Source: Deltaproteobacteria bacterium
Lineage (GTDB): Bacteria > Desulfobacterota_B > Binatia > UBA9968
Direction of reading: 5' to 3'
Assembly: GCA_027297485.1 (NCBI GenBank)
Contig: JAPUHZ010000346.1
Span: forward strand, 1 to 46,572
DNA length: 46,572 nt
Position numbers and translations under genes: made by a program. This document shows, piece by piece, positions 1-46,572 of the stretch (positions are counted from its first letter, which is position 1; every line of letters begins with the position of its first letter). Under the pieces are notes generated by a model, which saw only the letters and a list, made by a program, of their open reading frames with translations, was not told the origin of the DNA and did no database searches.

Positions 1-153
1 CTTCATTATGACGCGATCTACTCCCGGCGAATGGTTTACACCTTCAGCAAACAGGTTAACACTCCGATTTGAATGACCGAGCCTCGTGTAGATGGTGAAA
101 AACTTGTCCGTACCTCCTGCCAAGGCTAAACCCAGGCACAAAAGGAAAGCCAA
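1..153 (-). CDS. Possible start of a secreted protein, running off the left edge
   Basis: A minus-strand frame is open from a TTG at 153 to the window edge (51 codons). It begins with a short hydrophobic stretch (AFLLCLGLALA) and a plausible signal-peptidase site before GGTDKFF, which looks like a secreted protein's signal peptide. A G-rich stretch just upstream could serve as ribosome binding site. The remaining residues match no family that I recognise. The frame is short, the start codon is weak and the region is full of decayed sequence, so this may be a chance frame. The downstream part lies outside the window. Confidence 0.28.
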   Translation of the reverse strand, partial: MAFLLCLGLALAGGTDKFFTIYTRLGHSNRSVNLFAEGVNHSPGVDRVIMK

Positions 154-704
154 AGACGCCCCCCTACCCCTGGATAAAGACTGTAGCTAAAAGTGTAGCT
201 AATTGGAGTAGACAAGGAATTTCATGGGGTGATGTGGAGTGGACCAAGGGCCAGAAAAGCCAATGTTTTGGCACTTCCTAGCACTCCTAATCACTCCATG
301 ATACTGCCCAAAAGTTATTACGAATCAGTTGCTCTACCAGCTGAGCTAGGGTGGCACGAGCAGGAAATTCAAGGACGTAGGTTAATCGTAAGGGGATTTT
401 ACCAGAGAGACCCGTTTGGTGACAAGCCTAGTGCCATGCCTGTAGTAGTAGCGAATCCGCGCTCCGTATTAAGAGCGGCATAAACGGCCTGGGCTTTAAG
501 AGCGGAGTGGCTCAAGATTTCACAAGCTGTGCGCTAAGAAGAGAAAAGCCGAAGCGGCTCCCCCTTATCAAAGAAGACATAACGAACAACGACCTTATGT
601 CGAAAAGGACACCAAATAGGGAAGAAGGGGCTGACTATGGACGCGGAGTTCACGGACAGACTCTCGGCAGAGAGCAAGCTATCAGGCCATCTAAGCAGAA
701 TCCA
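154..704. other. Gene-poor stretch with remnants
   Basis: I see no convincing gene here. Plus-strand frames at 229-483 and 507-914 are open but have no family resemblance and overlap a tRNA relic and a better minus-strand ORF. A short direct repeat, GTAGCTAA/GTAGCTAA, lies at about 182-201. The only recognisable element is the tRNA-Thr half at 317-355. The stretch looks like decayed flanking sequence of a former integration site. Confidence 0.5.
317..355 (-). pseudogene. 5' half of a tRNA-Thr(CGT), truncated after the anticodon
   Basis: Read on the minus strand from 355, the sequence has a tRNA-like acceptor 5' strand (GCCACCC), TA, a perfect D-arm (GCTC, AGCTGGTA, GAGC), and an anticodon stem and loop with CGT at 322-320. 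The 3' side of the anticodon stem then reads TAACT instead of the expected TCAGT. No T-arm (GGTTCGA) or matching acceptor 3' strand follows. The gene is therefore broken at the anticodon loop, a favourite crossover site of tyrosine integrases. A more decayed copy lies at 1304-1342, and similarity between the two continues about 15 bp beyond the break. Confidence 0.7.
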
Positions 705-1052
705 TCATGCGCGCTCGGTCGGAATGGAATTTCCGCTTTCCTCCTTTTTACAGTGCCATTGAATTGTGAGATCGAGGACCAGATGGCCCTTTACGGAATC
801 CTCTTTGACGTTTACGTACTTCACAAAACGGGCATTGGGGCATTCAGGATTTGTGGCACAAAACATAGTAGCCCAGAAGGACGCTTGATCTTTGGCCTTG
901 TTAAATGCGGCTAACCTCTCCTCCATAGTTGGCGAATCAGCTTTCTGGTTGCTACGGCCCACCCCGGTGGTGGTGAAGGACCCAGCTTCACCGCAGGGCT
1001 GATTCACCCACTCAACTTCATGTCTTTCTAGTGGAACGTCCGGCATTTCCAC
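705..1052 (-). CDS. Small Cys-rich hypothetical protein
   Basis: I do not recognise a family. The C-terminal two thirds looks like real protein: an amphipathic start (MEERLAAFNKAKDQASF), then a Cys-containing segment with FCATNPECPNARF and a final WHCKKEE, which could form a small metal-binding or disulfide-stabilised fold. The N-terminal 42 residues look less natural, so translation may start at the ATG at 926, giving about 73 residues. It is the only plausible gene between the two tRNA-Thr relics, which makes it a candidate cargo remnant of a lost element. The opposing plus-strand frame (507-914) is less protein-like. Confidence 0.42.
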   Translation of the reverse strand: MEMPDVPLERHEVEWVNQPCGEAGSFTTTGVGRSNQKADSPTMEERLAAFNKAKDQASFWATMFCATNPECPNARFVKYVNVKEDSVKGHLVLDLTIQWHCKKEESGNSIPTERA

Positions 1053-1303
1053 CCCTTTTCAAGTTGGCATACTTTCCATTTACTTATAAGATCGGTTGCT
1101 GGACGTAAGGCTTTAGGATCTTTAGGGAATTTCTGTGGAGGGAACGCGTCCCGAAATTTAGCCAAGAAGCATGGCCGTCATACACCCTGTTGGGGTGGCC
1201 CACTTGAATCATTGCGGAAAGCGGGGTTGGGGTGATGAGCCGTATCTGTTGGTGGTTTCAAAGGCAGGTCTGATGCTCTTTATCATCTCACAGCCTAGAA
1301 ATT

Positions 1304-1342
1304 ATTGCCAATCAGTTCCTCTACCAACTAAGCTAGGGTGGG
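1304..1342 (-). pseudogene. Second, more decayed 5' half of a tRNA-Thr
   Basis: On the minus strand from 1342 the sequence reads CCCACCC, TA, GCTT, AGTTGGTA, GAGG, then an anticodon-like loop TTGGCAA. This is the same tRNA 5' half as at 317-355, with a broken first D-stem pair and an anticodon that seems mutated from GGT (Thr) to GGC. The 3' anticodon strand is TAATT and no T-arm follows. It begins on the base after the TGA stop of the small membrane protein gene. The two halves share about 80 percent identity over some 45 bp by eye. Confidence 0.6.
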
Positions 1343-1651
1343 TCACAGAGGTTTGACAAAGTGAAAGATCGAAACCAGGGCAAAAGAACCGACATAAGCG
1401 GCCAGGAAATCGAAGAGAAGACGGAGGTTGGAAAAGTACTCTAACAAAAATTCCTTGAGCCCGAAGTAGACGAGAAGGTATTGACCAAGGAAAGAGCCCA
1501 GCAATCCCACGCTGATATAGTAAATGAAGCCTGCTCCTTTCCCGGGGGCTACAGTCTTTAGGGCCGCAAAGCCGGCAAAAAAAACAATGATCAAAGTAGC
1601 CAGAAGATTGTCCTGAAAGTATTTCAAAACTTCTTCTGTGACTTCTCTCAT
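1343..1651 (-). CDS. Small integral membrane protein at the end of the thiamine operon
   Basis: The protein has about 102 residues from the ATG at 1651. This start lies 4 bases after the thiE stop, so the gene is probably translationally coupled to it. The sequence shows about three hydrophobic segments: LLATLIIVFFAGFAAL, then a glycine-rich IYYISVGLLGSFLGQYLLVYF, then FLAAYVGSFALVSIF. The layout resembles small Gly-rich inner-membrane proteins of the GlsB/YeaQ (transglycosylase-associated) type, but I cannot make a firm assignment. A longer frame back to 1711 exists but would run far into thiE. Position suggests co-regulation by the TPP riboswitch. A thiamine transport role is only a guess. 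Its stop codon abuts a tRNA-Thr relic. Confidence 0.7.
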   Translation of the reverse strand: MREVTEEVLKYFQDNLLATLIIVFFAGFAALKTVAPGKGAGFIYYISVGLLGSFLGQYLLVYFGLKEFLLEYFSNLRLLFDFLAAYVGSFALVSIFHFVKPL

Positions 1652-1655
1652 GCGG

Positions 1656-2288
1656 TCACTTTCTAAGAATGGTGAGGATCGCCCGAGCAGCCCCCAGTGG
1701 ATCAATGGCACTCATGACTGCGGAGATCAGAGCCACCCCTCGAGCACCAGCTCCCTTGGCCTCCTCTATATTGCCTGTCTTGATTCCACCGATAGCATAA
1801 ACGGGAAGGGAAATTTTTTCCACCACTTCTTTTAGAGAGGCAAGACCCTGGGGCTGTCCATAGGCGGTTTTGGAGGGAGTGAAGTAGACAGGACCAAACA
1901 GAATAAAATCAGCTCCCGCTCGCTCCGCCTCTTCGGCTTCTTTCAGAGAATGGGTCGAGGCGCCGATCAGTTTTTTCGTGCCAAGGAGAGATCTTGCAGC
2001 TTCAATTGGCATCGAATCGTTTCCCAATTGAACCCCATCTGCATCGACTCCGAGAGCCACGTCAACCCGGTCATTAATAAATAGGTTGGCGTGATAACGA
2101 TCGCATAGTGATTTTGTCTGTTCAGCGAGACGGAGAAGATTTCTTCCACCTAGGTCCTTCTCACGCAGTTGAATGGCTTGCACCCCGCCGTCTAATGCCT
2201 GTTCAAGAACCCAGAGCAGATCTCTTTCCCGGGTCTGGCTGCGGTCCGTGACGAGATAAAGGTCAAAGCTAGGGGAGCGCGATTGCAA
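1656..2288 (-). CDS. thiE: Thiamine-phosphate synthase
   Basis: ThiE joins HMP pyrophosphate to thiazole phosphate carboxylate to give thiamine monophosphate in the cytoplasm. The protein (210 residues, normal length) is a TIM barrel with YLVTDR near the start, AIQLREKDL (pyrophosphate/Mg site region), LFINDRVDVAL, GVQLGNDSMP, IGASTHSLKEAEEA, FGPVYFTPSKT and a C-terminal VYAIGGI followed by GVALISAVM, all family hallmarks. The start is a TTG at 2288, 8 bases after the thiG stop, without a strong Shine-Dalgarno sequence, which suggests coupling to thiG. It is the third gene of the TPP-riboswitch-controlled operon. ThiE is a confident call; the exact start is less certain. Confidence 0.95.
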   Translation of the reverse strand: MQSRSPSFDLYLVTDRSQTRERDLLWVLEQALDGGVQAIQLREKDLGGRNLLRLAEQTKSLCDRYHANLFINDRVDVALGVDADGVQLGNDSMPIEAARSLLGTKKLIGASTHSLKEAEEAERAGADFILFGPVYFTPSKTAYGQPQGLASLKEVVEKISLPVYAIGGIKTGNIEEAKGAGARGVALISAVMSAIDPLGAARAILTILRK

Positions 2289-2296
2289 AGGACGTT

Positions 2297-3070
2297 TTAA
2301 CCCAGGACTCCATCCAGCGGGCTGGAGGCAGTAGCGTAGAGTTTTTTGGGAATACGCCCTGCCAGGAAAGCCTTTCTTCCCGCCTCTATGGCGAGTTTCA
2401 TCGCCTCGGCCATCAAGAACGGATCGTTGGCACCGGCAATAGCCGTGTTCATCAGTACCCCGTCACAACCCAGCTCCATAGCAATAGAGGCATCAGAGGC
2501 GGTTCCCACTCCAGCATCGACAATCACGGGAACCGTGGCCTGTTCCAGGATGATCCGAATGTTATAGGGATTGCGAATTCCAAGACCGGAGCCGATCGGC
2601 GCCGCTAGCGGCATGACTGCAGCGCATCCCATTTCCTGAAGTTTCTTTGCCGCAACAGTGTCATCGTTGATATAAGGCAAGACAAGAAACCCTTCTTTAA
2701 TCAGGACTCGTGCGGCTTCAAGGGTGGCCGGGATATCGGGGAAGAGGGTCTTCTCATCTCCGATGACCTCCAGCTTGACCATATGGCCTACCCCAGCCTC
2801 ACGGGCTAGACGACAGGTCCGGACAGCCTCATCAGCCGTGTAGCATCCAGCAGTGTTGGGTAAGATAGTATATTTTTCGAGGTCCAGGTAGTCGAGCAGA
2901 TTCTCCTTATGGGGATCTGTAATGTTGACCCGGCGTACGGCTACGGTGACGATCTCCGCGCCTGAGGCCTCGATGGCACTTTGCGTCTCGCGGAAGTCTT
3001 TATATTTTCCGGTCCCCACAATGAGGCGCGACCTGTAAGTCCTATCGGCCAGCTTAAGTAGGTCTTCCAT
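2297..3070 (-). CDS. thiG: Thiazole synthase
   Basis: ThiG forms the thiazole phosphate ring of thiamine from deoxyxylulose phosphate, dehydroglycine and the thiocarboxylate of ThiS. The 257-residue protein has the family's normal length and landmarks: [13 protein letters not shown] near the N-terminus, [11 protein letters not shown], the [16 protein letters not shown] segment, [11 protein letters not shown] including the Schiff-base lysine region, then [25 protein letters not shown] and [13 protein letters not shown] in phosphate-binding loops. It starts 6 bases after thiS and is followed 8 bases later by thiE. The operon is controlled by the TPP riboswitch at 3382-3476. Confidence 0.97.
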
Positions 3071-3076
3071 TTTTTA

Positions 3077-3277
3077 TTATCCCCCTCCAACAAATTGGAC
3101 AATCTCAAGCGTGTCACCTTCCTTTAACAAGGTAGCATCATGCGCATCGCGGGAAAGGACGTCCCGGTTCAGTTCCACGACCACCCTGCCGGGACGAATC
3201 CCTAGCTCCTCGAGTAGTTTTGTCACACTGAGCCCCGCTGCGATTTCTCTCTCTTCGCTGTTGATATGAACTATCAC
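3077..3277 (-). CDS. thiS: Sulfur carrier protein ThiS
   Basis: ThiS is a ubiquitin-fold protein whose C-terminal Gly-Gly is adenylated and converted to a thiocarboxylate that donates sulfur to ThiG. The 66-residue protein ends in QFVGGG, which provides the Gly-Gly tail, and has VVVELNRDVLSRDAHDATLLKEGD in two family-typical blocks. The start is a GTG at 3277. The anti-Shine-Dalgarno-like AGGTGAT overlaps the GTG itself and sits directly after the T-tract of the upstream hairpin, so initiation may depend on whether that hairpin forms. No thiF is present in this window. Confidence 0.93.
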   Translation of the reverse strand: MIVHINSEEREIAAGLSVTKLLEELGIRPGRVVVELNRDVLSRDAHDATLLKEGDTLEIVQFVGGG

Positions 3278-3280
3278 CTA

Positions 3281-3330
3281 ATAAAAAACCGCATCCGACT
3301 TGACCACATAAACATGGTCAGGGAATACGG
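3281..3330 (-). terminator. Attenuator terminator between TPP riboswitch and thiS
   Basis: On the minus strand, CCGTATTCC (3330-3322) can pair with GGATGCGG (3296-3289) with one bulged T. An inner TGACCA/TGGTCA stem (3320-3315 with 3306-3301) extends the hairpin. TTTTTTATT follows directly. This is the form of an intrinsic terminator. Its position between the aptamer and thiS suggests TPP-dependent premature termination. Because the T-tract abuts the thiS start, translation could be affected as well. Confidence 0.7.
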
Positions 3331-3381
3331 TCTTAAGTTCGTCCCGCCGCTAATCTTTCTAAAGGGACAGTGACTTTCACG

Positions 3382-3476
3382 CTTCCCTACGCCGGCACTA
3401 TCCGGATCAGGTTCAAAGGGTTACCCGATGTTCCCCATGTCGGGCTCTCAGTCTGCCTTAGGCAGACACCCCTAGC
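3382..3476 (-). ncRNA. TPP riboswitch (THI element) aptamer
   Basis: Read on the minus strand, the sequence carries the THI-box hallmarks in order: CTAGGGGTG at the 5' side, CTGAGAG, ACCCTTTGAACCTGATC, GGATAGTGCCGGCGTAGG, then GAAGC closing the first helix. A variable stem (GTCTGCCT/AGGCAGAC) lies in the P3a position. It is located 105 bases before thiS and has a terminator-like hairpin in between. Binding of thiamine pyrophosphate would be expected to shut down thiSGE and the small membrane gene. Confidence 0.96.
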
Positions 3477-3519
3477 AATAAAAAATAATTAGCAGACGGG
3501 GAGGGCCAAGTCAAACCAA

Positions 3520-4365
3520 CTAAAGCTCGACTGTGACGCTGGCATAGCCTACCACCTCCCTCATGGGGACCGTATCACCGGAATGGCAGTGCTTGAGCAA
3601 TCGTGCCTGTCTTGCCCCTAGGGCCTTAGCGGCAAAAAGGAAGACCGCTGTAGGAAAAACTCCGCACATGCTGATAGCCTCTTCCTCCACTGTCTTTAGT
3701 AGGCCTACCGGGTCAAGAGCCAGGAGCTGTTCCAAGGCCATCCGGTCAAGCCTCTCGGTCTCCTTTGGGGAAAGATAATGGCTGAGATCGCTGCTGGCAA
3801 TTAAGACTGTTTTTTTCTTAGAAGCTGTGTTCGTTTTGTGCACGTGCGCTATTGCCTGGCCGAGTTGGGCACACTGTTCTTCAGAGAGATAAGAGAGCGA
3901 GACAGGCAAAAAGGTGAATTTGCTTAGGACGCCTTGAAGAAACGGAAGCTGGACCTCGATGCTGTGCTCCTTGAGGTGGGGTTGTTCATCCTTTTCCAAA
4001 AAATCGAGCTGCGCCTCTAACAGTTCACTCATCTCGCGATCCACCTCGATCTTGCCGAGGGGGGTCTCCCAGTAATCTGCCGGACTGAGCGCAGCCTTGG
4101 ACCCTTTTCCTCGATGATTCACCCCCAGGAGAATGACGCACTCAATATCTCTCTCCAGGCTCGAATAAAAGTGGGCGGCACAAGGACCCGAATAGATATA
4201 ACCGGCGTGGGGAACCATCCCTCCTAAGAGAGACGGAGAAAGGGATTTCACTCCGCGAGGACCAAGGGGGCTGGATACAAGGCATTCCTCCAAGAGTTGT
4301 TTCAGCTCTTCAGCTTTTGCGGGATAGAAAGATCCCGCTACCGCCGGAGTCCTGACCCGCTCCAT
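3520..4365 (-). CDS. Memo-family protein (AmmeMemoRadiSam system protein B)
   Basis: The 281-residue protein begins RTPAVAGSFYPAKAEEL, the Memo-family signature, and carries the putative metal or catalytic residues in GMVPHAGYIYSGPCAAHFY, ILLGVNHRG, SSDLSHYLS and CGVFPTAVFL. The family is related to class III extradiol dioxygenases. In bacteria it is usually encoded with an AMMECR1-domain protein and a radical SAM enzyme, but neither partner is seen here. The biochemical role is not established. It starts with ATG at 4365 behind AAGGACT and follows the hydrolase gene at 4382-5326 by 16 bases, so the two are probably cotranscribed. Confidence 0.9.
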   Translation of the reverse strand: MERVRTPAVAGSFYPAKAEELKQLLEECLVSSPLGPRGVKSLSPSLLGGMVPHAGYIYSGPCAAHFYSSLERDIECVILLGVNHRGKGSKAALSPADYWETPLGKIEVDREMSELLEAQLDFLEKDEQPHLKEHSIEVQLPFLQGVLSKFTFLPVSLSYLSEEQCAQLGQAIAHVHKTNTASKKKTVLIASSDLSHYLSPKETERLDRMALEQLLALDPVGLLKTVEEEAISMCGVFPTAVFLFAAKALGARQARLLKHCHSGDTVPMREVVGYASVTVEL

Positions 4366-4381
4366 AAGTCCTTAATCCCTA

Positions 4382-5326
4382 CTAAGGCGCAGCTATCTCT
4401 ACTTGGAGGGTGCCGATCCCCTCGATTTCCCCTTCGACATGATCTCCTGGCTTGAGGAAGAATGGCGGTACACGGGCAAAGCCGACGCCTGAGGGAGTTC
4501 CGGTGCTGATGATCTCCCCTGGCTCCAGAGTCATGCCTCTGGAGAGCGCCTCAATGGTGGTCGGTATGTCGAATATCATGTCACGGGTATTACCATCCTG
4601 CATGACTTCTCCGTTAACACGGCAGATGAGCCTGATCTCTTGCGGATTAGGGAAGGCACTTTTGTGCACGATCCAGGGACCCAAGGGGCAATAGGTGTCG
4701 AGGGATTTACCCTTGAACCACTGGCCGTGTCTGCGCTGCAGGTCCCGAGCGGTCATGTCGAGGCAGATGGTGTAACCGAAGATAAAATCAGAGACTTTTT
4801 CCTTGGGGATGTCTCTCCCTTTCTTCCCTATGATCACCGCCAGCTCGATCTCAAAGTCGAGCTTCTCGGTTGCCTTGTGGTGAATGACTTTTCCCAAGTG
4901 GCCGATCAGCGAAGTTGCGGGCTTGGTAAAGAAAACCGGGGCCTCAGGAAATTTCAGCTCTAGTGAGCGAGCTCTAGCACCTTCTTCGATATGCTCCCGG
5001 TAATTGACCCCAAGAAGAATGACATTCTTCCTTGACCAAGGAATAGGGGATGCGATCTTGGTTTGGCTAAGCTTAAGTAGGGCCCCGGCACGGCTGAGCC
5101 TTTTGAGTCCCTCTGCGTCTTTTCCCGCCACATATCTTGCCGCCTTTTTAGCTAAGCTGAGGGCCTTGGCGCCTCCCTCGATCAAGGCCTGCATACTGGT
5201 CAAGCAGTCCGGAGAGCCACCTTTCAGATAACGCCGATTGACCTCGGCCAGATCAATGATCTGATCCCCTGGCGCCATGAGGCCTATCCGGGTCTGATTT
5301 TTCCGCGTGAAGGTTAATAGACGCAT
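4382..5326 (-). CDS. Fumarylacetoacetate hydrolase family protein
   Basis: This is a FAH-fold enzyme of 314 residues. The family hydrolyses or decarboxylates 1,3-dicarbonyl or 2-oxo acid substrates using a Mg ion held by acidic residues. The sequence shows an N-terminal domain (MRLLTFTRKNQTRIGL), then ILLGVNYREHIEEG, PEAPVFFTKPATSLIGH, the metal-binding DFEIELAVIIGKKGRDI, FGYTICLDMTARDLQ and the end block GEIISTGTPSGVGFAR. These are typical of the 2-hydroxyhepta-2,4-diene-1,7-dioate isomerase-like branch. The substrate cannot be read from the sequence. It starts with ATG at 5326 behind GGGGAGA and is the first gene of a two-gene unit with the Memo gene. Confidence 0.9.
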   Translation of the reverse strand: MRLLTFTRKNQTRIGLMAPGDQIIDLAEVNRRYLKGGSPDCLTSMQALIEGGAKALSLAKKAARYVAGKDAEGLKRLSRAGALLKLSQTKIASPIPWSRKNVILLGVNYREHIEEGARARSLELKFPEAPVFFTKPATSLIGHLGKVIHHKATEKLDFEIELAVIIGKKGRDIPKEKVSDFIFGYTICLDMTARDLQRRHGQWFKGKSLDTYCPLGPWIVHKSAFPNPQEIRLICRVNGEVMQDGNTRDMIFDIPTTIEALSRGMTLEPGEIISTGTPSGVGFARVPPFFLKPGDHVEGEIEGIGTLQVEIAAP

Positions 5327-5426
5327 CTCTTCTCCCCAGTCTATCCCAGTTAGAGCAGGAACTCATCATGTATAAGAAAGGAGATGCGGGTTGTCAAGGA
5401 GAGCCTATCAATGGTAATTTTCAGCT

Positions 5427-5651
5427 ATGAAGAACAAAGAAGGCCAGGTAACGATGCGGGTGGGGGATCGCATCCTGATAAACAAGGGCATCTCCAAGAA
5501 GGTCCTTATTGTGGCACGGGTGGATATTCCTTACTCCACGGAAAGGGCCTTTGTCACTAAATCGGGAGGAGACTTCACCATCGGTCTCAAGGTCTGGAAA
5601 TCCGATTATGCCTGGAATGAGAGGAGTCAAATGTGGATCCACAAGGGTTAG
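5427..5651 (+). CDS. Small conserved-looking hypothetical protein before holA
   Basis: This is a 74-residue frame, or 65 residues from the ATG at 5454, which has a better upstream AGGCCAGG. I recognise no family. The sequence (RVGDRILINKGISKKVLIVARVDIP, then TKSGGDFTIGLKVW and NERSQMWIHKG) looks like a small beta-rich fold. It is followed 7 bases later by the likely holA start, so it may be the leader gene of the holA operon. The overlapping frame used by a longer holA call (from 5509) is not protein-like. Confidence 0.5.
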   Translation: MKNKEGQVTMRVGDRILINKGISKKVLIVARVDIPYSTERAFVTKSGGDFTIGLKVWKSDYAWNERSQMWIHKG

Positions 5652-5658
5652 CCTCGGT

Positions 5659-6990
5659 ATGAAACGAGGTTTGGAAGCTCTCCTCTCCGAGATCCGAAAA
5701 GGGAATGGACCCTCATTGCTGCTCCTCCATGGCGATGACTTCCAGGTGCACACGGCAACGAAGGCGATTCTCGATCTCCTAGTACCGCCAGAAAAACGGG
5801 CGTTCAACCTGGAGGAGTTTGATGGTCGCTCTACCCCGTGGGATGAGATCGAGGCGGCCTTGATGACCCCGCCGCTCTTTCCGGGAAGAAAGACGGTTTT
5901 GGTAGAGAACGCTCCCTATTTCCTCTCGCGCGAGCACAAAGGGGAGTTAGGTGAAAGAGTGCGGCGACTCTGGCGCGAGGGGAAAAAAGATGAGGCGGCC
6001 AGACTTTTCTTGGATCTCCTGCTCTTGGAAGGATGGACTCAAGAACGATGGGGGAGGCTCCAAGAGGCATCCTCTGCGGCTCAGGTCGCAGGACTCTTTA
6101 GTGGGGATGGCGAAGAGGTGAGAGAAGAAGTGGAAGGGATCTTGGCATTTTGCCGCAGCAGAGGGATCGACCTGAGTCAGCACGGGGCAGGTGAGGGGCA
6201 TAGACTTATGGAGTTTATGGAGCAGGGCCTGCCTTCATGGGACGTCCTCCTGATTGTTGCTTTTCACGTGGATCGTAGGACCCGTCTCTATCGGAGATTT
6301 GAGGAAAAGGGGGCTGTGCTCGATCTGGGTTTGAAGCGGGAGAGGAGTGGCAGGATTAGCCGAGAGACGCTAACAGAGTTTCTCGACCAACGCCTCAAAG
6401 AGGCTGGAAAGAAGATCGAGTCGCAAGCCAGGGAAATGATTTCGCTCAGAGCCGGTGATGAACTCTGGGCCGTCCACCAGGAGTTGGAGAAGCTGTTTCT
6501 CTATGTGGGGGAAGATCCGTGGATTAGGGTGAAGGATGTAGAGGAGGTCTTTTTAGATCAGGGAGAGGCCTGGGTCTTTGATCTAACCCAAGCGATCGCA
6601 GAGAGAGACTCGATACGGGCACTCGCGCATTTGGCGCGTCTGTTGTCTCAGGGGGACCATCCTTTGAAACTCTTGGGAACGATTGTGAGTGAAGTACGAC
6701 GGCTATTGGCAGCGCGCCATCTCATTGAGGGAGAGGTACGTCAGAGATGGAGCAGGGAGATGACCTATCCTCAGTTTCAGATGAGCGTGCTACAGCAGGG
6801 GCCTCCGCTCGTCACCCGAAGCCCTTACGGGGACTACATGAGCTTTAAGAAAGCAGAGAACTTTACGACCCAGGAGCTTCTCCGCTACTTGGGATGGATC
6901 TATCAAGCCGATATCCGCCTCAAATCAGCCGGCAACCCTCCACGCACGGTCATGGAGAGGTTAATCCTGGAGATGTGCCGAGAAAAATGA
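5659..6990 (+). CDS. holA: DNA polymerase III subunit delta
   Basis: HolA (delta) is the clamp-loader subunit that opens the beta sliding clamp. From the ATG at 5659 the protein has 443 residues and begins MKRGLEALLSEIRKG. Next comes a nucleotide-fold segment SLLLLHGDDFQVHTATKAI without a true Walker A, as is normal for delta. It then has FNLEEFDG, the clamp-contact region ALMTPPLFPGRKTVLVENAPYF, and the C-terminal helical collar (AVHQELEKLFLYVG, WVFDLTQAIAERD, HPLKLLGTIVSEVRRLLAARHL). It is longer than E. coli delta (343) because of an insert near residues 100-200. An upstream extension to 5509 overlaps the small gene before it and looks spurious. It overlaps the next gene by ATGA. Confidence 0.9.
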   Translation: MKRGLEALLSEIRKGNGPSLLLLHGDDFQVHTATKAILDLLVPPEKRAFNLEEFDGRSTPWDEIEAALMTPPLFPGRKTVLVENAPYFLSREHKGELGERVRRLWREGKKDEAARLFLDLLLLEGWTQERWGRLQEASSAAQVAGLFSGDGEEVREEVEGILAFCRSRGIDLSQHGAGEGHRLMEFMEQGLPSWDVLLIVAFHVDRRTRLYRRFEEKGAVLDLGLKRERSGRISRETLTEFLDQRLKEAGKKIESQAREMISLRAGDELWAVHQELEKLFLYVGEDPWIRVKDVEEVFLDQGEAWVFDLTQAIAERDSIRALAHLARLLSQGDHPLKLLGTIVSEVRRLLAARHLIEGEVRQRWSREMTYPQFQMSVLQQGPPLVTRSPYGDYMSFKKAENFTTQELLRYLGWIYQADIRLKSAGNPPRTVMERLILEMCREK

Positions 6991-7544
6991 AGGCAAAAGG
7001 CAAAAGGCAAAAAGAAATGGGGATTTTGTTTTTAACTCTTTACCTTTTCCTTTTTACTGCCTTTGCTTGGGCAGGGATGGCCGTTCAGGCTTGCTTCAGT
7101 CCCCTGGGGAAGTGTTCGAGCCATATTCTTCGAGAGATTGACCAGGCCCAAAGGGAGATTCTTGCAGCGGTCTATGCTTTTACCAGTGATGACCTCGCTT
7201 GGGCTTTAGTCAAGGCACAGCGACGCGGGGTGAAAGTCCAGGTGGTCTTGGATCAGGAGTTTGACACAGGGAACGAAAGCTCCAAGGGGTCATTTTTAGA
7301 ACAACAGGGGCTTTCAGTCCGGCGCATCTCTGGATTAAATAGGGGAAGGAGGAAAAGAAGGACTGGGCTGATGCACCAGAAGTTTGCCGTCATTGACCGC
7401 AGGGTGGTCCTGACCGGATCGTATAACTGGACCGTGTCGGCGGACGAATTTAACGACGAAAACCTGCTTCTTTTCCGTGATGCCGGACCGCTGGCAGAAG
7501 AGTATCGTAAGGAGTTTCTTCGTCTTTGGGAGAAGACACGGTGA
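6987..7544 (+). CDS. Secreted or membrane-anchored phospholipase D-like nuclease
   Basis: The 185-residue protein has an N-terminal basic stretch and hydrophobic segment (GILFLTLYLFLFTAFAWAG), a signal peptide or anchor. A single PLD domain follows. Its HKD motif is HQKFAVIDRRVVLTGSYNW, with NDENLL after it, and ILAAVYAFTSDDLAWALVKA precedes it. Single-HKD proteins of this size (Nuc/EDTA-resistant nuclease type) act as dimers and cleave phosphodiesters such as DNA. The start overlaps the holA stop as ATGA, so translation is coupled. An export role for DNA turnover is inferred from the signal peptide only. Confidence 0.88.
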   Translation: MKAKGKRQKEMGILFLTLYLFLFTAFAWAGMAVQACFSPLGKCSSHILREIDQAQREILAAVYAFTSDDLAWALVKAQRRGVKVQVVLDQEFDTGNESSKGSFLEQQGLSVRRISGLNRGRRKRRTGLMHQKFAVIDRRVVLTGSYNWTVSADEFNDENLLLFRDAGPLAEEYRKEFLRLWEKTR

Positions 7545-8020
7545 GAAGGATCTCCCTTGGGACGGTGATTTTAGTCGTCGGCGCATTCGTGGCCGGCTTT
7601 CTCTCCCATTTTCTCTATCAGCGGTGGACCGTCCCTTTCCCTAAGGGTCAGGGATATCCTGTGACCTTCTCCCCCTTACCCCCGCCCGCTCCAAGGCAAG
7701 CCGAAATTCCACTCGTGCAGGCAAGGGAGGTGGAAAAGATCAGGGGTCTTGCCGGAAATCAGGCTAGGGTTCGAGGAAGGGTCTATCGCGTGGGCCACTC
7801 AGCCAAGAGCGACACCTATTTTCTTAACTTCGGTCCTTCGCATTCTTCTTTCACCGGCGTTATCTTTGCCTCTTCCCTGGAGTTGTTTGAGAAAAAAGAG
7901 ATTCATCCTAAGAGCTATGAGGGAAGAGAGGTGGAGCTAGTGGGTGAGATCAAGGACCATCCGGAATATGGGTTGGAGATGATCCTGGAAGATCCATCGC
8001 AGATTAAGGTGCTGGACTGA
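7541..8020 (+). CDS. Membrane-anchored protein with a predicted OB-like domain
   Basis: From the GTG at 7541, which overlaps the preceding TGA, the protein has about 159 residues. It has an N-terminal transmembrane segment (GTVILVVGAFVAGFLSHFLY), a Pro-rich linker and a C-terminal domain (EKIRGLAGNQARVRGRVYRVGHS, then TYFLNFGPSHSSFTGVIF and VELVGEIKDHPEYGLEMILEDPSQI). The spacing of strands resembles the OB-fold nucleic-acid-binding domains found next to PLD-type nucleases and thermonuclease-like proteins. Its coupling with the PLD nuclease suggests a shared surface function in nucleic acid handling. That is inference. The exact family is not recognised. Confidence 0.75.
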   Translation: MRRISLGTVILVVGAFVAGFLSHFLYQRWTVPFPKGQGYPVTFSPLPPPAPRQAEIPLVQAREVEKIRGLAGNQARVRGRVYRVGHSAKSDTYFLNFGPSHSSFTGVIFASSLELFEKKEIHPKSYEGREVELVGEIKDHPEYGLEMILEDPSQIKVLD

Positions 8021-8068
8021 GATTCAAAGCCCTTGGAAAAATATTTCTTTTGGGTTAGATAAGGCCAC

Positions 8069-8257
8069 ATGGAGCAGGAGAAAACGAAATGCATGGTTTG
8101 TGGCAAGGTCGTGGCGCTTAAAGGCGGGATTTGTGGTCCGTGCCAGGAACGCATCCGCCGAGAGGCTATGGGGGAACAGGCGGATGTCCGCACCCAGGCG
8201 GAAAGGGAGCTAAAGAAACATGGGGTCGTTCCGCGTCCGGGGAGAGAGCAAAAATAA
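8069..8257 (+). CDS. Small zinc-ribbon protein
   Basis: The 62-residue protein contains KCMVCGKVVALKGGICGPCQERIRREA. The two CxxC pairs separated by about 12 residues form a predicted zinc ribbon. A charged helical tail follows (MGEQADVRTQAERELKKHG). Such small proteins are frequent in Desulfobacterota-like genomes and have no defined function. It sits 48 bases after the membrane OB-like protein and just before the TPR gene on the same strand, probably in one transcript. An AAGG lies upstream of the ATG. Confidence 0.75.
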   Translation: MEQEKTKCMVCGKVVALKGGICGPCQERIRREAMGEQADVRTQAERELKKHGVVPRPGREQK

Positions 8258-8271
8258 GGGAATAACAGGCC

Positions 8272-8778
8272 TTGGCTTATCGAAAGGGAGAGATGGAGGA
8301 TAGGGAAAGCATAGAAAGGGCGGTGCAGCTCTTCCGCGAGGCCTATCGCTGTCAGATGGAAGGAGGGTTGAAAAAAGCGATCTGTCTCTATCGAGAGTCG
8401 ATTTGTTGCTACCCGACTGCGGAGGCCTACACCTTTCTGGGTTGGACCCTCAGCTTTCAGGGAAGTTACGACGAGGCCATAGAAGAGTGCAAGAAGGCGA
8501 TAGCGGTCGACCCAGAATTCGGCAACCCTTATAATGATATTGGGGCCTATCTCATCAATCTGGGCAAGCCGGAAGAGGCGATTCTGTGGCTCGAAAAGGC
8601 CATTCGGGCAGGACGGTATGAGGCCTATCATTATCCCCATTGCAATCTGGGCCGCGCCTATTTGGCGAGAGGGATGTTAAAAAAGGCCCTGGAAGAATTC
8701 GAGCAGGCCCTTGCCATTGAACCCGATTATACCTTTGCCCGTCAAGCTGTAGAGGCTATCCACCACCAGCTGCACTAA
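8272..8778 (+). CDS. TPR repeat protein
   Basis: The protein has about 168 residues from a TTG at 8272, or 161 from the ATG at 8293. It consists of about four tetratricopeptide repeats, for example AEAYTFLGWTLSFQGSYDEA, then GNPYNDIGAYLINLGKPEEA and HCNLGRAYLARGMLKKALEE, the last closing with FEQALAIEPDYTFARQA. TPR arrays bind other proteins. No enzymatic domain or signal peptide is visible, so a cytoplasmic scaffold is likely. It is the last gene of the holA-linked cluster. A gap of about 190 bases without features follows. Confidence 0.88.
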   Translation: MAYRKGEMEDRESIERAVQLFREAYRCQMEGGLKKAICLYRESICCYPTAEAYTFLGWTLSFQGSYDEAIEECKKAIAVDPEFGNPYNDIGAYLINLGKPEEAILWLEKAIRAGRYEAYHYPHCNLGRAYLARGMLKKALEEFEQALAIEPDYTFARQAVEAIHHQLH

Positions 8779-9087
8779 GTCCAGCCACACCCTATTAGTA
8801 CCCAACCTTGTCTACTTCTGACCTCTCAGTGCCAACTCCCGTCACCTTCTCTAACAGGATATTCTTTAAAAACAGCCGGTTATAGAATTCCATTGGCCTG
8901 GTATCATCTTTGCTTTCCAATAAACCAGGGGCTTGGGCCTAGGCCCAAACCTCAATTTTGGATGCAAACAATGCCGACTAGACACTATCAAAACGCACTA
9001 AATTGTGGTATAAACTCCACTTTTAATGCTGAGGGGAAGCGTGAGGATGTTCTCAGCAGAGCACACCAACACGGAGGATGGGCGGTC

Positions 9088-10311
9088 CTGAAAGATAAAA
9101 GACATCTAGGTTTTCTCTGTGTCCTGATTTTTTTCCTATTTTCGTTCTTTCCTCCTCGAGTTTGGCCCTCGTTCCCAGAGAAAAGGCTCACTGCGCGGGC
9201 AGCCTTTCTCATGGATGCCGCCACCGGGCATGTTCTGTACGGGAGGGGGCCTGATCTACCTCTACCCCCGGCAAGCACAACCAAGGTTTTAACCGCGATT
9301 GTCGCCCTTGAAAATAAAAAACTTGACGATTACCTGCGCGTTACCAAGAGCGCGACTCAGGTTCCCTCCTTAAGGATGGGGCTGCGACCTGGTCAAACTA
9401 TGAGCCTGCGGGACTTGCTCTTAGGCGCACTCCTATATTCCGCTAACGATGCGAGTATGGTGCTAGCTGAGGGAATTGCCGGATCCGTCACAGCCTTTGC
9501 CAGATTGATGACTATCAAGGCGCACCAAATAGGGGCGACAAAATCCCGATTCACCAACCCCCATGGGTTGACGGACCGAGGACACTATTCGACTGCAAGA
9601 GATATGGCCTTGATTTTCAACTATGCCATGAGAAACCGTGACTTTCGGGAAATCGTCCAGACCAAAAGAGCCTTTGTACGTGCTATCTATCCCGGGAAAA
9701 CCAGAAAGGTGCGACGCATCCCGCTACGTAACAAGAACCGGCTCCTGTGGAACTTTGACGGAGCGATCGGAGGCAAGACCGGCTACACCCGTGCAGCACG
9801 GAGGTGTTTCGTGGGAGGGGTATCTCGCAACGGCGTGACTTTGATTGTTTCCGTCCTGGGTTCACGGGATCTCTGGGGGGATACCAGGAAACTGCTGGAA
9901 TATGGTTTCCAAAATCACAAGAATTTGACGGCTGTCTCTGAGAGGTCTGCATCACCCTCGCCAGATGGGCAGCTCGTCACGAGCCAAGAGAAACCCTCAT
10001 CTCCTCTTTTCTCTTGGGAAGAGGAGCGAAGGGTCTGGTCGTCCAATGGATACATACTCCAGATCGCTTCCTTTCGAGAGCGTGATCGGGCTGAGTCTCT
10101 CCAGAGATGGATCATTGAAGAGGGCTATAACGGTTACATGGAGAGGGCTTCTCTGGATAACGGTGAGACCACCTACCGGGTCAGAGTTGGTCCCTATCCT
10201 CAGTTGATTCATGCTCAAGAGGCTGCCCGGGAGATCGGGAGCAAAAGCGGCTTTAGGGCCATCATTATCCCTGCCTCCTTGTCCGCTGGACCAGCAGAAA
10301 AACCCAACTAA
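9088..10311 (+). CDS. D-alanyl-D-alanine carboxypeptidase with C-terminal SPOR domain
   Basis: This is a penicillin-binding protein of the DacA/DacF class, which trims terminal D-Ala from peptidoglycan pentapeptides in the periplasm. Counting from a CTG at 9088, residues 1-25 form a signal peptide (KDKRHLGFLCVLIFFLFSFF). Catalytic SxxK is in PASTTKVL (Ser63, Lys66), SxN in YSANDAS and KTG in GGKTGYT. A Ser/Pro-rich linker leads to a SPOR domain (GYILQIASFRERDRAESLQ to FRAIII), which binds denuded septal glycan. The frame is open back to 8893, with an ATG at 8971, but no ATG, GTG or TTG lies between it and the signal peptide. A GGAGG sits 10 bases before the CTG, so CTG initiation is proposed. 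Confidence 0.9.
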   Translation: MKDKRHLGFLCVLIFFLFSFFPPRVWPSFPEKRLTARAAFLMDAATGHVLYGRGPDLPLPPASTTKVLTAIVALENKKLDDYLRVTKSATQVPSLRMGLRPGQTMSLRDLLLGALLYSANDASMVLAEGIAGSVTAFARLMTIKAHQIGATKSRFTNPHGLTDRGHYSTARDMALIFNYAMRNRDFREIVQTKRAFVRAIYPGKTRKVRRIPLRNKNRLLWNFDGAIGGKTGYTRAARRCFVGGVSRNGVTLIVSVLGSRDLWGDTRKLLEYGFQNHKNLTAVSERSASPSPDGQLVTSQEKPSSPLFSWEEERRVWSSNGYILQIASFRERDRAESLQRWIIEEGYNGYMERASLDNGETTYRVRVGPYPQLIHAQEAAREIGSKSGFRAIIIPASLSAGPAEKPN

Positions 10312-10366
10312 TCTCTTCAGCCTTTCTCAAAGGTAAGAGCCTTTTCTCCCAGCCGGATTTAGGACA

Positions 10367-11116
10367 TCAGATCTCGATGACCATCCCATCTTCAGCCAAT
10401 TTGACCGATATCTCCTCTCTGCGGGCGAGCATCTCTTCTCCCATGTGGGTCAGAATGAGTTTTTTGCACTTCAGGCGGGAGAGGTTCTCTTGAATCCTCT
10501 GATAGTTCATGTGATTGGGCGTATCCCGATTGAAGAAACAGCACTCACATATGAAGAGGTCCACACCATGGGCGTGAGTGATAAAAAGGTCGGTCCAGGC
10601 GGAATCTCCGGAATAGAGGATTTGCCTTCCCTGATAGGCGACTTTAAGTCCCAGAGAGATCTCACGCACCTGATGAGGTACACGAAAGGGAAAGACTTGA
10701 ATATCCTCGATGGTCCTTTGCCTCTCGGGTTCTAGGACGTGAAATTGGGTTGAGAGAAGTTTTTTAGGGTCTGAGGCATCGCCGAACATGAGGTGAAAGA
10801 GATCGTTAACTCGCTCCTCGGTCCCAGGCGGGCCCGCTACCTGCAAAGGCCTGTCACGCGGATTTTCATAGATCTCATCCAGTAAAAAGAAGGGCACCCC
10901 GGCACAATGATCACCATGAAGATGGCTTAAAAAGATGGCATCCAACCGCCGCGGGTTAAATCCCGCTCGTTTCATGGCAAGTAAAGTGGTAGGGCCGCAG
11001 TCTAAAAGAAAAAGCCGATCACCGGCCTCTACCAGATAACCACTGTTATTCCTGCCCCCGCTCCCGAAGGCGTCGCCGCACCCTAAGATGTGGACTCTTG
11101 TGGGTTTTTCTGCCAT
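10367..11116 (-). CDS. MBL-fold metal-dependent hydrolase (RNase Z-like)
   Basis: The 249-residue protein is a metallo-beta-lactamase fold enzyme with HILGCGDAFGSGGRNNSGYLV at the N-terminus, DCGPTTLLAM, the metal motif SHLHGDH (His65, His67, Asp69, His70), ILYSGDSAW and CECCFF, and a C-terminal LILTHMGEEML. This arrangement is that of the RNase Z/phosphonatase-like branch. It lacks the exosite arm expected of a true tRNase Z, so it is more likely a small-molecule phosphodiesterase or similar hydrolase. It is transcribed divergently from the MarR gene at 11163. Confidence 0.85.
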   Translation of the reverse strand: MAEKPTRVHILGCGDAFGSGGRNNSGYLVEAGDRLFLLDCGPTTLLAMKRAGFNPRRLDAIFLSHLHGDHCAGVPFFLLDEIYENPRDRPLQVAGPPGTEERVNDLFHLMFGDASDPKKLLSTQFHVLEPERQRTIEDIQVFPFRVPHQVREISLGLKVAYQGRQILYSGDSAWTDLFITHAHGVDLFICECCFFNRDTPNHMNYQRIQENLSRLKCKKLILTHMGEEMLARREEISVKLAEDGMVIEI

Positions 11117-11162
11117 CCAGCGCGAGTCTAATTTTTTTGCTCTTGTCTTGTCAACCAGGTAG

Positions 11163-11642
11163 TTGCTTTTTATCTTTCACGAGCCTAAACTTCCTCCCGT
11201 GTCTATCACCAAAAACCCCTTCTTTACCCGCTACAGCACAAGCCTGTGGATTCGCTTTTTGCGTTTCAATCTTCTCTCTAACAAGAAACTCCAAGATGAT
11301 CTGGAGAGACTGGATCTCACCCCACCCCAGTTCTATGTCTTGGCGACCATCGGCTACGCCGGGAGGCTTCCTTTCGGTGAGATCGGTGAAAAGATGATGG
11401 TCACTGTAAGCAATCTGACCGGCATTGTAGACCGGCTGGAGCAAAAAAAATTGGTTGCCCGTGAAAGAGATGCCCGTGACCGGCGAATAGTCCGTGTCAT
11501 GCTGACAGGAAAGGGAAACAAACTTTACAAAAGTACCATCCCTCTTTTTGAGAAGAGCGTCGCGCAGTTCTTCTCCCCCCTAAATGAAATGCAACAAAAA
11601 GAGCTCGCCGCCCTTTTACGCAAATTGATCCGGATTTCCTGA
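11163..11642 (+). CDS. MarR family transcriptional regulator
   Basis: The protein has up to 159 residues with the MarR winged-helix layout: an N-terminal dimerisation helix (SLWIRFLRFNLLSNKKL), LDLTPPQFYVLATIGYAG, the recognition region GEIGEKMMVTVSNLTGIVDRLEQKKLV, and the wing RERDARDRRIVRVMLTGKG. A C-terminal dimerisation helix follows. Translation may start at TTG 11163 or at GTG 11199; neither has a strong ribosome site. It lies 91 bases upstream of the five-gene operon beginning at 11734. A promoter with a 12-bp palindrome sits between them, so it probably regulates that operon. Confidence 0.88.
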   Translation: MLFIFHEPKLPPVSITKNPFFTRYSTSLWIRFLRFNLLSNKKLQDDLERLDLTPPQFYVLATIGYAGRLPFGEIGEKMMVTVSNLTGIVDRLEQKKLVARERDARDRRIVRVMLTGKGNKLYKSTIPLFEKSVAQFFSPLNEMQQKELAALLRKLIRIS

Positions 11643-11662
11643 GCGGATGAATTGAGCGTTTG

Positions 11663-11690
11663 TTGACAAGAGATATTTAATGGGTATAAA
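11663..11690 (+). promoter_or_regulatory. Sigma70-type promoter of the 11734-17746 operon
   Basis: A perfect -35 box TTGACA (11663-11668) is followed after 16 bases by TATAAA (11685-11690), a near-consensus -10 box. The predicted start point falls near 11697, upstream of the first gene of the operon and downstream of the MarR gene. Confidence 0.75.
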
Positions 11691-11691
11691 G

Positions 11692-11703
11692 TTAAGGCCT
11701 TAA
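11692..11703. promoter_or_regulatory. 12-bp palindrome at the transcription start, possible MarR operator
   Basis: TTAAGGCCTTAA is a perfect 12-bp palindrome covering the predicted start point of the operon promoter. A related AT-flanked half-palindrome (TTTTAAGCCCTTTTAAA) follows at about 11709-11725. MarR proteins bind short palindromes over promoters, and a MarR gene ends 50 bases upstream. The link is inference from position. Confidence 0.5.
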
Positions 11704-11733
11704 TAATTTTTAAGCCCTTTTAAATTAAATGCA

Positions 11734-12954
11734 ATGAAAGAAGGAGATAAGAGCCTGGGACTCGAACGGGTAAAAAAGTGGCTCTACGCCAAGGGGCTGG
11801 AGGAGCGAGGCACCGGATGCGTCCTGTGCGGTTCTTGTTACGGTCACGGGCCGGTCAATCCAATGGAGGACGAGCCTGGTCCTAAAACCAAATGTCCCCC
11901 CTATGAGTTCTATCGCTTCCAGCGCTTCACTCCTAAGTCACGCTGGCTCATGTCCCAGCGCGTCTTTCATGGTCTAGACTCCATTACTCCTGAACTGAAA
12001 GAGATCATTTACACCTGTACGACCTGTCTCATGTGCCAGGAGATCTGCGGGGTACGTAATGACGGCTATGGTCCTTGGGATATTACTGTCGCGATGCGTG
12101 AGGAGATTACGGAGAAAGAAGGGCCATTGGAAGCCCATCGTCCGCTCTTGGAGGGGCTGAAGCTCCACAACAACCCCTGGGCTCAACCCAAGAGGGAGCG
12201 CGGGCAGTGGGCCAAGGACTTGGGACTACAAAAGTTGGGTGAGAAAAAGGCTCCCACTCTTCTCTTTGCCGGCTGCTCTGCGGATCAGCCGAGCGGCAGA
12301 GCAGCAGCCACTGCTCTGGCCAAGGTTATGAAACGGGCCGGAGAGGATTTCGCCATTTTGGGAGAGGAGGAGAGGTGCTGTGGTCTCTATGCTCATGATC
12401 TTGGCTTCCGCAGAGAGTACCATCGCTTGGAAGAAGAAAATCTGCAGGCAGTCAGGAAGGCCGGGGTCAAAAGGATTGTAATTGCCTGTGGGAGTTGCCG
12501 GCGGATTTGGAAGGACTACCCCAAGGAAGAAATGCAGGGGATCGAGGTGTTGCATGGTGTGGAATACATAGAGAAGCTTTTGCAGGAGGGACGGCTTAAG
12601 TTTACCAAGACCATCAAGAGAAAAATCACCTACCACGATCCCTGTCACCTGGGAAGGGGCTGTGGCGTCTATGAATCCCCCAGAAATATCCTCCGCTCTA
12701 TTCCCGGCGTCGAGCTGGTGGAGATGCCGCGCAACCGACGCTGGGCCTGGTGCTGTGGCGGGGGAGGAGGGGTCCCGGAGGCCTTCCCGGATTTAGCTCA
12801 GTGGAATGCTGAGGATCGGCTGCGCGAAGCTGACCAGACCGGGGCGGATCTCCTCCTCACCACAAGCGCGCTATGCTTGCGCAGTTTTGCCCATAGCCAG
12901 CAGGCCCACCTTCAAACTCAAGAGCTACTCGAATTCATTTGCCAGGCGATTTAG
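11734..12954 (+). CDS. CCG-domain Fe-S protein (HdrD/GlpC/LutA-like)
   Basis: The 406-residue cytoplasmic protein has an N-terminal Cys-rich part (CVLCGSC, then TKCPPYEF; CTTCLMCQEICG near residues 98-109) suitable for one or two 4Fe-4S clusters. Two CCG domains follow (LFAGCSADQ with RCCGLYAHDLG; YHDPCHLGRGCG with AWCCGGGGGVPEAF). CCG domains hold noncubane clusters in heterodisulfide reductase or act in glycolate, lactate and glycerol-3-phosphate oxidoreductase subunits. The ferredoxin motifs are not fully canonical. It is the first gene of the operon and is followed by the phosphorylase gene after 3 bases. Its partner may be encoded elsewhere. The ATG at 11734 lacks a Shine-Dalgarno; a CTG at 11755 sits 8 bases after AAGGAG. 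Confidence 0.85.
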   Translation: MKEGDKSLGLERVKKWLYAKGLEERGTGCVLCGSCYGHGPVNPMEDEPGPKTKCPPYEFYRFQRFTPKSRWLMSQRVFHGLDSITPELKEIIYTCTTCLMCQEICGVRNDGYGPWDITVAMREEITEKEGPLEAHRPLLEGLKLHNNPWAQPKRERGQWAKDLGLQKLGEKKAPTLLFAGCSADQPSGRAAATALAKVMKRAGEDFAILGEEERCCGLYAHDLGFRREYHRLEEENLQAVRKAGVKRIVIACGSCRRIWKDYPKEEMQGIEVLHGVEYIEKLLQEGRLKFTKTIKRKITYHDPCHLGRGCGVYESPRNILRSIPGVELVEMPRNRRWAWCCGGGGGVPEAFPDLAQWNAEDRLREADQTGADLLLTTSALCLRSFAHSQQAHLQTQELLEFICQAI

Positions 12955-12957
12955 GGG

Positions 12958-13695
12958 ATGCGTAAAGAGGCCCATTTCACGCCTGAGAAGATACTCTCCC
13001 TCCTCGGGGTTAAGGCCGGTTCGCTAGCTCCCTGTGCCCTTATTCCTGGGCCTAAGGAGCGCAGCCAAATGCTCCTCGGAGCCCTGGAGAAGCCCATCAA
13101 AAATTTTTCCTTCTTGGACTATGAGATGTACACGGGGAGCCACAACGGGAAAAGGGTAACGGTTGGTAATGGGGGGCGCTATGCGCCGGATGCGGCGCTC
13201 ACAACGGAGATTCTCTGCGCCGGTGGGGTGGAGTCCCTTATCCGAATCGGGAGCTGCGGGGCCTTGCAGGAGAAGATTAAGATCGGAGATCTCATCATTG
13301 TAACGGGGGCGCTTCGCGGTGAGGGAACCACGACGTACTATGTCCCCAAAAGCTTCTCTACGGTTCCTCACCCGGAGATCGTTGGTGCCCTAACGGAGGC
13401 AGCTAAAAGCTTGAAGGTCCGTTATCACCTCGGTTGGCTCTACACCACAGACGCCCTGTTTCAGGAGACTCCGGATCTCATCGCAGAGTTGGAGCAGCAG
13501 GGCGTCTCAGGAATCGACATGGTCACGTCGGCGTTTCTCACCATCGCTCAGGTGCGCAATAAAAAGGCCGGTGCCATACTGGCCGTTTCGGATGAATGTC
13601 TGAAGGGCAAGATGGGGTTCCGCGATCCCATTTTTCTCCAGGCCGAGGAAAAAATGGTTGAGGTAGCGCTGAGAGCAATCCACCTCATGGGCTAA
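12958..13695 (+). CDS. Atypical nucleoside phosphorylase (PNP/UDP family)
   Basis: The 245-residue enzyme belongs to the NP-I family, which cleaves nucleosides with phosphate to a base and ribose 1-phosphate. Visible landmarks are LIPGPKERSQML (phosphate loop, normally GDPxR; Arg35 kept), VGNGGRYAPDAALTTEIL, IRIGSCGALQEKIKIGDLI (phosphate-binding Arg96) and VSDECLKG with the catalytic Asp. The usual EME ribose-binding motif reads DMV (187-189), so the Glu that holds the ribose hydroxyls is missing. This suggests an unusual sugar substrate. It sits between the Fe-S gene and the MtnA-like gene, consistent with production of a pentose 1-phosphate for the next enzyme. Uridine phosphorylase or MTA phosphorylase activity remains possible. 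Confidence 0.82.
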   Translation: MRKEAHFTPEKILSLLGVKAGSLAPCALIPGPKERSQMLLGALEKPIKNFSFLDYEMYTGSHNGKRVTVGNGGRYAPDAALTTEILCAGGVESLIRIGSCGALQEKIKIGDLIIVTGALRGEGTTTYYVPKSFSTVPHPEIVGALTEAAKSLKVRYHLGWLYTTDALFQETPDLIAELEQQGVSGIDMVTSAFLTIAQVRNKKAGAILAVSDECLKGKMGFRDPIFLQAEEKMVEVALRAIHLMG

Positions 13696-13704
13696 ACGGA
13701 AGAG

Positions 13705-15237
13705 ATGAAGCCAAAACAGAGTCCTCTCTTTATCCCGGCGCTCTGGGAGGGAAGCCACTTCAAGATCCTCGATGAGACCCTTCTCCCCTGGAAGATAGAC
13801 TACATCACGGTCGACGAGGTCTCTCAGGCGCTTCAGGCAGTAAAGGAAATGAAGACCCGTGCCTTCGGCCAGGTTTTGACCTTTCTTTACGCTGCGGCCC
13901 TAGTCGCACAAGGCACCAAGACAACGAATCCCGAAGCGCTCAAAGAGCGGCTCAGCCAACTGGCAGAGGAATTTACGCAGGCACGTCCCACCTTTAATTT
14001 TAAGGGGCTCGCCAGCTTCTTTTCTGAGTGGTTCCGTAAGCTTCCGGCAGGCGAAGAGGTAGGAAGCTGGATTCAAGGCAAGGCTCATGAACTGGCCGCT
14101 AGGATCATTAAAGCGAGAGAGGAAAGGGCTAGGCGCGCTGCTGAACTCTTGCCTAACCCCTGTCGGCTTCTCACCCACTGCAACATCAGCGGAGAACTCG
14201 TTGCTATAGCTCGATGCTGCGAAGAAATGGGAAAGAAGCTTTACATCATTGCCACGGAGACTCGCCCCTATCTGCAGGGTTCCCGTCTGACTGCCTGGGA
14301 GGCTGTCCAGGCGGGCATCAAAGTCTCTCTGATCCCCGACTGTGCGATTGCACAGGTCATGGCCAAGGAGGAAGTCGATGCCGTCCTTGTGGGTTCGGAT
14401 CGATCAGCCCAAAATGGCGACATCATCAACAAAGTGGGAACTTACCCAGTGGCCCTGATGGCTAAGGAATTTGGCATCCCTTTCTATGTCTTAGTTCAGG
14501 ATCCGGGCTCACTGGCAAAGGGAGACGACGTCCTTATTGAGGAGCGTCCGATTGCCGAGCTTCTCACCTTCCAAGGTCGTTCTCTGTTTCCCGAAGACGC
14601 CGAGGGGATAGGGGGGCGTTATCCAGCCTTCGACCTTACGCCTGCCTCTCTGATTTCTTCCCTGATCGGCTTCGATGGGGTATTCACACCTGAGGAATTC
14701 AGGCAGAGGTTTCAGAAGGCGTCTCCTTCGACAAAAGAGGGCAAAAAGAACCCAGAGAAATATCTCCTCCTGTACGGGATCCCAAAGAGGAACAGCTACA
14801 CCTATCTCTCTCACGCGCTTAAAGCAGAGCAGGGCCAAAGCGTCCTGGTCCCGGAGATGCGTCCAGAGTTGTGGGGCGCGCACGTGGTCGCCCGTGAACT
14901 TCTTGAGAGGAATATCCCGACGACACTCATCTCGGACAACATGATGGGCACCCTCTTCGCCCAGGGACAGATTCAGCATCTCTGTCTCTTCTACTCAGAG
15001 CTGAGCGAAAAGGGGCCTGTAGGGATCTGCGGTTCACTTCTCGCTGTGCTTTTGGCACGTACCCACGGGGTGTCCGTCGAGTTGCTCGCATCTGAAGAGG
15101 CCAAGCAGGCCCCGCTGGATCGAGACATCTCCACCTTCTTGAGTCAGAGGGTCAGCCCAGAGGGTGTCGCCATTTATCCGATTGAAAGGGAAGTGGTTCC
15201 CTGGTCTCTCTTCAAGGAGGACAAAACAGGCATCTGA
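13705..15237 (+). CDS. Tandem eIF2B/MtnA-like sugar-phosphate isomerase
   Basis: The 510-residue protein has an MtnA-like half (1-310) with ILDETLLPWKIDY, THCNISGEL, ETRPYLQGSRLTAWE, VGSDRSAQNGDIINKVGTY and GIPFYVL. It keeps the catalytic Cys159 and Asp232 equivalents of methylthioribose-1-phosphate isomerase. The RGAPAIG substrate loop is replaced by TRAFGQV. A second half (about 350-465) repeats the same fold in degenerate form: VLVPEMRPELWGAHVVAREL, NIPTTLISDNMMGTLF and THGVSVELL. It lacks the second-half Cys/Asp pair. MtnA converts aldose 1-phosphates to ketose 1-phosphates. Coupling to a phosphorylase upstream and a class II aldolase downstream (TGATG overlap) supports a similar step here. 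Confidence 0.82.
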   Translation: MKPKQSPLFIPALWEGSHFKILDETLLPWKIDYITVDEVSQALQAVKEMKTRAFGQVLTFLYAAALVAQGTKTTNPEALKERLSQLAEEFTQARPTFNFKGLASFFSEWFRKLPAGEEVGSWIQGKAHELAARIIKAREERARRAAELLPNPCRLLTHCNISGELVAIARCCEEMGKKLYIIATETRPYLQGSRLTAWEAVQAGIKVSLIPDCAIAQVMAKEEVDAVLVGSDRSAQNGDIINKVGTYPVALMAKEFGIPFYVLVQDPGSLAKGDDVLIEERPIAELLTFQGRSLFPEDAEGIGGRYPAFDLTPASLISSLIGFDGVFTPEEFRQRFQKASPSTKEGKKNPEKYLLLYGIPKRNSYTYLSHALKAEQGQSVLVPEMRPELWGAHVVARELLERNIPTTLISDNMMGTLFAQGQIQHLCLFYSELSEKGPVGICGSLLAVLLARTHGVSVELLASEEAKQAPLDRDISTFLSQRVSPEGVAIYPIEREVVPWSLFKEDKTGI

Positions 15238-16238
15238 TGAAGGCGCTAGAGCGTGAGATAGTCCATTGGGGAAAGCTTCTCTTTGAACGCAGGCTCATCA
15301 GCGGCTGGGGAGGGAACATAAGCTGCCGGATCGGGAAGGAGCGGTTCCTCATTACCGGGCAGCACGCCCCGTTGGGCTTTCTCAATCCTAAGGACTTGAT
15401 CCAGATTGACCGGAAAGGGCAACCACTCAAAAAAAAACAACAGGCCTCCAGCGAGACCGCACTTCATTTGGCAGTTTACAATGGGACCGAAGCGAAGACC
15501 GTCATCCATGCCCATCCTCCCATGGTCTTGGCCTTCTCTCTCACACATCAAAGCTTCGTTCCCCTAAGCTTTGAGGAAAAATATACCATCGGAGAAGTCT
15601 CCATCCTTCCCCAGGAGACTCCCACAGTCACCGAAACCGAAAGGGTGGTGAAGGAGCTTAGTCTTTGTCCCATCGTCATCCTCCAAGGCCACGGCACGGT
15701 CGCGGTGGGAAGGGACTTAAAAGAGGCGTTTCTTCTTACCGACCTTCTTGAAGAGGCTGTCCACTGCCAGTTTTTCAAGAGTGAGACGGACTTGGACCAT
15801 CCCGATAGAGAACCAAAGCCGCTCCCGGGTCAAGAAAGGGAACGCTATATTCAAAAAGCAGAAGGTTATATTCTCTTCTCCCGCGAGCATATGACCGCAC
15901 TCATAGAGAGCGCCAATGCTGATTCTCAGTTTCAAAGGCAGGGCAGTGAAGCCGGGCTCACGACCACATTAACGCTCCATTTGGATACCCATACGCCCTG
16001 GACCATCCATTTTGTCCAGGGGAAGATCACTCGCTTAGAGGCCGGAACTGAGGGAGAGTTTGTGATTAGCGGCAAGAGAGAGTGGTGGGAGGCTATCTTT
16101 CAAAGGCGCATCGACCCCTTCCTGGCAATGCAGCAAGGAAAACTCAAGCTTAAGCGCGGTGAGCTTTGGAAGCTCTCCCGGTGGTTTAAACCTTTTCAGA
16201 GGGCCTTTACGTTATGGCAAACGATTCCTATCAGGTAG
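15237..16238 (+). CDS. Class II aldolase fused to a C-terminal SCP2-like domain
   Basis: Residues 1-215 are a class II aldolase/adducin domain: GWGGNIS phosphate loop, SSETALH with catalytic Glu73, HAHPP (His91, His93) and GHGT (His152) as zinc ligands. The enzymes retro-aldol cleave ketose 1-phosphates, typically to dihydroxyacetone phosphate and an aldehyde. Residues from about 235 (TTTLTLHLDTHTPWTIHF, then GEFVISGKREWWEAIFQRRIDP and a Lys-rich MQQGKLKLKRG) form an SCP2-like fold, a lipid- or hydrophobic-ligand-binding domain that is not part of MtnB, FucA or Ald2. The start overlaps the isomerase stop, and the end overlaps the ligase start by 25 bases. The isomerase product is the likely substrate, by inference. 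Confidence 0.85.
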   Translation: MKALEREIVHWGKLLFERRLISGWGGNISCRIGKERFLITGQHAPLGFLNPKDLIQIDRKGQPLKKKQQASSETALHLAVYNGTEAKTVIHAHPPMVLAFSLTHQSFVPLSFEEKYTIGEVSILPQETPTVTETERVVKELSLCPIVILQGHGTVAVGRDLKEAFLLTDLLEEAVHCQFFKSETDLDHPDREPKPLPGQERERYIQKAEGYILFSREHMTALIESANADSQFQRQGSEAGLTTTLTLHLDTHTPWTIHFVQGKITRLEAGTEGEFVISGKREWWEAIFQRRIDPFLAMQQGKLKLKRGELWKLSRWFKPFQRAFTLWQTIPIR

Positions 16239-17746
16239 GTTTCTTCGTGGGCGAAATCCTCGAGGGGACCGCCCGGAAATATCCTCAGAAGGTTGCGCTC
16301 ATCTCCAGAGAGGGCGAGATGACCTTCGCAGCGCTGAACGATAGGGTTACTTATTTGGCAGGCCATCTTCAGAGTGAAGGAGTGAAGCAGGGAGACCGAG
16401 TCGGTCTTCTTTTGCCCAACTCTCTTTTTTTTGCGCTCAGCTACTATGCGACCCAGAGAATGGGGGCGGTCACCACCGTCCTGGATGCGCGGCTTAAGGG
16501 AAAAGAGCTTATAGGAGTCTTACAAGACGCCGATTTGAATCTTCTTATCACCCACAAGCGCCTCATGTCTCAAATCGCTGAGGCCCTTAAAGAATGCAAC
16601 GGTATTCCTCTCTGGGTTGTTGATGGAGAAGGGGAGCAGAGCTTTGAAAATAGGCTTTCTCCCGCCCCAACGGCTTTTGTCTCTCCGCGGCTATCCCCAG
16701 AGGACAGCGCCCTTATCCTTTACACCTCGGGAACTACAGGAGAGCCCAAGGGAGTAGTCTTGAATTACATCAACCTGACCCAATTCCCCAGGTGTATGGG
16801 CGAGATGTGCCATACCGGAGCAGATGAGGTGTTGGGCTGCATCCTGCCCATGTCCCACATTTCAGGCCCCATCTACTGCAATGAGATTGCAGACAAGGGT
16901 GGCACCATGGTGATCTTCGATCAGATCAATCCCATCATCCTGCTCGAAGGAATCCAGAGGCACCGCATCACACTATTTCACGGCGTTCCGATCATTTTCC
17001 AACTTCTCCTTGGAGTCACGAACTTGAAAGATTACGACACCCGAAGCGTTGAGCTTGCTGCCATGATGGGGGCCACAGTTCCGTTGTCGCTCATGCGTGC
17101 TTTTAAGATGGCCCAGCCCCATATAAAAATCGCTCAGGGATACGGGCTGACCGAAACCTCCCCTTTGATTACGCTCACCGAGCCCGACAAAGCTGACACC
17201 AAGATGGCAAGCATCGGCAAGGCTGTCCCGGATGTGGAGGTAAAAATCGTGGATGAGAGAGGCAAGGAACTCCCCGAAGGTGAGGCGGGTGAGATCATCA
17301 CCCGTGGGCCGCATGTGATGAAGGGCTATTTCCGTAGATCTGAGGCGACTACCGAGCGCATTCGCGACGGATGGTTTTATACAGGAGACATTGGGCGACG
17401 CGACAGCGACGGCTATTATTATCACTTGGGGCGAAAGGACGATATGATCATCACGGGCGGTCTCAACGTCTACCCGGCAGAGATTGAAAATTTACTCTAC
17501 GAGCATCCTCAGGTCCAGGAGGCGGTTGTCTTTCCCATTCCAGATGACAAGAGGGGAAACATCATTGGAGCTGTCGTTGTCCTCCGCCCAGGGGGAAAGA
17601 TCGTGGATAAAGATCTTCTCGGTTTTCTCCGCTCCAATCTGGCAAATTTCAAAGTTCCTCAGAAAATCGCCGTTCGTGACTCTCTCCCCCGGACCTCCAC
17701 AGGCAAAGTCATCAGGGACGCTTCCGCGTTGCTCTCAGACAATTAA
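16214..17746 (+). CDS. Acyl-CoA synthetase / AMP-dependent ligase
   Basis: The 510-residue ANL-superfamily enzyme activates a carboxylic acid with ATP and CoA through an acyl-AMP. Motifs are LYTSGTTGEPKGV (P-loop), GYGLTETSP, YTGDIGRRDSDGYYYHLGR, the hinge DDMIITGGLNVYPAEIE and PRTSTGKVIRD with the catalytic C-terminal Lys. It resembles long- or medium-chain acyl-CoA synthetases. The specificity is not readable. The start lies inside the 3' end of the aldolase gene, and it is the last gene of the operon. It may activate an acid derived from the aldolase's aldehyde product, or a hydrophobic ligand of the SCP2-like domain. Both are guesses. Confidence 0.92.
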   Translation: MANDSYQVGFFVGEILEGTARKYPQKVALISREGEMTFAALNDRVTYLAGHLQSEGVKQGDRVGLLLPNSLFFALSYYATQRMGAVTTVLDARLKGKELIGVLQDADLNLLITHKRLMSQIAEALKECNGIPLWVVDGEGEQSFENRLSPAPTAFVSPRLSPEDSALILYTSGTTGEPKGVVLNYINLTQFPRCMGEMCHTGADEVLGCILPMSHISGPIYCNEIADKGGTMVIFDQINPIILLEGIQRHRITLFHGVPIIFQLLLGVTNLKDYDTRSVELAAMMGATVPLSLMRAFKMAQPHIKIAQGYGLTETSPLITLTEPDKADTKMASIGKAVPDVEVKIVDERGKELPEGEAGEIITRGPHVMKGYFRRSEATTERIRDGWFYTGDIGRRDSDGYYYHLGRKDDMIITGGLNVYPAEIENLLYEHPQVQEAVVFPIPDDKRGNIIGAVVVLRPGGKIVDKDLLGFLRSNLANFKVPQKIAVRDSLPRTSTGKVIRDASALLSDN

Positions 17747-17973
17747 CGTAAACCTATAGAAAACCTTTTGTAAATGAGAAGAAGTTCATTGACCGGGTCA
17801 AAGGGATCGAGGAATTCTTCCCAACGCAAGTATCTAAATGCACCCAGAGAACTTTGTGCGTGGGGAAAGGGTTGATGAGAGTGCTACCCAAAGGGTAAGG
17901 GAGATTGCCTTGGATGGGCTGTGACGGATAATCTTTACAAAGGCTAAGATCCATTAAGCCCCGCGTCACACAA

Positions 17974-18543
17974 TCAATTCTTTCGGTCCTTTCTCTGTAT
18001 ATACATTCGAACGCAAAAGTCGTAAAGGGTAGAGATCATAAACTCTTCTAGCTCCTGGCCTCCCTCCGCTGTCTTATAACGGAGGGTAATCCATGGGCCT
18101 CGCTTCGAGACCCCAAGAAGGTGGGCGCCCTTGAGATCGAGGTAAGCGCCAACTGCTCGCAGGACCTGAGATAGACTCTCAGTGCCTGGCATTTTATGTG
18201 ATTGTTGGCGTCTCGTCCAGCCTTCCCGGTCCAGTCGATCGATATCCTCAGGGGTATAGCGCTGTTCGAAATCGGCGGGAAAGACTGGCCGTGGTTCTCG
18301 CTGTTGTAACTTCTGCCAGAGGGTGTGGAGACCTTCTACCAATATATCCTTTGGTGATTTTTTTGGCGGTGGTTCCCAAGCTTCTACTCGCATAAGGTAG
18401 TTGATACCGTCGCTTTTCAGTTCGAAGTCCTCGATATGCTTCGACTCTAAATCATCGCCGATTGCGCGCAGATCACGGGCATAAATATCCCTTGATACTT
18501 CAAGGGGTTCCGCCCGACTCACAGTAACGACTTGCCTTGTCAT
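17974..18543 (-). CDS. Orphan conserved protein, paralogue of the gene at 32880
   Basis: The 189-residue protein belongs to no family I recognise but has a clear paralogue in this window (32880-33413). Shared blocks are RYTPEDIDRLDREG, SLSQVLRAVGAYLDLK, LLGVSKRG and YDFCVRMYIQR, besides an N-terminal ARDLRAIGDDLESKHIEDFEL. It is charged and soluble, without a signal peptide or membrane segment. It is monocistronic, with 227 bases on its downstream side and about 210 on its upstream side. Regulation is not visible. The repeated occurrence as a lone gene suggests a small lineage-specific regulatory or structural family. Confidence 0.8.
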   Translation of the reverse strand: MTRQVVTVSRAEPLEVSRDIYARDLRAIGDDLESKHIEDFELKSDGINYLMRVEAWEPPPKKSPKDILVEGLHTLWQKLQQREPRPVFPADFEQRYTPEDIDRLDREGWTRRQQSHKMPGTESLSQVLRAVGAYLDLKGAHLLGVSKRGPWITLRYKTAEGGQELEEFMISTLYDFCVRMYIQRKDRKN

Positions 18544-18753
18544 TGTCTCTATCGTCTCTCTGTGTAAATTTTGCTTTAGTAGGGATTTGCAATGACCAAA
18601 CTATCGTAAAAATTAAAATGATCCTCTTGATACCCTACTTCACACGTAGGCCGATGTCGGTCGGTATAGTGTAATTTTTGAAACCGGACTCTGTTTAAAG
18701 AGGTTGCTAAGAAAAACTAATCTTATGGGCATTGGGTTCCATGGCAATAACGT

Positions 18754-19161
18754 TTATAGCCCTAAGCGAGGGAGCCTCGTTTCTCTCTCTATGTCCAACT
18801 CTTTAAGTTTGCCGAATTTATCTTTGAGTATGGTCTCCATCTCATGCAATTCATTCTCGGCCAACTTTACGTGAGCCATGTAAGATTCCTTGTTTCCTCT
18901 TGCCAAGTGAAAGTTTGCGGCCAAGTAGTAAAAATAGTAGATATCGTAGTGCGCCTTTAGGTTCGCAGCCTTCTCGTCGCTTATGCTGCCTATGTAGCTG
19001 AGAATTTGGGTGTAATACTTTACCCGCTCGGCCTGCTTCTCGATCTTCAAAATTGGAGCCAGGTTCGATGCGATCTGATCTCGCGGCATCGGATCCATTT
19101 GCGAGCATGCCAGTAGCCCGCTCGTTAGAACTAACAACAAGACCAAATTAATGGGTTTCAT
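18754..19161 (-). CDS. Small lipoprotein
   Basis: From the ATG at 19161, behind AAAGGGAAA, the protein has 135 residues. It starts MKPINLVLLLVLTSGLLACSQ, with LLAC as a lipobox, so the mature protein would start at the Cys and be lipid-anchored, most likely in the outer membrane. The rest is helical and charged (KIEKQAERVKYYTQILSYIG, then YFYYLAANFHLARGNKES and KLAENELHEMETILKDKF) and resembles one TPR-like helical hairpin. I do not recognise a family. A longer frame up to 19290 is not protein-like. No operon partner is obvious. Confidence 0.8.
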   Translation of the reverse strand: MKPINLVLLLVLTSGLLACSQMDPMPRDQIASNLAPILKIEKQAERVKYYTQILSYIGSISDEKAANLKAHYDIYYFYYLAANFHLARGNKESYMAHVKLAENELHEMETILKDKFGKLKELDIERETRLPRLGL

Positions 19162-19226
19162 GCTGTATGTTTCCCTTTTCAGCAGGTACTTATGGTGTTG
19201 TAGCAACCTCTGCACAATCATACGTT

Positions 19227-19385
19227 TCAGGCTACTATAAGGATTATTGCGATAGTTCCGGCAACACAACAAAGTCCGATTGCAGCCCAAATAAGCCCTT
19301 GTCCCAGCCTCTCGAAGGATTCCTCATCCCTTGGGGGCGGAAAGTCCGGTTTCAGGATGTGCCTCGAATGGAATATATTCTGCAT
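19227..19385 (-). CDS. Possible small membrane protein
   Basis: From the ATG at 19385 the frame has 52 residues: a polar N-terminus (FHSRHILKPDFPPPRDEES) and one strong C-terminal transmembrane segment (GLIWAAIGLCCVAGTIAIIL). Single-pass tail-anchored proteins of this size are often missed by gene finders. It lies upstream of the lipoprotein on the same strand. No ribosome site stands out and no family is recognised, so it could be spurious. Confidence 0.4.
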   Translation of the reverse strand: MQNIFHSRHILKPDFPPPRDEESFERLGQGLIWAAIGLCCVAGTIAIILIVA

Positions 19386-19609
19386 ATCTTTGGTATAAGC
19401 ACAAATCATGCCAAATGTGGGCCTATTTTTTTGAAGTTGTAAAAGAGGTCATTTTTAAAGGATTTTCTCTTTGATGGGCAGCCTAAAGGCGGTGAAACCA
19501 GCCTAGCGGCAGGGGCGTGGATTCTCAAAAGTGCACGAATATGACAGCTATTTGTCGTTTTTGTCCATAGGCGTGTCACGCGCTAAAGAGAGCGCTGAAA
19601 TTAGGAGAA

Positions 19610-20614
19610 TTAGGAGGATATATGGCCCTGTTGGCGGGGGTAGATAGTTTTGGATGTCCGCAATTGGGATTTCGGTCTTCTGCCGTTCCGGTGAAAGCCA
19701 AGCCAGTTCCACTGATCGGGATAACGCCGCACCATCTCTTCCAAATAACGGGTAGACAGGGTCACATTCGATATAACATCTTCTTGTAGTTCTCCTGTCT
19801 TGATCAGATCGATTTCAGGTCCGATATGAAGCGTCAGCCGATCTTCAGGATCTCGCGTAACAAACATGGGCACAATCGCAGCGCCGGTCCGCAGGGCCAG
19901 GGTCACGGGACCACGGGGGGCAGGGACAGGACGACCCAAAAACTCCACCTCCACTCCTCCGGACTTGAACTCGTCGGCAATGAGTAGAACTACCTCGTTT
20001 CTCCTTAAAGCCTTAAGGATCTGCCGGGCGGCCTCCCGGCGGGGCTTGGCTGATATCGTCTTGATTCCCAACATCAAACGGTAGCCGTCGATCAAACGGG
20101 CAAATTTTTGGTCTCGCGGTTGCTTCACCACGACGCTGAAGGGGTAACCCGCTGCTGCAAGGCGAGCACCGAGCATAGTAAAATTCCCTAGATGAGCGCT
20201 GAGGGCGATGACCCCTTTTCCTTTTGCCAGCGCCTCTTTCAAACGTTTCTCACCTTGAGTTGCAACTGCGGAACATATTTTTTCCTTGGACGTATGAAGG
20301 GTACAGGCAGTCTCGTAAACCCCTTGGGCAAAGTTTCTCCAGGCTATTCGGACCAAGGCCCTTCTCTTCTCCTGAGTCGGGAATTCTTTCCCCATGACCA
20401 TGGAGAGATTTTCTTGCATCCTTATACGGTATTTCCATAAAACAACAAAGGTCAGTTGAGCAGCCGCTGAAGTGAACAGGGCAAGCAGGCGGCGAGGAGT
20501 CCACGGGAGGACCAACACAAATCCCCTCAGGCAATATTCCCCTATGCGGTATCTCAGCCAATAGAAAAATTTCTTTACGGGAAACCACATCATCTCTTTG
20601 ACCGTGAGGCTCAT
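19610..20614 (-). CDS. LpxL/HtrB-type lysophospholipid acyltransferase
   Basis: The 334-residue protein is of the lipid A lauroyl/myristoyl acyltransferase family, which adds secondary acyl chains to lipid A precursors at the inner membrane. After an N-terminal hydrophobic anchor (GFVLVLPWTPRRLLALF), it has the family's HxxxxD/E-type catalytic region as ALSAHLGNFTMLGARLAAAG (the acidic residue is replaced by Thr, as seen in some deeper relatives). It then has VVVKQPRDQKFARLID, VLLIADEF, FLGRPVPAPRGPVTLALRTGAAIVPMF and RRYPDQWNWLGFH. It indicates an LPS-bearing organism. It is flanked by an orphan gene upstream and has no clear operon. Confidence 0.88.
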   Translation of the reverse strand: MSLTVKEMMWFPVKKFFYWLRYRIGEYCLRGFVLVLPWTPRRLLALFTSAAAQLTFVVLWKYRIRMQENLSMVMGKEFPTQEKRRALVRIAWRNFAQGVYETACTLHTSKEKICSAVATQGEKRLKEALAKGKGVIALSAHLGNFTMLGARLAAAGYPFSVVVKQPRDQKFARLIDGYRLMLGIKTISAKPRREAARQILKALRRNEVVLLIADEFKSGGVEVEFLGRPVPAPRGPVTLALRTGAAIVPMFVTRDPEDRLTLHIGPEIDLIKTGELQEDVISNVTLSTRYLEEMVRRYPDQWNWLGFHRNGRRPKSQLRTSKTIYPRQQGHISS

Positions 20615-20679
20615 CTTAAGAAGTTTTTAATACACTCTTTTTGATTAGAACGGCAAGTAAGGCCACAGAAATCAAGGGG

Positions 20680-20702
20680 CGGTGGGCACGCTTATCCCAC
20701 CG
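20680..20702. terminator. GC-rich hairpin downstream of the 155-aa-type gene
   Basis: CGGTGGG (20680-20686) pairs with CCCACCG (20696-20702) around a 9-base loop. On the minus strand it follows the stop of the gene at 20731 by about 28 bases. No clear T-tract follows, so it is either a weak terminator or an RNA-stabilising hairpin. Confidence 0.4.
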
Positions 20703-20730
20703 ACCCATAGCTGAAACAACTCGGCTGGAT

Positions 20731-21189
20731 CTAACGGCCAACTGCCTTGAGGAGCTTTTGTCCTGTCCGCCCTGAGACCGCCACACCGCTTTTCCGCTTT
20801 TCTTTCCGGGAAGGCAGGCAATAGACTTTGGCTTTGAGCGGCCCCGTCAGCTTCGCCTCCTTCCAACGCAGCAAACCTTGCCGGACATAGCCGGGATTAA
20901 ACCCTAGAACTTCACAGATACTCTCAAAGGAGAAGAGCCAATGGCTGCTCTCGTCGAGAATCCACTCCTCTGCCTCCCGGAACATCACCTTTCCCTTGCC
21001 GTCTCGGGCGAAAACATACTTCTGGAAACAGGCAATGCCGTCTTCCATTACCGCCAGCATGAGCCTCTTTTCGGGCTCTAAGTGGGCTCTCCTGTGAAAG
21101 GTCTCTAAATACTGAGCAGGAAGGAGTGTGTCTGGCTGAAACAGAGAGGATACCTTTTCTTCCACGCTAAGGCTTGTACCATAAGTCAT
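20731..21189 (-). CDS. Conserved-looking hypothetical protein
   Basis: The 152-residue protein starts at the ATG at 21189, which has a perfect GGAGGTGA five bases upstream. It has no recognised family. Features are EPEKRLMLAVMEDGIACFQKYVF, then EAEEWILDESSHWLFSFESICEVLGFNPGYVRQGL, a helical segment that looks like a helix-turn-helix-type fold, and a basic C-terminus. Proteins with this layout occur in Desulfobacterota-type genomes as hypothetical proteins. It precedes the lipid A acyltransferase and follows the Fe-S regulator on the same strand, separated by a structured 118-base gap. A DNA-binding function is possible but unproven. Confidence 0.75.
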   Translation of the reverse strand: MTYGTSLSVEEKVSSLFQPDTLLPAQYLETFHRRAHLEPEKRLMLAVMEDGIACFQKYVFARDGKGKVMFREAEEWILDESSHWLFSFESICEVLGFNPGYVRQGLLRWKEAKLTGPLKAKVYCLPSRKEKRKSGVAVSGRTGQKLLKAVGR

Positions 21190-21270
21190 AAAAATCACCT
21201 CCCTATCGGGTGCGGCTTGCTAAAACCAATGGGGAGCGGGTCCCCTTTGCGAGAGACCCCCCAATGGGGA

Positions 21271-21311
21271 CCCCAAAAAGTGCGCGGAGCCAAGCGAGGG
21301 ACTTTTTGGGG
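21271..21311 (-). terminator. Perfect 11-bp inverted repeat after the Rrf2 gene
   Basis: CCCCAAAAAGT (21271-21281) and ACTTTTTGGGG (21301-21311) form a perfect 11-bp stem with a 19-base loop, 6 bases past the Rrf2 stop. A second GC-rich repeat (CCAATGGGG at about 21219 and 21261, with GGGGA/TCCCC between) follows. It probably ends the Fe-S operon, but no T-run follows the stem. It could also serve as an operator or RNA-processing site for the next gene. Confidence 0.55.
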
Positions 21312-21316
21312 CTGAT

Positions 21317-21772
21317 TCATGCCGCACTCGAAAGAGAAGAGGAGTTCAAAAGGGCTTGACAAGGAGTCCGTGTGAGATCCGCCAGGGTCGTGTGGGTAAA
21401 GATATCTGTAACCTTACGCTGGACCTCGTTCCATACCCCTAACATGGTGCATCGGGGAAGATGGTCACAGCTCATGTGTTGATCCATACAGACATTGACG
21501 GCGATGGGACCCTCCAGCGCCTCAATGACATCCTGGAACGAAATCTCACGAGGCGATCGTGCTAGACTATAGCCTCCGTACGGACCCCGTTTAGACCTGA
21601 GCAGTCCGCAGCGGATCAGATCCCGAACAATCTTCTCCAAAAACTTCCGAGGAACACTCTGATGCCTCGCGATCTCTGCTATGGAGCAACTTCTGTCTGG
21701 ATCCTGAATGGACAGGTAGATTGCAGCGCGCAGGCCGTAATCAACCCTTCGAGGAATCTGCATAACACCCAT
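21317..21772 (-). CDS. Rrf2 family regulator, IscR-like
   Basis: The 151-residue protein has an Rrf2 winged helix (RRVDYGLRAAIYLSIQD, AEIARHQSVPRKFLEKIVRDLIRCGLLRSKRGPYGGY) and a C-terminal Cys set Cys95, Cys102, Cys108 (spacing 6 and 5) able to carry an Fe-S cluster, like IscR. IscR-type regulators with a cluster repress Fe-S assembly genes. This gene lies last in the assembly operon, 5 bases after the cysteine desulfurase gene. An IscR type-1-like site lies before the operon's first gene (26245-26270), so autoregulation is likely. SD GGAGGT lies 8 bases before the ATG at 21772. Confidence 0.9.
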   Translation of the reverse strand: MGVMQIPRRVDYGLRAAIYLSIQDPDRSCSIAEIARHQSVPRKFLEKIVRDLIRCGLLRSKRGPYGGYSLARSPREISFQDVIEALEGPIAVNVCMDQHMSCDHLPRCTMLGVWNEVQRKVTDIFTHTTLADLTRTPCQALLNSSSLSSAA

Positions 21773-21777
21773 GGTCT

Positions 21778-23004
21778 TTACCTCCTTGCCTCGATCCTGT
21801 CAGCTGTTCTGGAATCGTTATGCTGATACTCTTGGCTATCGCTCAGCTTGCCCAAGGCGGAAAGCCCGCGCAGACGTTGAATGATCAAAGGCATCTTTTC
21901 GCTCACGAACCGCATCTCTTCCTCTGTGTTATAACGGCTCAAGCTGAAACGTACGGCCCCTTGAATCCATTCGGGTGGAACCCCCATGGCCCGAAGCACA
22001 TGGGATGGCTCGACGGATCCTGCAGTGCAGGCGGATCCGGTGGAGGCACAAATCCCATACTGATCTAGAAGGACCAATATCGCTTCCCCTTCAAGAAACT
22101 TAAAACTCATGTTCAACGTATTGGGCAGACGCTCCTTCCGATGGCCATTAACCCGGCAATCGGGACAGGAATCGAGCAGAGATTGCTCTAAGTGATCGCG
22201 TAACTCGCGCACCCGTCTCCCTTCTTCACCCAGACGCCTCAGGGCTAACTCAGCGGCCTTACCCATCCCTATAATGCCGGTCACATTTTCGGTTCCGCCT
22301 CTCCGGTTACGCTCCTGATGCCCACCTACGATAAAGGGACGAAACGTAATCCCCCTCCTGACATAAAGGGCGCCGACTCCCTTCGGTCCGTGAAACTTGT
22401 GACCTGATATTGTCAGTAAATCGACAGGGTTTTTTTTCATGTTCAAAGGGAGCTTCCCCGCTGCCTGCACCGCATCCACATGGAATGGGATCCCTCTGGC
22501 CTTAACTATGTCTCCTACGGTATCGATGGGAAAGATCGCCCCCGTCTCGTTATTGGCATACATGATCGAGGCTAGGGCTGTATTATCAGTTAAGGAATCC
22601 TCGAGCTCGGCCAAATCCAGCATCCCATCTCTATCCACCCGGAGCCACGTCACTTGGTAGCCCTTCTTCTCCAGGTGCTGAAAAAGACCCAACACCGCGG
22701 GATGTTCTACCTGAGTGGTCACGACGTGGCGTTTCCCCGGACTTGCTTCCAAAACCCCCCGAATTGCAGCGTTATCTGCCTCTGTTCCACAACTCGTAAA
22801 AACAATCTCCACCGGATCGGATGCACCCAATAGGGCAGCCACCTGTTCCCTTGCCTCCTGAACTTTCCGCGCAACCTGACTACCGAAACGATGGATACTG
22901 GATGGGTTTCCATAGAGCTCTGTTAAATAGGGGCGCATGGCCTCAAAGGCCTCTGGTAGAAGCCGCGTGGTGGCATTATTATCGAAGTAGATCTCAGATC
23001 CCAT
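21778..23004 (-). CDS. Cysteine desulfurase (NifS/IscS type)
   Basis: This PLP enzyme removes sulfur from cysteine as a persulfide for Fe-S assembly. The 408-residue protein shows YFDNNATTRL, FTSCGTEADNAAIRG, SIMYANNETGAIFPI, HVDAVQAAGK, the PLP lysine in TISGHKFHGPKGVGA, RRGGTENV and the active-site loop STGSACTAGSVEPSHVLRAMG. The C-terminal tail (SDSQEYQHNDSRTADRIEARR) is unusually polar. It is the fourth gene of the operon, after sufB and before the Rrf2 gene. A second desulfurase is encoded at 24923-26155, so two related enzymes share one operon. Confidence 0.95.
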   Translation of the reverse strand: MGSEIYFDNNATTRLLPEAFEAMRPYLTELYGNPSSIHRFGSQVARKVQEAREQVAALLGASDPVEIVFTSCGTEADNAAIRGVLEASPGKRHVVTTQVEHPAVLGLFQHLEKKGYQVTWLRVDRDGMLDLAELEDSLTDNTALASIMYANNETGAIFPIDTVGDIVKARGIPFHVDAVQAAGKLPLNMKKNPVDLLTISGHKFHGPKGVGALYVRRGITFRPFIVGGHQERNRRGGTENVTGIIGMGKAAELALRRLGEEGRRVRELRDHLEQSLLDSCPDCRVNGHRKERLPNTLNMSFKFLEGEAILVLLDQYGICASTGSACTAGSVEPSHVLRAMGVPPEWIQGAVRFSLSRYNTEEEMRFVSEKMPLIIQRLRGLSALGKLSDSQEYQHNDSRTADRIEARR

Positions 23005-23044
23005 AAAATTCTAAATTCTAAGTTGACTAATATTACGCCTCTCT

Positions 23045-24505
23045 TTAGCCGACACTGCCCTCAAGGCTCACACCCAGCAACTTCTGCGCCTCCACGGCAA
23101 ACTCCATTGGCAGCTCACGAAAAACCTGCTTGCAGAAACCGCTCACAATCATCGACACCGCATCCTCTGCTGAAATTCCCCGCTGCTTGCAGTAAAAAAG
23201 CTGATCCTCGCCGATCTTTGACGTCGACGCTTCATGTTCTACCTGCGAGGAGTTGTTCATGACCTCAAGGTAGGGGAAGGTATGAGCACTACACTTATCC
23301 CCTAACAGCAATGAGTCACACTGGGAGTAATTCCGGGCGCCAGTAGCGCCCTTCATGATTTTTACCAGGCCCCGGTAGCTGTTCTGCCCGTGGCCTGCAG
23401 AGATCCCCTTGGAGATGATGGTGCTCTTGGTATTTTTCCCGATGTGGATCATCTTGGTCCCCGTGTCAGCCTGCTGGTAGTTATTGGTAAGTGCCACCGA
23501 GTAAAACTCCCCAACTGAGTTGTCTCCCTGCAGGATGCAGCTAGGGTACTTCCAGGTGATCGCCGAGCCGGTCTCTACCTGAGTCCAGGAGATTTTGGAG
23601 TTCCTACCCAGACACTTGCCGCGCTTGGTGACAAAGTTGTAGATGCCGCCTTTGCCCTCCTTATCGCCTGGATACCAGTTTTGGACTGTCGAGTATTTAA
23701 TCTGGGCATTGTCGTGGGCGATTAGCTCCACCACCGCAGCGTGCAATTGATTCTTGTCTCGCATCGGCGCGGTGCATCCCTCCAGGTAGCTCACGTAGCT
23801 GCCTTCTTCGGCGATGATCAAGGTGCGCTCAAACTGACCCGTATTGGCGGCGTTGATGCGAAAGTAGGTCGATAGCTCCATGGGACATCGCACCCCCTTC
23901 GGGATGTAACAGAATGATCCGTCACTGAAAACGGCGGAGTTCAGGGTCGCAAAAAAGTTATCGCTGTAAGGCACTACCGACCCAAGATACTTCTGGATCA
24001 ACTCCAAGTGATTTTCGACCGCTTCGGAAAAGGAACAAAAGATGATCCCCAGTTCGCCCAGTTTCTCCTTGAACGTCGTCGCCACTGAGACGCTGTCGAA
24101 GACCGCGTCCACCGCTACCCCGGCAAGCATCTCCCGCTCCTGCAGAGGGATGCCCAGCTTCTCGTAGGTTGCCAATATCTCCGGATCCACTTCGTCGAGG
24201 CTTTTTGGCCGCCCATCCGTTCCCTTCGGCGCCGAGTAGTAAATGATGCTCTGGTAGTCGATAGGCGGATAGTGGATGTTGGCCCACTTTGGCTCTGCCG
24301 CCGACTTTTCCAACTTCTGCCAGTGGCGGTAGGCCTTCAAGCGCCACTCCAGCATGAAGCCAGGCTCGTTCTTCTTCGCCGATATGAGGCGGATTATGTC
24401 CTCGTTGAGTCCGGGGGGTGCGGTGTCGGCCTCTAACTCTGTAACAAACCCGTACTTGTATTCCTGGTTGACCAACTCTGTCATTGTGTTCGTTGGTGTG
24501 CTCAT
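23045..24505 (-). CDS. sufB: Fe-S cluster assembly scaffold SufB
   Basis: SufB is the scaffold core of the SufBCD complex. The 486-residue protein has the family's signature blocks: [93 protein letters not shown], then [20 protein letters not shown] and [19 protein letters not shown], including the conserved cysteine and histidine region for SufC/SufD contact. An AAAGGA precedes the ATG at 24505. Neither sufC nor sufD is nearby, which is unusual for a SUF operon. They may be elsewhere in the genome. Confidence 0.96.
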
Positions 24506-24563
24506 CGATTTATCCTTTCCCTTTCCATACCAAAAGTCTGTGACCTAAGCAGGTTAGTCCGGG

Positions 24564-24893
24564 CTAAACGGTAAAGGAGGCGCCGCAACCGCAGGCCCGC
24601 TTCACATTGGGGTTCTGAAAGATGAAACCTGACTCCATAAGCTCTTCTTTATAATCGAGCTCCATGCCGTTCAGATAAAGGAGGCTTTTCATATCAACCA
24701 AGACCCTGGCCCCCTCTTTTTCAAAAACGCGGTCTCCCGTCCGCTGCGCATCAAAATCAAGTTTGTATTGGAGGCCTGAACATCCTCCCCCCACTACCTT
24801 GAGACGCAACCCCTGCCCTTCTCTTTTTTCAGCCGTGAGGATCTCCTTGATTTTCTCTGCAGCGCGATTGGTAATGTTGACTCCTGCTGCCAT
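24564..24893 (-). CDS. A-type Fe-S carrier (IscA/ErpA-like)
   Basis: The 109-residue protein has the three conserved cysteines of A-type carriers in VVGGGCSGLQYKL and the CGCGASF C-terminus. It also has ALTERNATIVE family markers LLYLNGMELDYKEELMESG and FQNPNVKRACG. Such proteins receive clusters and pass them to apo-enzymes. GGGAGGT lies 8 bases upstream of the ATG at 24893. It is second in the operon, between the first cysteine desulfurase and sufB, as in hybrid ISC/SUF clusters. It is not possible to tell IscA, SufA or ErpA roles apart from sequence alone. Confidence 0.94.
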   Translation of the reverse strand: MAAGVNITNRAAEKIKEILTAEKREGQGLRLKVVGGGCSGLQYKLDFDAQRTGDRVFEKEGARVLVDMKSLLYLNGMELDYKEELMESGFIFQNPNVKRACGCGASFTV

Positions 24894-24922
24894 ACGTCAA
24901 TACCTCCCATATGAATACAAGG

Positions 24923-26155
24923 CTAGGGAATTTCCCCCTGAACTTTTACTTCAGCTTGCTGTTTCTTCCGAAAGTCTACTTTAGCCAATTCATAGAGCGG
25001 TGATATCTCGCGCAATCGTGATACTTCTTGTACGACTCGATGAATGGTGTAATCTACCTCCTCCTCAGTGTTGAAGCGTCCCAAACCGAAACGGATAGAG
25101 GCATGGGCCAAATCCTCCCTTACCCCTAAAGCGCGAAGCACATAGGAGGGCTCCAGGGTTGTCGAGGTACAGGCCGAGCCTGAGGAGACCGCAATCTCCT
25201 TTAAGCCCATGAGCAAAGACTCTCCCTCTATATAGGCAAAACTGATATTCATGTTCCCGGGGAGACGCTGGGTAGGATGTCCATGGACGTAGACCTCGTC
25301 GAGCTTGCTGAAAATTCCCTCCTTGAGTCTCTCCCTTAGCTGTGCAAGGCGCGCGGCCTCTTCGGGTAACTCCTGCTGGGCAATCTGGCAGGCCTTGCCG
25401 AGTCCCACAATACCCGGAACATTGAGAGTGCCGGATCTCATCCCTCTTTCATGGCCACCCCCGTCTATCAAGGGGCTAAGACGAACCCTAGGCCTCTTCG
25501 AGCGAACATAAAGGGCGCCAATCCCCTTGGGACCGTAGATCTTGTGAGCCGATAGAGAGAGAAGATCGATGCCCATGTCCTCTACATCCATGGGAACCTT
25601 CCCCACTCCCTGAGTGGCATCACAATGAAAGATGATCCCCGTCTCCTTGGCGACGCGGCCGATATCCCTGATCGGGTGTATGGTCCCGATCTCGTTATTG
25701 GCTGCCATGATGGAGATAAGGATCGTTTTGTCTGTGATCGCCTTGCGCAGTTGTTCTGGATCTACCAACCCGTACTGGTTCACCGGGAGATAGGTTATCT
25801 TATACCCCCCCCGCTCCAGGGCCTTACAGCTATCCAAGACCGCCCTGTGCTCAGTGACACAGGTGATAATATGATCGCCCTTTTCCCGGTAAAATTCAGC
25901 CACCCCCTTAATGGCCAGGTTATCCGACTCAGTGGCACCGCTTGTAAAGATGATCTCCTTGGGAGACGATCCATGGATGAGCCGCACAATTTGCTCTCTG
26001 GCTTCGTCTACCGCTGCCTCAGCCTCCCATCCGAAAGAGTGATTGCGGCTGGCCGCATTGCCAAATCTTTCAGTAAAGTAGGGAAGCATAACCTCTAACA
26101 CCCTGGGGTCAATGGATGTGGTGGCGTGATTGTCCATGTATACGGGAGTCCTCAT
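24923..26155 (-). CDS. Cysteine desulfurase (IscS/NifS type), first gene of the operon
   Basis: The 410-residue PLP enzyme has [72 protein letters not shown], the PLP lysine in [31 protein letters not shown] and the catalytic loop [21 protein letters not shown]. These match class I desulfurases; the C-terminal tail differs from the IscU-binding tail of E. coli IscS. It starts behind GGAGAATAAGGA at 26155 and directly follows the operon's promoter and IscR-like site. Two desulfurases in one operon may serve different acceptors, such as SufB and a thiolation pathway. That is inference. Confidence 0.95.
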
Positions 26156-26244
26156 TCCTTATTCTCCCTCCAAAACAAAGATTCCCGGTTTTCTTTCTTG
26201 TAGTAAAAGGCGATAAATACCCATCCGTAGCTCAATTCGTACTT

Positions 26245-26270
26245 AATTCAGACTAAATACGTCTGATATA
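26245..26270. promoter_or_regulatory. IscR type-1-like operator
   Basis: On the minus strand the site reads ATATCAGAC-GTATTTA-GTCTGAATTA, with a perfect TCAGAC/GTCTGA inverted repeat (26248-26266). It resembles the IscR type-1 pattern (ATA, GAC, W-rich centre, AGTC). It lies just downstream of the predicted -10 box, where a repressor would block transcription. The regulator encoded at the end of the operon has a matching IscR-like Cys set. Confidence 0.6.
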
Positions 26271-26299
26271 CATTTATCCAAATCAACCTGCCCTGTCAA
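26271..26299 (-). promoter_or_regulatory. Promoter of the Fe-S assembly operon
   Basis: On the minus strand TTGACA (26299-26294) is followed after 17 bases by TAAATG (26276-26271). The -35 box is perfect and the -10 box is moderate. The IscR-like palindrome begins directly after, so the initiation region is covered by it. The first gene starts about 115 bases downstream. Confidence 0.55.
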
Positions 26300-26389
26300 G
26301 ACCTTTAGGCAGTGATATTAAGCCTATTTATCTTGTTTATTTTAGGCAGGGGAGGTGAGCTTAGAAGAAGGTTATAAAACACAGTTTCT

Positions 26390-28930
26390 TTAAGCAGCTT
26401 TGCTTTTCAATACCATTTTAAGAAACTGGCCAGTATAAGACTGTCCTATTAAAGAAACCTCCTCAGGGGTGCCCCTGGCAATCATTTCTCCACCCCGGTC
26501 GCCACCCTCGGGTCCCAAGTCAATAATATAATCAGCGGATTTGATTACGTCCAGGTTATGCTCGATGATCACAATGGTATTTCCTGCCTCTGTTAGACGG
26601 TCGAGCACCTCCAGAAGTTTCTTAATATCCTCAAAGTGGAGTCCAGTGGTCGGCTCATCAAGGATGTAAAGGGACTTACCTGTGGATCTTTTGCTTAACT
26701 CACGGGCCAGCTTAATGCGTTGGGCCTCACCCCCAGAAAGAGTCGTTGCGGCCTGACCGAGATGGAGATATCCGAGACCCACCTCCCGGAGGGTATTCAG
26801 CTTCTCTCGGATGGAAGGGATATTTCCCATAAACTCAAGCGCCTGATCCACCGTCAGATCCAAAACATCAGCGATGCTTCTCCCCTTATACAAGACTTCC
26901 AGGGTCTCCCGGTTATAGCGACGTCCAGCGCAAACTTCACATGTCACAAAGACATCTGGGAGGAAATGCATTTCGATCTTGATGATCCCATCGCCTACAC
27001 AAGCCTCACAACGTCCTCCCTTAACGTTAAACGAGAACCTCCCCGGCTTGTACCCTCGCACCCTCGCCTCGGGAAGCTGAGCAAAGAGATCGCGGACTTG
27101 GCTGAATAGGCCCGTATAGGTTGCAGGGTTTGAGCGAGGGGTGCGGCCAATTGGGCTCTGATCGATACTGATCACCTTATCGAATTGGTCCCAACCTATT
27201 ATCTCGTCGAATAACCCGATTCTATCCCCGGATCGATACAGACGCTGGACCATTGCCCGGCAGAGGGTATCGACCACAAGACTGCTTTTACCGGAGCCGG
27301 AAACGCCGGTGACGCAAGTCATAGCGCCTATAGGGAATTCGACAGTGATGCCTTTCAGGTTGTTCTGTCTCGCCCCTTTTAAAACCAGGAGCCTTCCGTC
27401 GCCTTTGCGGCGGTGAGCAGGAACAGGAATCTCCATGCGTCCAGATAGGTAGTGACCTGTCAGTGAGCGCTCATTTCCCATAATTTCTTGAGGCGTCCCT
27501 TGCGCCACCACTTCTCCTCCGTTCTCTCCCGCCCCTGGTCCCATATCGATGACGTGATCCGCCTCCAGAATTGTCTCTCGGTCATGCTCTACAACCAGCA
27601 CCGTGTTGCCTATGTCTCTAAGTTCCTTGAGGATGGCTAAGAGACAAGCGTTATCTCTCTGATGAAGACCGATACTCGGTTCATCTAGAATATAAAGGAC
27701 ACCGACCAGGCTCGAGCCGATCTGAGTAGCTAGCCGGATCCTTTGGGTCTCTCCACCTGAAAGGGTGGCTGAGGCTCGATTTAGGCTTAAATAATCCAAG
27801 CCTACCTGGACCATGAAGCGCAAACGAGCGACGATTTCTTTAAGAATCCTTTGGGCAACAACTTTCTCGTATTGGCTAAATTCCAGCGTGGTAAGAATTT
27901 TGAGGGTCTCTTTAATGGAAATGGAGGTCATCTCGCCAATGCTCTTTCCCCCGATCTTCACGTGGAGGCTTTCCTTCCTCAGTCGTGTCCCCTTGCACTC
28001 CATACAAGGAGGATCGTTCATAAAGCAGTGGGGATCCTCGGATACCCAGTCGGCGTTGGGTTCACTGCCCAACCCTCCACACGCAGGACAGGCTCCATGG
28101 GGGCTGTTGAATGAGAAGATGCGTGGGGTGATCTCGGGGTAGGAGATACCGCATTGAACACAGGCAAATTTTTGGCTGAAGATAATTTCCTCGCCTTCTC
28201 GCAACTCCTCGCTGCGGAAAACCTCTACCTTGATCACTTCATTGCCGTAGCGGGAGGCACCCTCGAGGGAATCGGCCAGACGCCTTTCAATTCCTTCCCT
28301 CAACACGAGGCGATCCACCACCAAATCGATATCATGGGGCAGGTTTTTTTTAAGAATAATCTCCTCTCCCAGCTCATAGGGCTTTCCATCAATCTTAACC
28401 CGGGAAAAACCGGCCTGGGCGAGGGCCTTGAGTTCCTGTTGGTGCTCACCCTTTCGTCCTGCCACAATCGGGGCTAGGATATGAATCCGCGTCTGCTGCG
28501 GAAGGAAAAGTATCTGGTCCACGATCTGCTGAATGGTCTGGGCAGAGATCTCCCTGCCGCACTGATAGCAGTTGGGTTTACCGACCCGGGCAAAGAGAAG
28601 TCTCAGGTAATCGTAGATCTCCGTGACGGTGCCTACCGTGGAGCGAGGGTTCTGGCCGGCACTCTTCTGCGCGATCGAAATAGCCGGCGAGAGTCCGTCA
28701 ATAGAGTCCACATCCGGTCTCTCCATTTGCTCGAGAAATTGCCGGGCATAGGCCGAGAGGGACTCCACATAGCGCCGCTGCCCTTCAGCATAGAGCGTAT
28801 CGAAGGCAAGCGAGGACTTTCCCGATCCAGAAACGCCTGTGATCACAAGGAGCTTATCGCGCGGGATCTCGAGGTCGATGTTCTTTAAGTTGTGCACCCG
28901 CGCCCCTTTAATGATGATCTTGCCAGGCAT
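26390..28930 (-). CDS. uvrA: Excinuclease ABC subunit A, compact form
   Basis: UvrA is the damage-sensing ABC ATPase of nucleotide excision repair. From the ATG at 28930 (behind GAGGAAGGG) it has 846 residues, against about 940 in E. coli. Both ATPase halves are complete: [13 protein letters not shown] and [13 protein letters not shown] (Walker A), [15 protein letters not shown] and [14 protein letters not shown] (signature), [13 protein letters not shown] and [13 protein letters not shown]. The first zinc module (CVQCG, then ACPACGGLG) and the second (RCEACVG, then CEVCAGRR) are present. The insertion domain that normally lies between GGLG and CxGTRL is cut from about 110 residues to 20. The N-terminal UvrB-binding region appears normal. 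Confidence 0.95.
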
Positions 28931-28938
28931 CCCTTCCT

Positions 28939-30294
28939 CTAACCGCTCTGTAGCTCCTTCAGTTTGCCTTCGACAATAGCCCGATACTCCTTGAGCCTCT
29001 GAGCGTTCTTGGCCTCGAAGCGAAGGACTAGGGCGGGCTGTGTGTTGGAGGCGCGGACAAGTCCCCAACCTTCGGCGAATTGGATGCGCACCCCATCCAC
29101 ATCGATAATCTTGTAGTGCTTGCGAAAGAACTCTTTGGCCCGTTCGGCTAGAGCAAATTTTTCCTCGTCAGGGCAGTCCACCCGAATCTCTGGGGTCGAG
29201 ACACTCTCGGGGAGATCGGCAAGAAGCGTGGAGAGGGGCTGGTCTGCTTGGGCTAAAAGCTCCAGAAGACGGAGCGATGCATAGATGGCATCATCGTAGC
29301 CGAAATAGCGGTCGGCAAAGAACATATGGCCACTCATCTCTCCGGCCAAAAGCGCATGGGTCTCCTTCATCTTGGCCTTGAGGAGCGAATGACCCACCTT
29401 CCACATGATGGGTACTCCTCCATGCAGCGAGATCTGGTCAAAAAGCCTCTGGGAACACTTGACTTCCGAGATGATCACAGCGCCAGGATGGCGTTTGAGG
29501 AGGTCTCGTGAGAAAAGGATCATAAGTTCGTCACCCCACAGGATGTTGCCTTCCTCGTTCACTACACCGATTCGGTCTCCATCACCGTCATAGGCTATTC
29601 CCAGATCTGCACTTTCCTCTTTTACTTTTTGGATGAGCCCTTCAAGATTCTCGGGAACTGTAGGATCCGGATGATGGATAGGGAAAGCTCCATCCGGAGT
29701 GCAGGCGATTTCCCAGACCGTACATCCCAACTGTCGGAGGATCGGCGGGGCCACAGGGCCTGCCACTCCGCTGCCCGCGTCGATAACGACTTTAAGAGGC
29801 CGGGCCAACGCCGGGACATCGCGCAGCACGTGGTCATGATAAGGGGGAACAATCAAATAATCCTCGACTTGGCCCCCAGGCCTCTCCCTAAAATCCTCTT
29901 TCTCCATCTTTTTCCTGAGCCCCTGGATCTGGGACCCGTAGAGAGTCCCCTTCCCAACACAGACTTTGAACCCGTTATACTCAGAGGGATTGTGACTGGC
30001 CGTAATTTGTACCCCTCCATCCAGATCGAGATGAAAAAGGGAAAAATAGAGTAGCGGGGTAGGGCAAACACCGATGTTGTAGACATGCAGGCCGGCAGAG
30101 AGAAGACCCTCAATCACCGCTTCCGCATAGCGATCAGACGTGAAGCGGCAATCCCGTCCCACAGCGACACGTCTACCACCTTTATCGCTGATGATTGTCC
30201 CATGAACCTTGCCGAGGAGCCGAGCAAAGCCCTCGTCAAAGTCCTTTTCTGCCAAGCCCCGTATGTCATACTCGCGAAAGATAGCTGGGTTCAT
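28939..30294 (-). CDS. Phosphomannomutase/phosphoglucomutase
   Basis: The 451-residue alpha-D-phosphohexomutase converts mannose or glucose 6-phosphate to the 1-phosphate for cell-surface polysaccharide synthesis. It has [15 protein letters not shown], the active-site phosphoserine in [16 protein letters not shown] (Ser100), the metal loop [11 protein letters not shown], the sugar-binding [19 protein letters not shown] and the C-terminal phosphate site [20 protein letters not shown]. That makes it close to AlgC/ManB of Pseudomonas. The start is the ATG at 30294 behind GGAGAG, overlapping the pdxA stop as ATGA, with uvrA 8 bases downstream. The four-residue longer frame (to 30306) is less likely. 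Confidence 0.94.
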
Positions 30295-31304
30295 TGTTCT
30301 CTCCATCTCTTTTTCTGCCGGGCCAACCTCGCTGCTAAGAGAATCGCCTCCTTCATGCTGGAGTCATCCGCCCTGTCCTTACCTGCAATGTCGTATGCCG
30401 TGCCATGGTCCACGGAGGTGCGAATGAGGGGGAGTCCGAGAGTAAGGCCCACGCCACCGAAAAAATGGAGCAGCTTGAGCGGGATCAACCCCTGGTCGTG
30501 ATACATACAGACGACAGCGTCGTAATCTCCTCGCACGGCCTGATGAAAGAGAGTGTCTGCTGGAAAGGGACCTTTGGCTTGAATCCCCTGTCCCTTAACC
30601 TCCGTGACGGCAGGGAGGATAATCCTCTTCTCCTCACGGCCAAAGATCCCCTCCTCCCCGGCATGGGGATTTAAGGCTGCGACTGCAAGGCGGGGATGAG
30701 AGATGCCAAAATATCTCCGCAGAGCTTCATGGGTCAACTCAAGGGTCACCCGAACCCGCCTGCGCGTCAACTCCCTGGCAACCTGGGCCAAAGGGAGATG
30801 AACGGTAACCAGGACAACCTTCAACCCCTTCCCTAAAAGCATCATCCGACATTCCCGCGTCCGCGTCAGCTCAGCAAGCAGTTCGGTGTGGCCCGGATAA
30901 TGGTGCCCGGCAAGCCTGAGAATCCTCTTGCAGATGGGGGCTGTAGCTATGGCGTCGGCTACCTGCGACTGGGCTAGTTCAGTGGCTTTCCTAATATAAC
31001 AATAAGCGGCTTCACCACAAGCCTTTGAAGGATAACCGGGTAGGGACTGCTTGAGGGACAGGGAAGAAAGGGAGTAGACAGGGACAGCCTTTCCACTCTT
31101 TGCTATGGGTTGCCCCTTCTCCCATGGGACGAGCTTAGGGTAGTGTCTTTTCCCTCGCCAAGTCCGTTGAAGAACCTCCCAGTCCCCTAGGACAAGAGGA
31201 TGGCATACCTTTCTAACCTCCGAATGAGCCAACGCCTTGAGAATTACCTCTGGCCCCACTCCAGCAGGGTCACCCATGGTGATAGCCACAATTGGTTTGG
31301 CCAT
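30291..31304 (-). CDS. pdxA: 4-hydroxythreonine-4-phosphate dehydrogenase
   Basis: PdxA oxidises 4-phosphohydroxy-L-threonine in the DXP-dependent pyridoxal phosphate pathway. The 337-residue protein has AITMGDPAGVGPEVILKAL at the N-terminus, the metal-binding GHYPGHTELLAELT region, LAVAALNPHAGEEGIFGREE, the signature PADTLFHQAVRGDYDAVVCMYHDQGLIPLKLL, and RTSVDHGTAYDIAGKDRADDSSM at the C-terminus. SD AGGAGG lies just before the ATG at 31304. It is first in a tight group pdxA-phosphohexomutase-uvrA and follows surA by 76 bases. Confidence 0.96.
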   Translation of the reverse strand: MAKPIVAITMGDPAGVGPEVILKALAHSEVRKVCHPLVLGDWEVLQRTWRGKRHYPKLVPWEKGQPIAKSGKAVPVYSLSSLSLKQSLPGYPSKACGEAAYCYIRKATELAQSQVADAIATAPICKRILRLAGHHYPGHTELLAELTRTRECRMMLLGKGLKVVLVTVHLPLAQVARELTRRRVRVTLELTHEALRRYFGISHPRLAVAALNPHAGEEGIFGREEKRIILPAVTEVKGQGIQAKGPFPADTLFHQAVRGDYDAVVCMYHDQGLIPLKLLHFFGGVGLTLGLPLIRTSVDHGTAYDIAGKDRADDSSMKEAILLAARLARQKKRWREQ

Positions 31305-31380
31305 CTCTTCCTCCTGTAAAAAAACCTATCGAGCAATAATCCCCCGGTAGGCGATGGGAGACATGGGATGAAGGATTAGA

Positions 31381-32697
31381 TCAGAAGGGATTCAAAGATT
31401 CCCACATCGAGGAAAAAAAGCTTTCCGAATCCTCAGGCTCCTGACTCGGCTTTTCAGACCCATCACCCAGAGCAAAAGGGTCTTCTGGTAGATCGTCATC
31501 AGATTCACTGATGAAGAGGGGAATCCCAAAGATGCTGACAATCTTCTCTCCGCTCAATTCCCCCTCGGCATCCTCTCCCTCGACGGGAGTCTCGCTAAAG
31601 ATATAAGAGAGGGGATTCAGGTAACTTAAAAATCCAGGCTCCTCTTTTCTGCTCCTCCTGGACGCAGAGGCCAGTAGAGAGTCAACTGTTCTCTCTTTTG
31701 TCTCTTCAGGACGGAAGACAACTCCGGGGAGCTTGACATCCACTTGATGCCTCTTCCTCAGATCTGTTTTGAGCCACTTCTGAAACCGCTCCTCTAGGGC
31801 CTGGGCGTAGAGCTCCTCTTTGATTTTCCCTTGAACCTCGGACAGGGGCAAAAGTCGTCCGGCTTGCCGCTCCTCCAATTTGATTAAATGAATCCCCAGG
31901 CTTGTGCGTAAGGGCTGGCTGACCTCCCCCTCAGCCAATTTATCAAAAGCGATCTCTTCAATTTCTTTAAGCAAGCTACCCCGGCTAATCCAACCAATAT
32001 CCCCTCCCTCTGAGGCGCCCGCGCCCTCGGAATAGTTCTGGGCCAATTTGGCAAAGTCTTCTCCAGCCATGGCACGGTCACGGATCTCCTTTGCCATGAG
32101 AGTGATCTCAATTTCACGCTTGGGTAGGGCCCCCTCTGGGAGAGGAAAAAGGATGTGGCGCAGCCGGACTCTCTCTTCAGTCGTGTATCTCTTCGAATTC
32201 AGCCGATAATATCGCTCCACATCTTCAGGAGTAATATTGACCCTCTTTCTCACCTGAAGGTTAATTATCTCATTCTTTTCGATCTCCGCCCTTATTGACG
32301 CACGGTACTTATCCATGGTCACGCCTTCCTGGCTCAGGGCTGCACTCAACTCCTCATCGCTGATCCTATTTTTTTCCTTAATTTTCGCGATATAAAGATC
32401 TACCTCTTCCTTGCCAACCCTTATCCCTACCAGCTTCACCTCTGCCGCCAGGAGTTTTTCGGTGATGAACTGTTCCAACACCTCCTGATCCTCTTTTCCA
32501 ATTTGGTTTAAGTCTCCGGTAGGGAATTCACGACCCATCTTGGTCTTAGCATACTCTCTACAGTTGGAGAGGGTATAAGGCTCCCTGTCAATAACCACAA
32601 CCACCTGCTCGACAACCTTCGCCATTAGGGGGGTAGGATGAAGGGAAAAGAAGGAACCAATTAGAATCAGACCGTAATAAATGGGTCGCTTTAGCAT
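31381..32697 (-). CDS. SurA-like periplasmic peptidyl-prolyl isomerase
   Basis: This is a chaperone for outer-membrane proteins. From the ATG at 32697 the protein has about 438 residues: a signal peptide (MLKRPIYYGLILIGSFF), a SurA N-terminal domain (VVIDREPYTLSNCREYA, then EQFITEKLLAAEVKLVGI), and one parvulin rotamase domain (ERVRLRHILFPLPEGA, FAKLAQNYSEGAGASEGGDIGW, LRTSLGIHLIKLEER). E. coli SurA has two parvulin domains. The last 100 residues are an acidic, Ser/Glu-rich tail with repeated hydrophobic LSYLNPL and WESLNPF motifs, which is unusual. It precedes pdxA. Confidence 0.88.
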   Translation of the reverse strand: MLKRPIYYGLILIGSFFSLHPTPLMAKVVEQVVVVIDREPYTLSNCREYAKTKMGREFPTGDLNQIGKEDQEVLEQFITEKLLAAEVKLVGIRVGKEEVDLYIAKIKEKNRISDEELSAALSQEGVTMDKYRASIRAEIEKNEIINLQVRKRVNITPEDVERYYRLNSKRYTTEERVRLRHILFPLPEGALPKREIEITLMAKEIRDRAMAGEDFAKLAQNYSEGAGASEGGDIGWISRGSLLKEIEEIAFDKLAEGEVSQPLRTSLGIHLIKLEERQAGRLLPLSEVQGKIKEELYAQALEERFQKWLKTDLRKRHQVDVKLPGVVFRPEETKERTVDSLLASASRRSRKEEPGFLSYLNPLSYIFSETPVEGEDAEGELSGEKIVSIFGIPLFISESDDDLPEDPFALGDGSEKPSQEPEDSESFFSSMWESLNPF

Positions 32698-32879
32698 ATG
32701 TGCCAACCTAAAACAAAATTTTACTTTAGCGCAGAAATGCTAATTATCATATTACTGGTGAAAAGCCAAATGGGAGCTGGAGTCGGCACAAAACCGGGAC
32801 ATTTTCGGAGTGAGAGGGGTAAAGATAGGGAGAGTGGCCGGAGTTAGGGACGATTTTGCCCTGATGAGTGGTGGTCCTG

Positions 32880-33413
32880 TCATCCAGGCCAACGGTCACT
32901 TCTGTGCTGATACATGTGCAGAAAAAAATCGTAAAAAGAAGGGATTGTGTGTTCCTCCGTATTCCGTTGACCTTGCGCCTGTTCGCACTCGATGGTCAAT
33001 CTCACACCTCGCTTGTAGACCCCGAGCAGCCGACTGTTCTTGAGGTCGATGTAGGCGCCAACTGTGCGCAAGATCTGCGACAGGCTATAGAAGTCTGGGA
33101 TGCCATGCGGATCACGCCGTTTTAACTGGCCTTCCAGATCCAGCCGCTCTACATCCTCGCGGGTATATCGCAGTTCAAGAGGCCTAGCGCGTGGGCGGTG
33201 CAACTTGCGTAGGATCACCTGAAGGATACTCAGTTCCTGCGGCGCTCTTAAGATCTCTTGCAGGACATTTGACCTCTGTGACGGGGGCCTTTCGTTGCTC
33301 CGCACGAGAAACGCATCCTCGTGGCACTCTAGGTCGAAATCTTCAAGGTGTCGTGCCTCCAGAGACTGTCCGACAGCGCGCAGGGTTTGGGCGTAGGCAG
33401 AAGCATATACCAT
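32880..33413 (-). CDS. Orphan conserved protein, paralogue of the gene at 17974
   Basis: From the ATG at 33413 the protein has about 177 residues. It shares with the 17974-18543 product the blocks LRAVGQSLEARHLEDFDLE, RYTREDVERLDLEG, SLSQILRTVGAYIDLK, LLGVYKRG and YDFFLHMYQHRSDR. I estimate the two at about 35-40 percent identity by eye. No signal peptide, membrane segment or known catalytic motif is visible. It is monocistronic between surA and the CBS gene on the minus strand. A TTG at 33419 is an alternative start. It interrupts what is often a contiguous mfd-surA arrangement. Confidence 0.78.
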   Translation of the reverse strand: MVYASAYAQTLRAVGQSLEARHLEDFDLECHEDAFLVRSNERPPSQRSNVLQEILRAPQELSILQVILRKLHRPRARPLELRYTREDVERLDLEGQLKRRDPHGIPDFYSLSQILRTVGAYIDLKNSRLLGVYKRGVRLTIECEQAQGQRNTEEHTIPSFYDFFLHMYQHRSDRWPG

Positions 33414-33564
33414 GGACAATTCTTTCTGATTGAATTGTCGGGTTAATGGCAGGGAGTCGTTTCACAGATATCTACAATTCCGGTGTTTGTAAAGTCATGT
33501 GATGCTTGCCCAGCTTAGTCATTGGCGGAGATGAAATAATAAGCACAGAAGAGACGAACGGACT

Positions 33565-33630
33565 TTAATGGGGGCTGACAGAGAGTCTCCCATCGCGGTA
33601 TCTGATCTGCTCCAAGAGGTAATTTTGGTG
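33565..33630 (-). pseudogene. Relic of an mfd 3' segment
   Basis: Read on the minus strand, 33630-33565 encodes NYLLEQIRYRDGRLSVSPH and a stop, which closely matches DYLVEQISYKDGRLSLLFH of the intact mfd at about 34305-34363. The two DNA stretches share about 80 percent identity over 46 bases. Stop codons lie just upstream in the same frame, so this is a dead fragment. It is separated from the mfd 3' end by the CBS gene, which suggests that this gene was inserted with, or by way of, a partial duplication of the mfd end. Confidence 0.65.
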
Positions 33631-33658
33631 TCACTAACGGCCGAACTCTAGACACCTG

Positions 33659-34057
33659 TCACGGCTGGAGTCCAGAGCGCTCACGGACTTTGCCCATCAC
33701 ATCGAGAAAGGCCCGGAGGATGTCGGTGGTTGTGATGATGCCGACCAAGCTGTCCGCCTCGAGCACGGGCAGACCCCCGATCTTGTGTTCCAGCAACAAT
33801 TGCGCAGCTTCCTCGATGGTGGTCACAGGGGTAACCGTCTCCGGATCTTTGGTCATCGCCGTTTTAACCTCGGTTATCCTCATCTTTCTCACGTACCGGC
33901 GTACATCCCGATCGGTAACAATCCCGACGAGCTTCCCGTCCGTAACCACAGGTAGCTGGCGAAATCCACCTGCTTGCATCTGCGCTTGGGCCGTGGCCAG
34001 GCTATCTTGAGGGGTCACCGTTACCGGTTTTCCGATCATGTGTTTTCCAACCGTCAT
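33659..34057 (-). CDS. Tandem CBS-domain protein
   Basis: The 132-residue protein is made of two CBS domains: TVTPQDSLATAQAQMQAGG with QLPVVTDGKLVGIVTDRDV, and TVTPVTTIEEAAQLLLEHK with GLPVLEADSLVGIITTTDIL. Such stand-alone Bateman modules bind adenine nucleotides (AMP, ATP, SAM) and act as energy sensors for partner proteins. No partner is fused or adjacent. It lies between mfd (34139-37645) and an mfd relic, so it may have been inserted there. The product is cytoplasmic. Confidence 0.92.
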   Translation of the reverse strand: MTVGKHMIGKPVTVTPQDSLATAQAQMQAGGFRQLPVVTDGKLVGIVTDRDVRRYVRKMRITEVKTAMTKDPETVTPVTTIEEAAQLLLEHKIGGLPVLEADSLVGIITTTDILRAFLDVMGKVRERSGLQP

Positions 34058-34138
34058 CTCGTTACCTCCGGGTCCTCATCTTGCCGCCGGTGCGGCCAGC
34101 ATTGTCTACTCCGTGGAACTGACAGATAGGACAACATA

Positions 34139-37100
34139 TTAATGGATGGCTTGCAAGAAATGAATGACCTCCGGGATCATCGCCTCCCAAGCCTGGTTCT
34201 GGGGGGCGAAAGAGAGTCGCCCATCGGGAGAGAGACGATACCGGCCTTTATCCTTCCCTATCAGCTCAAGCAACCGTTCCGCCTTAACCGGAGTTTGAGG
34301 ATGAAAGAGGAGAGAGAGTCTCCCATCCTTGTAGCTGATCTGCTCTACGAGATAATCTTTGAGGATGCGACGTAGGACCATGACCAGGAAGAGATTCTCC
34401 ACTTCCAAAGAAAAAGGACCGTAGCGATCTTTTATCTCCTCTTTGAGCCCCTCCAGTTCCTGGAGATCACCGAGGCTCGCCAGCCGCTTGTAGAAGAGGA
34501 GTCTCTGATTTGTGTCAGGAATGTAATCTTGAGGGAAATAGGCTGGAATCCCCAACCGTATCTCCGGCTCGACATCGGGTTTTATAGCCTCCCCCCTGAT
34601 CTTATGCACGGCCTTTTCCATCATCTGAGTATAGAGTTCAAAACCGACCGCAGTGATATGTCCTGATTGCTGTCGCCCCAAGAGGTTCCCTGCTCCACGG
34701 ATCTCCAAATCGTGCAGGGCGAGCTTGAAGCCACCTCCTAGCTCGTCGAGTTCCTGAAGAGCCCTCAGTCTTCTCTCTGCATCACGCGTCATGATCTTCT
34801 CGCCGGGGATCAGCAGGTAGGCATAGGCACGGTGATGGGAGCGGCCTACGCGGCCCCGAAGCTGATAGAGCTGGGCCAATCCCAATTTGTCGGCCCGGTT
34901 GATGATGATGGTATTGGCATTGGGAAAATCGAGTCCTGACTCGATGATGGTAGAGCAGACCAGCACTTGAGTCCGGTTTTCCGAAAAATCGAGCATGACC
35001 TTCTCCAGCTCCCGCGGCCGCATCTGACCATGGGCGACTGCGATCTTTGCCTCAGGAACGAAATCCGAGAGCTTCTGGGCCATCCGGGAGATAGTCTCAA
35101 CTCGATTGTGGAGAAAAAAGATCTGACCTCCGCGCTGGATCTCGCGCATCACTGCATCCCGGATAACCCTCTCTTCATACCTTGTCACGTAAGTGTGGAT
35201 TGCCAAGCGATCCAAAGGCGGAGTTTCGATAATGCTCATGTCACGGATTGCGACTAGTGACATATGAAGGGTGCGGGGGATCGGGGTAGCTGTCAAGCTG
35301 ATAGCATCTACCTGATGGCGCAGCTTTTTGAGTCTCTCTTTATGGACCACACCAAAGCGATGTTCCTCATCGATCACGACCAATCCCAGGTTTTTAAACT
35401 GAATATCATCTTGTAACAAACGGTGTGTCCCGAGAATGATGTCGACGGTCCCCTTACCCAAGTCCTGAAGCACTTGCCGAATCTCCTTGGAGGTGAGAAA
35501 GCGACTCAGCATCTCAATTCTAACTGGATAGCTACGAAAACGGTGGCGGAAGGTCTGTAGATGCTGTTGGGCCAGGATCGTTGTCGGGGTCAGGACCGCC
35601 ACTTGCTTGCCATCCATAACGGCAAGGAAAGCAGCCCGAAGTGCCACCTCAGTTTTTCCATAGCCCACATCGCCACAGATCAGGCGGTCCATCGGTTTTT
35701 TCTTCTGCATGTCCTTGAGGACATCCTCAATAGCCTTTTGCTGATCCGGTGTCTCTTCAAATTCAAAAGAGGCCTCAAACTCCTGATAGAATTGATCCGG
35801 GTGGGAAAAGGCATGTCCCTCATGAACCTCACGCGCAGCATAGACCTCTAATAGTTCCTGGGCCATGGCCATGATCGATTCTTGGGTCTTGGCCTTCAGC
35901 CTTTCCCATGAACCCCCACCGAGGCGGTCTAATGTCGGTTGAGCCCCATCTCCCCCTATATATTTCTGGACAAGGTTGATCCGATCTATGGGTAAATAGA
36001 GACGATCTCCTCCCTCGTACTCCAGATGGAGAAACTCTCCTTCAACTCCTGCCACCTTGAGAAATTTAAGGCCACGGTAGATGCCTACCCCATGGTCCAG
36101 ATGAACCACAGAGTCGTCCTGCTTGAGCTCACTTAAGCTGGTGATGAAATGGCTGGGGTAGCTCTTCTTCGTGCCGACTCGCTGACTCCTCTTGGTACCA
36201 AAGATTTCATCCGCGGTGATCAGGATCAAACGATCTTCGGGTAAGCGAAAGCCCTGGGTTAGGCCTCCTACTAAGATGCCGCGGGACAGCTCTTCACGCG
36301 AAAAGAGAAGCGGGAAGAGAGTATCCACGAAAGGGAGATGGACCTCATAATAGGCCAATAAATCCCTTAGCCGGGTTGCGTCTGCTGGGGTGGAGGCCAC
36401 AAGAATGATCCGCTCCCCTTCCCATGCATTAAGGCGCTCTACAAGAGGGGCAAGAGAGACCTCTTTACCCTGGTGCGAAGAGATCTCGTGGTGGAGATCC
36501 GTGTTGAGGTACGATTTCACAGTGAGGAAGGAGTCGGGCGATTTTTCTCCAGGCGGAATGACATCGAGGGACTCGCTGTGGACTTGGGGAAAAGAGGAAA
36601 GCCCTTCCCTCCATTTTTTCTCGCTCAGATAGAGTCCTTCAACCGGCGGCGCGAAACGACCCTCCTCTTTCACCCTAGCCCCTCTCTCCCAGGTCAGGCG
36701 CTCAAACCGCTCCACCTCCGCCTCCACCCGAGCGGCTTGATCCAGCCAGATCAGGGTCTCAGGCGGCAGATAAGAAAGCAGAGAAGAAAGCGCGGGGTAA
36801 AAATAGGGAAGGAGAAATTCCATCCCTGCGAAGGGAATTCCATCCCTGAGGGCCTCTAGAATAGTGTTTTTTTCCTTGCGGACCACCTCCAATTCTTCAG
36901 CCCTTCTCTCGATATCTTTAGTGATCTCCTTAATTTTATTACGCCCAAGAGAGAACTCTTTCATGGGCAAAAGCAGGAGTTCTTGATAAAGGGTCTGGGA
37001 ACGTTGAGTGGAAGGATGAAATTCCCGAATCGACTCTAGTCTGTCACCGTAAAATTCAAGGCGCATCGGCCGTAAATAGGCAGGAGGGAAGATATCAACT

Positions 37101-37645
37101 ATCCCCCCCCGGACGCTGAAATCACCCCGCTCCTCCACCATGGGAACGCTCTGAAACCCCCAGCTCACTAGGTGTTCCAGAAAGGCCTCACGGGAGAGAT
37201 CCTGACCCGTCACAAGATAGAGATAGGATTGCTTTAAGACCTCCTTGGGGATGACCTTCTGCATTAACGCGGCTGGCGTGGAGATCAGGATCGGGGCCCG
37301 CCCTTCCAGAAGATAATAGAGACCTTCTAGCCGGCCGGCTATATTGTCCGGATGAGGAGAAAGCTTCTCAAAAGGAAGAATCTCCCAAGAGGGGAAGAGA
37401 TGGAGTCGTTTCTGGAGGGGAGAGAGGTCCCTCTCTTCGCCCAAAAAGAAAGCGAGGTCCAAAAAAAAGTTCTCGGCCTCACGCGCTGTCGGCGTAATGA
37501 TGAGAAGGGGTTGACGGTTCCTCTCGGCGACAAGTGAGAGAAAATAGGCCCTGGCCCCACCCTTAAGACCGTGGACCCTCTTTTCTCTTTCCCCCTTTGT
37601 CTGGAGAAATGGTCCAAGCTTTTCTTGTAGGCTGGAGAGAATCAT
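34139..37645 (-). CDS. mfd: Transcription-repair coupling factor
   Basis: Mfd frees stalled RNA polymerase at DNA lesions and recruits UvrA. The 1168-residue protein (from ATG at 37645) has a UvrB-like N-terminal part (GGARAYFLSLVAERNRQPLLIITP), the CarD-like RNA polymerase-binding domain (DDSVVHLDHGVGIYRGLKFL), and a RecG-like helicase with Walker A GDVGYGKTEVALRAAF, TPTTILAQQH, DEEHRFGV, SLTATPIPRTL, FFLHNRV and QLRGRVGRSHHRAYAYL. The C-terminal TRCF domain follows. The start overlaps the DUF309 stop as TAATG. The frame open to 37729 runs into the upstream gene. uvrA lies 5 kb downstream on the same strand. Confidence 0.97.
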   Translation of the reverse strand: MILSSLQEKLGPFLQTKGEREKRVHGLKGGARAYFLSLVAERNRQPLLIITPTAREAENFFLDLAFFLGEERDLSPLQKRLHLFPSWEILPFEKLSPHPDNIAGRLEGLYYLLEGRAPILISTPAALMQKVIPKEVLKQSYLYLVTGQDLSREAFLEHLVSWGFQSVPMVEERGDFSVRGGIVDIFPPAYLRPMRLEFYGDRLESIREFHPSTQRSQTLYQELLLLPMKEFSLGRNKIKEITKDIERRAEELEVVRKEKNTILEALRDGIPFAGMEFLLPYFYPALSSLLSYLPPETLIWLDQAARVEAEVERFERLTWERGARVKEEGRFAPPVEGLYLSEKKWREGLSSFPQVHSESLDVIPPGEKSPDSFLTVKSYLNTDLHHEISSHQGKEVSLAPLVERLNAWEGERIILVASTPADATRLRDLLAYYEVHLPFVDTLFPLLFSREELSRGILVGGLTQGFRLPEDRLILITADEIFGTKRSQRVGTKKSYPSHFITSLSELKQDDSVVHLDHGVGIYRGLKFLKVAGVEGEFLHLEYEGGDRLYLPIDRINLVQKYIGGDGAQPTLDRLGGGSWERLKAKTQESIMAMAQELLEVYAAREVHEGHAFSHPDQFYQEFEASFEFEETPDQQKAIEDVLKDMQKKKPMDRLICGDVGYGKTEVALRAAFLAVMDGKQVAVLTPTTILAQQHLQTFRHRFRSYPVRIEMLSRFLTSKEIRQVLQDLGKGTVDIILGTHRLLQDDIQFKNLGLVVIDEEHRFGVVHKERLKKLRHQVDAISLTATPIPRTLHMSLVAIRDMSIIETPPLDRLAIHTYVTRYEERVIRDAVMREIQRGGQIFFLHNRVETISRMAQKLSDFVPEAKIAVAHGQMRPRELEKVMLDFSENRTQVLVCSTIIESGLDFPNANTIIINRADKLGLAQLYQLRGRVGRSHHRAYAYLLIPGEKIMTRDAERRLRALQELDELGGGFKLALHDLEIRGAGNLLGRQQSGHITAVGFELYTQMMEKAVHKIRGEAIKPDVEPEIRLGIPAYFPQDYIPDTNQRLLFYKRLASLGDLQELEGLKEEIKDRYGPFSLEVENLFLVMVLRRILKDYLVEQISYKDGRLSLLFHPQTPVKAERLLELIGKDKGRYRLSPDGRLSFAPQNQAWEAMIPEVIHFLQAIH

Positions 37646-38007
37646 TAGAAGAAAATGAAACGACGCAAGCGGATCTTGGGGATTCGTCCCTGTACTGCTT
37701 CGGTATCGGCCTCGATCTGTTTGGCCCACACTTCCATGGTTTGGATCAAGTCCTTCACTTTGATTCTCAGATAAGCCGGCTGGTAGTTCTCCAGCCGAAT
37801 GAGCGCCTGGTGAATCATGCGTACCGGCCCCTTGACCTCACCAAACTCGCGGAACAGTCTGCACGCCGCGGCTAGCTGGATCAGCCCCTCAAGAAAAGGC
37901 TTCTGCTCCTCATCGGCCCGGAGATACAATTCCTCCAGCGACTCATGAGACTCAAAAAAACGTCCTTTATTAAACAGACGTATACCCTCTCGCAATCGAG
38001 CATCCAT
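37645..38007 (-). CDS. DUF309 domain protein
   Basis: The 120-residue protein has the DUF309 signature, FNKGRFFESHESLEELYLRADEEQKPFLEGLIQLAAACRLF, with the HE pair (FFESHESLE) and a helical bundle. The family has no defined function. It ends with a TAATG overlap to mfd and so is probably translated together with it, which suggests a link to DNA repair or merely a shared promoter. No signal peptide or membrane segment is seen. Confidence 0.88.
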   Translation of the reverse strand: MDARLREGIRLFNKGRFFESHESLEELYLRADEEQKPFLEGLIQLAAACRLFREFGEVKGPVRMIHQALIRLENYQPAYLRIKVKDLIQTMEVWAKQIEADTEAVQGRIPKIRLRRFIFF

Positions 38008-38162
38008 AAGAGCAAAGCACAGTTAAATTACCAACTTCCTCTCAAGGGCTCAAGGCCGGGAAGGTTGGTTAGAGGGATGACTGAAATAATGAGAATAGGG
38101 TCTATTCAGCGGGACGCTTTTAAGGGGGTGGGTAAGCGGAAGCGGCAGCCCTGAAGCCTGCC

Positions 38163-38480
38163 TTAGAGGGAAAGGGCATCGTGTGCAGGCGTCGGTGCTT
38201 TGAGAGCCTTTGCAAGCCTTGAGATCGTACCTGCTGCTTGATTGAAGCTCTCAGATGCTTTTTTAACAGTCTCTCGTAACTTCTTAACCTCATGAAAGCA
38301 GAGGCGGGCAATTTTATCTTTCTTAGTAAAGCTCAGGATAATCGTAATTATTATTATACCCCGCGGCTTGCCGCGGGCACAAAGCCGATGGGGTTTCCAA
38401 AGGGGAGAAGCGGCAGCTCTCCCCTTTGGTCGACCGCGGGGTCCAAACCCCGTGGTCGATATAACTTGATTGCGCATCAT
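38163..38480 (-). CDS. Possible small gene with an in-frame palindromic insertion
   Basis: A minus-strand frame open from ATGATG at 38480 (with GAGGGAGA just upstream) gives about 105 residues. The C-terminal 55 residues (FTKKDKIARLCFHEVKKLR, then ETVKKASESFNQAAGTISRL, AKALKAPTPAHDALSL) look like a natural helical protein. The middle part (STTGFGPRGRPKGRAAASP and onward) is encoded by the palindromic repeat at 38357-38462 and is not protein-like. It may be an in-frame insertion of a small mobile palindrome into an old gene. The frame continues open to 38648, but that part is less convincing. No family is recognised. Confidence 0.4.
   Translation of the reverse strand: MMRNQVISTTGFGPRGRPKGRAAASPLWKPHRLCARGKPRGIIIITIILSFTKKDKIARLCFHEVKKLRETVKKASESFNQAAGTISRLAKALKAPTPAHDALSL
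38357..38462. repeat. Palindromic element of three tandem hairpins
   Basis: Hairpin 1 is CCCGCGGC/GCCGCGGG (38360-38377). Hairpin 2 is a 12-bp perfect stem CCAAAGGGGAGA/TCTCCCCTTTGG (38397-38429). Hairpin 3 is a 12-bp stem CGACCGCGGGGT/ACCCCGTGGTCG (38431-38458) with one G-T pair. The whole is about 106 bp and lies within an open frame. It resembles REP-like or palindromic dispersed repeats of environmental bacteria. The 8-bp CCGCGG core of hairpin 1 recurs within hairpin 3. A search of the whole genome would show whether it is dispersed. Confidence 0.7.
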
Positions 38481-38686
38481 AGGGTCTCCCTCAAGTTCTT
38501 CATTCTTTCGCCTAAGCATATTGGGAGAGCAATAAATGTGCCGATCTAAGGCGGAATATAGACGTTCAGCAAATACAGAAAGTCTCGCAACCAATGAGCA
38601 ACATCTTTTGTCATTCTCAGCAAAAAAAAACGGTAAGTTTGCCATCAAGTGCCTTCCAAAGGGTGGCTAAGCACAAACTCGCTCAT

Positions 38687-38907
38687 CTAATACAAACACA
38701 GTAAGTAAGTTTACATTTCCTCGGTGGAAGGAGCCTTCAGGCCGAGGGAAATGGGCCAGCGCCTTGAGGGCCGCCACCCCTACCCCTTCATGTGATTATT
38801 CCTACCGTTCGGGCCTGCACCAAGCCTCACGTTCGGTTCCCTCGTCCTTCAGTCTCCTTCCCCTCGCAATAGTCTCAATGTAACAAATTTAAATACGTTT
38901 GTATTAG
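38687..38907. repeat. Inverted-repeat-bounded 221-bp segment with a large hairpin
   Basis: CTAATACAAAC (38687-38697) and GTTTGTATTAG (38897-38907) are perfect 11-bp inverted repeats. Between them a large hairpin (38714-38753) has CATTTCC-TCGG pairing with CCGAGGGAAATG and an inner GAAGG/CCTTC. No long open frame lies inside. The layout is like a MITE or the edge of a structured RNA. No target-site duplication could be identified by eye. Confidence 0.45.
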
Positions 38908-39135
38908 GATAGGTATAAAGCAAAATCACGGCGAATTGACTAGGGCAAAAGAATAATGTTAAACGGGCCATAAGAATACTAGCACCAGAGGTGTCTCGTA
39001 TGGCTAGTGAAAGGTGTTTGAAGGCCGATTCCCTTGTAGCGCTGGGGCGTAGAGAGGCTGGCTTCGGGGTCCGGCTTTGTCGGTAAACCCAACTGCCTCT
39101 AAGTAGAGTTCATTAAGTAAGGTTAGGACACAAGA

Positions 39136-41541
39136 ATGTTTGATCCGATTCAATCCTCACCTGATACGCACTCAGTCCGCGGCTATTGCGCTCTCTGTAC
39201 TGCACATTGCGCCACTATAGCGACAGTTGAGAACGGTCGGGTGACCCGACTTGATCCTGATCATGACCATCCCAACGGTGGCGTGATATGTATCAAGGGC
39301 AAGGCGGCCCCTGAGCTGGTCTATCACCCCGACCGGCTCAACTATCCGCTGCGACGGACGCGACCTAAGGGTGACCCCGATCCTGGATGGGAGAGAGTCA
39401 GTTGGGATGAGGCTCTCGATGCAATCGCGTTGCGCCTGCTCACCATCCGTGAGCGCTATGGTTCCCGTGCAGTCGCCCTGGCCAAGGGGACGCCCAGCGG
39501 GACATCGGTAGAGGATGCCAGGCGTTGGCTGGACCGGTTTCTCAACGCATTCGGGAGCCCGAACTCGATCTCTACCACTCATGTCTGTAACTGGCACAGA
39601 GATACCGGATTCAGCTACACCTTTGGCTTCAATCTGCCTACTCCCGATCTAAAGCACAGCCGTTGCTTTCTTCTCTGGGGCCATAATCCTAGTTCCACGT
39701 CGTTGATCCTGGCCCACGACATCGTGGCCGCAAGATCGCAGGGCATGAAGATTGTAGCCGTAGATCCAAGGCGTGTGGGCATTGGGGGTCAGGCAGATAT
39801 CCTCCTTCAGGTGCGTCCTGGCACGGATGGCGCATTGGCCTTAGCGCTTATCCATTGCTTCATAGAGGAGGGCTGGTACGACGTAGGCTTTGTCCGACAG
39901 TGGACGAACGGACCGTTTCTCCTTCGGTGCGATACCGGAAGAGCTGTAACAGAGGCCGATCTCAGAGAAGGCGGGAGCTTGAATCGCTACCTGGTATGGG
40001 ATGAGGTGAGCAATCAACGGGTCATCTACGATCCTGTCTCTGGATGCTTTGAAAGGGACGGTGTCAGACCAGCGCTTTTCGGCAAAAAAGAGCTTCGAGG
40101 AAAACAGGGAAGGGCGATTCTCTGTGAACCGGCTTTTGAATCCCTGGCAGAGCTTTCTTCGCGCTACGCCCCTGAGCGTTCTGAGGGGATCACCTGGGTC
40201 TCTGCGGAAAGGGTCTGGAAGGCAGCCCAGTTTTTAGCCCATAGTCGGCCTGTGAGCATGTACATGTGGAACGGCGTCGGACAGCATACTAATTCGACAC
40301 AGACAAGTCGTGCCATCGCCTCGCTCTACGCCCTGCTCGGAGACATCGATCAGCCGGGGGGTAACGCCGTTTTTCCGGATGTTTCGGTGAATGCCGTTGA
40401 CGGGAAGGAATTTTTGTCCAAGGAGATGGTGGCAGAGAGGATCGGACGAGCGGAAAAACCGCTTGGGCCACCAGCTAAACCTGGGACCTGCGCCGCCTAC
40501 GATATCTTCACCGCCATCCTAGAGGGCCGTCCTTACCCTGTCAGGGGGCTGCTGAACTTTGGCTCCAATACGGTTATGTCTACCGGAGATTCCCGCAGGG
40601 CCCGGGAGGCGTTTTGCACCTTAGAGTTCGCTGTTGCAACTGAACTCTTTATGACACCGACCGCAGAGCTGTGCGACTATGTGCTGCCGGCTACGAGCTT
40701 TCTTGAAATGGCCAATCTGGTCGTAGGCTTCAGGTATCGCCCTAAAGGAAAAACGCACCTGCAATACCGGCCAGTCGTGATCTCTCCGCTTGCGGAGCGA
40801 CGCTCTGATACCTGGATCATCTTCGAGTTAGCCAAACGACTTGGCCTTGGCGATCGCTTCTGGAAGGGAAACGTTGAGGCCGGATATGCGTATGAGCTAT
40901 CCCCCAGCGGGGTCACGCTGGAGCAACTAAAAACCTCGCCGGGCGGAATCACTGTGCCCGTTACCCCACGCTATCGAAAACACGCAGAGATAAATCAGAA
41001 GGGCGAGCCGCGGGGCTTCGCCACATCGTCGCGCAAAGTCGAGTTTTACTCGCACACTTTTGCCGCCCACGGTTTCCCGCCACTCCCTGATTATGAAGAA
41101 CCGGCCATAAGTCCAGTGAGCCGGCCGGATCTCGCGGCCGAATATCCTCTGGTTCTGACCAACGCAAAATTTACGACCTTCATTCATAGCCAGCAGCGGG
41201 CGCTGCCACGCCTGCGCAAGGCATCCCCTGAGCCGACGGCCGAGATCCATCCCGAGACGGCATCGAACTATGGTATCAAAAACAAAGAGTGGATCATTGT
41301 GGAAAGCCCGAGGGGCTCCATAAGGGTGCGTGCAAGAGTGACAGAGGGCATTCTCCCGGGGGTCGTCTGTTGTCAACACGGCTGGTGGCAGCCATGCAGC
41401 GAGCTTGACTTGCCTGGCTACAACCCGTACACGCCGGAGGGCGCTAACCCCAGCAGCCTCATCGGCTCGGACCTAGCCGATCCCATCAGCGGCTCCCTGC
41501 CTCACCGCTCCTATCTCTGCCGAGTCCGACCAGCGGGGTAA
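39136..41541 (+). CDS. Molybdopterin-dependent oxidoreductase (bis-MGD family)
   Basis: The 801-residue protein binds one 4Fe-4S cluster (YCALCTAHC and VICIKG) and the bis-molybdopterin guanine dinucleotide cofactor. The Mo ligand position is a Cys in STTHVCNWHRD. Other landmarks are KIVAVDPRRVGIGGQADILLQVRPGTDGALALA, AVFPDVSVNAVDG, DYVLPATSFLEM, EYPLVLTNAKF and the C-terminal NYGIKNKEWIIVESPRG. It has no twin-arginine signal peptide and no FeS/membrane partner nearby, so it is probably cytoplasmic and stand-alone. It resembles formate dehydrogenase, assimilatory nitrate reductase and acetylene hydratase types. The reaction cannot be assigned. Confidence 0.9.
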   Translation: MFDPIQSSPDTHSVRGYCALCTAHCATIATVENGRVTRLDPDHDHPNGGVICIKGKAAPELVYHPDRLNYPLRRTRPKGDPDPGWERVSWDEALDAIALRLLTIRERYGSRAVALAKGTPSGTSVEDARRWLDRFLNAFGSPNSISTTHVCNWHRDTGFSYTFGFNLPTPDLKHSRCFLLWGHNPSSTSLILAHDIVAARSQGMKIVAVDPRRVGIGGQADILLQVRPGTDGALALALIHCFIEEGWYDVGFVRQWTNGPFLLRCDTGRAVTEADLREGGSLNRYLVWDEVSNQRVIYDPVSGCFERDGVRPALFGKKELRGKQGRAILCEPAFESLAELSSRYAPERSEGITWVSAERVWKAAQFLAHSRPVSMYMWNGVGQHTNSTQTSRAIASLYALLGDIDQPGGNAVFPDVSVNAVDGKEFLSKEMVAERIGRAEKPLGPPAKPGTCAAYDIFTAILEGRPYPVRGLLNFGSNTVMSTGDSRRAREAFCTLEFAVATELFMTPTAELCDYVLPATSFLEMANLVVGFRYRPKGKTHLQYRPVVISPLAERRSDTWIIFELAKRLGLGDRFWKGNVEAGYAYELSPSGVTLEQLKTSPGGITVPVTPRYRKHAEINQKGEPRGFATSSRKVEFYSHTFAAHGFPPLPDYEEPAISPVSRPDLAAEYPLVLTNAKFTTFIHSQQRALPRLRKASPEPTAEIHPETASNYGIKNKEWIIVESPRGSIRVRARVTEGILPGVVCCQHGWWQPCSELDLPGYNPYTPEGANPSSLIGSDLADPISGSLPHRSYLCRVRPAG

Positions 41542-41548
41542 TTAAAAA

Positions 41549-41594
41549 TCCCGCTCTCTTGACCGGAGCCTCTTGATCTGCCTCCTGAGCGGGA
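41549..41594 (+). terminator. Long-loop hairpin after the Mo enzyme gene
   Basis: TCCCGCTC (41549-41556) and GAGCGGGA (41587-41594) form a perfect 8-bp stem with a 30-base loop, 7 bases after the stop of the Mo-enzyme gene. No T-tract follows the stem, so intrinsic termination is uncertain. It may instead protect the 3' end of the transcript. Confidence 0.35.
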
Positions 41595-41681
41595 ACCCTG
41601 AAGCGACAAAAAGAGAGCCCACCCCAATAATTTTTTCAGGGCCATGGCGGTCTAAGAGGTGGCCTACAATAGAAGGAGACG

Positions 41682-42383
41682 ATGACGTCCAAACCTTCAA
41701 TAGAAAAAGCGCAGGAGAAAGATTCACAGCCGATACTTGCCGCTGTATGTCTAGCCAGCGGTGCCGCTCTTGTCATCTCGATTTTCACGGGCGCCTCGCT
41801 TGCTCTGACTCTGGCTTTACTGGCAGCGGTTGCCGGGGTTTCAGTTGCGCTTAAGTGGTCGGGCACGGAGGCTCATGCCCGACCGCTGATTAAAGCACAG
41901 ATGATCACCGGAATCGCAGCCGGGATCGTGGGAACGGCAGCATACGATCTATCAAGGTTGCTATTGGTCCAGTTAGGGGGACTCGCTTTTTCTCCCTTTG
42001 AGACCTTCGCTTTATTCGGGCACCTCATCATTGGCACAAGCGCACCTAAAACGGCAGCCTTGGCGGTCGGCTCTGTGTACCACTTTCTAAATGGGATTGC
42101 GTTTGCTGTCTCTTATTGCTTTTTGCTCGGAGGTCGAGATTGGAAATTCGGCATCGTTTGGGCCTTGGGGCTTGAAGTCGTCATGGTTACTCTCTATCCT
42201 GGTTGGCTAGAGCTTGATGCGGTAATGAAGGAATTTCTTTCGGTTTCCGTTTTGGGGCATCTGGCGTATGGCACGACGCTTGGATTGTTCAGCCAACGCC
42301 GGCTCGGCGCTAAGAGACTCTCTTTTCAGTCTTCTGCTACCGGCAGAGGCAACCTACCATCATCGACAAAACGTGAGAAGTGA
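41682..42383 (+). CDS. Polytopic membrane protein, first of a three-gene cassette
   Basis: The 233-residue protein has about six hydrophobic segments, among them AAVCLASGAALVISIFTGAS, LALTLALLAAVAGVSVALKW, MITGIAAGIVGTAAYDLSRL and YHFLNGIAFAVSYCFLLGG. The short charged ends and Gly-rich helices suggest a small integral protein. I recognise no family. SD AGAAGGAGA precedes the ATG at 41682. Its stop overlaps the next gene's start (TGATG at 42381-42385), so they are translated together. It lies 140 bases downstream of the Mo enzyme, separated by the hairpin. Confidence 0.82.
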   Translation: MTSKPSIEKAQEKDSQPILAAVCLASGAALVISIFTGASLALTLALLAAVAGVSVALKWSGTEAHARPLIKAQMITGIAAGIVGTAAYDLSRLLLVQLGGLAFSPFETFALFGHLIIGTSAPKTAALAVGSVYHFLNGIAFAVSYCFLLGGRDWKFGIVWALGLEVVMVTLYPGWLELDAVMKEFLSVSVLGHLAYGTTLGLFSQRRLGAKRLSFQSSATGRGNLPSSTKREK

Positions 42384-43513
42384 TGAGGGATTCAACATTG
42401 GACCTTGCTGCGCAGTGGCTTATCGAGTTGTGGTGGAACCGCCTGCCTTTGTTGGCTGGACGCGTTTCGCGCACCTTCTCTATAGTGCTATCTGACGGCC
42501 TCTACCTTGCAGCTTGGCCGAGGGTAGCTGCGCTCGCGCCGCCCATATCCCTGCTAGTGGGTTTCCTTGCCGGTTGGCAACGGCTCGGCGCCGATCAGGT
42601 CTTTACGCAATCCATGCTCATTCTATCGCTGGCAGTAATTTTCGGATTCGTTAGCGGTCAACTCGGGTTTATGTTCGCTCTGGGGTATGCACTGGCCGAT
42701 TTCTTTCTTTACAGCCATCCGGCCTTTGCAGCTGGCAATTGGGTTATGGAGCTTCAGATGCGCGTTGCGCTCCTCATTACCTACGTCGCCCTGGCAATGA
42801 GCGCGGTGGTTATTCCACTTTCCGTTAGACTCTTGCGTGCGGAGACTCCCATGCCACCACCGCGCCTGCCGGACCTCCGTCTAGTGGTGGAATCAGTCTT
42901 CAGCGGCATTACCAGCGCATTTCTCCTGTTCCTATACCTTCAAGCGGTTCCCCTGCTCATCCGTCCCCTCTTTACCTGGCGGGGATTCATGCCTCCGGTC
43001 CAAGCGGTTTCTCCGATTCAGAATTTGGGGTGGGTAATTGCCCTGATTGCTTTTGTCGTAGCTGTCCTGCGCGTCCTCGCAGAGTATGGAGCGGCCGTCA
43101 AGGATCCAGAGGCATCCGAGGTTCTAGCCGATCGCTTGGACTCAATAGAGCGACCCGGTCTCTTAAACCGCCTACCCTGGGTGGCTAGGCTAGCCTTGGG
43201 GAGTGGGTTCGGCACGCTACTTTTCGCAGGCCTACTGGACTCCTGGCTCAATGCCCTTATCCTCTTCCTAGGCATTCTCTCTATCGGGGCGGTCCGCTCA
43301 GTACTGCCAGTGTGGGGTGGGGCTTGGTCCCAGGGCATCTCAAGGATTCCAATGGTCCTGCGGCTGTTGTTAGCGCTCGGCGTCTCTTACTTCTTTTGCT
43401 TCCGGCTTTTAGCCAACCTCCAATTGGGAGGCAGCTTCCAACCTCTTGTGTGGGCATTGCTGCTCTCGATGCTATTCGTGGCGGCGCTATTGCCGCTCTC
43501 GAGGCGTAAGTAG
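42383..43513 (+). CDS. Polytopic membrane protein, second of the cassette
   Basis: From the ATG at 42383 the protein has 376 residues with about eight to nine transmembrane segments, for example ALAPPISLLVGFLAGW, SMLILSLAVIFGFVSG, VALLITYVALAMSAVVIP, ALIAFVVAVLRVLAEYGAA and ALILFLGILSIGAV. A hydrophilic cytoplasmic or external loop (EYGAAVKDPEASEVLADRLD) sits in the middle. I do not recognise a family. It overlaps the gene before and is followed 16 bases later by a third gene. A GTG at 42380 is an alternative start. Confidence 0.82.
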   Translation: MRDSTLDLAAQWLIELWWNRLPLLAGRVSRTFSIVLSDGLYLAAWPRVAALAPPISLLVGFLAGWQRLGADQVFTQSMLILSLAVIFGFVSGQLGFMFALGYALADFFLYSHPAFAAGNWVMELQMRVALLITYVALAMSAVVIPLSVRLLRAETPMPPPRLPDLRLVVESVFSGITSAFLLFLYLQAVPLLIRPLFTWRGFMPPVQAVSPIQNLGWVIALIAFVVAVLRVLAEYGAAVKDPEASEVLADRLDSIERPGLLNRLPWVARLALGSGFGTLLFAGLLDSWLNALILFLGILSIGAVRSVLPVWGGAWSQGISRIPMVLRLLLALGVSYFFCFRLLANLQLGGSFQPLVWALLLSMLFVAALLPLSRRK

Positions 43514-43529
43514 AGTGGAGGCTAAGTTC

Positions 43530-44303
43530 ATGAAAAGAAATCACCGAGCCTTCTCTTGGAAAGTTGATGTTCTTTTGTATGAGCTCTTGTTCTTTCCGTC
43601 TGTGGTGTTGGCCGATGATTGTAGTGGACTGACGGACTGTTACGGGACCATCCTTGCGGCTGTCCTGGCTATCCTCGGTTTGCTTCTGCTCATTACAGCT
43701 CCATATTGGATTGGGCCTCTCTTGGAGCGCTTCTCTGTCAGTGGGGCGCGCCGAGTGGTGGCCAGTGCAGCTCAGAGAAGTCGAATCGCAGCATTTGTTG
43801 CACGGATTCTGGATGAGCAGGTCCTGCGTCGGCTGTTTCGTATCCGAGGCCCTGCAGAACCCCAGACACCTTCACGCGAGCGTAAGGCCCTACGCGAGGC
43901 CTGCCAATGTAAATTAGAATTCACAAGGGACGAGCCACAAATAGCACAGCAGGGCTTCCGGAGCGATCCTCAAGACAATCAGTGGTTCTATAGCTATGTC
44001 CCAAACATTCAGTACGAGTGCTCTGGGCAGTATGAAGGTGCGGAATGCTCCACCGAGCTCACGTATAGGTGGCGGCTCCACGGGACTCAACCACTGGGGT
44101 GCGCTACCATTTTTGGATCGGATACCAACGGGAGCGCTGAGATTAGAGTGGGATCTAAAGAACCCTGTTGTTTCACATTGTCCGTGATCGTGACACTCAA
44201 GTGTGTGGCGAGGGAAGGAGACGGTCGGATCATCGAGACCTCCATCAGCGAGGAGTGCGGGACAGGACGCGAGCGTTTTTGCGTAAGTCCACAGGGAGTC
44301 TAA
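43530..44303 (+). CDS. Membrane-anchored Cys-rich protein, third of the cassette
   Basis: From the ATG at 43530, with GGAGG 8 bases upstream, the protein has 257 residues. It has an N-terminal hydrophobic stretch (DVLLYELLFFPSVVLADDC), which may be a signal peptide, and one transmembrane helix (ILAAVLAILGLLLLITAPYW). A cytoplasmic-looking basic segment follows, then a C-terminal region with about nine cysteines (CQCKLEFTRDEPQ, YECSGQYEGAECSTELTYRW, EPCCFTLSVIVTLKCVA, EECGTGRERFC). The Cys-rich part is beta-like and could be disulfide-bonded in the periplasm. No family is recognised. Coupled with two polytopic proteins, it suggests a membrane complex of unknown role. Confidence 0.8.
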   Translation: MKRNHRAFSWKVDVLLYELLFFPSVVLADDCSGLTDCYGTILAAVLAILGLLLLITAPYWIGPLLERFSVSGARRVVASAAQRSRIAAFVARILDEQVLRRLFRIRGPAEPQTPSRERKALREACQCKLEFTRDEPQIAQQGFRSDPQDNQWFYSYVPNIQYECSGQYEGAECSTELTYRWRLHGTQPLGCATIFGSDTNGSAEIRVGSKEPCCFTLSVIVTLKCVAREGDGRIIETSISEECGTGRERFCVSPQGV

Positions 44304-44342
44304 TCCAAGCTGTTAGGTGGTTAAGGTTCTCCGAATACCACA

Positions 44343-45647
44343 CTACTTTCGCGGGGGGCGTACGAGCAGGATTAAGAAGGCCGAAATAATAAGAGAGATG
44401 GTGAACAGAGCAAAAGAAATGAAGTAGCTCTTTGTAGCATCAAAAAGGAAGCCGAAAAACGGTGGTCCCACGGCTGCGAAGGCATGAGTGACGAGTATAC
44501 CCAATCCCCGAACCGTCCCTAAGGATATCCTTCCGAAGTAGCCGGCCCAGATGACCTCCTGAAGCACCTGGCTTCCTCCCAGTCCTATGCCGTACAAAAG
44601 AAAGCCCACATACGTGGGGGCGAGATGGCTGCTGCTGATGACCAAGGATAACCCTGAAGCCTGGATGAAGAACTTGAGCATGGTCGCCTTGCGTATGTCC
44701 ATGCGCTCACTCAGAAAACCCCAGAGCAGTGTGGAACCCATTTGGGTAAAGGCGATAACGGTGAGAACGGTAGCCGCCACGATGGCGGAGTGCCCGATGT
44801 CGGTCACATAAGCAAAGATATGAAGGTTCAACCCAGCTATGCCCACATTGGAAATGCCGAAAGTAAAAGTGATCAGCCAAAAGGCCTGGGTGCGCAGCGT
44901 CTCGGCCCGGCTCCAAGTAAGTTCCGCCGAATTTTCCTGGCGCTGCTTTGCTGACACTCTTCCACCCTCTGTATGAGAAAAGACACCGGAAGAAGAATCG
45001 GTATCTCCATCGGGATAGAGTCCCATATCTTCAGGGGCACGCCGCATAAAGGCAATCGCAGGTCCCACGACTAGTGCCAGGGTGAGGACTCCGAAGACAG
45101 TCCAGGTATGGCGCCATCCCAACCACAAAAACAGGGAGGCGGTAAGTAAGGGGATGCCCACCTTGGCAATACCTTGGCCTAAAGTGGCGATGGCAATGGC
45201 GCGCCCTCGCTTCCGGATAAACCAGCGCGAGATGCTGACGTTCACCACCATGTAGCCCATGAGGGCGCCGCCGATGGTCACCAGAATCCAACGGGCCAGC
45301 ATGAACTGCCAGAATGCTGTGATCTGGCTAAGAAGGATGAAGCCTGCCCCTGCTACCAAGGCGCCTATGGCCATAAGCCATCTACCGCTATAGCGGTCCA
45401 CCAGAGGTCCTATTATGGGAGCCATGGCGCCGCTGATGAGGATCTCACCCGTACGGAGCATAGAGAATAATCCCCGCGAAACTCTAAATTCCTCTGTGAT
45501 GGGTTTAACGAAAACACTCAAGGTGCTTGAAAAATGGAAGGCGGAGACGAGGTGGGAGAAAAAGCCTACACCAACGATATACCAGCCGTAGAAAAAGGCT
45601 CCCTGCCTGCGATAATGGCTTGGCTCACCCGTTGATTCCAACTTCAC
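44343..45647 (-). CDS. MFS transporter
   Basis: The 434-residue major facilitator superfamily protein has about 12 transmembrane segments with a central cytoplasmic loop (EDMGLYPDGDTDSSSGVFSH). Motif A-like GPLVDRYSGRWLMAIG, SISRWFIRKRGRAIAIATLGQGI after TM4 and TLLWGFLSERMDIRKATM in the second half are visible. It resembles monocarboxylate or oxalate/formate antiporter-like carriers of the MFS. The substrate cannot be named. The start is a GTG at 45647, 29 bases after the truncated radC stop, so it may have been expressed from radC's promoter before the insertion event. Confidence 0.9.
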   Translation of the reverse strand: MKLESTGEPSHYRRQGAFFYGWYIVGVGFFSHLVSAFHFSSTLSVFVKPITEEFRVSRGLFSMLRTGEILISGAMAPIIGPLVDRYSGRWLMAIGALVAGAGFILLSQITAFWQFMLARWILVTIGGALMGYMVVNVSISRWFIRKRGRAIAIATLGQGIAKVGIPLLTASLFLWLGWRHTWTVFGVLTLALVVGPAIAFMRRAPEDMGLYPDGDTDSSSGVFSHTEGGRVSAKQRQENSAELTWSRAETLRTQAFWLITFTFGISNVGIAGLNLHIFAYVTDIGHSAIVAATVLTVIAFTQMGSTLLWGFLSERMDIRKATMLKFFIQASGLSLVISSSHLAPTYVGFLLYGIGLGGSQVLQEVIWAGYFGRISLGTVRGLGILVTHAFAAVGPPFFGFLFDATKSYFISFALFTISLIISAFLILLVRPPRK

Positions 45648-45676
45648 TTCACCATTTTCCTGAACAGCTTTCCTAG

Positions 45677-45973
45677 CTAAAGTATCCCTCGGTCGCTGAA
45701 GCTAAAGTAGCGGTCGTGTCCGATCACAACGTGGTCTAAAACTCTAACCCCCATCACCTCTCCCACCTCTTTTAGTCTGCGCGTGATCTCTAGGTCCTCC
45801 GGGCTCGGAGCTGGATCGCCGCTCGGGTGATTGTGAACGAAGATGACGGCTGCGGCGGATTCACTGATCACGGGATTATAAACCTCCCGGGGATGAACCA
45901 AGGAAGCGGTGAGAGAGCCCTCGGAGATCTTTACGTCACGGATCTTACGGTTCTTATTGGTAAGGAGGACCAC
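45677..45973 (-). pseudogene. 5'-truncated radC (JAMM domain only)
   Basis: RadC-family proteins (about 225 residues) have an N-terminal helix-hairpin-helix and a JAMM/MPN metal domain. Here 98 residues remain, beginning at VVLLTNKNRKIRDV, and include EGSLTASLVHPREVYNPVISE and the JAMM motif VHNHPSGDPAPSPEDLE with the ending DHVVIGHDRYFSFSDRGIL. The HhH part and the first strand of the JAMM domain are gone. The DNA upstream is replaced in frame register by the 3' end of an integrase gene, whose stop overlaps the residual radC frame. The gene is presumably dead, or makes only a JAMM fragment. Confidence 0.85.
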
Positions 45974-46572
45974 TTATAGCATATTTGCTAGAAATTCCAA
46001 TGACTTTCTGTTTCTGAGGTTCGCTAATGTTCCGGTTTTGTGCCAACCTCGTGTTCAATTTGGCCACTGCTTCAGCTTCGTGCTTGGGGGCAAGGTGAGC
46101 ATAGCGCATGGTCATTTTTATATTCGTATGGCCCATTAGCTTGCTCACTGTCACCAGATCCACACCAGCCATGACCAAATGAGAGCCAAAGGTATGCCTT
46201 GTACCGTGAAAGGTGAAATCGTCGATCCCTGCTTTTCTACAGACATTATCGATGGAATCTTGGACGTTAGTCTTACCGATGCGCTTCCCCCATTTGTACA
46301 TGAAAACATGATCGCCGTAACGGTGTTTATCGAGCCATATTAGGGCTTCCCTGGCTGCCTCGTTAATAGGGATGTATTTGTTTTTGAGGGTCTTATGTTG
46401 TTGCAGAGTGATGAGTTCACGGTTTAGATCCACATTACTCCAGCGCAAGCCTAGCAGTTCTCCTCTCCTCATTCCCGTATGAACCGCCACGGTAACAAGA
46501 GGAAGGAGCCATGGTTGCCTTTTCTGCTCTTTACAGGCTGCCAGTAGCCGCTCAAGCTCGTCTTCCGATAGG
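45954..46572 (-). CDS. Tyrosine recombinase/phage integrase, N-terminus outside the window
   Basis: The frame is open from the right edge, where LSEDELERLLAACKEQKRQP is read, to the stop at 45954, giving about 205 residues. All C-terminal catalytic signatures are present: HTGMRRGELLGLRWSNVDL (catalytic Arg), FHGTRHTFGSHLVMAGVD (HxxR), LMGHTNIKMTMRYAHLAP (His and nucleophilic Tyr). The N-terminal SAM-like and core-binding part lies to the right of the window. Its 3' end runs into the truncated radC, as expected if the element is integrated inside radC. The rest of the element is not in the window. Confidence 0.9.
   Translation of the reverse strand, partial: LSEDELERLLAACKEQKRQPWLLPLVTVAVHTGMRRGELLGLRWSNVDLNRELITLQQHKTLKNKYIPINEAAREALIWLDKHRYGDHVFMYKWGKRIGKTNVQDSIDNVCRKAGIDDFTFHGTRHTFGSHLVMAGVDLVTVSKLMGHTNIKMTMRYAHLAPKHEAEAVAKLNTRLAQNRNISEPQKQKVIGISSKYAISGPPYQ

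Follow-up and report, generated by a model that had tools for sequence, protein, structure and literature searches.

The window is a 46,572-nucleotide stretch of contig JAPUHZ010000346.1 (assembly GCA_027297485.1), from a bacterium of the GTDB lineage Binatia. Five closely packed genes, all on the + strand, were confirmed at positions 11734–17746, with spacings of 3, 9, −1 and −25 bases, as the initial annotation had described. An operon is formed together with a MarR-family regulator gene (11163..11642, + strand; PF01047, E=4.8e-17), which lies 91 bases upstream of the CCG gene and comes first. The Pfam families in gene order are MarR, CCG with Fer4_8, PNP_UDP_1, IF-2B, Aldolase_II and AMP-binding. 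The initial annotation had overlooked the MarR gene as well as about 175 residues that extend the isomerase at its C-terminus.

The five genes (all + strand) encode an Fe-S protein resembling GlcF, GlpC and TfrB, which has two CCG domains and a pair of 4Fe-4S-type motifs (11734..12954; PF02754, E=3.3e-30, and PF13183); an NP-I nucleoside phosphorylase-type protein (12958..13695; PF01048, E=3.1e-34); an aldose-1-phosphate isomerase of MtnA/eIF2B-like type whose C-terminus carries a second, partial Rossmann-type half (13705..15237; IF-2B in Pfam); a class II aldolase with a C-terminal SCP2-type domain at residues ~209-318 (15237..16238; PF00596, E=1.7e-37; PF02036 marginal); and an acyl-CoA ligase, by sequence of the FadD/OSB/feruloyl type (16214..17746; PF00501, E=1.3e-84). 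The operon has no aldehyde dehydrogenase gene, and none of the methionine-salvage genes mtnB, mtnC and mtnD was found among the 27 window genes run through the family search.

Conservation of the locus

A search for the five-gene order across genomes had been proposed as a check, and all 22 loci share the same order among the genes that they carry, as far as the contigs reach. Six loci are truncated by contig ends (L001, L002, L005, L006, L010 and L086). L001 spans 1084 bases and shares 99.8% identity with the window, which leaves 21 loci independent of the window. All six genes are visible in 12 of the 22 loci, including L008, where the phosphorylase lies in two frames. The CCG gene is absent from its usual place in L013 and L014. 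MarR homologues are present in 13 of the 17 rows clustered (16 loci plus the window) and in five of the six loci L083-L088; MarR was not detected at L003 or L085.

The cluster was found in 21 of 148 genomes of the class, and no description of the conserved set was found in the literature searched. In 16 of 16 record titles the genomes are given as metagenome-assembled. The hosts are poorly known bacteria of soil and groundwater.

Families and catalytic residues of the encoded proteins

The best matches of the phosphorylase, in the family search and among solved chains, are uridine and purine phosphorylases. TIGR01694 (MTAP) is absent from the 13 families matching it at E<=1e-3, which leaves it outside MTAP, and its match to HpnG is weak (31.5 bits, cut-off 187.1), well short of membership. 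Alignment to solved chains gave an atypical sugar site (Leu53, Arg74, Val189). Gly20, Arg24, Arg87 and Ser90 of E. coli PNP, which we take to be phosphate ligands together with Arg43 of the neighbouring subunit, correspond to Gly31, Arg35, Arg96 and Ser99, so that four ligand positions are kept; the places of Arg43 and of Glu181, presumably the sugar residue, are occupied by Leu53 and Val189. This superfamily Glu is replaced by Val or Ile in 15 of 15 phosphorylases aligned and is Glu in 4/4 solved chains listed. Its loss could indicate a changed or a poor phosphorylase.

The C-terminal half of the isomerase (residues 335-510; 14707..15234, + strand) is a stand-alone gene of ~145-182 aa in nine distant relatives (L120-L128, the outgroup loci), and the L126 protein belongs to the IF-2B family. 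At E<=1e-3 this half is matched by 511 proteins, of which the best 120 are listed. The isomerase scored below the MtnA equivalog TIGR00512 (244.6 bits, cut-off 279) and just above the cut-off of subfamily NF004326 (271.7 against 271). In a tree, 21 cluster isomerases (fused and split) and 23 canonical MtnA proteins fell on opposite sides of a branch with 100/100 support. Cys159 and Asp232 of the isomerase, and Glu73, His91, His93 and His152 of the aldolase, all named in the initial annotation and presumably catalytic, are present and do not vary across the 21 sequences aligned in each case, the window included.

Canonical-type MtnA is also present in 15 of 15 cluster genomes checked in the window's class (the window's own genome lies outside the sample), and MTAP is over its cut-off in 18 of 21 cluster genomes of the class, with fragments in two and none in one. 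The canonical MtnA shares a family with the cluster isomerase but lies across the branch described above, and MTAP is likewise a nucleoside phosphorylase whose model the cluster protein does not match. These genomic copies, the separation in the tree and the lost Glu favour the earlier suggestion that the set acts on a different 5'-modified nucleoside. The linear route from phosphorylase through isomerase to aldolase is also supported, by families and catalytic residues.

The SCP2 domain of the aldolase is marginal in the window protein alone (21.1 bits, cut-off 21.3). A profile of 21 homologues matched the solved SCP2-type chains 1wfr (E 1.5e-4) and 2cx7 (E 3.1e-4), and the L126 aldolase scored above the cut-off (38.8 bits), which supports the domain assignment; the region aligned in 21/21 aldolases of the group and 7/7 of the outgroup. 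The AF2 model of the aldolase (pLDDT 85) has fuculose-1-phosphate aldolases as its best fold matches, with the drd aldolase 6btd among the others. In four of 13 genomes (G152, G303, G392 and G412) a full-length SCP2-aldolase was also found without a phosphorylase match at E<=1e-30; three of the four have no radical SAM match at E<=1e-80 either, and in G412 the aldolase adjoins the ligase alone. G149 has no full-length SCP2-aldolase match.

A lipid-binding aldolase, and a two-carbon remnant left on a lipid, would be accounted for if the substrate were adenosylhopane, the HpnH product then being shortened to a C32 hopanoid in aldehyde, acid and CoA-ester form. According to the available part of PMC12583986, HpnH joins 5'-deoxyadenosyl to diploptene and HpnG removes the adenine, and HpnG is the family that the phosphorylase matches weakly. 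Its score is far from the HpnG cut-off, however, and just two of 15 cluster genomes, all drafts, have an HpnH above cut-off; as a general substrate adenosylhopane failed this test, and we consider it the least probable of the readings weighed here.

The best subfamily of the ligase is PRK06187 (441.8 bits, under the cut-off of 476) and its best solved relative feruloyl-CoA synthetase (8wev). Acetyl-CoA synthetase is absent from the 25 of 109 NCBIfam matches listed and from the 17 solved relatives at E<=1e-60. The CCG protein (alignment of 18 sequences) scored below the cut-offs of all 11 NCBIfam models that it matched, GlcF and GlpC among them; we infer that it acts as an electron acceptor.

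The GlcF and GlpC matches, and the uridine and purine phosphorylases at the head of the phosphorylase matches, would suit ordinary ribonucleoside breakdown, in which ribose-1-phosphate passes through ribulose-1-phosphate to DHAP and glycolaldehyde, and the latter to glycolate by a glycolate-oxidase-like enzyme containing the CCG protein. The haloarchaeal ribulose-1-phosphate aldolase family (NF053831) is indeed among the aldolase matches, but it scores just 51.9 bits where 300 are required, and the isomerase reached 135.4 against 314.1 with the ribose-1,5-bisphosphate isomerase model. The SCP2 domain, the ligase and the radical SAM link described below would be left unexplained, and we regard this breakdown as improbable.

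Association with a B12-binding radical SAM family

A gene for a B12-binding radical SAM protein lies no more than two genes from the phosphorylase in 9/9 outgroup loci. It directly adjoins the phosphorylase in six (L123-L128), and in L122 a contig end leaves only part of it. An acyl-CoA ligase is present in 6/9 of these loci and an aldehyde dehydrogenase in the gene run of 5/9. MMPL transporter (5/9), LolA-like (5/9) and DUF1302-like (4/9) genes also occur, and genes of these kinds are known from lipid transport in the envelope; families of outgroup neighbours were assigned on the L126 copies. The radical SAM link and the split isomerase of the relatives lay beyond the view of the initial annotation.

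The co-occurrence was counted in 148 genomes of the class, a sample outside which the window's own genome lies. At E<=1e-80 the radical SAM family is present in 24 of them, namely 20 of 21 cluster genomes (the exception, G141, has no strong copy) against 4 of 127 others; the 20 genomes with both gave a Fisher p of 8e-20, a value from which kinship was not removed. In a phylum sample (n=297) the phosphorylase was found in 10 genomes at E<1e-70; all 10 also have the radical SAM family at E<1e-100, as do two others, and three further radical SAM matches lie at 1e-81 to 1e-83. Within the window's group the gene is unlinked to the operon and has SDR, FAD-oxidase, TENA-like and methyltransferase genes as neighbours; its product shares only 39-44% identity with the L123-L128 type. 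The L121 and L122 proteins form yet another branch, 38-42% identical to that type. To our knowledge, the B12 radical SAM enzymes characterised to date carry out methylation or cyclisation. Adenosyl attachment is known from HpnH and MqnE, neither of which is a B12 enzyme.

A strong rival to the hydrophobic-adduct reading preferred below, and one that we regard as possible if doubtful, is a pathway dedicated to salvaging plain 5'-deoxyadenosine (or MTA) produced by the B12 radical SAM enzyme and the proteins that accompany it, a pathway which would yield DHAP and acetaldehyde, then acetate and acetyl-CoA, and clear an inhibitor of radical SAM enzymes. It accords with the radical SAM gene in the run at every outgroup locus and with the aldehyde dehydrogenase in five. 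MTAP, moreover, is over cut-off in one of nine split-cluster genomes and has no match at 1e-20 in four (G185, G280, G306 and G330); with MTAP below cut-off in eight of nine, the set could therefore be the ordinary MTA/5'-deoxyadenosine route there. The enzyme trio is the same as that of published drd/DHAP-shunt clusters (available parts of PMC6079011 and PMC10986504), and 5'-deoxyadenosine clusters described in the former also coexist with methionine-salvage paralogues. Against this salvage stand the SCP2-type region of the aligned aldolases, a ligase of fatty or aryl type with acetyl-CoA synthetase not among the matches listed, the canonical-type MtnA and MTAP of the window's class and the conserved loss of the sugar-site Glu.

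Proposed pathway and related systems

With somewhat less than even confidence, we tentatively favour the reading that a 5'-substituted adenosine is taken apart by a broader pathway, not described so far, and that the operon represents a derived version of it. The 5'-substituent would most likely be hydrophobic, because the aldolase has a lipid-binding-type domain and the ligase is of the fatty/aryl acid type. Co-occurrence with a B12 radical enzyme and the lipid-carrier-type aldolase suggest that a greasy adenosyl adduct is trimmed rather than ordinary cell waste.

What the genomes show directly is gene content and order, conservation, families, catalytic residues and co-occurrence; from these we infer every reaction, its direction and the hydrophobic adduct as follows. 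The B12-binding radical SAM enzyme, whose gene lies apart from the operon in genomes of the window's group but within the phosphorylase's run in relatives, would form a 5'-deoxyadenosyl compound, from which the NP-I protein would cleave the base with phosphate. Next, the MtnA-like isomerase, whose C-terminal half is either fused or encoded separately, would convert the ribose-1-phosphate to a ribulose-1-phosphate, and the SCP2-bearing aldolase would split this into DHAP and an aldehyde holding C4' and C5'. The aldehyde would be oxidised, by aldehyde dehydrogenase in relatives and by Fe-S/flavin electron transfer in the window's group, and the ligase would produce the CoA thioester. Protein families and residues support the cleavage, isomerase, aldolase and ligase steps. 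Weighing against the reading are the unlinked and divergent radical SAM gene of the window's group, the lack of a strong copy in G141, the full-length SCP2-aldolases without a phosphorylase match, the lack of a full-length SCP2-aldolase match in G149, the missing aldehyde dehydrogenase gene of the window operon and the activities of the B12 radical SAM enzymes characterised to date.

A speculative and rather unlikely extension is that the 5'-deoxyadenosyl group of SAM is attached by the radical SAM enzyme to a hydrophobic lipid or polyketide, and that phosphorylase, split isomerase and SCP2-aldolase strip off adenine and DHAP. C4' and C5' would remain as CH2-CHO, to become the acyl-CoA, and the ribose of SAM would be a C2 donor. 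If the adduct reading is true, that ribose would be a carbon donor in lipid or polyketide building; if the salvage reading is true, radical SAM gene clusters carry their own by-product disposal.

Phosphorylases, isomerases and aldolases are reversible, and the L121 set shares its run with ketoacyl synthases, cyclases and AcpS, so a nucleoside might instead be built from acid, DHAP and base. The aldehyde step would then require an acyl-CoA reductase, but the gene in the run belongs (L126 copy) to the aldehyde dehydrogenase family, which is normally oxidative; we consider synthesis very unlikely.

As in the drd/DHAP shunt, the phosphorylase stands beside the isomerase and class II aldolase, with Cys and Asp in the former and Glu and three His in the latter. 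Phosphorylase-isomerase-aldolase clusters are known from other phyla, where paralogues of methionine-salvage genes were read as 5'-deoxyadenosine salvage (PMC6079011, available parts). The absence of mtnK, noted in the initial annotation, is not new, since the phosphorylase (MtnP) version of the shunt is already published (PMC10986504, available parts); the proposed route and the different nucleoside are the parts of that interpretation that find support. In the available parts of both sources, the shunt likewise combines a phosphorylase or kinase, an MtnA-type isomerase and a class II aldolase in one cluster, with DHAP and an aldehyde as expected products. Set apart from it by features rather than by one-by-one protein comparison, the present set has an SCP2-type aldolase domain and an extra isomerase half, as well as a phosphorylase outside the MTAP model and without the sugar-site Glu, and it is accompanied by an acyl-CoA ligase, a CCG protein or aldehyde dehydrogenase, and the B12 radical SAM family. 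The known three-step route gains a split or fused isomerase, an aldolase with a lipid-type domain and a CoA ligase, and the association makes the B12 radical SAM enzyme the probable origin of the substrate.

Bacteriohopanepolyol side-chain formation follows the logic proposed here, a radical SAM enzyme placing adenosyl on a lipid that a phosphorylase then trims; the available part of PMC12583986 names no isomerase or aldolase step for it, and the present radical SAM family, unlike HpnH, carries a B12-binding domain. In the Streptomyces fluorometabolite route a 5'-modified adenosine, fluoro-deoxyadenosine, is likewise converted to DHAP and an aldehyde, fluoroacetaldehyde (PMC6079011, available parts), but the substituent is small.

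Conservation and spread of the operon

The initial annotation had noted five adjacent genes on one strand (CCG Fe-S protein, NP-I phosphorylase, MtnA-like isomerase, SCP2-type class II aldolase and acyl-CoA ligase) and proposed that their order and spread be searched. The five genes were confirmed, and the operon, with a MarR gene at its head, spans 11163-17746 (+). Scanning a single genome of each species gave 16 cluster loci, and a search of 148 genomes from the class of one of these loci, probably Binatia, gave six additional cluster genomes (L083-L088). Across all 22 loci, whichever genes are present follow the order MarR-CCG-phosphorylase-isomerase-aldolase-ligase, and the six-gene set was complete in 12. 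CCG was missing at its place in two loci, MarR was not detected in two of the 22, and contig ends cut six, among them L001, a short piece that is practically the window's own sequence. The C-terminal part of the isomerase (residues 335-510) scored >200 bits in 21/148 class genomes, and all 21 cluster genomes of the class belong to one order (35 genomes in the sample). In another class genome, G138, a CCG fragment lies at a contig start. The interpretation first offered was partly supported: the operon encodes a new version of the phosphorylase-isomerase-aldolase route, and action on a different 5'-modified nucleoside is tentatively favoured. Literature searches (phosphorylase-isomerase-aldolase combined with radical SAM and ligase, DHAP shunt, ribulose-1-phosphate) gave no description of this gene set, nor any paper on a class II aldolase with an SCP2 domain; queries on Desulfofervidus/radical SAM/polyketide and on Binatia/metabolism/hopanoid gave nothing usable.

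Several features of individual loci were recorded. The L001 record (1-9676) is titled Candidatus Heimdallarchaeota; its match to the window (14511-15594, 99.8%) is confined to the first 1084 bases, the remainder has a G+C of 0.375 vs 0.54, and it looks like a chimeric contig with a bacterial piece. In L003 (2761-5379) a single open frame of 873 aa covers isomerase and aldolase, which may reflect either a fusion in that genome or a stop lost through sequence error. A gene of ~100 aa from an unknown family, with the motif AGIILGV.ENR, follows the ligase in several loci (L007 13112, L008 12816, L010 4364, L012 8378, L083 11114 and L085 7968 (reverse strand); visual inspection adds L003 and L016); no copy of the motif was found in the window. 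Divergent from the operon, an MBL-fold hydrolase gene (window 10367-11116, - strand) is RNase Z-like, with scores below cut-offs, and gene clustering placed a homologue upstream in 7 further loci. The gene at window 39136-41541 encodes a molybdopterin oxidoreductase of the formate dehydrogenase/DMSO reductase superfamily; it fell far short of the cut-off in each of the 21 NCBIfam models that it hit.

Split-isomerase relatives in the phylum

A phylum sample of 297 genomes was searched with the phosphorylase alignment, and ten genomes matched at E<1e-70, namely G003 and nine others (outgroup loci L120-L128). In 9/9 of these loci the phosphorylase run encodes an isomerase of 300 aa, with the C-terminal half on a gene of its own. 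Since the two parts are fused in one group and separate neighbours in another, we infer that the isomerase and its C-terminal half work together. A B12-binding radical SAM gene is present in every outgroup run; it directly adjoins the phosphorylase in six loci and lies one or two genes off in L120, L121 and L122 (the L122 copy being partial, at a contig end). The runs also contain an SCP2-type aldolase (7/9), an acyl-CoA ligase (6/9), an aldehyde dehydrogenase (5/9), and MMPL (5/9), LolA-like (5/9) and DUF1302-like (4/9) proteins, the families having been tested on the L126 copies; the SCP2 domain was above cut-off in the L126 aldolase. The L121 run includes two ketoacyl synthases, a cyclase, a polyketide-cyclase-like protein, an SDR, an amidohydrolase and AcpS.

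Predicted route and its substrate

The route would begin with removal of the base from the nucleoside, followed by isomerisation and by an aldol cleavage yielding DHAP and an aldehyde in which the former 5'-substituent is extended by two carbons; the aldehyde would then be oxidised and activated with CoA. The chemistry of the middle steps is well established for MtnA and class II aldolases. No aldehyde-oxidising enzyme was found adjacent to the operon in the window's group.

On alignment to solved chains, the phosphorylase keeps Gly31, Arg35, Arg96 and Ser99, which we take to be phosphate ligands, and Asp212, presumably at the base site. Leu53 stands in place of the neighbour-subunit Arg, and Val189 in place of the EMEx motif's second Glu; Val or Ile occupies the latter position in 15/15 aligned phosphorylases, outgroups included, and Arg74 is confined to the window's group. 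As judged from the alignment, the sugar site is predicted to differ from those of the four solved phosphorylases printed, with the phosphate site mostly kept.

The cluster is a second set, distinct from the housekeeping one. A canonical-type IF-2B protein was also present in 15/15 cluster genomes tested, and a tree of 44 isomerase rows separated 21 cluster from 23 canonical rows by a 100/100 branch (bootstrap not fully settled; the outgroup L120 forms a long branch). MTAP was over the cut-off in 133/148 class genomes and in 18/21 cluster genomes; G001 and G013 held fragments and G004 none. The presence of MTAP and MtnA weakens MTA salvage as the sole role in the window's class. In the outgroups that role may still hold: MTAP was over the cut-off in 1/9 genomes (G149), and G185, G280, G306 and G330 gave no match at 1e-20.

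The choice of substrate turns on the 5'-substituent, bulky and hydrophobic or simply hydrogen. The former is tentatively preferred for the predicted pathway; the SCP2 domain, the ligase type, the extra salvage genes in the group and the altered phosphorylase point in this direction. Salvage of 5'-deoxyadenosine, with hydrogen at this position, is the main rival and somewhat less likely; it is favoured by three-gene clusters already in the literature, by the location of the radical SAM gene within the same run and by the scarcity of MTAP in the outgroups. Paralogues beside a methionine salvage set are reported for drd clusters in PMC6079011, so the second set does not by itself decide against 5'-deoxyadenosine salvage. 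Adenosylhopane was dropped as a general substrate, HpnH being above cut-off in only 2/15 cluster genomes.

Full-length SCP2-aldolase, counted as rows covering the whole model, occurred in 13/297 phylum-sample genomes (40 further genomes match the aldolase part alone): all but one (G149) of the ten phosphorylase genomes, together with G152, G303, G392 and G412. No phosphorylase at 1e-30 and no radical SAM at 1e-80 was found in G303, G392 and G412. In G412 the SCP2-aldolase adjoins an acyl-CoA ligase (L177 377-2879) without phosphorylase or isomerase. The aldolase-ligase pair thus exists independently of the rest of the set, which agrees with a hydrophobic substrate but weakens the view of the whole set as one obligate pathway. 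Structure look-ups returned folds of the aldolase and MtnA type; they hardly probed the SCP2 part or the C-terminal half, neither of which appears among the rows.

Association with radical SAM genes

The CxxxCxxC motif was kept in an alignment of eight outgroup radical SAM proteins. Matches at E<=1e-80 were found in 24/148 class genomes (the count was identical at 1e-100), comprising 20/21 cluster genomes (not G141) plus G123, G138, G139 and G140, the last two being small drafts; at this threshold there was no match in the other 123 class genomes. In the phylum sample, where scoring was limited to five candidates per genome, 12/297 genomes matched at E<1e-100 (the ten phosphorylase genomes, G152 and G170) and 15 at E<=1e-80, the extra ones being G310, G312 and G336 (1e-81 to 1e-83). 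Fisher p values for co-occurrence were 8e-20 (class, with the cluster) and 5e-17 (phylum sample, with the phosphorylase), with kinship ignored; the former describes essentially one lineage, and in nine of the ten phylum genomes the genes simply lie in one run.

The radical SAM gene of the window's group sits elsewhere in the genome and is 39-44% identical to the L123-L128 type; the L121 and L122 proteins form yet another branch of the family, which by source names also occurs in Omnitrophota, Fibrobacterales and Deferribacterota. Genes for an FAD-linked oxidase, a TENA-like protein, an SDR and a methyltransferase accompany it in 13/20 loci of the window's group (L140-L159); the FAD oxidase (PF01565) and TENA-like proteins were tested in one copy each, and the SDR and methyltransferase were assigned by eye. 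As a guess, this FAD oxidase could be the partner of the operon's CCG protein.

Two further B12 radical SAM paralogues occur in a run in L164-L166 (G280 contig 13, G185), also seen in L167. Encoded beside them are an aldehyde:ferredoxin oxidoreductase-like protein, two ketoacyl synthases, a glycyl radical enzyme together with its activase and, assigned by eye, a polyketide-cyclase-like protein. With genes of L164-L169 beyond those family-tested identified by eye only, the L164-L167 run resembles an anaerobic cluster for aromatic polyketides.
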